Below are positions 1 to 64,000 of a stretch of DNA of 64,000 bases, piece after piece. Every line of letters starts with the position of its first letter. Position 1 is the stretch's first letter. The position numbers and the translations under genes are program-made. The stretch is taken from positions 7,853,001-7,917,000 of the forward strand of contig NC_092562.1 of NCBI RefSeq assembly GCF_037975245.1, in the 5' to 3' direction. The DNA is from Apostichopus japonicus. Taxonomy: Eukaryota; Echinodermata; Holothuroidea; Aspidochirotida; Stichopodidae. The notes beneath the pieces are model-generated. The model made no database searches, was not told where the DNA came from, and worked only from the letters and a program-made list of their open reading frames with translations.

Positions 1-1430
1 CACTCCTCACTTCACACTCATTCACATGCAAATAATATCGAAACTTCCTAAAATGACAATCACATGTTGACAATCAGTGCATCACACCACCTACGAAAAG
101 TTCTGCGTGCTCGCAATTTTATTCACAATATAACAAGTAATGAAGTGTCCCCGAGCCACTCACAAGGGCAATGTCAATGTCACACTGACACCCACAGCAC
201 AGCGCGGGAAGGTTGCTGTAAAAAATCAGCCTCGCGAGAAATGTTTTGAACAATATTGCCATTCCACATTTCTTTAAATTTATATTGTATGTTAGTAAGT
301 AAACGTTTTCTGTCGTATGAATTTGACTTCAGTTCAGTGTTCCCTCTAAGGTGCGGTATTCCCTTCAACTGACTCAGTAATCCCGCAAAGAAAACATTTG
401 TCTGCTTGAAATCCCCGCATCGTTTTCTTGCATTCGCGATAAGTTTATACTCACTACACAACGTATTCACTTGACTGTATGGAGATAAAAACTCTGAAAA
501 TCAGTAGAGAAATTACCACTTGTGTAAGAAAAGTAAGTTGTACACCGTTCAAATTTTACGAAGGATCGAGCAAAACACTTTCGAAAAATTCATGCGAAAC
601 TGGCATATTGTCCTAAATGCAACTAATGTCATGTAAACAAGGCTCTAGTACACCCATTTATGAATAAACCGTAAGACCACATCTGGTGTGAAGCGGGGGA
701 AAAAGAAAGTATTTTCTAGAATTTCCAAAAATACAGAAAAAATAATATCCTACCATAGTTAAGTGCATATAGCCTAACCACCTCGTCGGTTATGGATCTC
801 ACGTAACTACAAAAACACAACAAATTGTATTTTGCAAAGTTGACGTTATCTACAAGAACATGGAAACAATATTTAGCATTTAGTTAATCATGCCAAGTGG
901 CCTAAAACATAAGTTATTACAAGGTTTACTTTCATAATAAAGATGGCCATAGTTAAAGGGGCCTTGATATCGTGATATGCGTGTATGGTATGTGCTGTGC
1001 CTTGTGTACTCCATAAAACGTTCATTGGAAACGTGCCAAGAAAAAGGTTAACCAATAGGTGTTAGACAAGGGAAGCACTCACAGTCATTTGGCAAAGTAC
1101 CTGGGAAAATTCCCAGGTACTGCGCGAACATCGGCGGGAAATCGGCAGTGTGTTCGCGGGGAATTGAACAAGGTTTTCCAACATTGGCTTCAGAGATTCA
1201 GTGGGCTTGCGGCGGCGATGCCTTTGAGTGTATTAAATTATTATGATGCTATTTTGGGATGTTTCAAGTGAGAAATAAAGACACCCAGACACTAGTAAGC
1301 TTTTCTGATTTTTTATTTATCATCTTTTTTAAGTTTTATTTCCTCTTTGGCTCTTTCTCTAACCTTGTTTTTTTTTTCCTGCATGTGAGATTTCCCGCAA
1401 GTTATCAAGATTTCTTTCCCGTTTTGGCGT
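1..1430. other. Non-coding stretch, no gene seen
   Basis: AT-rich sequence with only short random open frames. The one structured item is a hairpin at 1097-1120: a 10-bp stem (GTACCTGGGA / TCCCAGGTAC) with a 4-nt loop. No splice-bounded coding exon and no recognisable transposon end was seen. Confidence 0.5.
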
Positions 1431-1434
1431 CTTT

Positions 1435-3149
1435 TTACAGGCCTGAGTCCTCATCTTTCGTAAACTTGACCTTATCCCTATTGAGTCGCAAGTTTTTCTC
1501 TCGACATCTATCCATGAAGTTTCTTACCATCTGGTCGTGATCACAGATAGCTGCTTCTTTGGTGGGACCCTCCCCATAGACGATAACGTCGTCTACAATA
1601 CATTTTACACCAGGAAAACCCTCTAGGGCCTGATGCTGCCTACGCTGGAACTCTTCCCGCACAGCTTTTAGTCCAAATGGAAGCCTTAGCGATACCTTCC
1701 AAAAGGGGTGTTAAACCTGGTCATCGAGCTTCACATGCCAAAACCCATGCTTCGAATAGCATCGAATACACTAAAGACCTGTGCCTTACTTAAATCTGGG
1801 AGTATATCCTCTAAGGTAGACATCGGATAGTGGCTGCGCTTGAGACCCTTGTTTAGGTCTCTGGGGTCGATACACATTCTCATTTTCCCCGGCTTTACCG
1901 CAGTCAATAGACTGGAGACCCAGGGGGTTGGCTCTGAAACTGGCTTTATGATGTCTTGTTTCACAAGCTTATCTAATTCTGCTTTGAGGTTGTCTCGGAT
2001 CGCCACATAGACCCTACGGGGTGGATGAACTACAGGTACTGCATATGGATCCAGCTGTAGTTTATATTCCCCTTCTAGTTGACCTATGCCCTCAAAATCA
2101 TTATTGTACTCCTGGTACAGGTTTTCAACTTTAGCAAATTGCCCCTCCTTAACAACTTTGACGTTTTTACCATCATTTGCATTCGTGATCGCATTGACGC
2201 CTAGTGGTTTGGCAATGTTTTCATGTCTAACCTCTATGACACCCATCTGCTGGACCGCTTTGCTGCCCAGCAGAGGGATCGCAATATCATTGTCAACAAT
2301 CACAAACTCAGCCCGGTATTTTTTGGGTTCACCAATTTTAGTTTGCATTTACCATTTGGCTTTGAGGTGCTCCCATTGTACATTGATAATACCTGGCTAG
2401 TTTGCTTAATGTTATGCTTACCTAGTTTCTTCATGTAGCTGTTCTGCATTGAGCTGCAAAATGGTTCTTCCTGTCGCATTTGGAACAGGTCTTTCCATAT
2501 GCAGGACACTGGTCCTTCCCAAAGACATGTCTGTTCCCACAGTACTTGCATTTCTGAAGTCTTGCCCGCTTTGTCGGAGCGTGTGCACCTCCGTTTTTGT
2601 CTCGATGGTCTTTATCCTTTCTCTGGATAGTTCTGCCGACTGGCACATATCCTCGCATGATTTCAGGGTAAGTTTCTGTGCCCGTAGTAATACATCTCTG
2701 AGTGCTGAATTTGTGATACCACACACGATCCTATCCCGGACCAGCCAGTCATGCAATGATTCAAAGTTACATGTTTGTGCCAGGACCTTGAGGTCAGCGA
2801 TGTATCTGTCCAACTGCTCCCCTGGCTCCTGAAATCTCGTGAAGAATTTGTATCTTTCTAAGGTTTCGTTTTGCTTTGGGTTGCAGTAGGCATCAAAGAG
2901 TGTGAGGAGCTCTCCAATTTTCAGTGAAATATCGGCAGCACCTGCAGCTGGTACCGGTTTAATAGTTTCATATATCTCACGTCCGGCAGTGCCCATAAGA
3001 TAGAGGCACATTTTTGCTTTTAACTTATCATCTTTGTCAGACATTGCCAGTTCTGCAAATAGCTTGAATTCTTCTTTCCAGTATTGCCATCTGCTGGTCA
3101 GTTTTGGAGAACTAAAATCAATCTTCTCTGGCGGGGGAATTTTATCCAT
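1435..3149 (-). pseudogene. Ty3/gypsy-type retrotransposon, gag-protease-RT part, decayed
   Basis: Remains of an LTR-retrotransposon polyprotein read on the minus strand. The gag-like frame starts at the ATG at 3149-3147 and stays open to about 2418. A zinc-knuckle region lies at about 2431-2560 in another frame; it has a CX2CX4HX4C array ending near NHFAAQC. A protease-end plus reverse-transcriptase frame runs 2348-1731 (RT landmarks such as RMCIDPRDLN). After a stop and frame change, the RT palm continues at 1662-1435 with LPFGL-type sequence just upstream and a VDD catalytic motif (IVDDVIVYG). There are at least three frame disruptions. Homology is lost near 1440, before the RT connection domain, so this copy is broken and truncated at its 3' side. 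Assignment to Ty3/gypsy rests on domain order and motifs; the family name is unknown. Confidence 0.85.
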
Positions 3150-3429
3150 ATTCTTATTGTTACTCGCGATCTTCTGGCAGAATTTATTTCAGGAATCGTC
3201 TGAATGTTACTTTAATTCTCCAACGCGTACTCGGCTTTGTATTGTACCGGCTGTTCATCATCGCAGGCTCTTGCTGCTGGAGGCTCAAGGGTATGTCCTT
3301 GTAATCTCCTTATTTTCAATCTTTCATTTGTTAATCTTGAGTTATTAATGGGATATTGCATTTTAAGATTTGGTTGTCACATTTCAATTGAGAGAATGCT
3401 GTGTTTCACTTAGAGAGTATTGGACAGTG
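3150..3429 (-). other. Leader / inter-element region between LTR-like end and gag
   Basis: This sits between the putative LTR and the gag start on the minus strand. It would hold the primer-binding site and 5' leader if the gag part belongs to the same element. No convincing tRNA-complementary primer site could be picked by eye. No independent gene is visible. Confidence 0.3.
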
Positions 3430-3584
3430 TAGAGTCCTCCTGGTCGGATTCAAGGTGATCAAATAAGATTCAGACGCCAGATTTAACTTTGGTAGCTATC
3501 AGTTTATTTACATATGCAGTACACCCTTTTGACAAGAGGGCACAATACAACAATGGCCTCAGTACACTACATCCCTCCCCTTTT
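3430..3584 (-). repeat. Putative polypurine tract and short LTR
   Basis: On the minus strand the purine run AAAAGGGGAGGGA (plus 3572-3584) is followed at once by TGTAGTGTACTGAGG (from 3571 down). This is the usual PPT / 5'-TG layout of an LTR start. An AATAAA polyadenylation motif lies about 75-80 nt into it, and a TACACTGTCCA-like end lies near 3430. The second LTR is not in view, so the far boundary is a guess. Confidence 0.45.
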
Positions 3585-3799
3585 AGTAAAGAAAGTGATC
3601 TCTTAGAATCTTTTACTTTGCAGTATTAGCATATATCAAATATATCCTTCAAAATACCAACTGCAAACTGTTCCTGTCAAACTGTTTATAATAAATTTGC
3701 AAGGATAACTTTACTCACAACAGAGTAACAACGAATAAAACTTGAACTATATACAAAGTACTCTCATCTCTCGGTCGACTGGTTATCGAATGTTTGTCA

Positions 3800-5410
3800 C
3801 AAAATCTTCAAATCGACTGGGCATTTTATGCGTTCGAGAGGGTCAGCTTGGTTTGACACCGAATCCTCAGAGACAAAATTGTCCCCAACACTAGCCGGTT
3901 CTGATGCAGACTCTTGACCAGTTTCAAACTTCTTGACATGAGATGAGTTTCTCTTATAATTAACTCCCTCAGGAGACTGAACTGTAACTTGGCTATGGTA
4001 CTTATCTACGACATCAACAGTGTTTCATGCAAGGGAGTTGACAATTTGTCAACTTTCTTTTGCCTTAGGAGAACTTGAAAACCAACACCAATGTTGTTTC
4101 CCTGACATTCCATCTTTGATCTGCGTAATCTTTCACAACCTGTTTTCTCTCTGTGTCCCTATCCCTTATCTCTTAAGCTTGGCAGTTTTCACCTAACACT
4201 GATAATTTGCATTTAATGTACCTGCCAATCATCAACTTAGCTGGACTTTTCCCTGTAGTGGAATGTGGAGTTGACCTATATGCAAGAAGGAATTTATTCA
4301 GTTCCCTTTTCCAATCCCTTTTTTCTACATGTGCAACTTTAATTGCTTTGAGCAATGTCCGGTTCTGCCGTTCAACTTCTCCATTGGCTTGTGGTCATAA
4401 AGGAGTCGTCCTGTGGTGATCTATGTCACACTGAACCAAGAACTCACTAAATCTTGAGGATGTAAAATTTGACCCATTATCAGTCTTCAGTGATCTTGGA
4501 TAACCATAACATGCAACCATTTGTTCTAACACTATGATTGTCTTTTCATTGGTGATAGAAGTCAACAGCTCGACCTCAAAATATCGACTGTAATAGTCAA
4601 CAACTACCAACACATACCTGCCATCAGGTAAGGGGCCTAATATATCGTCAGCAATATCCTCCCAAGGACCAGGCGGTAGGGGTGTCGATTTTATGGGTTC
4701 CCGCTGAGGTAGTTCACCTACCACTTGACACCCATGACAACTTCTACATTTTTGTTCGACTTGTTCATCCACCCCTGGCCACCAGACTTTAGTCCTAAGT
4801 CTCTGTTTACATTTTACGATCCCTTGGTGGCCTTCATGAGCAAGGTTCACCACTTGATCTCTCAGACCCGTTGGGATAACTAACCAAGTACCCCTTAAGA
4901 CTATTTTACCGATCGCAGACAACTCAGTGTGCACCATCTTGTACGATACAGGTAAATTTGTCCAATCTTCTGATTCAATGCATTGCCTAACAGTGGATAG
5001 TTCTTCGTCTACAGCTGACTCTCTTTCAATTTCTTGAATTGATAGCGCACTTGGTGTAGCTTGCTGAGTTACAAATCTGATATACTCTTCAGCCTCATTC
5101 ACACTTGTGTCTACTTTGCCAGACACCATTCGAGATAAGCAATCTGCAATATTTGAAGGTCCGGGAATGTATTTTACTGTGTAATCATACGACTGAAGCC
5201 TTTGAACCCAATGCTCAATTCTTGCCGGTGGATTTGCCCTTTCTGAATATATGAACTCTAGGGGTTTGTGATCGGTTAGTATTTCAAACTTCAAGCCATA
5301 TAAGTACAGGTATACATGAAAACGCTCACATGCCCACACGATGGCTAGACTCTTTTTCCGTTTGAGAGTAACAATAATTTTTCTCTGTCGATTCTGGAGT
5401 CAGGACTCCC
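3800..5410 (-). pseudogene. Ty3/gypsy-type retrotransposon, RNase H-integrase part, decayed
   Basis: Minus-strand open frame 5339-4395 plus its continuation. It begins inside RNase H: the TDHKPLEF motif, then a Ty3-like linker with YIPGPSNIADCLSRM. It runs through the integrase HHCC zinc finger (HEGHQG...CRSCHGC) and the catalytic core (VVVDYYSRYFE; LKTDNGSNF). One in-frame TGA near 4395 precedes the region that should hold the catalytic Glu, and the frame then continues to about 4173. Weak integrase-tail similarity can be followed to about 3800 after a further frame change. Upstream, RNase H similarity can be traced with a frame break near 5350 to about 5410. The element is inactive. It sits 5' of the gag-RT part on the same strand, the reverse of the normal order. 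Confidence 0.85.
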
Positions 5411-8400
5411 AGTCTAGTTTTGTTCAGTGTAGGTTTCACAAAAAATGTAATCATGTTAACTTCATAAAGGGTATTGCCAGATTGCGTAGCTAATAATAAA
5501 TTTGTTCATTCGAATTAAATGTTTGCAGGTGATGAGATATGCAACTCAGTGGATTACCCTCTTGTTAACTTATAGTAATTGTTCTGTCAATCTGTATTGA
5601 TTGCTGCAAGCTGATATTGTATTTAGAGTATTGGGGTTTTGCTGTCTACAGGCTAGTACTCAGGAGGAAGGCTTGAGCGAACCATGGGTGAAGTTGATAT
5701 TAGTTTGGGTTTGGGTTGGAAATGAACCATCCTTTTTTCAATGAGGAAATACATTCAACACAGTAACTTACTTTTGATATTTTAATGTATTCCTGTTTGA
5801 TTGATCAGTCCATTAAGCTGACATTCTAATGCTTTCATTATATTTACTTATGATTAACTGTAATATTACTGTATTGTCTGAGAGAATTTCCCCTTGTGTG
5901 TATGAAGGTCTGAATTGTTTTTTTTTCAAAGGTCTTATCTGTTTGCCATATTTACAGTCATGTATCATGATTCCATCGTAATATGTATTTTGGTTAAAAG
6001 ATTTATATATTGTGTTTTGTAGTGTTTTCTCCGAAAAGGCTGTCATTGTCTCCCCGCAAAAACATTTCTGCAACCCTCACCGATCACTTATGAAGTAGAG
6101 GTGGAGAACCCAAAATTTGGTAATTTCCCCTGCTCATCTGTGATTTTCTTCCTAACATTGTCCCATTTTCCAGTTATTTAATGGACACATCTCCCCATGC
6201 TCACACCATTGAAGTTTAAGCGTTACCAGCAATAACTCTTAGGTGAAAGAACAAAGTCTGCATGCTGGATATGAATGTAAGAGACTGACTTCGGTCAGCT
6301 TGCAGCTTTGATAAGCCAATGAGGCTTCTTCGCGAGTTCCTGCTTGCAGGAGGATCTAATGTACATACATACACACATGCATACACACACACATACATAC
6401 ATATAGTAACCTTTGTGAGTAAATGTAAAGAAGCATACATGGCTCAGCAAAATGTGTGCTACTTTAGTAAGTTAATTGATTTTAATTAGAAACAAGAAAT
6501 GTAATTACAATTTCTTAACCTCACACAGGTCACTTGATAGCATTAAAGTGTTTTCTTCTAATTATTTCTGTGCAAACAGAAGAAACAGACAATAATTGTC
6601 TTCATTGAAGCAGTTCTACTATTGCAACAAGTAGGCCATCTATGGAGATGTAGATCAAACTTTGGGTATTATGATACCTTAGACTCTATGTCAAATGTCA
6701 TGAAAGGTACTACGTGCCAGTTCATGTTAATGGATATATTAAGCCACCCACCAACTTTGAAGTCCAGACATGTGGTTTAAAGGAGTATCTGACAAACATT
6801 TTGCACCAACCTGGACAATTTTGAATTTTTGCACTCATAATAGTTGATGCGCTGTAAATTATAGAGCCCCAAATCCCACATCTGTTTGAGGGTTCTGGCC
6901 ATTTTTGGAATGTGTGTATAATGACCAAGGTATTGGTTTTAGCAATTTAACCTTTGACCCTCTGACAATACGTTATGGAGGCACAATTAATATCCCAATC
7001 CCAGGCACATACCCACTAATTAAGTTAGAGTCCACCTGCCTTATGGTTAAGGAAGAGTTTGCGACACACTCCTTTGCACAAATTTAGACAATTTTGCATG
7101 ACCTCTGACCTCCTTCACTCGTGTAACCTCTGGCCTTTACAGTACATGAATTAATGTGCAGTGAACTTGTGCAGTCTGATATCACACATGATTGTGAGAT
7201 TTGGCCTATACGTTATTGTGGTAAACTTTTTGAATAATGGCCAAAATTCTGGTTTTAGTAATTTGACATTTGACCCTATGATGTTATAAATCACAAAGGC
7301 ACTGAGTCAAGAAGCAGATGAACTTCTAGTTGTGTATTTGTCTGCATGGTTATAAGAGCTGACATTGCATTTATTAATGTAATATGTCAAAGGTCATATG
7401 TTCATTGGAGGTCAAAGGGTAATACTTTGTGTACCTTTTTTTCTCTTGTCAATGGCTGAAAGAGTGATGTTAACTTCTCTTAAATGTTAAAGAATAAAGA
7501 GGCCATGACATGTAAAATCCAACTAACCGAGAGTAACTTCCTCTGAATCTATGAGAAGATCTATGTTCAAAACTATTCTCATCACCTTCAAAACCTCAAG
7601 GATTAATTAGAAATTGATTTTAATATTCGCATCCGAAAACAGACCTCTGAAAATGCGATTTCAAGACAACGATGGCGTCATATTAGGAACACAAGTGCCA
7701 AGCCCAGGCATGTACCGGATGCGCGACGATCATACCGTCACACATACACCTAGTCGTATTAGTATTAGGGTTACTAGCTGAAGTCGCAATAGACGAAGAA
7801 TTTTTGTTGTATCATCTAAATTAACACCCCCTCCATTGCCCTATTTTGTAGTACTGTAATAAGCTATGAGGTTAGGTTCAGAAGGGATGGGTTATCTTCT
7901 TGTGAAAAATCTCAGTACCACAATTTATTCCTGGAATATGCTGGGTCAGTTAGTTATGGCAATAATATTTCTTATTTGTTTTCCAGGAAAACCATTTTTT
8001 GTTTGGGAGGGTGTGGGGGGGGGGGGGTGATAGGGATGGGTCAAAATAAGTAGTTAAAAAGAATATATTCCAAAGGGTGTTAAATCTCACAGCAATTTAA
8101 TTTAAACAGTCACAGAGCAAAAAATTCCAAAACGTAGTTCAAATCTTAAATCATTGAACAAGTCTGTGACTAAACCAACATTAACAACAATCATTGTATT
8201 ATATGACATAAATATAAAACTGTACTTTCCATAGAAAGTATCATACTTAAATTACACTGATGTAACTTGTAACATCAAAGGAGGTAATTTAAGGAAAAAC
8301 TATTTACATGAAAGTTTTGGTTTTAAGCCTACAAAACAGATGCATGTCCATCAACATCAATCATTGTTGTGACCAATTAATTAGAATAAACCAGAAGCAA

Positions 8401-9160
8401 ATAGAATAAAGGGTAATTTTAACCAAGAAACACTGTACTGTACAGGCAACTCACATGCAATAATGTTACCCACGCACGACGACACTTCCAACACTGACAC
8501 ACAACGGGAAACACAGCATCACGCGCATTAAAACAATCGAAGACCATTAACAGGGTGTACTGCTGAGTTTCTGAAGAAAGATTGTAAAACAAACCACCTG
8601 CTGCTGAAGAAAAAAGCCTAAACATCTAAGAGTTCTGCTGCCTCCAGTGGTCTTTATTTTGACTTTCTGTCAAATATCATTGGAGTTATGGATATATTGG
8701 CTTCCAGATTAAAGGTACAAAGCAAACATGTCTGGGAGATAAATGCTCCTAAAAAGGTCAATCCCTGTTCACTTATGCACATAATACATGACATCACGGT
8801 CACGCCAATACACGTGTCCAAATGCTTCAAAACATGCATTTTCTTTTCATTGTTGATGTTGGGTCTGGAAAATAACCATTTCATCCTTAATTAATAGTCT
8901 TGAATTCCAATATATCAACACTGAGGGAACCCTGACTGATTAATAATCCAACACAATCATAGAATATTTGTTTCTGGAGGGATTTCTCAACCAAGGCTTC
9001 CTATACAATTGAGTTCTCCTGGCAACTTGAATTCAGTGTACTGACCATTGGCTGGAAACTTACTTCTGATTGGACTGCACATGATGGTAGCACGACCCTG
9101 CAGTGTCTTGCTAGGAACCCCCAGAACCATTGAACCTGTTGACGGTAGGCTATGTATCTG
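5411..9160. other. Non-coding stretch with dispersed repeats
   Basis: No exon with a credible product was found. It holds a CA/CATA-rich microsatellite at 6359-6402, a G13 run at 8015-8027, and at about 6.66-7.40 kb a degenerate repeat. The repeat is rich in 'tttgaccctctgac / gacctctgacct' phrases and resembles tandem copies at 56.95-57.75 kb. Short frames here, including 8419-8625 and 8654-8884, look random. Confidence 0.5.
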
Positions 9161-9164
9161 TAGT

Positions 9165-9390
9165 GCTTGAAAAAAATTGACGCAACTTTGTAATTGACGC
9201 ACCTTCATATATATTATATATATATTACTAGCATGCAATACAGCAGGCAACCTGAACTTTGTGCAGTCAAGCAGAGTTATATATTTCATGAGTTTGAATC
9301 CATTTCAGGTATATGCTGATCAATTTGTGTTGTTTTTTAAGCGTTAACTGCCTCCCCCCAGTTTTGCACATTTTTCTGGGCATTAAGTTT
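9165..9390 (+). repeat. Dispersed repeat, copy 1 (second copy at 63.29-63.49 kb)
   Basis: Shares with 63290-63490 the phrases AATTGACGCACCTTC, 'gcagtcaagcagagtt', 'aatccatttcaggt' and 'atgctgatcaa', then a C-run (ccccccagttttgcacatttt). Same order and same strand, so this is one repeat family of at least 200 bp. No coding capacity is visible and its class is unknown. Confidence 0.75.
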
Positions 9391-9495
9391 GGTTTAGTAG
9401 AGGAAAAAAAGGATCAGGAGGGACACTCAAGTTCCCATCAAAGACCCTAGAGGAGAGGAATAAAAACTGAAGACACAAACACTCAGACCCGATTA

Positions 9496-10160
9496 CATAT
9501 GGAACGCCAAAAGGGTAATGCATTTTGTCGTCTCCGTCGAGTTTGTCCACTTCGATGTTGTTGTCTCGATCGAGTTTGTTGCCTCGATCGAGTTTGTTGT
9601 CTCGATCGAGTTTGTTGCCTCGATCGAGTTTGTTGCCTCGATCGAGTTGGTTGTCTCGATCGAGTTTGTTGCCTCGATCGAGTTTGTTGCCTCGATCGAG
9701 TTTGTTGCCTCGATCTATTTTGTTGTCTCGATCGAGTTTGATGTCTCGTTGTTGCCTCGATCGAGTTTGATGTCTCGATCTATTTTGTTGCCTCGATCGA
9801 GTTTGTTGCCTCGATCGAGTTTGTTGCCTCGATCGAGTTTGTTGCCTCGATCGAGTTTGCTGCCTCGATCGAGTTTGATGCCTCGATCGAGTTTGCTGCC
9901 ACGATCGAGTTTGCTGCCTCGATCTATTTTGTTGTCTCGATCGAGTTTGATGTCTCGATCGAGTTTGTTGCCTCGATCGAGTTTGTTGCCTCGATCGAGT
10001 TTGTTGTCTCGATCGAGTTTGCGATCGAGTTTGTTGTCTCGATCGAGTTTGATGTCTCGATCGAGTTTGTTGCCTCGATCGAGTTTGTTGCCTCGATCGA
10101 GTTTGTTGCCTCGATCGAGTTTGTTGCCTCGATCGAGTTTGTTGCCTCGATCTATTTTGT
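9496..10160 (+). repeat. 18-bp satellite cassette 1, TCGATCGA-containing
   Basis: Opens with a leader 'atggaacgccaaaag' (9499) followed by about 33 units of TTGTTGCCTCGATCGAGT, with variants in the third-position T/C and a few unit truncations. Each unit holds the palindrome TCGATCGA. Because 18 nt is six codons, all three plus frames stay open, giving (VASIEF)n, (LLPRSS)n and (CCLDRV)n strings. These are shadows of the repeat, not evidence for a gene. The same leader starts the arrays at 10402 and, inverted, at 20052. Confidence 0.9.
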
Positions 10161-10398
10161 TAAACTATTCAATAATTGAATGTACAATGCACACGTACGC
10201 ACACATAACACTATGCTACTGCTACACACACAAAAAAGCGCGAATCGGCGTCGTCATATCTCGCGTAACACGCGGAATTATCCAAACTGTTTCCAAAAGA
10301 ACCGATGCTAGTTACAAAATGGCCCAAAATTTCAAAGATTTACTTGTTTACTCAAGGTTTCGTACTAACGAAGAGTCAGCTGACTCTCAAGGTTTACA

Positions 10399-10685
10399 CG
10401 TATGGAACGCCAAAAGCGCAACGCATTTCGTTGCCTCGATCGATTTCGCCTCCTTCTATTTCGTTGCCTCCCTTTATTTCGTTGCCTCCTTCTATTTCGT
10501 TGCCTCCTTCTATTTTGTTGCCTTCTTCTATTTCGTTGCCTCCTTCTATTTCGTTGCCTTCTTCTATTTCGCTGCCTTCTTCTATTTCGTTGCCTCCTTC
10601 TATTTTGCTGCCTCCACCTATTTCGTTGCCTCGTTCTACATCGTTGCCTCATTCGATTTCGTTGCCTCGACTGAATTCGCCTGGT
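10399..10685 (+). repeat. 18-bp satellite cassette 2, CCTTCTATTTCGTTG-type
   Basis: Same leader as cassette 1 (atggaacgccaaaag at 10402), then about 13 units of an 18-mer related to TTCGTTGCCTCCTTCTAT. The sequence TCGATCGA is retained only in the first unit, so the array seems to have expanded from a diverged first unit. It ends at about 10685. Confidence 0.85.
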
Positions 10686-11179
10686 TATGTTAATTAGGTA
10701 TTGCAGGCATGCATTGGTGGGCGGAGCTTTTTTCTCCTTCGGTCGCGACCGGCCGCGAATATTTTTTTCCCAAACTGAACTGACACTGAAATTATTTCCT
10801 CGATTCTGATTGGCTCTCAGCGAGCCAATGGGTTTCCGTACGTATAGTTTATAAGGCTATCTGCTACAACTAGTTTAGCAAGTCAAAAGACACAGACATA
10901 TTGTCAAATGCCTTTTTTTGTGACATTCACTGGCTGGCACACACTCGCTCGCCGTCTTCAAGGCCACTGCATATTCGACTAGGCCTACCATGATTCATTG
11001 ACTGAATACATTTTGAATTTATGATTATAAAACTAAAAGTATCGCAACTCCGAATATACACAAACACCTCGTACATATCATCGGCTACATGTATACAATT
11101 ACAAATGAACTTTGTTTTATTGTGTTGTATACTATACGCAGTACAATAGGCTATAGCCTGAAAACTTATATTGGTTCAC

Positions 11180-11480
11180 CGACTAACATAACGTTAGTCT
11201 ACTAATTTATTCCTTAGTTAGTTGGATTTCTTAGTCGGTCATCTTAGTCGATCAACAATTTCTTAGTCGATAAATGTATATTAGTCAGTTACATTAGTTC
11301 GTGACATTAGTCGGTCTTTACCGACTAATTTATATGGGCCACCGACTAGTTTATAGCAGGTTTTACATTAGTCAGGATGGTGCCTCTCCCGACTAACCTT
11401 TCTTAGTCGGTATCGACTGACTAGTTGCACTGACTAGAATCACTGAAAGAGTTAAACCCGACTAGTTTTACTGACTAGCA
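11180..11480. repeat. Left subterminal TTAGTC/GACTAA cluster
   Basis: About 20 copies of TTAGTC, GACTAA or GACTAG occur in 300 bp in mixed orientation, many as TTAGTCGGT or ACCGACTAA. The end of the cluster has a duplicated 'actgactag(a/c)atcactgaaag' phrase. Confidence 0.8.
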
Positions 11481-12109
11481 TCACTGAAAGAAAAGAGAGC
11501 AGAAGAAACACAAATAATGTGTACGTTGGCAGTATTTATTTCTGATAAAACTTCTGATGTCTACAAAGGCTGACTTTCGACAGATAGAGAAGAAATCACT
11601 GTAAACAAAATCTGAAAATATGATTTTATTCCAACAAAGTTAAGACAAGTTAATGGATCAAACATGAATCGCAAAAGTATAGCACTGCACAATAATGCAA
11701 AGTTGAATCTTGGGCAAGGGTTCCTCATGACTTTCGTTTTAAAGTGGTACCCCAAATCGACACCAGTTAAGTCTTCACGAACAAAGAGTGTTTCTCTTAA
11801 CTACAAATGGCCTCCCACTTGTCTTCAGGAAGCCAAAATCTGCACCATTATTGACCTGTGAACAGAAAATATGATATACGTGTAAGCACAGATCTACAGA
11901 TATAGCACATGATAACTCACATTATCATAAACATACATTTACATTAAAATTTTATAACATATTTGGAGGTATACATTTAAATCTAGGTCCCTCAAATTAT
12001 AAGCCAGGAATAGCAGCTTTACCAAATAATTATTAGCTTTGCACAGCATAACACCAAGTTATTTTTCAAAGCTTAATAATTATGTTAATCATGTTAACAA
12101 TGATCCCAA

Positions 12110-13385
12110 TAGACCGGGAGCCCAGAGGGTTTGGTTAGCTGGGAAGGTAACCAATTGCCTTGTACATCAGCTTTCATGGTAACCACATCAAAGTAAGAAC
12201 AATGTATCAGGTATGGCCCCAAGAGCAACAAATGGTCATCTCCAGTAATTATTGGTGGTGGGGTACCCCTGCCAGTGATCAACAATTGACCCCTCACGGC
12301 TGACCTAGGTCAGCTCATGAGGTAACCACTTGAAACCTACTGGAAAATGTTGGTTAGGACTTCAGATACAAGGGATGGGCATTGCCAGTAATTTTTATTG
12401 GTGGGGTACCCCTGCCAGTAGACCCCCAACATGCCCATCCCCTCATTGACCTAGGTGAGCTCATGATTTGACCAGTTGAATCCTACAGGAAAATGATAGG
12501 TATCACTTCATATGTAAGGATGGGCATTTCCAGTATTTTATATTGGTGGGCCACCACTGCCAGAGTCCGCCCATCCCTTACATATAGAATCCTGTCAATC
12601 ATTTTCCAGTAGTTTTCAACTGGTTAAATCATGAGCTGACCTAGATCAATGAGGGGGGGGGGGCATTTCGGGGGTCTACTGGCAGGGGTACCCCACTAAT
12701 ATAAATTACTGGAAATGCCCATCCCTTACATATGAAGTGATACCTATCATTTTCCAGTAATTTTTCAACTGGTTATCTCATGAGCTGACCTAGGTTAATG
12801 AGGGAATGGGCATTTTGGGGGTCTACTGGCAGGGGTACACCCCACCCCCCCCCAATATAAATTACTGGAAATGCCCATCCCTTACATATGAAGTGATACC
12901 ATTTTCCAGTAGTTTTCAACTGGTTACATCATGAGCTCATCTAGGTCAATGGGGATGGGCATTTTGGGGGTCTACTGGCAGGGGTACCCCACCAATAAAA
13001 ATTACTGGCAATGCCCATCAGTTGTATCTGAAGTCCTAACCAACATTTTCCAGTAGTTTTCAAGTGGTTACCTCATGAGCTTACCTAGGTCAGCCTTGAG
13101 GGGTCAATTATAGATCACTGGCAGGGGTACCCCACCACCTATAATTACTGGCAATGGCCATTTGTTGCTCTTGGGGCCATACCTGACACATTGTACTTAC
13201 TTTGATGTGTTACCATGAAAACTGATCTAGGTTAGCTATTAGGTGACTTTAAAATTGCTCTCCCAGCCACACCCACCACAGTCGGTTTGCCAGTCGTCTG
13301 GTTTCATATACAGGAATGCACTGTGAACATTGTGATGTACCAGGTAATTGGTTACCTTCCCAGCTAACCAAACCCTCTGGACTCC
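12110..13385. mobile_element. 1.27-kb foldback (long inverted-repeat) element
   Basis: The left edge CCAGAGGGTTTGGTTAGCTGG (from about 12121) reappears inverted as ...GCTAACCAAACCCTCTGG ending near 13380. Successive blocks match in reverse order on either side of a centre near 12560-12590: 'aggtatggccccaagagcaacaaatgg', 'ggggtacccctgcca', 'ctgacctaggtcagctcatgag', 'gatgggcattgccagtaattttt'. The right arm is longer because a ~200-bp block (catcccttacatatgaag ... ggggtctactggcaggggta) is tandemly repeated about three times. No coding capacity. It lies inside the larger 10.74-16.24 kb structure. Confidence 0.85.
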
Positions 13386-13972
13386 TGCTCTACAGATCAG
13401 TGAAAATTTGACCAAACTTATGAAGCTTGCACGTAAATGATATACTAGACTGTTTTTTTTTTTAAAACAGGTTATGAAAAGTATCTTTAATATCATTAAA
13501 CAGTTGGGTACAATAGTTAAACTCACTCTTCCATCTTTTTTTCTCTATGGTACTTGTTCCTTTGCTTTTTGGACTCTTGGATAAACTCTTTTGTTCTGCG
13601 AAGGGTACCAATATATCATCTTAAAACATATCTTTAAGCCATATATAACACAGTTCTCCTCTTCTGTTGTTGCCTCCACACTGGTGTTGTACATCACAGG
13701 AAACCTCACCCTTGACTTAGATATTTGGCTTTTCAATTCCTGCTGGAAAAAAGAAACAGCAAAGTATTCATCATTTGAAAAAAAAAATTAAATAAAGTTG
13801 TCACCACAAAGTTATGTGAGATTTGCTTCCACTATAAAAAACAATCCCAAAGTTTGAAGCAGACTGTATAAAGCTGAAAATTTGAACGAGAGTGTCATCA
13901 CCATTGCAACCAGAATCAAATGCCCAGAATACAGAGATAATAAAACATGGGCTAAATCTTTGTTTGTTTTTA

Positions 13973-14253
13973 CAAAGTGGCTATTCTTACGACTAGTCGT
14001 AAGAATAATTTCCGACTACGCATGCGCAGTTGCTATTTTCATGACCAGGAGCACTATTTTTACGACGAGGAGTAACAATAATTTCCGGTTAGGGTAAGGG
14101 TTAGGATTGAGGTTTAGGGTTATGTTTAGGGTTAGGGCTACCCCTACTACATGCGCAGTTGCTTTATTTACTTTACTGCGCTCGAAGTTGCCTTTGTCGT
14201 AAGAATAGTTTATAAATAATTGTTACGACTAGTCCGTAAGAATAGCCACGGCC
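13973..14253. mobile_element. 281-bp MITE with 9-bp flanking duplication
   Basis: The ends are inverted copies: GTGGCTATTCTTACGACTAG at the left and its complement (...CTAGTCCGTAAGAATAGCCAC) at the right. The 9-mer TTGTTTTTA flanks both sides (13964-13972 and 14254-14262), consistent with a target-site duplication. A 9-bp duplication would fit Mutator-like elements, but the superfamily is not proven. The interior holds a run of telomere-like TTAGGG variants at about 14083-14135 and a duplicated 'catgcgcagttgct' phrase. Confidence 0.75.
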
Positions 14254-14262
14254 TTGTTTTTA

Positions 14263-15639
14263 TGATCTTTAAAATATAAAATTTTAGAAACAGAAATGCA
14301 CTGAGCCAACTTATTTATAGGCCTAATCGTTTTTAGTTGTTATTTTGCTTGCTCACATAACAAGCCTGTTTAGACCTAGGCTAGAGGAGAATCAGTACTT
14401 TGTACACTAAGTTTGTCTTTCGGTCGTTTTGATTTAGTCTTACTAGTAATACTAAAGTACATAATGGACCGGCGAAGACTAGAGAATACCCAGAGTTTTA
14501 GCAACTGCGTTAAACTGTATCATCTGATCTATTATTTACGTCAATGAGTTTCATTCAATCTAGGATCAAAAAGAGAAAACTAATTAATCTTAACCTTTAA
14601 ACTTTGCTACTAAACAGATATGCTTGAATTACAAATAAATGTCAAAAAAACATCATAATCTACGAATCGATGCACATACATATACATAAACAGAATAATT
14701 TGAATTCGCGCAAGTGAACCCTGCACTACATTGGACAGAAAAAAACGTGCAATTATACCAAACTAAACATACTAAATTTTCCGTTACTTCTACATAAAAT
14801 ATCAATACAAATACAACAACTTACTCTTTTGGCAGTATACTAAAAGCACATGTTATAATAACTTCAGACTATCAAGCTTTCCTGAGAAAAAACGGTTAAT
14901 ACTTCTTACAGTAAACAAGTCGACCGTGAAGGAATGTCGCAATTGTTTCCTAGCGTGACCGGAAATTAAATACTAAAAAATGATAAATGAAAAGGTTAAA
15001 TAGAACTGAAGCGTGCATCCTGACTGCTCGCAACATATAATACCGTTGACTAGCCAACATAATTTGTTCAGCCTACTGTGACTGTACGTTTGAAGGTCTA
15101 GCCTTGCTTATTCAATACCACAAAGCCTACCCATTTAGATTCACATGGGAAATTACAGGAAATCTTTACCAAATGAGTGTAGACTTCAAATAAACTATTG
15201 AGACTTATAGTTCCAGCATTTGTTTGGGAATAAATTAGAAGATTATGTGCCACTGTTCAATCTAGCCCAATACACACATAACACATTGTTAATTGGTGTT
15301 TAGAATGCACACTTTAGTGTTGAGAATGCACTGCAGTACCCAGTAGAAGCCTATAGGCTACTCACTGTCATTGCACTTGTGTATTGCGAAACGCCAGCGT
15401 GACAACGGTAGCGTTACACTACAGTACTAGTGCCAGTGGCCTAACAATTTACTTTAATTTTACCTTCAAGTTAAAGGAATAACAGGTGGGCCGATGATGG
15501 CAGTTAATACCTCCATTCTTCTAAAGACCTTCTTGGGTGATTTACGGTTGAAAGTTGCTTAGAGTGATCGTATGAAACTATGCCAAGTCCAGCAAGCCGC
15601 CGTTGCCTCTCGGTTTCCAAATTGAATTGAATCGAAGTG
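14263..15639. other. Non-coding interior of the 5.5-kb element
   Basis: AT-rich, with no long open frame in any direction and no transposase motif. Nothing else recognisable. Confidence 0.5.
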
Positions 15640-15905
15640 GGTTAAAATACATTAGTCCGTCGACACCGACTAAGCTACGATTATGGCGTAAATCGGGTGT
15701 CCGTATCGTTCTTAGTCCATGGGTTAAAATACCTTAGTCCGTCGCCACCGACTAAGCTGCGATTATATTTTCCTTCGTCAGTGTAAACTGACTAAGAAGC
15801 AGCGATGAAACGAAGATTTTTGCTAGTACGTGTGCATTGACTAACGTTACAGACTAATTTAACGTTAGTCCGTGGCAATATTGACTAGTTTATTTTTTCA
15901 GTGTA
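15640..15905. repeat. Right subterminal TTAGTC/GACTAA cluster
   Basis: Repeated TTAGTCCGT/ACCGACTAAGC phrases. One block (gttaaaatac(a/c)ttagtccgtcg(a/c)caccgactaagct) is duplicated at 15642 and 15723. It mirrors the cluster at 11180-11480. Confidence 0.75.
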
Positions 15906-16261
15906 CATTACATGTGTCGTGTAGAGCGGAGTCAAGCGAGTAAACAAACGATCGAGGACTGCCTATAATGGGCGCAGTAGCTGGGAATAGTTGCTTCATT
16001 GTATTAAGAACACTGTATAATTTCGTTCATATATACCTACCAAAAGTTCTGGAAAGTTGCTCATGTGAATATCTTGAATTTGTTTGTGTTGATCATACTG
16101 ATATCGACAGAGTATGGAGGGCCCATGTTGAATACTAAAGTATATCACATGCTCGCTGAGAGCCAGTCAGAATAGAGGAAATAATTTCAGGGTCAGTTCA
16201 GTTTGGGAAAAAAATATTCGCCGACCGGCCGGTTAACGCGAACGTTACCTGGTCGATCACA

Positions 16262-16312
16262 GTGCCTAGCACCATGGAGGTAAAAACAGACCTCCATGCT
16301 AGCACGTACTGA
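16262..16312. repeat. Short palindrome
   Basis: TAGCACCATGGAGGT is followed after 8 nt by its near-complement ACCTCCATGCTAGCA. It lies just outside the right inverted arm of the 5.5-kb structure. It could be a tiny foldback remnant. Confidence 0.6.
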
Positions 16313-16663
16313 GCAGCAAGGGCGGCGGAAGCACTTTTAATCTGGGGGGAGGGGGCACCAACGTCGAAGGGCACTTTGCAGAAATTCGATTGGACTGATG
16401 CAGCCTGATATTTAGTACCCTTTATAACTCTTATTGTATTATCTTATTTGCGTATACACATCACTCCATCAACGCCACCCCCCCCCCCACCTCAAGGAAA
16501 CAATATGCATACTAGCACTGCAGTATCTAATGTGCAACTTGGGAAACAAGGAAAGAGACAAAATGAGGTAAAATCATTATAAAGTCCAAGTCCCTGCACA
16601 CGCGATCGATACATGCATGAAAGCAAATGAAATATGTGAAAATACTGAAAGAAAAGTAATTTT

Positions 16664-16813
16664 CTATGTGTTTTTCAATGGTTAAAGTGATATTATTATG
16701 ATCATTATTATTGTAACGACTTTCCCAATAAGTATATCCAATTTGGAAGGGTTATAACACGGCAAATGATTGTATGTTATTGGCATGCGATGTAATAACC
16801 GTTGCATGCCTAT
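16664..16813 (+). repeat. ~150-bp direct repeat, copy 1
   Basis: Matches 21036-21186 over about 150 bp (gtgtttttcaatggttaaa ... taacacgg ... atgattgtatgtt ... gatgtaataaccg ... tgcctatatga) with scattered mismatches and the same orientation. No LTR hallmarks (PPT, TG..CA) were found. Confidence 0.8.
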
Positions 16814-16814
16814 A

Positions 16815-17040
16815 TGACAGTTTCCACAGAGTAAAGAACTGCCAATGCAAGACAAATTTTCTTCTGCATAGGTCCCACCAGATAGAAAGTATAGGTGGCC
16901 CAATGCGGCCCTATATGGGCCTAATGAATTGTATATCGATGCAGACTATATGTGCCTTGTGACATGACATTTGTAGCATTCCACAGAGTAAAGAAATGCC
17001 AATACAATACAAATTTTCTTTTGCAAAGTGCCCACCACAT
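16815..17040 (-). repeat. Inverted copies of the 18.7-kb repeat
   Basis: 16820-16930 is the reverse complement of about 18680-18785 (ccacagagtaaagaa, tgccaatgcaagacaaattt, ggtcccaccagatag, aggtggcccaat). A weaker second copy follows at 16978-17035. Confidence 0.75.
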
Positions 17041-18180
17041 GTAAAAAAAATTATGCAGTTTAAATAGCTAAGATACCACAAGAAACCAATCTATAACAAT
17101 CAAGAACATCCTGAATTATTCAAATTCCTTCCAATGGAATAATGAGCTTAGTATACTAGTAGGTGTATCAATTACTGAACATTTTATTGAGCAAAACAAA
17201 AATGAAGCGAACTCAGTCTTTGAGGGAGATCCTGACAGTTATAATGCATTCTCAAATCCATTCTTTTTCCTTTTATCCATTCTTTTTCCTTTTATCCATT
17301 CTTTTTCCTTTTATCCAGTCAGTACTTTGTATCGTGAGCAGTGTTTAACTTGGCAGTTACTTTGTTTATGTATTGTAAATAAGAAACCCAAAATCATTTT
17401 GTATCTTAAAACACTGTGTTTACGTTAGCATTGTAAATCTACGAAGTTTAAAATCTTGAGAAAGAACGCTAAAGTGTCATCTTAAGACATACATGTAGTC
17501 GAACAAAAGAGATTGTTTTGTTTCTTAAGCTCAGACAAAGAAACATTATCAAACAATGGTGAAAATGCTTTATAACGTGTACTTAACGATAAATGTTTGG
17601 GTTGAAACTGTCCAATATGGTTTTTAAAAGATACATAATTGAAGCATAGAAATGTATATGTACCTTTATGCTAGGTACACTCTTTAAAGGACTTAAAATG
17701 CTAAGATTGAACAAACAAATACTGATATCACCACGTATGACTCCATTCCTTGATACAAAATATAAAATGAGTAATTGGCGTATATTACTCCATCTTGGTC
17801 TTTTAGAACTTCCATCATTACACTAATTCAATTCGAATAGCTTGTAACAAGTCCAACAAATAGATGTGGCATCCATTTTTCAGAAATATGAATGCTAGAT
17901 GAGGGTTTTTGTTTTCATCTATGAAGGAATCTTTTACCCTTTCAAGAAAGTCATCTTGCTAGTTTAAAATGTACTTAAATCATAATTGGCAAAGATAGTA
18001 ACAAAAGATCACTATGTGATTACTCTGAACATGACACATGTTAGGTTCGAAGTATAAGAACTGAGAATTCATGTCTCTTGACAGTGATTAAACACTGGAG
18101 TGTGTGCATTGTAAAAAGACACTGCATTTGCCATTCAGACAGATCTCAAAAGAATCATTAGTAAGTTTATGAAAATTAAG
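17041..18180. other. Non-coding stretch
   Basis: No gene seen. Contains about three tandem copies of TTCTTTTTCCTTTTATCCA at 17259-17318. Confidence 0.5.
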
Positions 18181-18224
18181 TATTCCCATGAACTTGATTC
18201 TAAAAAGACAATGGAAGCTCAAAT

Positions 18225-18455
18225 CTATGTTTCATTGTCGGAGTCATCACTCCAAGATGGTTCAGTACTTGAATCATCGGCATCAAACTCGGAAGCCACG
18301 TCTGGTCGGCTACTTTGAAAATCTTCGCTCAGTTCCCCCTCTTGGAATAGATGATCTGGGAGAGCCGGTCCCTCAAACCAGTCAGGGCTGTAGCACCCAT
18401 TCTTGCTCTTCCAACCGTAGTTCTGTGGATCCAAGCCAGGCAAGACTCTTCCTCA
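18225..18455 (-). pseudogene. Possible fragment of a transposon-type protein C-terminus
   Basis: A minus-strand frame of about 72 codons ends at the TAG at 18225. It has a YGW...G.Y.P.WFEGPALPD segment followed by an acidic, serine-rich tail (SEFDADDSSTEPSWSDDSDN). The composition is far from that of random frames nearby, and the GW..WF-G..LP pattern is one I associate with repetitive-element proteins of invertebrates. No upstream exon or domain is visible, and a stop closes the frame on the 5' side. Tentative. Confidence 0.3.
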
Positions 18456-18659
18456 GAGTGTTAGAATTATAATGTGAGGAACTGTAATTTTTGCCCAGGC
18501 CAATCCCAAAATATTTAGAGGCTTAGGTGAAAGTGTTATCTTTATTTTGTTAGAGCAGCGAATAGCTAAATAAGATAAAACACTGGTCTTGTGTACAGTA
18601 ACTCCAATTTATGCTGGAAACAATATAATCATGAGCTTGAAATGTCATGTTACAAGGCA

Positions 18660-19735
18660 CATATATCCAATTCTTTAGACCCATATATAGGGCCACATTG
18701 GGCCACCTATTCTTTCTATCTGGTGGGACCTATGCAGAAGAAAATTTGTCTTGCATTGGCAGTTCTTTACTCTGTGGAAAGTACCTTTGCATTTAATATT
18801 GTTTTTGTGTGGTTCCAAACCGGTTTTGAGTGGTACCTTGCATATTTAATCTGGGTCAATGCTACGATAAAGAGCATTTTGGGCCATATTTGGGGGCGTC
18901 TGGCGGGCCCTTAGAAGTAGAAAATTTGTCTGGCATAGGCCATTCAGTACTTTGTGGCATTCATGCATTAAGTTGACATTGGTTTCAAGTGGTACCTCGT
19001 TCGTTTGATCAAATGCATTTTTATGGGCCCTTTTGGGGCGTCTGGCGGGCCCTTTGTAGCAGAAAATTTGTCTGGCATAATGATTTCCATAGTCTGTAAG
19101 ATCAACCCGAACATTCCAAACCGGTTTTGAGTGGTACCTTGCATATTTAATCTGGGTCAATGCTACGCTAATGGGCATTTGGGCCATATTTGGGGACGTC
19201 TGGCGGGCCCTTAGCAGCAGAAAATTTGTCTGGCATGGGCCATTCAGTACTTTGTGGCATTCATGCATTAAGTTGACATTGGTTTCAAGTGGTACCTCGT
19301 TCGTTTGATCAGATGCATTTTTGGGCCCCCTTTAACCGGCCCCAGGGGCCACATGCAGCAGAGCGACCACGGCAGACATCCACTTTTGGATAAGTGGTAC
19401 CTCGTTCGTTTGATCAGATGCATTTTTTTAGGGGCCCTTCTTGGGCGTCTGGCGGGCCCTTTGCAGCAGAAAATTTGTCTGGCATGGGCCATTCAGTACT
19501 ATGTGGCATTCATGCATTAAGTTGACATTGGTTTCAAGTGGTACCTCGTTCGTTTGATCAGATGCATTTTTGGGCCCCCTTTAACCGGCCCCAGGGGCCA
19601 CATGCAGCAGAGCGACCACGGCAGACATCCACTTTTGGATATACTGGGTTTTTCCACAAATGTTCCAATACTCAGATATTGGTACCTCGTTCGTTTGATC
19701 AAAGTGCACTGGGCTGCCGGTCTATATGTGTTGTA
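18660..19735. repeat. Composite tandem repeat, GTGGTACCT-anchored
   Basis: Phrases such as 'gtggtacctcgttcgtttgatca(g/a)atgcattttt', 'cgtctggcgggccctt' and 'gcagaaaatttgtctggcat' recur. The GGTACCT anchors fall near 18835, 18992, 19135, 19293, 19397, 19539 and 19681. A block of about 119 bp at 19273-19391 is repeated almost perfectly at 19519-19637. Antisense frames inside it are by-products. Confidence 0.8.
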
Positions 19736-19849
19736 TTCACGGAACGTGTTCTATTTCTGTGGTAATTGTATTTCATTTGATTTCACCGATGCAGTTAGGG
19801 CATGTGCGCTCTATGTTCACACATTTTTCATTTCGGAATAGCGCCCCAA

Positions 19850-20055
19850 AATCAATCGAGGCAACAAACTCGATCGAGGCAACAAACTCGATCGAGGCAA
19901 CAAACTCGATCGAGGCAACAAAATAGAACGAGACAACAAACTCGACCGAGGCAACAAACTCGATCGAGACAACAAACTCGATCGAGACAACAACATCGAA
20001 GTGGACAAACTCGACGGAGACGACAAAATACATTTCCCTTTTGGCGTTCCATAGT
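19850..20055 (-). repeat. 18-bp satellite cassette 3 (inverted)
   Basis: Reverse-complement copy of the 9.5-kb cassette. The leader ...cttttggcgttccat ends at 20052, and is preceded on the plus strand by about 8 ACTCGATCGAGGCAACAA units. The leader region between 19990 and 20052 matches 9499-9570 closely, including the 'gtccacttcgatgttgttg' spacer. Confidence 0.9.
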
Positions 20056-21035
20056 TAATAGGCTATAGGCTAAATTTAGCTAATTGCATCTGCCAAACTA
20101 AGTTAGTAGTTGAATCAGTACGCCTGAATGTTTATACGATTATAATCGAGTTAATGGAGCTGACGAGTATTCAAGATCAAAAGAGCACTGACAAAATACC
20201 ATGCAAAATCTCAACAGTTTTTAACTTTTATTCGACACTGAAAATGGGGGGGGGGGGGGGGGCAGTTGCTCGCACTGCTCCCCCTGGGTACGTCAGAGAT
20301 ATATACTGAACTTACTTGAAGCTAGCGAACAGGGTCAACCCATCCAATAGCAAAATTAGTACATAAATAAACCGAATTGAAGCTGGCGAACGTTATACGG
20401 TAGTTCTATTAGACATTTTTAGAGTATCCAAAATCATATATACGTAGTTTTGTATGATGGAGTATAAGGATCGCGAGATACAATTTCTCAGTGGCAAGGA
20501 AAACCTGGTAAATATAACTGATAAAAGGTCAATTTTGAGGTAATTCACAATCACAGAAATATATGAATAGGCCTAGGTAAATAAGAGCACGACAGTCGGA
20601 AATTCCGACAATCGCACTAACTATCATCAGTTTTACCAATATTGGAGGGGGGGGGGGATGAGACACCCCACACCCCCTCTAACGTCGTTCCTGGTCACAT
20701 AACGTCATGAGATTAGGAATATTTTCGGGCGAACGAACTTTTCAAGCCCCGAAGAGGGTAAATTCTCAATTTTCAACTGGAAAAATCAAGTTTTTAACCG
20801 GCAGAATGGTTGATGTATGTTCTAGAGAACATGCTTAGATGGATCCCCAAAAGAGAGGACGTTGAAATTTTCGTGTCATGGTCACTTTAAAAGTTATTCC
20901 TATGCCTGAGTGCAATTGAATTAAAATATATCGAAAAAATACTTTTCATGAAAAGAATTAGAATGGTGTTTAGTAATTGTTGGGGTGGATACTGAGCATA
21001 GGCGTAGGAGAATACTAAGAATACTAATTTGCAAT

Positions 21036-21186
21036 GTGTTTTTCAATGGTTAAACTGATATTATTATTATCATTATTACTGTAACGAATTCCCCAATAAT
21101 TCTAACCAATATGGAAGGGTAATAACACGGAAAATGATTGTATGTTGTTGGCATGTGATGTAATAACCGATGAATGCCTATATGAT
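21036..21186 (+). repeat. ~150-bp direct repeat, copy 2
   Basis: Partner of 16664-16813, same orientation, 4.37 kb apart. Confidence 0.8.
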
Positions 21187-22414
21187 ATGCACAATGACAT
21201 GTTGAACACGAAAAATTTTGGTTTTATTTTTCGGGCAAGTCGTTACAGCCCCCCAAATCAAATTAGGCTCCTACTTCTATGGTACTGAGATAGAGTTGTT
21301 TGTGCTACTATGAGAGAAAGTGCTCAAAAATGTTTACAGAAAAATTGGAAAATTTGATCGATTAACAAATGTTGATCATTGTACTTCGCCCAAACCTCTC
21401 CTTTCTACGCCTACGCATCGATAGTAAGTTTCATCAATGATTCAAGATACACTAGAATCTTTCGCCTCATCCAAGCATCAAAAGTATTGATGATAAAACT
21501 GAAATAAACACATTGAAATATAACGTTCTCTTCCGACACCCTCTAGATAGTTTTCCAAAACTTATCTTTACTACGAGCGGGTATCATAGTTCGTATGGTT
21601 TATAAATTAAGTGAAGGAATTGATTCCATGCTAACGGCAACTGGCTTGTAGACCACGGACAAGTGGCATTGTCCCTCTTCGCGTTCAACAATACAAGCAA
21701 CGTTTCGGCTGTTATGTTGTAACCAGAGCCGTTTACTACGACTTCTGTACTGAGCTGCGTGCCATTAACTACTGCAAAAGCTCGGTTAGTAGTCAGTGTG
21801 CGACAGCGTTTAGTAACAAGAATCACTAGCTGAAATCGTCCTGCCGGCTGACTGAAGAAAGGTTCGGAGATTAGTGCAAGTTGCTTTTAGTGAAATTGTA
21901 GACATACCAACTCTAGGCCTAGGTTGGAATTGAAAGGAAGTTACTGATGTTCACATTCTGTTACTACTACTGGCCTAGTGTTAGTTTATTGTTGACCTAG
22001 GCCTAACCACTCTTCACACACAGAGGCTCCGACTGCGTGGCACGCAGGTACTGTATGTGATTGTGTACGGTAACTTCGCGTCTCCTAAATTGGCGTACTG
22101 TGTTATACATATGTACTATGTAGCTGCATTAAATAAAGAAACACAAATATTGTATTTTGAGATGCCTTTGTGGATTATTTTACCCATTTAGTGGAATTAC
22201 ACGATTTTAAGGAAATGTTCCTTTGCATCAAGCAGTTTTGAATTCTGACCATCACATTCACAAGTATAGCTCTTTCTATTTTCAAACCACCAATGAAATC
22301 AATAGCTGAAGAACAGAACTTAACTGATCATTTTCCACTCGTTGCAAGTTGTTTATTTTGGATTAGACCTAGGCTATACCATTCGATAAGAGCTTGGCGT
22401 CCAGTTTAACTGTG

Positions 22415-22760
22415 TGCCTGACGTTTCAATCCTAGCAGGATCTTCAGAGGCTGAATGACAAGTAACAGAAGGGACATATACAAGCACATAATACAGGCAG
22501 GTTAATGAGCAGGGTGAACACAATTTAAGAGAAAATTTAAACTGAAAGACAAACTAGATAAGGAGGATCACCCGAAGGATACAGTAACAGAGCCACTGAA
22601 AATCAAAATCAAACAAAACTGTTTAGCAAAATGCTTATCCACTGAAGAGCTAGTGTAAGAGAATGAATAAAAGTAAGTGTGCCTGATATTTGGATCCTAC
22701 CAGGATCTTCTACAGAAGCTGAATGACAAGTAACAGAAGGGACAAATACAAGCACATTAA
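22415..22760 (+). repeat. Tandem pair of a possible SINE-like unit
   Basis: Two copies of 'gtgtgcctga(c/t)(g/a)ttt...atccta(g/c)caggatctt...gaggctgaatgacaagtaacagaagggaca', about 260 bp apart. The phrase 'gtttcaatcctagcaggatc' recurs near 62525 and loosely resembles a Pol III B box. SINE origin is only a suggestion. Confidence 0.4.
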
Positions 22761-23175
22761 TGCTAAACATCAATTTCTTTTATGGTCAAAATCTCAGGGA
22801 ATCGAGCCTTATTCTTACCACCAAACAAAATAAATGATAGGCCTATGTTTAACATTTCCTGAAATTCGATCTGACTCCCTACAGAGGAAACCAAAAATAC
22901 AGCTGGATTAAAAGTTGCTTACTGGTGGTTGAACACCTCTAGCAATGCACAAATAGTTGATGTCACATGTAGACTAAGAAGGTGACACTTTTTCTTATGA
23001 TTGAAATGATGTATGGAACTTCAACTTCAAACAACAGTCTTCAATTTTGACTAAATGACTAATTTGATATTCCTCTGCAATACTCAAGACAATATATGTC
23101 TGATCATGGCAATGAACTTGTCATTAACTTTTTTTACATTTTTCTGCCCAAGTCATTCTTAATCTTCATGCTTAC

Positions 23176-25961
23176 TAGGGTTGGGCGATATTCGCTTTTT
23201 ACCGTCTCGATAAATAGTTAAAAAATTATCGCGTTATTCGATAACTACGATAATTTTTCCTCTAACAAAATTAGCGTAAATGTCGAGCTTTGAGTGGACG
23301 GAGAAAGAGAGATATATGAAGGGGACATTCAAAGAGAATATCTGAGTTTGTTATGAACTGTTCCCCCTGAAAATAAATGAACAAATAAATAACCATGGAT
23401 TTTTTTTGGGGGGGGGGGGAAATTTATTGTATCATTTGCGTCAACAAATTTGTAATATTGACATTACCGACTCTGAAACAAGAGCAACTTTCTTAAATAC
23501 ATTCACTGATTCCAGTACATGCTCACTGGAAGAAGTCCCAGTCGTCTGACATTAGACTTAAAAGAACACAAATAATTAGTTCTTCAATGCTTCTGGCCTA
23601 CAACTCAACAAAAAATAATTGACACTTAAACGTTGACAATGTAGGCCTAGGTAGGCTAGCTTGTGTCACTTTCGATCTTGATAATATGGCGCACTAACCT
23701 GAAAACATGTTATACTTCCATTAGAATGGGCACTGCAAAGTTGCAGTTATAAGCGCGCTGTCTTGTTTCAACCCTAGGGAACTGGTAAGGTGCAGCTGAC
23801 CTACATAACCATGCCTCTCGGCAAACGCAGCTGGTTAACAAACTTATTTTCATGACGCTAAAGCTTGATAGGTGGACATGCATTTGATTGACAAGTTTGC
23901 CTCGCCCACATAAGCACCAAGCCTTCTTGGCGCTAAGACATTTTCAGCGATAAGACATTCATGTCTTTTTTACACACATCATAACTACTTGTTAACAGGC
24001 TTATTTTTAAAACATAAACCCTGTTGTTTCAACCAGGGCTCGAATTTCGTAATTTCTAGGGCAGACCAACTGGCCTTGGAATACATGTTTTTGGGAGGGC
24101 ATCGAGGCCAGTGGGGAGGGCAGCAAGGGCAACGTTGAAATTGTGAGCAGGGCACCAAGGCCACTTTGAAAAATGATGCGAAGAATGTCTCAATTTGTAA
24201 CCTGTTTTATTTTCAAACCGCCGCGTAACACTCCTCCATGAAACAGCATTATTATTATGAAATTCATACACAACGCCGAAACACTGTTGATAATACAACT
24301 TAACTGCATATGCTTCCAGTGTACAACTCTCCACTACATAATTATTCGGTCTTCCGACTCCCGCCTGAAATTGGGTGTACTTGTAATTGCCAATAGTGAC
24401 ACACCCTCCCGAAATAATCCTGTGTAACTTGACTCTACTGGGAATTTTCCAGATTCTACCAATCACCTCGCATTCATGTAGTTGTTAAGCCAATAAGCGA
24501 GCACGATTCTGTGACGTCAATCAGCCAAAGCTGTATAATGGTACTACTGTGTGCAGGTATGGTTTGACCGTAGCTGCTACTGGTTGTAAACTTTTTCGAA
24601 CTTTCTTTCAATTGACGATAAATACAGGTATGTTATACATACATATACGTGAATGATATGGTTAGGAAGCTAAACATGTTCTCTCTCAGAATATGATGAT
24701 TTTGTTCACATTGTTGTCCCTGGAATAATTTCTTCGCGATTCTAGAAACACTGTATTGCATTACGACTGAATTTCCCACTGAACTATGTTACGAAAATGC
24801 AATTGTAGCCAGCGGAGCCGTCGTATATTAATCAGTTGGATAGGCTCACATTTGTGTACCGTTAGAATGCGGTACGTTTTCACACCAACTACCAAGGTCA
24901 GTACTGTGGTGATGTTTAATTTTCGATCACAGTTCGTTATTCACTTCCTGTGACCGCGATACGCTGGCATGCTTTTCATCATTTTCCGCGAATAATAGCC
25001 ACGCTTTTTCGGAACATATGATTCGTTTTTTTGTCATTCTCAAAGTCGCATTTGTCCAATGCCTGTTCCTGCAAAAGGCACGGAGGCCAATGGGTAAAAA
25101 GGGCAAGGCCAGTACTGGCCTTGATAGTAGTAATTTTCCCTTGGGCATCGCGGCCAGTGGCGAGGGCACCCGCGGCCATGGCCGCACTGGCCGCCGCTTA
25201 TTTCAAGCCCTGGTTTCAACGAAGCTGGGCAATTGGCGCCTTTGTTACATTGCAGAAACATAAATTGTGCGAGTTTGTCACTAGTTTTGTCACACATCAT
25301 ATTTGCATCGTTTGATGCAATACTTGGCGCGAATGAATGCTTAAAACTTTTCCAGGTACTGCACAGATGACTGATATCGGTGAGACCCATATTGTCTCCC
25401 CCTTCGATACAGTACAGCTGTTCAGGGCGTATAGTACCAGGGAGCTGTTTCATAACAACTCCCTGGTAGTACACGATAGAATTCAATAGTGACATACTGT
25501 AAAGACTTTTAATACGGACCAACCACAAGGTCAAACATGCTCCACGGACTTGTTGAAAGCTGTCAGAAGTTCAGAACAGAGTCATAATACAGCTCTGTGT
25601 CTTGAACGTACAATCACATTATCGCCTAGTACTGTGTGGTTTATACAGGGTGGGTGACTAACACCGTTCTCATTGTGTATATGTGTACGTAGCGAACATG
25701 TTGTAAAGGACGGGTTTGTTACGAAGTTCAAAAGTCAGTAAATGAAGTTGATAAACTTTATTTCTTTTCAACTTTCTTAACAATGGAATGCTAGAATAAC
25801 ATTTACACATAAACCGGAGAAAGGATAATCGCATTTTTTTTCCACATTTACTTTAAATTTCTTTCACAAGAAATAATTGTCTTTTGTTTCATCCTCAAAA
25901 TATATCATCTTGAAAAAAACTATCGCAATAATAATAACTTTCGATATATTGCCCAACCCGA
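23176..25961. mobile_element. Outer non-autonomous hAT-like transposon
   Basis: Terminal inverted repeats: left TAGGGTTGGGCGATATTCG and right ...CGATATATTGCCCAACCCGA. The 8-mer ATGCTTAC is perfectly repeated on both sides (23168-23175 and 25962-25969), the target-duplication length of the hAT superfamily. Span 2,786 bp, of which about 1.19 kb is a later insertion (24034-25220). No transposase frame, so it depended on an enzyme elsewhere. The internal sequence is AT-rich with a G12 run at 23408-23419. Confidence 0.9.
24034..25212. mobile_element. Inner hAT-like transposon nested in the outer one
   Basis: Left end CAGGGCTCGAATTTCG, right end ...ATTTCAAGCCCTG. The perfect 8-bp duplication GTTTCAAC lies at 24026-24033 and 25213-25220. 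The CAGGG termini and 8-bp duplication fit hAT. Length 1,179 bp, with no transposase. Both subterminal zones are rich in 'agggc / ggcca / ggcaa' words (24110-24170 and 25075-25200), unlike the AT-rich middle. A minus frame of 136 codons (24466-24056) starts in the middle and runs into the left end. It has no product I recognise and may be chance or captured sequence. This element is younger than the one it interrupts. Confidence 0.93.
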
Positions 25962-25969
25962 ATGCTTAC

Positions 25970-26626
25970 TTATCATCAGAAGTTTAATCTCAATCATACT
26001 TCACTAGCATCAAGTTTTTTATGAACATCAGAAATTTTGTAGAATTTCAGCCTTTTTCAGGCAACCCACAGAAATAATTACAATTGGCATTGAGTTCTAT
26101 CAAGTTTTATTGGCTGTATTTAGTTTTGACACGCTATACTCATCCAGCTACTTATTGTTAATGCCTGACCTATCACTATTTGTATTATAAGCTAGAACCA
26201 TGTGTGTGTTGGTGACAAAATGGCCTTGTTCTGTATCTGATGTTTTCAATTGCTAAGAGAAGCTATTTATAAGTGAAAATGGTTAAGAAACACTGCTTAT
26301 GAACATGAAATGTGTCAGATTCACAAGTTGGTGATACAGATTAGTGACACATCTTCCTATAACTCACCATGTTTTTGGGGGGGGGTCTTCTAATCCATGA
26401 TACAATGTACAGACAGTGTATTGTGGTTGAATTTACAACTAAAGAACTCTCAGTGAATTCCTTACATGGTTAGTTTGACAGCCCCTCTCATTGAGAGGAA
26501 ATGATTTTATTTTAGAAACATGTTTATCTCTACCAAAGTACCAAACTGTTTGTGAAGTTGCTTGTTTGGGTAAGTCATTAGCTTCAAGTATATTGTTAAT
26601 TTGAAACTACTGTATTTATGTTATAG
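25970..26626. other. Upstream flank of the HMGXB4-like gene
   Basis: No exon recognised. A 5' untranslated or first coding exon of the downstream gene could lie here or further upstream, because the first exon found opens in frame at its 3' splice site. No TATA box or CpG-rich promoter was identified. Confidence 0.35.
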
Positions 26627-29600
26627 AGTGGCACTGGTCAAAGGAAGCTCCTTCCATCTGAGAAACACAAAATGTCTTCAACAAGAAGGAAGAGAAATGT
26701 TGGATCACAAATCAGAATTAAACAAGAAGTAGCAGGTGAGACTCAACAAGAGAATTTGGTTTTACTTCTATCAACAGTATATATATATATGTCAAAAGTT
26801 GTTATTTAAATAAATGGGTAGTATTCATGATGATCCTCCAGTCCAGCTTTAGTCCAGTAGAGTAAAATCTGTATCCAATACAAGTCCAAAGTAGGCCAAA
26901 TCAGAGTCTAGAGTCATCCCTCTCCTTGGCTGCTTCAGTAAATGAACCAATTTAGCAATTTACTCATTGAAATCTATCTCACTTTTGATGTCGTGATTTG
27001 GTTCTTACCATATCAGCTCTATAAGACTTTTGTCACTAATTATGCACTTTATGTGACTTGTAGTAACTTCACACTAGTATACTGTATCTGTAGGTACAGT
27101 ATAGCAGGGGCCTTCCAGTACTTACTGTACTCCAAACTCAAATATCAACAAACTTCTATAATTGTAATCAATGTATTGTAAACAAGATTACTTAAAAAGA
27201 ACATGACATCTGAACTTAAATATTACTTGGTAAGTGGATTTGTTTGAGGACTTTGAACACTATCCAGATTTATGGACAATAGAGGTCAAACTCTGAAAAC
27301 CATGTAAGTACAATAACTCAAGAAGGACAACAATGTTGAACTTCATATTTTGTGTGATGATCTCCCATAGTGAGGACAAGAACTCTATTGCAAATTAGTG
27401 AAAGTCAAAGGTCATTTGAGGTCAACTTAAGTGAAAGTATAGAACTCGAGTAAACAGTTTCTCCTTGAAATACCTTGAAGTTTGTTCACATGCAGCATTA
27501 CCAGCAGCCTGACATCTCATAAATGTTCTCTGCTGGTTGTAACTTCACAACCTCATTCTAAGAACAGTCTCTAAAAGATGCAGGGAAGAGATATGTAATG
27601 TACTGTGTACAGTAGCTTTCTAATGCCAGTTTTGTTTGCTTTACAGAGCACGAGCAACCAACAGTCAAGCGACAGAAAGTCGGTCGAAGTCAAGCATCCA
27701 GTCTGCTCTTGAAGGTAAAGAAAGAAAGTGGGAAAGTTGTAAGGAAGAAAGATGTCGCTCCTGTGACTATAAGTCCTCCTGGCTCCAAAACTGATGATGG
27801 TAGTCTGAAGATGAAGTTCATCCTCTCACCAAAGAGAGAGCCAGAGGATAATGATGATGAAGAGGAGGATGATCATTCTGCTAGCAAGAAATCTAAAAAA
27901 GAGATTTCTTCTAAAACTAACCCTAGCTTGAAATTAAAGTTATCATTTAAATCTTCTCCAGATGAGATCACAAAAGGAGGAGGAGGAGGAGGAGCATCAA
28001 AGAGCACTGATGAGGAGCATGTTCATCCTAAGAAGAGATTTAAAACATGTTTTGAGGAATCTGCAGCTTCAGACTTAAAACCAACCAGTAAAAGAGGTAA
28101 AGGGATTAAATTGGATTCAGATAGTGGTTATAGTGATGCCCAGACAGGTATGCAGGCCAAAGTTAAAGCACTTGATACTTCTGTTGCTGAGAAAAGGAAT
28201 ATCATTGTTGATAAAAAGAAGGATAAAAAGAAGAAGAGAAAAGAAAAGGACAAAAAGAAAAAGTTCTTTAAGAATAAAAGTGACAAAAATAGATTTCTGA
28301 ATGTACATCGATCGTCAGATGAAGCAGAAGATGGCTGGATTGAAGAAAAAATGAAAGCGGAATCACAAAGCGAGTATGAAGTTATTTCTCCTTGGTCAAA
28401 ACCTAACGAACCCTTACCTGAAGCCAGTCCCGTTGAAGTATCTTTGACGCCAATAAAACTCAAAAAGGATAAGAAGAAATCCAAAAATAAAAGCAAAAGG
28501 AAGCGTGGTAAGAAATCCAAGAAACTGTTACACCACCCAGAGAAGAAGAAGAAAGACAAGGAATCATTTACCCAGGAGCAGATAGTTAAAATACAGCAGA
28601 GATTGATGAAGCAAGGCTTAAAGTCACCTTCCAGTGGAGGGGATGATATTGGAGAACTTAACTTCTCCTCACATGGTGAAGACCTGATCTCACAGCTGAC
28701 AGCTTCATCAGGGCATTTTGATCCAAGTAGTCTCCTAGATGAGCTGCCAGTGGAATCTGAACCATTGTTAAAGCCAGTAACAGCCAAAGTCACAGACAAG
28801 AAAACCGACAAGAACAGCAAATTGAAGGACAAAGCAAAGGTAGCTTTATATATACACTTCTAAATTATTAAACTAAATGTGGAAGACAAACAAACTACAG
28901 TATTGCTAAGTTAATATTAGCAAATGTTTCAGGTGCTGAAAGCCATTATTGAACAAGAAGAGTCTTGTAGATAGGACATGTTAGGTACTGTGGCTCAAGT
29001 ATATATGATAAATGGTTATGATCAATCTGAACCACATGTTGAGATAACTTATTTTGTGGTTTCCAGTGGCTATTTTCAACTGCATGTACTAAATTGTATA
29101 TAAAAATTCTGGGAAATTATGAAAAAATACTGTCATAGTTCTGTTTTTCTAAGTTGACAGGAATCTCTGATTTCAGAGAACACTGATATGGCATTCAATG
29201 TCAGTGTGTGACATCCTGCTTGGCTAAACAGAGTAATAAACAGTATTCCTTACCATTGGGGGAATGGTTTTACCCAAAATTTATCTTATAAATACTTCTT
29301 GGTGACACTTAAATAGGATGCTGAAGCATCAATTTATTCACTAGGAAATATAAGTATGTTTGGTCCAGTCATGCCAAAAAGTTAGACTTATGGAAGGCAT
29401 GGTACCCAAGGTACAGAATGTGATCTGTTATGGAAGATCCCTTGATTCTGAACAGTTTAAAATTATTGAAAGCCCTTTCAAATGTTGAGAGTATACTCCA
29501 AACATTGATGCAAACAGTAGCTTGAAGAGAACATCAGATACATATACAGTACATGAGCCCAGCATTATCAACCATTCTGTACCCTTTTTATTATGTACAG

Positions 29601-32600
29601 TATTTGTTGCTATTGATGCAAAATAAAAAATGACCAATGCAACCGTGGTCCACATGTTTTGTTAATGTTGCACCATATAATCAAGTTAAATGACATAGCC
29701 TGTGTAGGAGGCATGAAGAGACTAAATAAGAGACTAAATAATTCAGAGACAGTACCTTCGATATAGTTTCGTTAATGTGTTGTAACAACGACTGTTCAAA
29801 TTGATTTACACTTGTTAGAAATTGACCAGGTTCATGCCATTATTCTGTCAACATGAACAACGTTAAAATATAAAATTAGGCCTTTTGTTCCTAGCCAAGT
29901 TGAAAGGAATATGTGGAAATATTTTATGATACAAGTGCGTATATGTGTGTATATGACTTGCTTGTATGCATGATAAATCAAAAAGGACAATACTGAAACT
30001 CAAGTTTGCCAAGTGAGTAAATAAGGCCAACAATACAGATACTGTATGTTTTAAGTTGTGATGTTTGTATTATTGCAGAAAAAGAAGAAAGTTATCACTG
30101 CTTACCAGATGTGGTGCAAGGCCAACAGGGCATCTATATTGGAACAAACACCTGGACTAGGTAAGTTGGGGCGGCCTGATCAATAGATGTGTACATGCTT
30201 TAATATTTTAAGGAAATCTGTACCTCTGAGATGTTTCAGTACTTTTCTGTTTAGACAAGTTTATTTAGATTAACTGGTGGACAGTAATATCTCTGCATAC
30301 ACAAGACAAATTAACTTTTTTTTGCTAAAAATACAGTATAGATTTTTTCACTTCACTTCTTGCAGCTAACAAAACCTCCTGTTATCCATGTTTCAAGATT
30401 GTTAAGAAAGCTTTATTGTCTTTACTAAATATAAAACCAAAACATACTTTTTAACCACTTTGGCCGTTTCACTGTACGTGAAAACTGGAAAGTGAAAACA
30501 ATAACATTTGGCTTTGTTCATTGCGAGTTCTACATACATTAGGCTAGTCTGGCTAGAGAACGGATGAACCTCATAACTGCTCAGATTGCAAATGCCGCCA
30601 AGATTTTACAAATACGATAAAGTGATGAAGTCAAGTCGCAAAATACTCTCAAAAATCCCTAAAATTGTTTGGCGACAGTCCTCGGTAGTTATACTGCAAT
30701 AGAGTATTTTGTTATTAGGGTAAACACTTACTCATACTATTGCCAAAAACACGAAGCAAAAAAATACATTTTCCCCCCCCTGATCGCATATACCATACAG
30801 TACGTGCTAAAATAACCCCTTTCAGTAACTGAACTCCCGCAACCGACTAAAGCAAGTCTGATTTCCAGCGACACACGCGACAAAGTCAATGGGACTTTAG
30901 TGTGTGATTTCCCCCACATGTAGTTAAGTCAATGGAGGAGCGCCATTGACTTACTGTGTATAATTGTTTGAAACAACGTTCCATCAGAAGTTTTCCCTTG
31001 CAGATGGTAATCATTGTAAACTTGAAGCAAACATCCAGGATTGTTTTATTTTTCCTATCAGATTATATATTCCAATATCAAAATACGAATATTTTATTTT
31101 CGTTCGGTCTACTTTTCACTTTATTTACGTTGGAGTTGCAACACATGAAATTCATTCAAAGTTTGAGCACACCTTTATAACTTGAAAATAAGTCCTACAT
31201 TGAATTCTCATACACTGTGTTTCAGGTGTTATTTTAAAGGACTACTTTACCGTTATGCAGGTTTTTTGAGCATATGCCACCTAATGTCAGAAATTAATGA
31301 TGAGAATGAAATAGGGTAGTCAGGCAATGGATAATATAAAAAAGCAAAATGGAGAATCACAGAAGAATTATAAACTGCTGGTATGACTTCAGTAATTCTG
31401 ATCACTGAAGAGAGTGTTATGAAACTCGGTAATATTTTTGTAATCTTTCTATCTTCCTTCATTACAGACTTTGCTAGTATGAGCCGAAAACTTGGGGAAA
31501 AGTGGCACAGCCTTGCCGAGAAAGAAAAGACAAAGTGGAAGCACAAACAGCGAGCACTCATGCTGAGACACAAGAATGTGCCCGCATTATCTAGAATGAA
31601 GAAACATGTTCAAAAAGCTAGCAATCCTAAAGCTAGGTAAGCAAACCTAACCAGATCCTGCCTGCCATTTTGCTCACTATGCTTTTCTGAAGTGACTAAC
31701 CATCCAGTACAAAGTTAAGCCAGCAAACTATTACCAGCAGTGATATTCAAACACACAGTCACTCCTTGCAATGCTCTTTCAATTGATATGTTTGAGGAAA
31801 AGTAACTTGCAATACACGTGGAGGTGCAAAGTTACCATAGTGTGTATTATAAAGTGAATCTGCACCATTGCCTTCATTCCCGCACGACTCTCTCAATTCA
31901 TCTATTCAAGACATGTCAATAATGCAAGGTCTTTAATTCATCAATGTTTTTGACTGCTGTACTATGTTTGTCAACTTACACAGGTCACAACAATACAAGG
32001 CTCCTCCACCTCATACTGACCCCATAGATGTTGCTGCTCATCTAAAACTACTGGGTGATTCCCTGACTAATGTTGGAAGAAGCCTGATCAAGCAAGCCAG
32101 TGTAAGTTGACTCTTTTCCCCTAATCTTCTTCCATGCTGAATTGCCATGAATTATGTTACATCCCAGTGGCAGACAGTGTAACACTTATGTATCTAATTA
32201 GAGAAACATATTCACATTGTTAATTGCTAACCCCATCTCTATCTTCTTTTCTCTAAATGTTATAAATATGTGGTTTGGAACTAAAGATGCAGAAAATTCC
32301 AGCAGGATTGCTATTGCAATCACCTTCAGCCATTGAAAGATCTACATAAACATTCCCTGATACAATGGTATTTCCATCACAAGTTCTCAAGTGCATAATC
32401 TCAGCTGATATATTAAGTATTTAGTAATTCTTGCAATCTACTGAAATCCATCCTGCATTCTCTATATCCTAAATGTTACATAATTGAGTCATTACAAGAA
32501 AGACCATCAAGTTTAATGAGTGATGGTTTTTTAATATCAACAGGGTGAGACCGAGGTGCATGGTAGTGTATCAGTCTTAATGGACTCAATGCTGAGTGCT

Positions 32601-33724
32601 ATAGCCCCATTGTTATGCTTAACTTCACAAGTGGATGAGCTAAGTGTAATTCCAAGGAAGACCCAGGTAAGCATATTATTACAAGGCTATCTGTACTTGT
32701 AATTTATTCAGTTAAAATGTCAAGTACAAAATTTGTATGAATTTGAAGCCTTGTCTGAATTGTTTCCTTGATACCAGAACCAGGTGTAGCCAGAACCATT
32801 TATCTTTGCAATGCTTAGGCAACAAATTTGTGTCTTATGTAAGTTATCTGTAGGATAAGCAGCAGATCACTATTTCTATCCTGTAATGTCATGATTCTGT
32901 GAATCCCCCGAGATTGAGTAGATATACCAGTTTAATTACCCAAAGCTGTATTTACAATCAAAGTATAATTTAGCAGTAACAACAATTGAATTCAGATTCC
33001 TTGGTCTTGATTAGTTATGATGTTGGTTTGTACAGTGAGTGTTGTTGACTCAAACCACTGACTGGAGTCTCACATTGTTTGGCATGTGACTTGACAATAA
33101 ATGAACAGTGACTTGACTTGAATTTAATAACACTTCTTGAAATTCAAGTAGATGCTACCAAAATAACAAAGTAGAAAGTAATACTATGCACCATTGACAC
33201 AAACATGCAGCTTATCTTTTACATTTTAATTGGAGGAGAAGATGCATGCTGTTAATTGAACAAGTGGTCCAAGGTTTAGTATTGTTCAGTATGTTTTTGA
33301 GCATATTCTAGCATATTTCAATCACATGTTATCTACACATTTAGTATTGATCTTCAGAAATAATTAATACTTTCTGGGCAGGATATGATTTCATGTTTTA
33401 TTGACCGGTTTTAATATTACTTCTTTGGTTTGGTGAATGAGGTACGAAGAGTGCTTTGTGCTAAAATGTGTTTGTGCAGTGATAAACATCATTTTGCTTA
33501 GGCCCAACAAGGCATATGTTGTGACTGAACATGAGACTCGTGGCTTGATAGGTAGTAAATCAAACAACTTGATACTCGACTTTAAAAAAAAACCTGTTGA
33601 TAAAGCTACAGGTAAGGTACCTGACAAGTATCTGTATCTGGGGTCTTATTTAGTATGTTGATTTATTTTCTCTCTTCAGTCTTCCCTGTTGGAAAACATT
33701 GCCTACATCATGCCAGGGTTGTAG
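26627..33724 (+). CDS. HMGXB4: HMGXB4-like HMG-box chromatin protein
   Basis: Seven coding exons: 26627-26735, 27647-28839, 30079-30160, 31468-31636, 31984-32101, 32544-32666, 33680-33724. All have AG/GT junctions and matching phases (total 1,839 nt from exon start; 597 residues from the ATG at 26672, close to the ~600 of the vertebrate protein). Order: basic N-terminus; a KMKFILSPK motif as in vertebrate HMGXB4; long Lys/Ser/Asp-rich disordered region with a Gly run; one HMG box (about residues 422-490: [13 protein letters not shown] ... [15 protein letters not shown]); then [15 protein letters not shown] and the C-terminus [10 protein letters not shown], which from memory is nearly the same in human HMGXB4. 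The family is nuclear and DNA-binding; it is linked to the NURF remodelling complex and to damping of Wnt signalling. The start is uncertain because the first exon is open back to its acceptor and an upstream exon may add residues. Confidence 0.9.
27647..28839 (+). CDS. HMGXB4: HMGXB4-like exon 2 (large disordered exon)
   Basis: 1,193 nt, phase 1 in, phase 0 out. Encodes residues 22-419: the KMKFILSPK motif, acidic and lysine-rich tracts, a GGGGGG run (27979-27996) and several KKKDKKKK-type nuclear-localisation-like clusters. The donor is AAAG/GTAGCT at 28840, which is weaker than GTAAGT. Read-through would add VALYIHF and then a stop. Confidence 0.9.
28840..30078 (+). other. HMGXB4-like intron 2
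   Basis: 1.24 kb of AT-rich intron sequence between 28839 and 30079. No other feature seen. Confidence 0.7.
30079..31636 (+). CDS. HMGXB4: HMGXB4-like exons 3-4 encoding the HMG box
   Basis: Exon 30079-30160 carries the first helix ([17 protein letters not shown]). Exon 31468-31636 carries helices 2-3 ([20 protein letters not shown] and the following [10 protein letters not shown]). The intron splits the Asp codon after PGL. In the intron, 30740-30960 contains a C8 run and otherwise nothing recognisable. Confidence 0.93.
33680..33724 (+). CDS. HMGXB4: HMGXB4-like terminal micro-exon
   Basis: Acceptor TTTTCTCTCTTCAG, then 15 codons ending IAYIMPGL and TAG at 33722-33724. Too short for ordinary ORF calling, but its match to the vertebrate C-terminus is distinctive. 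It lies 1 kb downstream of the previous exon. Confidence 0.92.
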   Translation, partial: SSLLENIAYIMPGL

Positions 33725-34539
33725 GCATCCTGTCAGCTGCAGATATGCAGATACTCAGGTATTGCAGGTATTTGTCACCCGCAAAGTATACGTTTCTGCT
33801 ATTTTGTATTCGGGAATTTAGCAGAACAAACGTGTAATCATCCACGAGGTCTGCTATAGATTATATACTACAAACAAGACAGAGATCTGATAGTTTGATT
33901 GCACTTTATTACAGATTTAGATGACTATTTCAGTACTTTACAATCTTAGAAGAAAGACAGTATAGAATACCTGTGCAAGGATCACACAGATAGGTTAAAC
34001 AATTATAGTTTGGAATACAGTTGAATGAATACAGCACTTTAATGCAAGTTCCCTGTCGTAATCTATATAGTTTGCTAAATAATGTAAAGAATACCACAAT
34101 CTAAGTACAACCTCTTCACAATGCTCTGAATGTAGATTGGTAACAGACGATGTTTTGACAATGTAAGCAAATGTGAAATTAAATGGAAAATAAATCCCAG
34201 TTTGGCAGAGAACAAAAGGCTGAAACAGTCTTCAAATACTACAGGAAGACAATTGTCTTTAACATTCAACACCGCCCACCATTCTTCTGCCTTTGCCCAT
34301 ATTTCTTGGAATTTGTGAAATTCTGGGTTTTCTTGTAAGATAGCAGAATATGTTATACAATTTGCAAAATTAGAAATGTTAGAAAAAGAAATGTTATAAT
34401 TCAATGAAATATCTGTTGTGCTACAAGGCATCTCATCTTTCACAAGTTTGACTCAATTCAAAAAGGTCATCTGCCATTTGAACCTGCCTCCTGAGTGTGA
34501 TTTAACTACAATTAACATCCTGTAGCTGCCAATGTGAAC
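33725..34539. other. Convergent 3' region between the two genes
   Basis: 815 bp between the two stop codons. A plus-strand AATAAA at 34189-34194 and a minus-strand AATAAA (plus TTTATT, 33905-33910) are candidate poly(A) signals. If both are used, the 3' untranslated regions overlap by roughly 280 bp. The 122-codon minus frame at 34443-34075 is probably a chance frame in this 3' UTR. Confidence 0.5.
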
Positions 34540-34689
34540 CTATTTAATGGTCGCCACCATATCCTCCACTGCATTCCAATCAATGCTCAAGCTGCTACCA
34601 CTCCCAATTGAAGCCATGTTCTCCAATTCTTTAACATCAACAGATGACAGGTAGCTGTCTTGCTCAGACATCTCAGAGGCTAAAGAAAC
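34540..34689 (-). CDS. CPLANE1: CPLANE1-like last coding exon
   Basis: 49 codons plus TAG. Ser-rich stretch followed by SIDWNAVEDMVATIK, an amphipathic helix that resembles the vertebrate C-terminus. Acceptor TTTGAAACAG. Phase 0. Confidence 0.85.
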   Translation of the reverse strand, partial: VSLASEMSEQDSYLSSVDVKELENMASIGSGSSLSIDWNAVEDMVATIK

Positions 34690-37600
34690 CTGTTTCAAAT
34701 ACAAAAAGGGATAAAATGTTGCTCAATTTCCTTTTAATATTGTTGCTATCATTCCATGCTTTTCTCATACTCCTGTGGTTTGTTGTATCTAATAGCTATT
34801 GAATAAGTTGTGTAATTTTATTGTACAGTTAATGTGATAAGACAATGATGAACAGAAACTTTCCTTGTGTGTTTGGTCTTTTCCTTTTGTGTCCTTAATT
34901 AAGTAAATGCATTTCACAGGTCACACCTGTAATATAATGACATGTTTGACACTGACCTGACTTTCATCATATAATATCTGTTTCACATCATCTGAAATAC
35001 TCCATGAGCTGATGTCACTGATGTTCTCCTCCCCTGTTGTCACCCTTGGGGTAAGGTATGGTTGGTGTCTTGAAGGCACAGAGTGTAGAACAGGAGACTT
35101 AAAGGTATAGGTACTTGAAGGAAAGACTGGAGGATGAGAAATTGGTTTATAAACATAGTTTAATGTTGTAAAACTAGTGAATCTATGAAAGATGTTGCAA
35201 TGAATACCCTTGACACAACATGAAGTTGATCATCTATAGGAAAATTTGATGGACCTGCTGAACTAGGGAAACCATATTTGCAGTCCTTCCAAAACAATCC
35301 CCCCTACTCCCTGACAGGACAGCACTAAGCAATGAATAAAAAGTGCAACGATTTGGTTAATTTTGACCTCTATCATATTCTTTCACATCTCTGATAAACA
35401 AAGAAATTGCTGTCTCACCATATACGTCCTTGTGACTTGGTAGTGGGGCTTGGGCTGTTGCTTGCTGGAGTCTATGTACATAAGGCACTGGCTGATGACT
35501 CAAACCTCGGCTTCTCATCACAGAAACAGGTCTTGGGCTGACTGGTGATCCTGAGGAGATGAGCAATTAAAATATGCTTGGACAACTTCATGGTAAAGAT
35601 ATGATGTAGAATCCTTATCTTGTACACAAAGTGCAGGGTTCATTCAGAATAACTCTTTGTCTTTTATACTTGAGGGTTTTCTTCTTTGTTGTGATTAATA
35701 TCCTTAGCAATTTAATAAAGGCAAATGCTAGATAAAACCACTATAATTCCTTGCCAGCTTTTACAGTTTATGAGATGTTAGGTAAACTGCACAAACAGTG
35801 CTTAATGAGGTTGATCCATACACCAAGCTTTACTCTTGGCACTATAACGTGCTTACAAAGTTTTCATACATTGACCTCTGCAGAAAACATTAGGATCTGG
35901 TTCTCAATAAGTTAGATCAGCTAATATGAAGTAAACCCAAGCTTTACATTTAGAGTTATGTTGTCCTAAAATCAAGTACCACAACAATATGCTAGTTGGC
36001 CATATAGTTTGCTCAAAATTGCACATATCTGATTTAAAGCAGGCAAATCAGCACTGTCACCAACCCCCAAGCAAAAGTCATGTAGTATAAATCATAGAGA
36101 AATAAGGCCAATTTTGAGACCACTTGAGTCTGTTTAAAACTTCCAACACAACAGAACTATTTGAAGCAGATTTCATTTCCTGGATATTTATGTACAGTTG
36201 AAGATCATTATATTTTGGGCCCATTCACTACACTGATCTGAAATTGACCAAACTATGTTCACCAAAAGAAAATCATAGTATGGTAGAGCTCACAGATTAA
36301 TTGTAGCTTTAATTTTGTAATTAACATGTTTACAAAAGGTTACATACTTTGGAACATGTTGGCCTCATGTTACCTTTGACGTCTACCAATTTCAAAGGGT
36401 TCCTGCACTCACTAAGCTGGTTCTACATACTAAGTATGGAGTTCCACAAATATGCACTTTTTATGTCTTGTTTACAAGGTTATACAGCCTTTGAATTATT
36501 TGACCGCATATGACCTTTGACCTCAGCCAGTTTCGCAAGGGTTCTTCTACTCACCAAGCTGGATCTATATACTAAGTATGAAGTTCAGCAAGATGCACTA
36601 TTTGAGTTATCATAATTAACAAAGTTTTCAGACTTTGACCTCTGTCTACCCCAAATGACCATTGAACTTCACAGAAAAGAATAGTGTTCTTGTACTCAAT
36701 TCAAATACACTCATGCCATCACCATGATCGCATAGATTTTTTCCACCTCTGGCAAGGAATAATAAAAGGTTCCAGATAACTTGACCATTGCAAAGGTACT
36801 ACCCTTCTGAAAGTAGTTGACAGATAACAGTCATTAGTGGGAAAGAAAAGTACTTTCAACCACTTAAAGGAGCTAAGGTGACAGTGATATAGAAAAGCCA
36901 TTCATCAAAGAAATGGTTAGAGAGTTTACAAGTTTTCAGACTTTGACATCTGTTGAACTCAAATGACGTTCCAACTCCACAGAAAGTGCTCACAATGGTG
37001 CATCCACATACCAAATACCATACCACTTTAAAGTGTTTAAGTTATCGTTTACAAGCAAAGGCGTTACAGACATGCACACACCGCATCACCATCGCATACA
37101 TTCCTTTTGCCTCTAAATAAAAAACAACAAGTTTTACAAGTATAGAGCAATATATAAGACATTTGTCCTCAAAAAACAGTATGGATGGTCCATTGGATGC
37201 TATACAACAGGTCAACATACCAAAGTGAATCAATATACCACATACAAAGTTCACCCAGCTTTGAAGTTTCTGGTTTCGATGATAATCATAAACTTTGCAT
37301 TCATGTGGCGTGTATGTGTGTGAGTGCATTTGTGACACCCAGCTTGTTAATATGATATCGCAAGCAGGGTAGGTCAGACAAAGTTCATAGTTAGTGTGTA
37401 GAGGTACCACATTTAGTATAAGCCTATTGTTTTTGGTGGAGGTCAAAGGTCATTTAGGGTCACCAGGGGTAAAATTGTGAAAAACTTGTAAACACAATAT
37501 CTCAAGAAGGGAAGCATGGGCTGACTTTATATTTAGTGTGCAGAAGTACCACATTGAGCAAAAAAAGACTTGTTTTTTTGTTGTTAAAGGTCATTTGGGG

Positions 37601-40600
37601 TTACCAGGGGTCAAAGTGTGAAAACCTTGTAAACACAATATCTCAAGATGGGAAGCATGGGCAGACTTTATATTTAGTGTGTAGAAGTACCACATTAAGC
37701 AAAAAAAGACTTTTGTATTTTTGTTAAAGGCCATTTGGGGTCACCAGGGGTCAAAGTGTGAAAACCTTGTTAACACAATATCTCAAGATGGGAAGCATGG
37801 GCAGACTTTATTTTTAGTGTGTAGAAGTACCACTTTGAGCAAAAAAAGTCTGTAGTTTTTGGAAGAGGTCAAAGGTCATTTGGGATAACCAGGGGTCAAA
37901 TTGTGAAAACCTAATAAACACGGTATCTCAAGAAGGGAATCATAGGCAGACCTCATATTTGGTGTGTAGGAGTACCACATTTATGTAAATGAAGCCTTTT
38001 GTTTTTGTGGAGGGTTAAGGTCATTTGGGGTCACCAGGGGTCAAACTGTGAAAACCTTGTAATCACGATATCTCAATACTGCAAGCTTGGTCGACCTCTA
38101 ATTTCTTACAGAAAACTGAATGGAAAATTTAGACTATGAAAAAGAGTAAACAAAAAATATGACTAGAAAAGAATTTGAAAGAGTGACCTCTGTACTACAA
38201 GCCCAGCACTCTATCAACTGAGCTATCCAGGAGTTAGTGGAAAACCCTAAATAGCCAAACTTAGTTCTGTGATAGTTGCAAAGGTAAGTGCACATTTCCA
38301 GTTGCTTTAATTACGTACCACAGACAGTACATGAATGACGGGATCCTAATATTGGGATTTCTGATTCACTTTGATACACTTAAGATAAAAGAAAACCTCA
38401 TATGTCAGTAGCAGTCATGAAGACTTAGAAAACAAGTATGTTAATAAAACCTGGTATAACATGAACTTCATTGCTCAACTACAAACAACATGCTGTAGCC
38501 AAATAGCATTAGCAGATGCAATTGGTAATCTTAGAACCCTGTCAAATTAAAGTGGGACCCAAACATCTAAGTTAAATAGCCATTTCTTTGCCCAATAGCT
38601 CATTCCTTTCTTCCCAGTTGTTCTATATAGAACATGTTATGCTTCTTCTCCCTGAGTCACTGCCAAGCATCATGCTACTGACAGATTTCTTTCTTACTGC
38701 AACATGATGTAGACACATGTATACAAACTTTACATCATGAAAAGTAGTTACAATAAAATATGATACCCTAAAATAATTGAATTCTTAATCTAAGGTATTT
38801 GCAAGTTTTGAATAAAGGAACAATTTGTGATTAAGAGATCGGCCAGAATGCAATCAACATAATAACCTCATATGTCAGTGCCAGACATGAAGGTTTTGGA
38901 GGATCTTGTAACTAAATAAAACCTGATATAGCATGCAAGGAATGTCAATGATCAGCTATATGATTGAAAACCTAGTTCAATATAATATACACTCATCTAA
39001 TCAATAATAGACATTAGCAGTATTCTCATCACTCCGGATGGAGAAGCACAATGTTTGCAAAAACACAGTAGAAGTCTATCAGCAATTTAAGTCACTGGGA
39101 ATGTCAATAGCCTATTAAGGAAGAAATCTCTGTAACGAACTGTCATTAGTCTATACAGCAAAACAGGAAAACATGAAAAAATAAAGGAGGGTCTTTGTTT
39201 GCAGACAACATTTTGCTCTATTAAACAATTACAAACCTGTCAAATATGAAAGCTGTTATTTGACATTTTTTTAATGTGGTTTCCAAAAATATTGAATTTG
39301 TAAACAAAGCATTAACTTTCAATGCCTATTATTGTACAGCCTTCGAGGGCCTTTACTTGTTAGAAGCTTTCACTATCACTGCAACTGGCCTCATTCCAAG
39401 TAATCTTGATGTCAGCATTTAATTTGCTTTTAGGAGACCTTTGAACCTCCGATTCATGAACCTTCAAAATCAAAACACTTGTGACCATGGTGAGTAGCCT
39501 TCCTGAATATAATAATCCAGAGATGAAGTAATTGGCAAACAATGATCCCAATTCATCTGAAGATGGATTTTGGCTACAAATCCTTGCACAACCAAAGGCA
39601 ATTACTAGCCAACAGTTGTGGCCTAAAGAATTCCTGTCTAAGTAGATTCATCTTGTCTAGTTTTAAAACATTACTGTCTCATGAACTTTGAATTTCTGGG
39701 GGGGGGGGGGTAGGGGGAGGGTTGAGACTTGTTTATACTTTACCTTTCATTTCTTGTCTCTGTTCTTTACTGCTACTTTCAAAGCTCTCTCTCAGAGCTC
39801 TCACACTCCTCCTTCCTGTTCCTGCTGCTTTGTCAGGTTTCTTGGATGGAACTGGTGGATCTCTTCTTCTAGTTTCTAATCCTCTCTTATCATCTTTAAT
39901 CAAGTCTTGACTGCTCTGTGTCTGTGATGCTGTGGAATAACCAAAAAGTGACTATATTATGAAATTATTGCTTTATTCATTGTCAAAGCTGTTCTGTCCA
40001 ATATGAGTTTCAAGGAATCTACATATAAATCAACTCTGTGTCTGTAAGGTTACCTGGTACTCTTTCTGTGACCTTTGTTTGTCTAAATCCTGCTACATTT
40101 CTCAGATTCTCTCTCCTTGCATTCTTATTTCTGGATTGCATCAATTTGCTCTTCCCTGAAATGAAACATAAATGAGAAGTTGTATTGTTAAACCATGCAG
40201 CCTGATAGTTCTCACATGCAACTCTCTCTTGAATTCTCTGTTATGTGAGGACTTAAAACATCCACTCTACTAACCAAACCTACCACAGCATTATCTCCAG
40301 TAATCTGATTTAAAGTAAGGCAATTGAAGCCAATAGGGATCAAAATCAATACTTAACCACCTATCCATCAATAGTCAATTAATAGTCCATTAACTATCTA
40401 TCCATCAATAGTAACATGTAGCCATGTACCTCAGGCCTTAACTTTTGAGGTTACTTTCATTGTCTTAGCAGCTGAACCATAAGTTTCATCAATAGTAACA
40501 TATAGCCATTTACCTCAGACCTTACCTTTAAAGGGTACTTTCATTGTCTTAGCAGCTGAACCATAAGTTTCATCAATAGTAACATGTAGCCATTTACCTC

Positions 40601-43600
40601 AGACCTTACCTTTAAAGGGTACTTTCATTGTCTTAGCAGCCGAACCATAAGTTTCATCAATAGTAACATGTAGCCACGTACCTCAGGCCTTAACTTTTGA
40701 GGTTACTTTCATTGTCTTAGCAGCTGAACCATAAGTTTCATCAATAGTAACATGTAGCCATTTACCTCAGACCTTACTTTTAAAGGGTACTTTCATTGTC
40801 TTAGCAGCTGAACCATAAGTTTCATCAATAGTAACATGTAGCCATTTACCTCAGACCTTACCTTTAAAGGGTACTTTCATTGTCTTAGCAGCCGAACCAT
40901 AAGTTTCATCAATACTAACATGTAGCCACGCACTTCAGGCCTTACCTTTAAAGGGTACTTTCATTGTCTTAGCAGCATAACCATAAGTTTCATCAATACT
41001 AACATGTAGCCATGCACTTCAGGCTTTACCTTTTAAAGGTACTTTTATTGTCTTAGCAGCTGAACCATAAGTTTCATCAATAGTAACATGTAGCCATGTA
41101 CTTCAGGCCTTACCTTTTAAGGGTACTTTCATTGTCTTTGCAGCTGAACCATAAGTTTCCTCTTTGAGCTCCATCAGCATTTCTGCATATGTTTTTGATT
41201 TCGTTGTCATAACTGACCCCCTGGAACCTCTTGGATTTTGTAATCTTACAATATCAGTGAAAGGTCTATGTTTATTATCAGTTAAAGATGGTTTCTGCTT
41301 CCCTTGTTTCTTGAAACCTGCTGGTTTTGCGATTGGTTTGGACTTGGTTACAGTAGATGTGGGAGGTTTGGCATCTGCAAGTAACTCTGACATCATATCT
41401 CTGGCCTCATTCACCCGGTCCTGATAATCATCTCTTTTCCTCAATCTGAAAGTTAATCAGGTCAAAAATATCCAGTATTGAAATAATTTCATGCATAAAG
41501 GTAAATTAAATACCATAATTCAAGAAAGCAAGCATTTGAAGAATCAATAGAATGTTATAGTTTCTACAAAAAAAATGGTCTTTCTGAGAACTTCCCATTT
41601 GACCAGTGCTGACCTTATATGACCTTTAAACAATAAAAACCATGAGGATTGCAGTAATCAGCATAGGGAACTCTCAAAATCAAGTATTCAACACTTCCCT
41701 TCTTGAAATATGTATACAAGGCTTCCAGGCTTTCAGTTTATCTATAAGCCATAGTTGACTGCTCCCCTAAAGATGGTGCACTTCGCAGGCATTCAAAAAG
41801 GAAACATACAAACTTTTATGCATCACTTCTGCAGTACAGAATTTCATAAATTTTAAATTTTGACCTCTGCTTATATAAAAGAGATTTTAATCCACACAAA
41901 AAAAATCAGCACAGTACTTGTTCATTAACATGGATGCCATTCTTGAGGTATTGTGCTTACAAATTAGACTTCATACATACATTTGACTGCATTGCATGCA
42001 AAAAGCAAGTAACCTATGCAGTAACACCTCTCAAATGAAATATAATCAGGTGAAGTTGCATGCTATTGGAACACTGAAAGGTTAACTGAGACTACATCTG
42101 ATATGAGGAAGACACTACCTGTACCTTCTGTCTTGGTTACTGGTATTATCACTTTGTCTTGGTGTGTGCTTCTACAAAGGTAAGAAGAAATACAAAGTTC
42201 TAGAGGAATGCTAACAGGAACTTGATATTTTATCAAATTGGCAAAACAAATCCACAATAAGAGTCCGAGAATCTACAATATAAATGTGAATGCATCATAA
42301 AAGATAACTTGTTATAGAGTAAATGTATTAAAATATTTCAAAATTATCTGCTACTAATTAATTTAATTTATGGAGGCAACGATTACCAAACAGCTGCTGC
42401 CCACTCTCTGTCACAAAAGATAGCTGCAACCTGTCAATATTATTGCCATCAAGTGATGCTGCTAATGAACTGTGGATTTCAACAATTTGTTTGAAAGCAA
42501 ATACCTTGCAATGAATGTTCAGATCAATGCAGAGTAGTGAGTCAAACTACTAGAGTATGCTGGATCTAATCGATGCCAGTAAAGCTGCCAGCACCTACAG
42601 ATGGATCATGTTGAATCTATATTAAAAGGCAGACTCTCCCCCTTTAAAATTAATAACTAGTGGACAGACTTGCTGCCAATGATGACTGATGAGATACATC
42701 TGGGTCTTGTGCACTTTGAATAGTTAGGAGAAGTCAAGGGCACAGTACAAACTACTGCCTATACTATGAGATAGTCACAGTGCAAACTACTGCCTATACT
42801 CTGAGATAGGCACAGTACAAACTACTGCCTATACTCTGAGTTAGGCACAGTACAAACTACTGCCTATACTCTGAGATAGGCACAGTACAAACTACTGCCT
42901 ATACTCTGAGATAGGCACAGTACAAACTACTGCCTATACTCTGAGATAGGCACAGTACAAACTACTGCCTATACTCTGAGATAGGCACAGTACAAACTAC
43001 TGAATATACTCTGAGATAGGCACAGTACAAACTACTGCCTATACTCTGAGATAGTCACAGTACAAACTACTGCCTATACTCTGAGATAGGCACAGTACAA
43101 ACTACTGCCTATACTCTGAGATAGGCACAGTACAAACTACTGCCTATACTCTGAGATAGGCACAGTGCATACTACTGCCTATACTCTGAGATAGGCACAG
43201 TACAAACTACTGAATATACTCTGAGATAGGCACAGTACAAACTACTGCCTATACTCTGAGATAGTCCAAGTAGACTCAAATCATGACCATCCTTTCATTG
43301 TAAATCTTCAAATGTACTTCACTTACAGCTAAGAGAGTAGTGATTTGAAGAAAATCAAAACAGGCTGCAATGATGGATGTAAGTAACTGATTACATCAGA
43401 CGTGACAGCATATCATATGGTTATCATAACAACATGCTTTCTTGCAGTTATTCTATTTACCATAAGTTACATACAGTACCTTTTCTTCATGTGATGTCCC
43501 TTCCAATATTTCCTGAACTGGTGTAGGTATCTTGTCCACATGAGGTAGACCTGCCAAACTGATGTCACCATGGCTGAAATAAGACATAAACAGTTGTTTT

Positions 43601-46600
43601 GATCAACAGTTCTCACTGATCACAACAATTAGCATTAATGTACTCTGCTAAACAATTCACTCTTTCAGGAATGAGTCAATAATCATTTGTATTCAGTAAC
43701 TTGATTTAGCAATACTAAAAGGCACTTACCTGCTTCTATCTGCTGAGACATCTACCTCTTCCTGTTGACCTCTCACATTTTCATTGACGGCATCAATAGT
43801 TTGCAGCAACTGTTAAAGCACAAAATGTCCATGAATGAAATAACAGGTTCTTATACTAATATATCAAGTTTCAAAATTTACGGTAGAAGTCATGTCTCAG
43901 CCAGAGTCGACTTGACTTGAGCCAAGGGTATGTAACAAAACTGCTGCATCTTATTTTAAAAGTTTCGTTTTTAGTTTCATTAATGAGGAAATGCATTAGC
44001 TGACATGGCATAAATGCATATATGAAAGCTCTTCTAGAAATCATAGTTATAGCAATATTGATTAATATTCCACTATAAGGATTAACATTAAAGGAATGAA
44101 AACCCATAAGCTTACAAAGGGGAGCATCAGAAACTTCTCACATGAAAGTATGGATATCTGAAAATGTGTAAATGGTGGAATTTGTGTTTGGAAGATGAGG
44201 TTGCATTGTTTAGGTACTTATATGGTAGGTTTATGTGCAATGGTGTATTACAATAATTATATTATTATTATAATTATATAATTAGATAATTGACCAATAT
44301 CATGAGAAGGCCATAAACATGTTTTGCATCTACCGATCCATTACAATTCTGGATGTTACATTTTGTGTATAATTTACCCCAACTTAAATAAACAGAGAGA
44401 ATCTATTGCATCATTTATGACCTTTCACCTCTTGTAATAGTTTACCTCATATTAAGACTAGATGATTTCTCTTCTAACAAAACCATTTCATACTTACATC
44501 TTTGGTGTTTTCAAGATCTTTCCTTAAATCTTCCGACTTGTCCGTTAAGAGTTTCATCTTTTCATCTAAGACTGCTAGTGGAGTTTCTTTAGGGATTCCA
44601 TCTGGAGAAGTGTCTTGTTTCCTTCTGGAACATATTGTAATGTAGTAAGCAGTTATATCCCTGTTGTATCACTTCAAACATGTGCTTTCATGCCTCTTTG
44701 TCTTAAGAGTAACTACTCACTTCCTGTTCCCAAGTTCATTCACCCCTCACACACATCATAGTCGTACAGTACAAGCGCCCTTTGTCTTAAGTCCATGAAA
44801 TCCTCACGCTTGACCACAGATGACAACCTGTTACATCTCATGTGTACAAAAATGTGGTCAGTCATAGCCCTGTTCTATGTGCCTTAGCAATTATAAGAGA
44901 ATTTACCATACAAAGAGTCTATGTCACAGAGAGGCTGTTGCCCCTTAACAGGAAGTTGTAATGACTTAAATACTGTAGTTTTTTAGTATGAGAAGAACTA
45001 GCATTCAAGACTTTAGATAGTGCAGTTTAGATATACTATTCAGAATCTGCACTCCAGCAACAATATTATCATTTCAGAATAAATAAAGTTTATATTCTAC
45101 AATTATATCTGTCTGGAGTTTCTCTTTATCTGCTGTTCTACCTATTTTATAATTGAGCCCTGAACTAATTGAGCTGGGGCACCCCAACGTAACAATATGC
45201 ACAATAACCATTGGTCATAATTCTTCAAAAAACTCATTATGGAAAAAAAAATCATTCCCTTCTGAGAGAGCACTCTAAAATGGCAGATTACAATGAAGTA
45301 AATGACAAAATATGCATTCCTCTTTCAAAACTATTCGTAGCTGGAAATTTTGTAAGTTACAAACTATAACACACAGGCAAGAATTTACAACAAAATGACT
45401 TTCTTATTTTGTGCATAACTACCCATTTTACAGGCCAAAGACAAAAAGAATGTCATCAAATACAAAACACTATTTTCTACAAATAGAAAATATATGTGTA
45501 TGTGGAGGGGGTGGAACAGAATGGGGAGGGGGGGTGTGGCACCATGTAAAGTTGGAAGTATCTAAAGTATCAAACCTTGATGGCAGTGAAGGTTTTAATC
45601 ACACCAGGTAGGATTACCCCCAAGCACATTTAAGAACCTAGTGACATTAAGGATAGTGAGTCAGATTAACAAATATTCTTGGGTATAATAGAACTTATTT
45701 GTAACCTACATGTATCCTACATTCCTATGCCTGAACAATTGATGTAAGATGAAGTGAAAAATCTGCGTTTACCTCTCGGTAGCTGTTTCTGCTGCCTTCT
45801 CCAAAGGTCCAATTCCATCTGCATCCCTCAAGAAGAGAGATTTGTAATGAAGCTCTGCGTTGCTGACATCTTCTTTAGTTTGAGAGGATAATTCTGGCTC
45901 CTTTGGCTGATTTAGCAAATTCCTCAAAATACCAGCACCCACATCAACTACACTCAGGAATGATTTACCAACTGATGAACTCTGGTGATAGGTAGACATT
46001 AGGTTAAACGGACACTAATTATGTGATTAACAAGTATCTTTACAAACTGTATACACAGTTATTAACTGGAGCCATGTAGTGAACACATATCTGCATATTG
46101 ACTAATGCAACTCTTAAACATAAAAATAAAACAAACACTATGAATTGTTTGCACCTTCATGCATTATTGTTGCAGCATTTTCTGTTATACAAAGCCTTTA
46201 AGATGACAAGAAGATAATGTTACTGACGTTAGATATATAGGTATCGGGAAAATGAGCTCATTACTGAAATATTTTGACATAAAGGAATTGGACAGTCACA
46301 CTAACAGACTCAAAGAGTAATTGTGACTGTCTGACCAAAGATTATCACTTACAATAATCAGATAGGCCATTACTAGTTAGTTTTCTAAAGGTAATTAAAT
46401 TCCAATCAGCTGTACCTTCTCTTTTGAAGTTGTCTGCTTGACCTCGTCCATACTAGATATCTCCTTTTCATATCCCATGAATATCTTTGGTGCCACCACT
46501 CTATTGACTGCACGAAGACCACTAATCAGGAAGCTTGGTTCACTCTCCTCAGTCGATTCTGGTTGATAATCAAAATATGAAAACTATGTGAAAGAGAAGG

Positions 46601-49600
46601 GGTGAACATTGGGGTATGAAATTTCAGAACTGTAAGCAAACCAGTTTTAAGAAACTTCAGAGCATATTAATTATAAATTATAAATGTTTTGCTCTTTTGC
46701 CAAACATTTCCCTTTTCCAGACCACATAGGAACCATGATTATTGATAAATAGTTTGCTAGTTATGGGTTGGTTTCTCTTTTCTCTGAATACATCCACATT
46801 GTCACTGTCTATCTTTGAACTTATTCCTAAACCCTTACCTGATCAGCAATTCACTCAGATGGCGTCATTGCAAAAGACTACACCATGAAATGTAGCACAA
46901 CAATTTCTTAAAAAATGCATGCGTTGATGAACTAATGATGTCTTATAATATATATTTTTTTGCCACTAATGTCTTTATGATGACTAGTGTCTGAAATCTA
47001 GCAGATCACTTAGATTTAATATTTATGTAATGCATATATAAGATCTTGTTAGAAACTTTCTTTATTAAATGTATAATTCATATCCTGTATTCACAATGAC
47101 AACTAGGTGACATTTTTCCAGGACATGCTTCCAAACACTAGTGAGGTTTCATTTTACCTATGGGTGGTGTATCTTCCTCACCAAGAGGAGTGGGAGGCAC
47201 TTGAGCAGTCTCTGTTGAAGCAAGCTGTTTGACAATACTTAGATGTGTAGCAGCTGAAGTAGTCCATGGCATAGGTTCCTGCTCCTTCAAATTGTCTGCT
47301 GATCAAAAATATGAAACAGTTTAATGTTTAAATACTTGGTAGTGTTTCACTCCATTTACCAGTGTTCTGTTCCTTATATTTTCTCTAGTTTCTCTTCTCA
47401 TGCTCAATGATGCAACCAGCTGGTAATTAGCTTCAATGGACACACAGCTTCAGTCCAAATTATAACATCCAAGGTAGCCTAGGTTTACTAGGAATATGTG
47501 GTATCATCTATTATTATAATCTTCTATCTTTTCTGTTGTGACATAATCAGTCTACTAACATTAAGGTGTCTGTCCAAGTGTACTTGAAGATGTGACAATA
47601 TAGAAACACAACCAGCTGCTTAACATGCTATACCATATGTAGTAATGATTTGAATACTCTGTAAGTTTGTACTGCTCAGACTCAGCTCTTAACATGCTAT
47701 ACCATATGTAGTAATGATTTGAATACTCTGTAAGTTTGTACTGCTCAGACTCAGCTCTTAACATGCTATACCATATGTAGTAATGATTTGAATACGCTGT
47801 AAGTTTGTACTGCTCAGACTCAGCTCTTAACATGCTATACCATATGTAGTAATGATTTGAATACGCTGTAAGTTTGTACTGCTCAGACTCAGCTCTTAAC
47901 ATGCTATACCATATGTAGTAATGATTTGAATACGCTGTAAGTTTGTACTGCTCAGACTCAGCTCTTAACATGCTATACCATATGTAGTAATGATTTGAAT
48001 GTACTCTGTTTGTAAGTTTGTACTGCTCAGACTCAGCTCTTAACATGCTATACCATATGTAGTAATGATTTGAATACTCTGTTTGGAAGTTTGTACTGCT
48101 CAGACTCAGCTCTTAACATGCTATACCATATGTAGTAATGATTTGAATACGCTGTAAGTTTGTACTGCTCAGACTCAGCTCTTAACATGCTATACCATAT
48201 GTAGTAATGATTTGAATGTACTCTGTTTGGAAGTTTGTACTGCTCAGACTCAGCTCTTAACATGCTATACCATATGTAGTAATGATTTGAATACTCTGTT
48301 TGTAAGTTTGTACTGCTCAGACTCAGCTCTTAACATGCTATACCATATGTAGTAATGATTTGAATACTCTGTTTGGAAGTTTGTACTGCTCAGACTCAGC
48401 TCTTAACATGCTATTCCATATGTAGTAATGATTTGAATACTCTGTTTGTAAGTTTGTACTGCTCAGACTCAGCTCTTAACATTCTATACCATATGTAGTA
48501 ATGATTTGAATACTCTGTAAGTTTGTACTGCTCAGACTCAGCTCTTAACATGCTATACCATATGTAGTAATGATTTGAATACTCTGTAAGTTTGTACTGC
48601 TCAGACTCAGCTCTTAACATGCTATACCATATGTAGTAATGATTTGAATACTCTGTAAGTTTGTACTGCTCAGACTCAGCTCTTAACATGCTAAACCATA
48701 TGTAGTAATGATTTGAATACTCTGTAAGTTTGTACTGCTCAGACTCAGCTCTTAACATGCTAAACCATATGTAGTAATGATTTGAATACTCTGTTTGGAA
48801 GTTTGAACTGCTCAGACTCAGCTCTTAACATGCTATACCATATGTAGTAATGATTTGAATACTCTGTTTGGAAGTTTGAACTGCTCAGACTCACCTGTCA
48901 GTGGGTTCACCTCTGGAGTCAGATCTGCAGGTTGGTCCTTCTCTGATGCTGAGCTTTCTTCAAACTAATGAAAATAGTGGTAAAATGTGCTTACAGTCCA
49001 GCAAATTGAGAATTCCTTTGCTCCAAATATATTATCTATGATATCCAACTTGAACCATTACAACAGGTTATTAGACATGGAAAATTAATTTAAGCCTAAA
49101 CAAGAACTATCAATGAAGTCTTTTAAATTCATATGAGAATATGATGAAATCAAAACAATGATGGAATTTAAACATATTAGTTCATAGGTGAAAATATGTG
49201 CATAGTTTTTTTGCAGGCAGCTTTAAAAACAGACTGCTAGATAAGTGATTCCATCCCTGCACCCCAAATAATAGATTACTACAAGGTAACCAAATGAAGA
49301 AGTATTTTGGTTTACTCCTATTAAGTTTCCTTCACTGTACACTATCATGGGGTGAATATTACAGGAAGGTTCATGGTTAGCCATACTAACTCTTCACCAA
49401 GACCTTCTGAAAATACATAATGGAATGCTGCAAACTCAAACAATGAAGCCATATTGAACATTACATAAGACATTGCCAAGACTCTCAAAACACACCTGGG
49501 CATTCCTCACTCTTCATCAACATCTTTGACAATAGAGAATAGAGATTAACCTGAGAATTATGGACTGTAACTTAGAGTTCAGCTGATGTAGACTGTCTCC

Positions 49601-52600
49601 AACAGTAGTAGTACACGACTAAGGCAGACTTGTTTCCAACATTACTATTAAAGAGGCATACTATAACTTAGAATTCAGCAGCCTGTAACTTAGAATCCAG
49701 CAGACTGTCACTTAGAATCCAGCAGACTGTCACTTAGAATTCAGCAGCCTGTTACTTAGAATTCAGCAGACTATAACTTAGAATTCAGAAGACTGTAGCT
49801 TAGAATTCAGGAGCCTAAGGTTGGTACATACTTCTCAACCAGTCTCCACCATCAATATCAGACATGTAAAGGAAACTTTTATGCTAGCAATATACCTCAT
49901 TTGCTGTCGAGTCAAGGGTCTGTGGATCCATCTGCCGTTGCGAGGCCTGATTTGTCTGTTCTGGTTCTCCGGTGGCTCTCCGAGACTGATGGAGGCTGTG
50001 AATAGACGGACAAGACAAAAAAGGGAAAATATAATTCAAAAGAACCAAGAGTCAAATTTCCTTGCTTAGTTGAATATTAAAGTGTTGTATGTCATCATCT
50101 CATATCATAATATATATACCAGCTATTATAAACCAACAACTGTATTCAAGTTTGGATATAATCTGATTTCAGGTTGTGGAGTTAATTGCAATTTTAAAAT
50201 TTTGGTCCCTCTCAAAGAAATTGGGACCAATAAAATTGTACATGTTAATGGTCCCAAAAATATGTGGCCCAGACAAAGCGGCTCAAAAAATATAAATTGG
50301 GTGGGGAATTATTTTGGGGCACAGATGGCTTTCAACCAAAAATGCACAGAGATTTAGATGACATAATTAGTTGTATATTTTAGGAATCTAAAATCTGAAG
50401 ATTCTCTTCTGGATTCCCACTCTTCTCTGTTTATATGACATGAAATGAGTACTGAACTCCACTATAAACAATGCTACTTGGGTACTCAGTTTGCAGGATT
50501 TGACCTCTGCTGACCTGATAATGGGTTCATCTACTCATCATAGAGCATCCATATACAGCATGAGATACATCCAAGATACCCTTCTTTTGATATTACATTT
50601 GAAAGGTTCCAGACTTTGACCACTAATAAAAACAAGGATTCATCCACTCAATATGGAGTAATCCACACACTTAATATGCTCATTCAAGTTTCTGTTCTTG
50701 AGATATCCACCTCCATCAAAAACAATATGCTTCATTAGCTCACTGTGGTACTTCTACACACTAAATGTGAGGTCTGCCCAAGCTTTCCTTCTTGAGATAT
50801 CATGTTTACAAGGTTTTTACAATTTGACCACTGGTGACGACAAACAACCTTACCCCTCCCACCAAAAACAATAGAATTCTTGTACTTAATGTGATACTTC
50901 TACACACTAACTATGAAGTTGGTCTGACCTTCCCTTCTTGATATATCGTGTTAACAAGCTGGGCGTCACAAATGCTCTCACACACACTCACACACGCATC
51001 ACGAATGCAAAGGTTACAATTATCATCAAAACCAAAAACTACCCAGAAATTGATGCATTCCTTTTTTTAATTTTTTCAATGTCATACAGCTATGAGTATA
51101 ACTGTCCATCATCATCATCATTACCATCACCATCACCATCAGCACCACCACCACCATCATCATCACCCATCATCATCACCACCACTATCATCAGCACCAC
51201 CATCACCCATCACCACTACCATCATTATCATCATCACCAATCACCATCATTAACTACCATCAACACTAGCACCATCACACCACCATCATCATTACCATCA
51301 CCACCATCATCAACCATCACATCATCAACCATCATTATCACCACTATCACACCACCACCACAATGATTATTGTAAGGACAGCAGTATTGGCCTTACAGTA
51401 GATGTAACACAGCAGAAAGACACTTACGGCGCACAGTTGAGTGACAGATCTGATGTCTCCTTTTCAGGTCTACAAAGATAAAGGATATAATGTATGCTCA
51501 TTGTGCACTGAAGAAACACTTTAGTTTTAGCTTTAACTACTGACTGAGTAACTGGGCAAGCTCAAAGAAAGACTTGCACATTTTAAAAGGGATTTCAAAA
51601 GGAATGAAAGATGCATTTATCCCAAGTTTATGCCAGTTATATACATTTACATTTGGCAAGAAAATTTTATAAAAGTATGAATAAGAAAGGGAAAACAAAC
51701 TTTAGACTTAAATAATCAAATGTCAGTGGAATTCACTAAATTACAGCATATTATTTAAAATTGATTATTTAAGTCAATCAGTCTATTTCAAGCAGTTACA
51801 AAACAAAATACCATTGCCATGCCAGATGTGTTCAATATTAAACTTTTCATCAATAGAACATGTGTTAGTGTGTAGTTGAATAATCTGATATGTTCCTTCT
51901 CTGTTCTAGCCAGTGTGTAAATTACATGTGTATATAGTTCTATCCAGAAAAGTCTGGAAAAAAATTTGAGAAAAGCAGTTAATGAGTTGCACTTTTGTAT
52001 CCTCCCTGTCCATGCAACAAATGAGAGTTAAGCTAAAGATAAACAAGGCATGAAATGTTTGTACATTCCTCACTTAGTCTATGAGAACATAGTTATGTAG
52101 ACATTTGCTAGCAGCTGAAAATAAATTAATGAATGCAACTGAAGTTCAAAAATGCGTTGTATGTAAACAATACATCTTCACAGAAGTTATGTATATTAGA
52201 ATGTGTGTATGAGTTTGTTTTCATTCTCTATTTGCAGTTGTCAATATCATTGATCATATTGTATGAGATCACTAACCTCTAAGGTAGAATGTAGCTTAGT
52301 ACATGTGTGTGACAAACATCAGCGACTTACCCACTAAGTTCCTCTTCATCCTCCAGCATCTCTCTGTTAGGACCAGCCTGCTCCTGCTGCCAGCCTCTTA
52401 CACCTTCATGTGGAATCTTCTGTCCCTGCAAACTATTTCTCTTTGGGAAAGCTACAAGCTGGGGTGGTTCCTGTCTTTCCAATTTGAGTAAGGGCATATC
52501 ATATGGTATAGCTCTTCCTCTTAGTGACAGAGGTTGATGGACCTCTGTAGTATGTATCTTTGCCTGTTTGACCTCATCCACTGATGTTTGTTGAACTAAT

Positions 52601-55600
52601 GGAAGACAAACTCTTTGGGTTTTGTTTCTCTTTGCTTGGATGACTGGAGACACATCTCTATCAAGAGTTAATAAAGGAAATGTCCCAATGGGCTTAAACC
52701 TAGATTCCTGCATTGGTAGCTCCCTATATTGTTTGTCAATCAAATGAACTTCTTCTTCTTTGGGCAACGTAAGGATTGGGAATGGAAGACCAAGTGCATC
52801 AACTGATAATGACTGCTTACCCTCCACATACTTATTTAGGAAGCCCTTAGATCTTGAGTAGTCTTTCTGACCTGCAATCATGTTTGGTGTCACTTGTGTT
52901 TCTTCTGTCACAGCTGATTGAATACCATCTGTGTGTTCCCCTGTTCTCTTATCTGCTCTATTCAACTCTGTCGTTCCTTCATGTCTCTTGTCTAGGCCTG
53001 AGTATGATTCCTGATGATGGGCATCAAGTGTCTTAATCCCTATAGGACTTGTCTGGGACTCTTGGTGAGTTTTAACTACTGTGTCTTGTCTCTCCACTAA
53101 AGTCCTGATCCCGATAGGGACTGTCTGGGACTCTTGATGACTCAGGAATGCAACTTGCTTTGTCTCCTCGGTTGGTCTCAGTCCTGGTTGAGTGATCTGG
53201 AAGATCTCTGACTGTTCATTCTGCTGTTGGATAGAACTGTTTCTCAAGAAGGTTGGCTCTTTTTCTGTGATATCATCGGTGTTGGAGTCTCCCTAAATAA
53301 AAAAAAGAATAAATTAGTTGCACAATGTAACCAAAATGTACAACTTGCATTATGGTTCTAATAGTGTCAATATTAACATCTTTTACATATCCCAGTTTAA
53401 TTGAATTTTGCAAAAGTGACTTGTACCATATATCATGTTTCATCCACAATGAATGAAAACAATTCTGTTGTCTGTGTTGGTAACATAACCCAATTGTCTT
53501 CTTGCAAACTGTGGAAGCTTGTCAGTATATGGAAGCTTGTCATAATATGCCTTTGCAAGAAGAAAATATAAAAGATTGGTGCTTAGCTCTGCTAATTCAC
53601 CGACTTCGATCTAATTTCCAACTTTCTAATTACGTAAGCGTTTTGTCATATCTGGATAGGATATAAAAAAAACCTTTTGTGATTTGCATACTACATTACT
53701 CAATAAATTAAATTTCAATTCAAGTTTATAAAAATGAAGTCCATTCAAGATTTCAGTCCTGAAATATTTTGTATGGTTTTCAGATTTGACCAACAATGAC
53801 CCTTTACTTCTAATAACCAAAGAGCTAACAGGCTCCTTGCTACATGTTACAGTATATCAAAATTTAATGTAATTTGTGGTTTAGACAGGTCTCAGTCTTG
53901 AACCACCTGGTTTCGATGCTGGACTGATAGTTCTACAGAGCAATACATTTATTAAACAGATATATACAATCCCATCAATCTGACTTACGTGTAAGAGCCC
54001 AGCAGAGAAACTGGAGCTGCTAGTATGGATGCCCATAATGTCCTCTGCCACAGAAGGGATTCTGGTTTTGTCATATCTCCCAAAGCTGCTCTTTCTGTGA
54101 ATACAAAGGTTGAAGTATAAATAACAGTTTAACACATCAGATAGCTATCATAAATTATCAAATAAGATTGTACCAGACAAAGAGCAGTTTTTTACCCTGT
54201 CATCTCATTAGTGTGAAAGATATACCTAGATTTCTTTGTCTAATTACTGAATTTATTAATTACTTCCAACAAATGTCAGAAACCTCATTGCTTTTAATCA
54301 CTCTGCAACAATGTTTCAGATGCAAACACAATACCATCAAATACATGACTATGTACATTAGTAGCTCCAATTCATTTGTTTCCTATGGTGGATAACAATG
54401 TTTTGAAAAGAACTACGAACATGTGTTGAATGCCAGAGGAGACTTGAAGTTCAATCAAGTGATGAGCTCAGTGAAGCTCAATAATTGTCCTGAATTGATG
54501 AAGTAAAGTATGTGAAGTACCTTACAAGGTGAGATGACAATTCAGGAAGAGCCAATGAAACATCTTCATCTTGTTCAAACATCTCTTCTTCACTGACATC
54601 TGTATCGCTACTGGAGTCATCCATATAAACATGAACATCAGCCCTCATGATACCTCCAAGCTTAGTCTTAGGAACAGGCTCAGAATTCACTCCTTTTCCT
54701 TCAACTGTGGCAGGGGTCTTGAGTCTATTCTTCCTAGTATCTCTGTCATCATTGTCATCCTCCACCAGCTCTACAGGATGCTTTGGATGCTCTCTCAATA
54801 TTACACTGCTGCCTTTGTCTGGCTCAGATGGCAAGACTCTCCGCCCTGACTTACTCGTGGCTGTTTTAACATCTCTCTTCATTTGTGGCTTCTTTCCTCC
54901 AGGAAAACTCTCATTTTCAACAGGAGACACAGACAAAAGGTTCTCTCTTATTTGTTGCTTGCGAGTAAGGTCGTGTGTTTCTTTTGATTTCTTGAGGTCA
55001 TCACTGGAAACTGCTACTTGTGATTTTACTTCTGGAAGAATTCTTCTTGATATTTCATGAGTTGGTACTTGACCTACATCTTTCCACACTCTTCCTTTAT
55101 AAGTCTCCTGTAAGTGGTGACGAAGTAACCATAATCCCAGGACAACCAGCAAACTGGGAGGATGAAGTTTAAGGGTAATTCCTGATAATTCCTCAGCTTC
55201 GTCAATAAGTAGACTATTATGTTCTTGTTCTGGCCACACTTTAAGCCAGTTAAGGAGTTTCTGAAGCCTTGTATACACAGAGCCCCACAAAATGTTACTT
55301 TTAGAAAAGCCCTTGTTAACAGCAAGATCAAGGAATGTTCCATCCATGACTTCTACTTCTTCTTTACTATAGACTATAACATCATCCTCTTTCTGCCATT
55401 TGTACATCTCAATCACGTCATCACTTGAAAACGTTTCAAAGTTTTTCTGAAACAAACCCTCATCCACTTGAGTATCATGAGACTGTGTCCCTGATGACTG
55501 AGGGACAGACTGAGCATTCTGCAGCCACTTTAACAGGTCCTCTGTGCTGATTTCAACATCACACTCATTTCTCTTTGGCACTTTGCGCAACTTCAAACCA

Positions 55601-58600
55601 AGTTCTTTATTACAAATATCATGATAGAATTCATTGATAAGAGGTAAAGGAATGCTGAAATTTTGTTGTTTTTCATTCGGAAGACTACCAAAAGTGACCA
55701 AGAAAAATGTTTCTAGAAAGTTTAAAAACTGAGGTGAATATTCTAATTCTCTGCTGCCTACAATTGGAGTCTCAGTATTGCCTGGATCATATGAATATTG
55801 CACAGATAATCCCTGAGTAGAAGCAAAGATGGTTTCTTCTACATGTCCGAATGCTTTGGAAATGCTTCTTAAGGCAAGTCTACGCATCTTGCACTGTAGT
55901 TTGAAGTACACCAAGAGAGAAATACTCTTCATTGATTCATCTGTCTGCTTCTTGGGCTTTCTCTCCTGATACACTTTCTTCTGACTTAGTCTCTTTTTGA
56001 GTCTCTGAAACTTTTCTGTTAATCCTGGTGGAAATGCTTCCTCATCGTAGAAAGAATAAGCCAAATTAGCTACATGCTCTTTGCAAAGGTCAAGTTCCAA
56101 AACAGTTGTTAATATGATGTCTTTGATGTCTTCTGACTGACCAAAGACATTGGCAAATGGAAGAAACAACTTGGCCCATAGTAAAATGTCTTCCTGCTTA
56201 CTCTTCAACTGTTCCTTCACCCTTCTCATGTCCTCAGTCTGCAAAGCAACAAAACAAGGCAATTCATAGATTTGCAGATCTCATCCAACACTTTGGTTGT
56301 ATGATGGCATCACATTTACATTAACTAATACACTCTAAACATTGACAGTCATTACTTCCTACATGGATATGACACTTTTCTCTGATCTCTATTGACCACC
56401 TACGTGCCGTGCCTAACATAGCATTTATAGTAATTCATGCACTGTTGACTTTCCACATATGATATCCTATGTACACAGTTTTGAGGGTGTGAACCATTTT
56501 GTGATTTGGTATGTGCAAAATGACCGAAACACTGTTTTTCCCCCGTAAATTTGACCTTAATTCAGTGATGTGCAGTCATTTATGTCCCCCTCCTACTTTT
56601 CAATTGGGATTGACCTTATTGGCTAAATTTGAATGAATAACAGATTCCGCTGTACCTCACCAATAAAATGGCAGCCATAATACAACTGAAAAGTTTCAGT
56701 GTTAAAACCTTTAGACCTACCCTAGACCTAAATTGTCTCAAATTAAATACAATTTCAAAGCATGGATACCCATTGTAATATTTTGTCAATAGAAGATCAT
56801 TGGAACAGTACAGTATGTGATGGGCTTGTCAGTGTCCATAAAAGTGACACTTACACCTGCTAGTAAGTAATAACAGACCATCTAGATACCCTCTGTGCAT
56901 GCTAATGAAGTCTAAGGTTGTCACATGATGCCATATCAGCCAATTTGAGCCAGGAATGAATATAACAAATAGGAGAGGTTTGTAGAATAATAGTTAGAGC
57001 GCTGCAAACTTTCGCTCTAATCTCCAACATGGTTTTGAGAATTTTGACCAGTTTGGTATGTGCATAATGTTCAATATGCTGTGTTTTGATCATCCTATGA
57101 TGTCATAGGTCTCAGAGGCATTATATTCCATGTCAGGCAGATGCCCACCTAGTCTAAAGTCTATCTGCTTAATGGTTTAAAAGTTAACACAAATTTCACC
57201 TTTGTCTTCCTGTTATCACATGACTTTTGGCATTTAACTTAGTTAATGCACTTTTAACTTTGAATCTGTTATCCCACATAACTTTTGAGGCTTTTGGCCA
57301 TTTTGTATGCACATTATTGACAACAATGTTCGTTTTGGTCAATTCACCTTTGAACTCTAATATATGACCATATGATGTCATAAGTCACATTTCATGGCCA
57401 TGCATATACCCACCAAGTGTGAAGTCCATTGGCTTTTGGTGTAGGAGTTCATGCAACACTTGTTTTTTTTTTTACCATTGACTTCTTTTGATCATATGAC
57501 TTTTCGCATTTTACATTAACTTGTAGAGTCTGATATCCCACATAAGTTTGAGGGCTTCGTCCATTTTGTCATGCATGTCGTGGACAAAATGCTGTTTTTG
57601 GTTATTTAACCTATAACCTCTGACCCATGACATCCTAAGTCAGGGTGGAACTACTACACGGTGCACATGCCTAGGCATAAACCCACCAAGATTGAAGTCC
57701 ATCCTCATTAGGGTTTAGGTTTAGGACGAGTTTAAGACACCCTTTTCTAAGCAATCACGCACACACTAAGACACACAAACACAAATACACACGCAGGCCA
57801 ACTTGATGCTTGCCTACCAAAAAGTTCACAACATTAAGAACAATACATGATCATCAACTTGGCTCACTCACCTTGCAGATCTGCAACATATATCTGGCAA
57901 TTTTTCCTCTCCTCAAAGCTTCAGAGAGTTTGTCTCTAAGGTGCAGCATCCAAAGCAAAGAGCAAAGGTCACGAAAACACTTGAGAATGAACTTTGTTCC
58001 TGGTTGAATGTCGTCAGGAGCTTCGGTACCATCCATTATATCAAGAACAAAATTCACATGCTGATGTAGGGCACTGGGTAAATCTTGACTCTCTGATCTC
58101 TGTGGGATCAAGCAAATCAATCACGACTTTAGACATATCAGTCCAGCATTGACACATCAAAGATACCTTGCAATGTGTGTTTCAGTCTTTTAGTAACAGG
58201 ACTTGTTCAATTTGGATTGGGTTCCAAACTTTAGTCAAACTTTTCGATTTTTAATTTGAGGATAAAAATTGATGGTGTCACACCATATTGAATAAATTCT
58301 GTCTGATTGATAGTGTTCTGTTAAGTGTTACATGCATCATCATGGCCTTTTCATACCTTCTTGGCGTATGCCCATGTCTGAACATTGTCCAGCTGTTCCA
58401 CATACCAGCGGGCACTGACTCTGCTACAATTGGAAGCTTCTAAGACTATCAAAAACTGCTTCACCAACAGAGTTATCTTTCTGCGAGAAGTAGTCTCTTG
58501 GATGACTTCAACTGGATCTTCCTCCTAAAGTAAGAGAGACAGGACATGTTTGCCTCTTCTAGAAGTCATGAATATCTTAAAGATAAAGACAAGTCCTACA

Positions 58601-61600
58601 AGGAAATTGGCTTCAAGATTTCTAATCAACCTTTCATTTTTGCTACCATATCAACAGAAAACATACGTCTCAAGTTATCAACATCAACACCATCCTCATA
58701 AGCTAAATTCAAATCAGCCTGCTGTTTTCAGTTTTTAGGCCAGTTGCAACCACTGTTCCTCACTAGCAATACTTGTTCCTATTGTACCACATCTTTGTCT
58801 AAGATGTCAATTCCAGCTTTATAACTCCCGGACCATCATAATTTTGAGACTTTCCTTTATTTTTGTTTTATTACTCTTATTTTCACAGCAGTAAGGGCAC
58901 AATAAATTACGATCCAACTTTGAGACCGACTTGGTATCGATTTGAGACCAACTTTTGATTGCACTTTAGTGTGGAGGGGGGGGGGGACTGTGGCATGTTG
59001 TTTGAAGGTCTGAGTATGTAATAGTCACATGTTTGTAGACAGTTTCATTCTTATGGATGAAGATAACTGGAATTGCCACAGATAATGATAGAACATATGG
59101 TGTATGTATGCCTGATTGTGTAAAATTAATCTCGGACCCTTGCCTAGTTTTTTGCAAGAAACATATGTCTGTGGGCCAAGGTGATTGTCACAGCTCTGTA
59201 GCAAAAGTTAGACTTATTGTTTTATTACTCCTGGCATTAAGTTGGTTGCACAAATTATTTTACAAAGAAAGAGAATTGGGGAACAAGGATGTTGTTCCTA
59301 TGTTTAGTAAATTATCATTTGATTGAGAGACTTAAGACTGTGTGTATAGGCCTGGGCTTCTTACACAAGTGGAGCAAGACAAGGCTTGTCAACTTAGTGT
59401 GACAAACAAAACAAACACTATCCCTGACCATGTCAAGTTAACTTAAAGTGAGATCAATCTTTATGTCCGTTCAGATGCATACATTTATGTCAACAATCAA
59501 ATGCAATGTCATGCTGGACATGTCCTAGTTTACACATTTGTGTAATGTATATATAGGGATTAATATACTCTAATGCACTTTTATAATTACCACTGGTATG
59601 TAGTAAACTTCTTATACTTACAGTAAAGTGCATTCTTCTACTTACAACTGGTGTGTAGTCAGGGGCATTCTTATATGTACATCTGGTGTGTAGTCAGGTG
59701 CATTCTTATACTTACAACTGGTGTGTAGTCAGGTGTATTCTTCACTAACAACTGGTGTGTAGTCAGGGGCATTCTTATACTTTCAACTGGTGTGTAGTCA
59801 GGGGCATTCTTATACTTACAACTGGTGTGTAGTCAGGGGCATTCTTATACTTACAACTGGTGTGTAGTCAGGGACATTCTTATACTTTCAACTGGTGTGT
59901 AGTCAAGGGCATTCTTATACTTACAACTGGTGTGTAGTCAGGGGCATTCTTATACTTACAACTGGTGTGCAGTCAAGGGCATTCTTATACTTACAACTGG
60001 TGTGCAGTCAAGGGCATTCTTATACTTACAACTGATGTGCAGTCAAGGGCATTCTTATACTTTCAACTGGTGTGTAGTCAGGTGTATTCTTATACTTACA
60101 ACTGGTGTGTAGTCAGGGGCATTCTTATACTTTCAACTGGTGTGTAGTCAGGGGCATTCTTATACTTTCAACTGGTGTGTAGTCAGGGCATTCTTATACT
60201 TTCAACTGATGTGCAGTCAAGGGCATTCTTATACTTACAACTGGTGTGCAGTCAAGGGCATTCTTATACTTACAACTGGTGTGTAGTCAGGGGCATTCCT
60301 ATACTTACAACTGGTGTGTAGTCAGGGGCATTCTTATACTTACAACTGGTGTGTAGTCAAGGGCATTCCTATACTTTCAACTGGTGTGTAGTCAGGGGCT
60401 TTCTGATCCTTACAACTGGTGTGTAGTCAGGGGCATTCTTATACTTACAACTGGTGTGTAGTCAGGGGCATTCCTATACTTACAACTGGTGTGTAGTCAG
60501 GGGCATTCTTATACTTACAACTGGTGTGTAGTCAGGGGCATTCTTATACTTACAACTGGTGTGTAGTCAGGGGCATTCTTATACTTACAACTGGTGTGTA
60601 GTCAGGGGCATTCTTATACTTACAACTGGTGTGTAGTCAGGGACATTCTTATACTTTCAACTGGTGTGTAGTCAAGGGCATTCTTATACTTACAACTGGT
60701 GTGTAGTCAGGGGCATTCTTATACTTACAACTGGTGTGCAGTCAAGGGCATTCTTATACTTACAACTGGTGTGCAGTCAAGGGCATTCTTATACTTACAA
60801 CTGATGTGCAGTCAAGGGCATTCTTATACTTTCAACTGGTGTGTAGTCAGGTGTATTCTTATACTTACAACTGGTGTGTAGTCAGGGGCATTCTTATACT
60901 TTCAACTGGTGTGTAGTCAGGGGCATTCTTATACTTTCAACTGGTGTGCAGTCAGGGCATTCTTATACTTTCAACTGATGTGCAGTCAAGGGCATTCTTA
61001 TACTTACAACTGGTGTGTAGTCAGGGGCATTCTTATACTTACAACTGGTGTGTAGTCAGGGGCATTCCTATACTTACAACTGGTGTGTAGTCAGGGGCAT
61101 TCTTATACTTACAACTGGTGTGTAGTCAGGGGCATTCTTATACTTACAACTGGTGTGTAGTCAGGGGCATTCTTATACTTACAACTGGTGTGTAGTCAGG
61201 GGCATTCTTATACTTACAACTGGTGTGTAGTCAGGGGCATTCTTATACTTACAACTGGTGTGTAGTCAGGGGCATTCTTATACTTACAACTGGTGTGTAG
61301 TCAAGGGCATTCCTATACTTACAACTGGTGTGTAGTCAGGCTGTGGACAATAATAGGGAGGAGCTGGCAAGTAGTACTTCTCATGAACCACAGAACTCAG
61401 CCTGTAAGCAGTTAACAAACACTGCTGTAATATACTCCCTAGCAACCAGGGCACCAGCTCTATTCCTGACAGGGTACCAGCAAGGAATATGGACAACAAT
61501 GCTTTCCTAAGCTTATCTTCTGCTTCATCTGATATTTCCACAAAACCTTTGGAGAAAGAGAAACCCCATCAGTATTCTGCATCAACAATGTTTTATTAAG

Positions 61601-62487
61601 AAGTGAAAAGAGTTATTGCAACTGAGTAGCTTAAGAGAGGGAATGTGTTAATTAACAGAAGGCAAAGTAAAGTGGACCTGCTAGGGATTAGAAACGGTCC
61701 TGCTAATTTAGTAAATGAAATAAGCAACTTCTTGAAGGATGCAGGATATGCTTAAACAAAGTAGTATTGAACTTCTAGAAGTCATTCAAGAGAGATTTAA
61801 TGTCAGTTTCGCATGTATCATTGACTTCTTGAATACTCGAATTAATTATTGTCTAAAAACATGTGGAATTTGCCTTAAAATTTACCACCATGATTATGTA
61901 AAATTGAAGCCATGGGGTCAATCTTTCTCATTACCATGCCAGGGTGATATGATTGTCTGGTGTCCAATAAAACTTACAGAGAAATTAACTTGAAGTACTT
62001 GAAGGGATCATCTGTCCTTCCTTAAAGCTAACTATAGCTTAGGCTTCAAAGCATGACTGTAAGCACAATATTAATTTAGGTATGTCATAGTTTTGTGTTT
62101 GGTTAAGTTTAATTATGCAATTGATTAAAAGTAACATTACTTGAAAGGCCGGAACATTATCATGGATTTAGCCTTATGAGCATTGCTACATATGTAGCAT
62201 GCTTAAGATATGAATAAACAAAAAATTCAGAAAAAGCTATAGACAAATTACTAGCATTCAATTTACTATGACATATCAAAACTAAAAATTGCCCACGTCA
62301 CCCTTTATTACTTTCAACTTTTAATACAGTAATCAAATGCAGTTGATTACCGAAGGTTTGACAGCCACTGCTTTCTTCTTGTTCAGTGTAGAGTCCATTG
62401 TCAGGCACCTGTGTCAGGGCAACTAATCTTTCACACATTAAAGATGATGCAGTCAGTGAATCTGGTAATCTCAGTTCTTCCCGATTT
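34540..62487 (-). CDS. CPLANE1: CPLANE1-like ciliogenesis protein, C-terminal 23 exons
   Basis: Exons in transcript order (plus coordinates): 62351-62487, 61323-61546, 58357-58524, 57872-58099, 54521-56238, 53989-54094, 52331-53292, 51428-51469, 49896-49995, 48895-48964, 47182-47298, 46416-46558, 45773-45981, 44498-44624, 43730-43809, 43480-43573, 42125-42171, 41114-41445, 40054-40155, 39744-39929, 35419-35550, 34957-35126, 34540-34689. All junctions are GT..AG and phases agree throughout (5,644 nt, about 1,881 codons, stop TAG at 34540-34542). I recognise the family from the early LPAPPYYCPQP segment, the long helical exon, repeated P-[IL]-L-x-L motifs in a disordered middle, a coiled coil (44498-44624 into 43730-43809), and the C-terminal SSWSISDDVKQILYD and SIDWNAVEDMV motifs. 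CPLANE1 (C5orf42, JBTS17) acts with INTU, FUZ and WDPCP at the basal body to load IFT-A; human mutations cause Joubert syndrome. The N-terminal ~1,300 residues should lie right of the window. The assignment is from memory of the family, not a search. Confidence 0.82.
37262..38100 (+). repeat. ~142-bp tandem repeats with DR1-type AGGTCA motifs
   Basis: About five units; the anchor 'gtaaacacaatatctcaaga' or a variant falls at about 37488, 37629, 37769, 37912 and 38059. Each unit has 'aagtaccacat...' and 'aaaggtcatttggggtcaccaggggtc'. Two copies contain the exact direct repeat AGGTCAAAGGTCA (37440-37452 and 37866-37878). Inverted relatives lie at 50.70-51.05 kb. Confidence 0.8.
38163..38235 (-). 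tRNA. Degenerate tRNA-Thr-like sequence or tRNA-derived SINE head
   Basis: On the minus strand, GGATAGCTCAGTTGATAGAG matches the tRNA D arm / A box. It is followed by CTGGGCTTGTAGTACAG, where a 7-nt loop with TGT would be a Thr anticodon, and by TTTCAAATTC in the B-box position. The T stem and acceptor stem do not pair convincingly. I read it as a pseudogene or SINE head rather than a working tRNA. Confidence 0.45.
40405..41160 (-). repeat. 84-bp minisatellite overlapping an exon's 5' splice site
   Basis: Exact 84-bp period: the word GTAACA or CTAACA recurs at 40411, 40495, 40579, 40663, 40747, 40831, 40915, 40999 and 41083. The array runs into the end of exon 41114-41445. Read on the minus strand, each unit holds about 46 nt of that exon (GGTTCAGCTGCTAAGACAAT...), its donor AAAG/GTAAGG, and 38 nt of intron. 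Copies differ by a few bases; some donors are altered (for example 'aaaagttaaggcc'). Confidence 0.93.
41114..41445 (-). CDS. CPLANE1: CPLANE1-like exon with basic region
   Basis: 332 nt, phase 2 in, phase 1 out. Encodes RKRDDYQDRVNEARDMMSEL (helical), a Lys/Pro-rich linker, and KTYAEMLMELKEETYGSAAK. Its last 46 nt and its donor are the seed of the adjacent 84-bp array. Confidence 0.85.
42735..43267 (-). repeat. 35-bp minisatellite in intron
   Basis: About 15 units of a 35-mer (plus: GCACAGTACAAACTACTGCC followed by TATACTCTGAGATAG). Very low divergence: mostly aatata for cctata, or gatagt for gatagg. It lies 212 bp downstream of the donor of exon 43480-43573, with which it shares only GTACTGT. 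Confidence 0.95.
47622..48893 (-). repeat. 69-bp minisatellite starting at a 5' splice site
   Basis: About 18 units of 69 bp, with variants of 73 and 75 bp carrying 'tttg' or 'gtac' insertions. The array ends flush against the donor of exon 48895-48964. The intron begins GTGAGTCTGAGCAG, and each unit has CTGAGTCTGAGCAG, so the units look like the donor with +1 G changed to C. As 69 is a multiple of 3, minus frames stay open and give a 23-aa repeat (MLRAESEQYKLTEY...). If the intron were retained, the exon frame would stop within the first unit. Confidence 0.94.
49655..49816 (-). repeat. ~21-bp tandem repeat
   Basis: About seven units of 'acttagaattcagcagactgt', with some 'cagcagcctgt' variants, in the intron 80 bp past the donor of exon 49896-49995. 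No splice-site sequence is shared. Confidence 0.85.
50520..51060 (-). repeat. Inverted copies of the 37-38 kb repeat family
   Basis: 50741-50835 is the reverse complement of the 37.9-kb unit (ccttgtaaacatgatatctc / agaagtaccaca). 50880-51050 matches 37262-37400 inverted. It lies in a different intron of the same gene. Confidence 0.75.
51108..51365 (+). repeat. CAT/CAC trinucleotide microsatellite
   Basis: Impure (CAT)n/(CAC)n/(ACC)n run of about 260 bp. The 142-codon plus frame across it is low-complexity Ser/Pro/Thr/Ile and not a gene. Confidence 0.95.
52331..53292 (-). CDS. CPLANE1: CPLANE1-like exon, disordered region with repeated motifs
   Basis: 962 nt, phase 0 in, phase 2 out; donor GG/GTAAGT. 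Encodes a Gln/Glu/Thr-rich disordered stretch. HQESQT[VS]PIGI[RK]TL occurs twice, 20 residues apart. A P-[IL]-L-[TK]-L motif occurs three times (PFPILTL, TFPLLTL, DMPLLKL). Such spaced short motifs suggest binding sites, but the partner is unknown. Confidence 0.85.
54521..56238 (-). CDS. CPLANE1: CPLANE1-like large exon, helical region
   Basis: 1,718 nt, phase 0 in (TEDMRRVKEQ...), phase 2 out (donor AAG/GTACTT at 54520). The first two thirds (from TEDMRRVKEQLKSKQEDI through LHPPSLLVVLGLWLLRHHLQ) are predicted helical. The last third is charged and disordered, ending in an acidic DDSSSDTDVSEEEMFEQDED segment. No enzyme motif. Confidence 0.85.
56239..57871 (-). other. Intron with degenerate ~265-bp repeats
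   Basis: 56.95-57.75 kb holds about three degenerate units marked by '(g/t)aagtc(c/t)at(t/c)...' near 57156, 57418 and 57690 and 'tttgacctctgaccc'-like words. They are related to 6.66-7.40 kb. No exon found. Confidence 0.6.
59588..61345 (-). repeat. 35-bp minisatellite made of exon end plus 5' splice site
   Basis: About 50 units of 35 bp. Read on the minus strand, a unit is GACTACACACCAGTT followed by GTAAGTATAAGAATGCCCCT. The first 15 nt are the last codons of exon 61323-61546 (DYTPV), and the next bases are its donor GTAAGTATA. The array is continuous with the real exon end. Most units keep GTAAGTA; a minority read GAAAGTA. A block of about 300 bp starting at 59873 recurs at 60642 (offset 769 bp, 22 units), showing higher-order duplication. 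Confidence 0.96.
61323..61546 (-). CDS. CPLANE1: CPLANE1-like exon, LPAPPYYCPQP segment
   Basis: 224 nt, phase 1 in, phase 0 out. Encodes SDEAEDKLRKALLSIFLAG, a hydrophobic helix, then YYLPAPPYYCPQPDYTPV. Acceptor TTTCTCTTTCTCCAAAG. The donor CAGTT/GTAAGTATA is the first of the tandem donors. Confidence 0.87.
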
Positions 62488-64000
62488 CTGTTGAAAAATA
62501 TTTTGTAAAAGTTAGAGGGCCTGGGTTTCAATCCTAGCAGGATCATCTTCAGAGAGCAACTGGAATATGTTTCTCAGTGAAGTTACATGGAGACTTGAAA
62601 GAAATGCCTAAAGATTGACATAAGTATAAAATTGTAACCTTTACAGAATCTGTCCTATGTATGAAGGGCAAATAACTACAGTAACATGTGATAATGTTTA
62701 GCATAAACAAGCATTTGGTCTGAGACAGATTATGCCATCAAAAACTTAAAAATAAAAGAAACAGCAATGCTAGCAAAAAGACCAAAGCAGTCTGAAAGAA
62801 CAACTAGAAGACATTAACTTAAACAATTGGCTCAAACAATTGTGAAGGTAAACCACACCTTTCTTATTAATATTTTAAAATCAACCTTACAATATAGTCA
62901 TAAGGCATTAGGCCTTCCATACAATTCATGGTATGTTCCGAAAATTTGGCAACCTGTTCTCAAACTGTCAATTAACGTTTGGTCAAATTGACCAATCGGT
63001 GAGTGTGTATTTTTTGTCACATGCGATTCGTGATTGACATAGGTTATAGCATCGCCAGTCGTTGCCAACTTTCAGCTTGAATTTTTTGTAAACTAATGAT
63101 GGTTTTAGTCATGGCTTCATTGTTTATATTGTAAAATTTCATTTAACATTTTAAAGAGTTTAATTTCTAACTGGAAAGCCGGTAAGTGTTGCTAAATAAA
63201 CAGATTTTCAACGCAACATGTAAGCTCATTTTAAACATTCGTATAGGACTATAATGCACTGAACTGTGTACATAAATATAGTAAAGGCTTCATAATTGAC
63301 GCACCTTCGTAATTGACGCACCTTCAAATACTTCTAGCAACGATACACCAGGCAACCTAAAATTTTTGCAGTCAAGCAGAGTTCCATATTTGATGAGTTT
63401 TAATCCATTTCAGGTTTTATGCTGATCAAAATTGTGTTTTTTTAAGCTTTTATCACCCTCCCCCCAGGTTTGCACATTTTATTGACATTTGGAAATCTGA
63501 GTCCCTAAAAATAACCAAAATTTCTTCAGTATAATACCACTACTCTCTTGGACCTGACCTGTCAGAGCTTAGAGGCGCAGAGCATAGCAAACAGAATCCA
63601 AAGTAAATGGATGTATACTTAGGCTTACACTTGAGTTAGCTTATCATCGAATGTGTTAATTTAGGGGTATGAAAGATACTTGACAAGGCAGACATTTTGT
63701 GGTCAAATTCTGCTCAATTGTACATTGCGTAGGCACAGAACAATACATATTTTGAGATCATTACATTTCTGAGGAACTACACATATGAAAAAATGGATAC
63801 AGTTGAGTAGTTTCAATTTTTCGTTGATAGACATCGTTGATCAAGCCTCTAGTGCATCAATTATTATATATATATTTTTTGCACACTGGTACAGTATATG
63901 GGACGGTCAGAAATCCAGGAATTTCGCACGTATTGTGCAGTACTGAGGCAACTAGACGTGATCTTTATGCATATGAAATAGAGAGAATGTTTATAGGCAT
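62488..64000 (-). other. Probable intron 5' of the first CPLANE1-like exon seen
   Basis: No further exon ending in phase 2 was recognised. Contains dispersed-repeat copy 2 (63290-63490) and an AT microsatellite near 63863-63885. The gene should continue beyond the right edge. Confidence 0.5.
63290..63490 (+). repeat. Dispersed repeat, copy 2
   Basis: Partner of 9165-9390, same strand. It opens with a doubled AATTGACGCACCTTC and ends at a C-run followed by 'ggtttgcacattttattg'. Confidence 0.75.

Follow-up and report, generated by a model that had tools for sequence, protein, structure and literature searches.

Boundary-spanning minisatellites at exon ends in the sea cucumber Apostichopus japonicus, apparently related in kind to the mirages of amphioxus

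Three minisatellites at predicted 5' splice sites of a single gene of Apostichopus japonicus, together with arrays recovered from a sample of other exons of this genome, are apparently mirage-type minisatellites, i.e. a known kind of repeat in a new phylum. The gene lies on the minus strand of the window, by which we mean the whole stretch of 64,000 nucleotides that was analysed (NC_092562.1, 7,853,001 to 7,917,000). The original prediction knew of no named class for such arrays; this was mistaken, as they match the amphioxus "mirages", which PMC3087553 and PMC3902484 describe as tandem repeats spanning exon-intron boundaries. The same papers name as mirage genes Adh3, the globins BflGb6 and BflGb9, troponin C and PGBD5 (in the last of which the repeats abut a 5' splice site) and report on splicing and instability. 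Those repeats are from a cephalochordate and are described gene by gene, whereas ours come from an echinoderm and from sequence alone; they further differ in reaching 49 copies, in having a sampled rate and in clustering by gene. Our searches of the open-access literature turned up no report of such repeats from an echinoderm.

We place the gene as a CPLANE1/JBTS17 homologue (CPLANE1-like) on the strength of a Joubert (PF15392) match at 34534..34704 on the minus strand, the single one for the genome among the matches listed. A Pfam scan of two pieces of joined exons did not recover Joubert, searches of NCBIfam and PDB gave no match, and Rfam gave none within the window. Searches for the GFP family and for mir-2, made while amphioxus was considered as the source because mirages are known from it, were also empty; the controls of the first were equally empty, so that absence does not follow from it, and the control of the second was weak. 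A home-made splice-aware scan of positions 38500-64000 yielded 21 predicted exons, some of them weak, and all exon boundaries given here for this gene are predictions. The model was edited in two places: one spurious exon inside an array was removed, and the model's own upstream donor was replaced by hand with 61323, because the frame is open as far as the array donor. The reading phase agrees at this hand-set donor (0->0), which is the only place where such agreement is informative, since the model forces it at 41114 and 48895.

The presence of three arrays at donors of this gene is borne out by TRF, which finds units of 84, 69 and 35 bp at the predicted 5' splice sites, all extending into the introns and all on the minus strand. 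The 84-bp array (40403..41159, 9.0 copies) spans the donor of the predicted exon 41114..41445 (last exon base 41114, AAG/GTAAGG); its unit comprises 46 bp of exon tail and 38 bp of intron starting with the donor GT, its exon-tail copies are almost identical to the tail of the real exon, and the GT is kept in 6 of the 8 downstream copies. Similarly, the 35-bp array (59630..61340, 49.0 copies) spans the donor of the predicted exon 61323..61546 (last exon base 61323, hand-set, GTT/GTAAGT), with 18 bp of exon tail and 17 bp of intron starting GTAAGT in each unit, and the GT kept in 36 of 48 downstream copies. The 69-bp array (47613..48893, 18.0 copies) merely abuts the donor of the predicted exon 48895..48957 (last exon base 48895, CAG/GTGAGT): its first base is intron position +2, a single base separates it from the exon, it contains no exon tail, and none of 17 copies keeps the GT. 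Thus, the first two arrays resemble mirages both in a unit that spans the boundary and in a splice signal retained by many but not all copies. The three units are mutually unrelated, as had been predicted, and in whole-genome DNA searches, which pass over very common words according to a warning from the tool, each matched its own array alone. Introners and other intron-filling mobile elements also bring repeated sequence to splice sites, but their related copies are dispersed in the genome, unlike these units.

The intact downstream donors of the 35-bp array, and units open in the exon frame in the 69-bp array and in L006, L011 and L020, would be expected if the repeats were coding or alternative exons, with downstream donors used and repeats adding peptide units. 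This reading is nevertheless extremely improbable: there is an in-frame stop in the intron part of the 84-bp unit, 35 is not divisible by 3, longer units break the frame of the 69-bp array, and unit length is divisible by 3 in just 6 of 14 arrays. This last count was obtained after two unit lengths had been corrected (L049 to 124 and L092 to 80), and the idea that lengths favour multiples of 3 was dropped.

Three donor arrays do not make up the complete picture of the gene, as TRF lists four further arrays (score at least 100) from the Joubert exon at 34534 up to the end of the window. These are a 35-bp minisatellite at 42739..43264 (minus strand; nearest donor 215 bp away), a 22-bp minisatellite at 49656..49810 (minus strand; 85 bp away from a donor whose prediction is weak), a CAT-rich array at 51106-51360 (67 bp from predicted boundaries) and a 145-bp repeat of 4.8 copies at 37387..38076 (no strand assigned), which is within the gene span and lies before the scanned interval 38500-64000. 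With three of these off boundaries and one in a part without predicted exons, donor-sited arrays amount to 3 of 7; no array sits at a predicted acceptor of this gene. The contention that three arrays in one gene are hard to explain by chance was too strong: at the rate sampled below, 3 of 21 donors has P of about 0.05, for a gene chosen for its arrays.

To place these arrays among other genes we used 248 exons drawn without regard to repeats, in a first set of 148 and a second of 100. Copies of exon sequence were scored within 250 bp beside each exon (score at least 19), with the minus strand as control; there were 13 plus-strand against 1 minus-strand hits downstream, and 5 against 0 upstream. 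The final count was taken after inspection of these hits. Downstream we dropped L016 (a CAGA microsatellite), L097 and L098 (the copied part stops short of the exon end; L098 was less fully read) and L130, L017 and L103 (single old copies of 75-79% identity), and added L011 (abutting), L024 and L073 through TRF and reading; upstream we dropped L051, in which the exon end rather than its head is copied. This gives junction repeats at 10 of 248 donors (4%, or about 1 in 25; 95% interval 2-7%) and 4 of 248 acceptors (1.6%), while counting the three old copies too would give 13 donors against 4 acceptors (p=0.049). The sample thus suggests that repeats at exon ends are not rare in A. japonicus genes. 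The four acceptors carry the mirror-image repeat, so that the phenomenon, like that in amphioxus, affects both kinds of splice site and is not confined to the donor side as originally predicted.

TRF finds 39 merged arrays in the 191 kb of sampled gene sequence, of which 31 have no exon contact (about 0.19 per kb of intron). Such abundance, along with the position of the other window-gene arrays off donors, is what would be seen if the genome were simply rich in intronic minisatellites, some of which touch donors by chance placement, with three of them picked out by a reader. We regard this as quite improbable, since the units of 2 of the 3 window arrays and of every sampled donor case except L011, L024 and L073 (7 of 10) contain at least 15 bp of exon sequence, which mere adjacency to an exon would not supply; the 13 to 1 ratio of exon copies over the minus-strand control also speaks against it. 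Random intron points, tried as a further control, gave a plus-strand copy at 183 of 1101 points and a minus-strand copy at 29 (score at least 19), figures that are not comparable with those for exons and were set aside because points within array bodies score as hits. Arrays near an exon but without contact were seen at L010, L108 and L091, and the L020 array (7873-8823) ends about 21 bp short of an acceptor.

The original prediction of an enrichment at donors stands in part. Uniform seeding, with an expectation built from the summed unit length of the non-touching TRF arrays, predicts 2.58 of 248 donors and the same number of acceptors; pooled donors (10) are about fourfold above this (Poisson P=3.5e-4, with the caveat that the expectation derives from TRF arrays, yet the counted L045 has no TRF hit), and acceptors (4) are near it. 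This pooled excess stems from the first set, with 8 donors and 1 acceptor (p=0.039), where it becomes weaker once genes are resampled (one-sided 0.03, with a 95% interval that touches zero), whereas the second set has 2 donors and 3 acceptors and no clear donor excess. Overall, 10 to 4 is not significant (p=0.18; 7 genes against 4, gene bootstrap 0.11), and a bias of donors over acceptors is not established. The events are clustered by gene, with 7 genes hit against 9.5 expected (P=0.009). Neither the pooled donor count nor this clustering is what uniform neutral seeding predicts. A duplication process linked to transcription or splicing (an R-loop edge, a U1-bound pause or template switching) that seeds arrays preferentially at donors could account for the pooled and first-set excesses, for the two arrays that start at the donor and for the clustering, as gene-specific transcription might give; we consider it unlikely in view of the second set, the overall non-significance and exon-side edges that lie at no fixed offset. 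There is likewise only a small chance that duplication is actively promoted at the donors of particular genes, e.g. by germline transcription or co-transcriptional splicing, with very many donors copied into introns in sea cucumbers and amphioxus; the pooled excess and within-gene clustering suggest it, and the second set points otherwise.

In 14 arrays the exon tail ranges from 0 to 89 bp, contrary to the proposed fixed edge at +1 to +6, and from 0 to 0.92 as a fraction of the unit (KS against uniform p=0.44, with the corrected unit lengths). For these tails the script gave 27 (L020), 0 (L112) and no value (L049, L011); hand-read values, mostly borne out later, were used. Since the edges are not fixed, they favour random tandem duplication across the junction, and we think it probable that the arrays are mirage-type minisatellites that arose in this way and are tolerated, since it is still the first donor that delimits the exon. 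A tandem duplication would by chance have spanned an exon-intron junction; the original first donor would have stayed in use for splicing, so that the surplus copies of exon tail and donor would fall harmlessly within the intron; and the tract would later have expanded and homogenized like any minisatellite. A two-copy stage is seen at L045 in a myosin gene, where identity over the junction is 91%. Selection may underlie any surplus of donors, because with a duplicated acceptor a usable AG comes to lie ahead of the exon. Less readily fitted to random junction duplication are the two arrays without an exon tail (the 69-bp window array and L011), the tails of merely about 4-13 bp in L024 and L073, and the donor of L092, which fits the consensus poorly (score -0.86). 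Six arrays were compared for selective decay of their downstream donors: in two, GT ranks close to the least conserved dinucleotide (4 of 34; 3 of 51), in three it does not, and the sixth, L073, gave no judgement.

Tandem duplication of a segment with AGGT or a splice site can give rise to a new intron, according to PMC4974935; the A. japonicus repeats similarly duplicate a segment with a splice site, but in introns assumed to be pre-existing. Mirages supply material from which introns can slide or be gained, and they offer a natural test of the way in which the spliceosome picks one donor out of dozens that are nearly identical. What was a curiosity of a few amphioxus genes now appears in another phylum at a rate obtained blind to repeats, which makes mirages countable and allows one to ask whether tandem duplication is linked to transcription or splicing.

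A whole-genome pattern search for pairs of CAGGTAAGT 15-45 bases apart returned 87 matches, and its reversed control returned 63. These counts support no inference, as three arrays (C2, C5 and C9) account for 63 of the 87 rows, the others include at least two interspersed families, and the array number of the control is not given. The starts of five arrays from this search (L171-L175) were fetched; by eye, L172-L175 have no clear exon at the array start, and one of the five, L171, begins at a clear exon. This is an exon of KRI1 (Kri1_C, E=5.6e-28), found through the pattern search alone and outside the 248-exon sample. It runs as far as the array's first donor, in keeping with the probable origin given above.

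All three minisatellites were recovered with TRF within a single minus-strand gene of the window (contig C2, 7853001-7917000) and at predicted donors, as the original prediction had it: an 84-bp unit repeated 9.0 times (window 40403-41159), a 69-bp unit repeated 18.0 times (window 47613-48893) and a 35-bp unit repeated 49.0 times (window 59630-61340), all on the minus strand. The units are indeed unrelated and locus-specific, each matching its own array alone in DNA searches of the whole genome (671.6 Mb, 35 contigs; very common words skipped). The predicted donor 41114 lies within the 84-bp array, whose unit combines 46 bp of exon tail with 38 bp of intron, and the predicted donor 61323 lies within the 35-bp array, whose unit combines 18 bp of exon tail with 17 bp of intron beginning GTAAGT; in both arrays the exon tail of the copies is almost the same as the real exon. 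The 69-bp array begins at intron position +2 after the predicted donor 48895 and includes no exon tail. The donor GT is intact in 6 of 8 downstream copies of the 84-bp unit, 36 of 48 of the 35-bp unit and 0 of 17 of the 69-bp unit. The 35-bp array (59630-61340) also contains two 431-bp blocks, 769 bp apart and 99.3% identical; this higher-order duplication shows that part of the array grew via one large recent duplication.

Judging from its sequence, the gene is a CPLANE1/JBTS17 homologue, because it contains the single match to Joubert (PF15392) among the matches listed for the genome (window 34534-34704, minus strand; 27.8 bits when compared alone, against a cut-off of 27), and the exon adjoining the 84-bp array weakly matches an earlier part of PF15392 (E=0.0015, below the cut-off). 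Exon predictions for window 38500-64000 came from a small home-made model, with three long open frames as its training data. A spurious exon within the 84-bp array was deleted and donor 61323 was set by hand, since the frame stays open up to that point, leaving 21 predicted exons, several of the small ones weak. The model forces agreement of reading phase; phase is an independent check only at the hand-set donor 61323, where it fits. From the Joubert exon to the end of the window, TRF lists four further arrays with a score of at least 100; three of them are away from predicted boundaries and the fourth (37387-38076) is in a stretch without predicted exons. Beside this gene is an HMG-box exon (window 31374-31640, plus strand), near which lies a 415-codon lysine-rich open frame without a Pfam match (window 27616-28863).

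Such arrays had been thought to lack a named class, but tandem repeats spanning exon-intron boundaries are already described in amphioxus as mirages. As reported there (PMC3087553, PMC3902484), mirages affect donor and acceptor boundaries alike, keep splice signals in many copies and show length instability, with regular splicing reported as undisturbed. We place the sea cucumber arrays in the same class, in what is, as far as we could find, a new phylum for it: the open-access literature yielded no echinoderm report of boundary-spanning repeats, a result that does not prove their absence; the main text of a sea cucumber genome preprint (PMC13228809) does not contain the term 'minisatellite'.

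Exons of other genes were sampled by protein family, with repeats not looked at. The first set comprised 148 exons (191,440 bp) from 85 of 85 DNAH (DHC_N2) and 63 of 70 myosin-head matches, and the second 100 exons from 50 of 126 kinesin and 50 of 52 ABC-membrane matches, the best 50 of each by E-value as fixed beforehand; grouping by family, strand and distance assigned the 248 exons to 83 genes. With flanks of about 650-800 bp (first set) and 250 bp (second set), TRF yielded 39 merged arrays in the first set; for the second it gave 7 in the initial 84 exons and none with a score of at least 100 in the remaining 16. An exon-copy test independent of TRF, which looks for part of an exon recurring within the 250-bp flank (score at least 19), gave for all 248 exons 13 plus-strand vs 1 minus-strand matches downstream and 5 vs 0 upstream. 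On reading the sequences we retained ten donors (loci L006, L011, L020 with two, L024, L045, L049, L073, L092 and L112) and four acceptors (L029, L081, L148 and L164); the L011 array abuts the donor only, the tails at L024 and L073 are about 4-13 bp, and at L092 the donor is poor. Divided by set, these are 8 donors and 1 acceptor among 148 exons, and 2 donors and 3 acceptors among 100, the latter being 2 and 2 under the TRF criterion noted beforehand, as L164 came from the exon-copy test. At L020, a DNAH gene stretch of less than 10 kb (C12:417000-426800) holds eight merged minisatellites with a score of at least 100; two of these are at donors, and another stops about 21 bp short of an acceptor.

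The 31 first-set arrays clear of any exon amount to 0.19 per kb of intron, or 2.58 expected per side for 248 exons. Against this, donors are enriched in the pooled sample (10 donors, Poisson P=3.5e-4, slightly flattered by L045, which is not a TRF match while the expectation is TRF-based; 4 acceptors, P=0.26) and among TRF matches of the first set (7 donors vs 1.54 expected, P=0.001), where resampling of genes puts the donor excess at a one-sided 0.03 (interval -0.1 to 13.6). This excess was not replicated in the second set, where about 1.04 are expected per side and P is 0.28 for the 2 donors and 0.09 for the 3 acceptors. Nor is a bias of donors over acceptors established: the first set has a ratio of 8:1 (p=0.039), which becomes 10:4 overall (p=0.18; 7 genes vs 4, bootstrap 0.11). 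Events also cluster by gene (7 genes with events vs 9.5 expected, P=0.009), and one myosin gene (L024, L049, L073; C4:23.97-24.00 Mb) has donor-touching arrays at 3 of 6 sampled exons, like the window gene. The pooled donor excess and this clustering leave room for a transcription-linked cause, as a less likely alternative. Three arrays in one gene are less hard to attribute to chance than had been supposed: if donors carry arrays as often as in the sample, finding 3 among 21 has a P of about 0.05, itself qualified by the gene having been picked for its arrays.

The exon tail makes up 0-92% of the unit in 14 arrays (the three of the window, the ten sampled and one at the additional locus KRI1; some tails read by eye), a spread compatible with uniformity (KS p=0.44). 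Seeding fixed at the donor would put the exon-side edges at one place; they lie at no single place, which speaks against the arrays being anchored there. The spread fits tandem duplication landing randomly across the junction. Under such a scheme, a tandem duplication would fall by chance over an exon-intron junction; with the first donor used for splicing, the duplicated copies would end up in the intron and be free to expand into an array. L045 has two copies at a period of 220, 91% identical over 206 bp, and seems to represent an early stage; at L112 the donor is lost in the second copy. With a duplicated acceptor, a usable AG would come to lie ahead of the exon, which would presumably do harm more often, and selection against duplicated acceptors could thus be the source of a donor surplus, if any exists.

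Other repeats of the window include 18-bp minisatellites at 9558-10668 and 19847-20027, two of the three rich in CTCGATCGAG, which have long open frames in several frames and are probably related. Retroelement remains with integrase and RNase H domains occupy window 1435-5399 on the minus strand (domain matches for 4395-5399, the rest by reading), and we take the element to be Ty3/gypsy-like. Two interspersed families with paired CAGGTAAGT motifs were recognized by eye, one on contigs C3, C8, C11, C15, C17, C18 and C20 and the other on C4, C16, C17 and C19. Contig C35 is the 16,099-bp mitochondrial genome; its gene order (tRNAs by ARAGORN, protein genes placed provisionally from open frames) is what we take to be that of sea urchins and sea cucumbers, and its cox1 has AAA at sites of a conserved asparagine, as in the echinoderm code. 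Fragmented pieces of a mitochondrial cox1 gene also lie on the minus strand of C29:14745-31219, pointing either to an insertion of mitochondrial DNA or to misassembly of the contig. The published A. japonicus assembly comprises 671.6 Mb from HiFi reads in 34 scaffolds, with chromosomes of 18.21-46.02 Mb and a GC content of 38.56% (PMC10344927).
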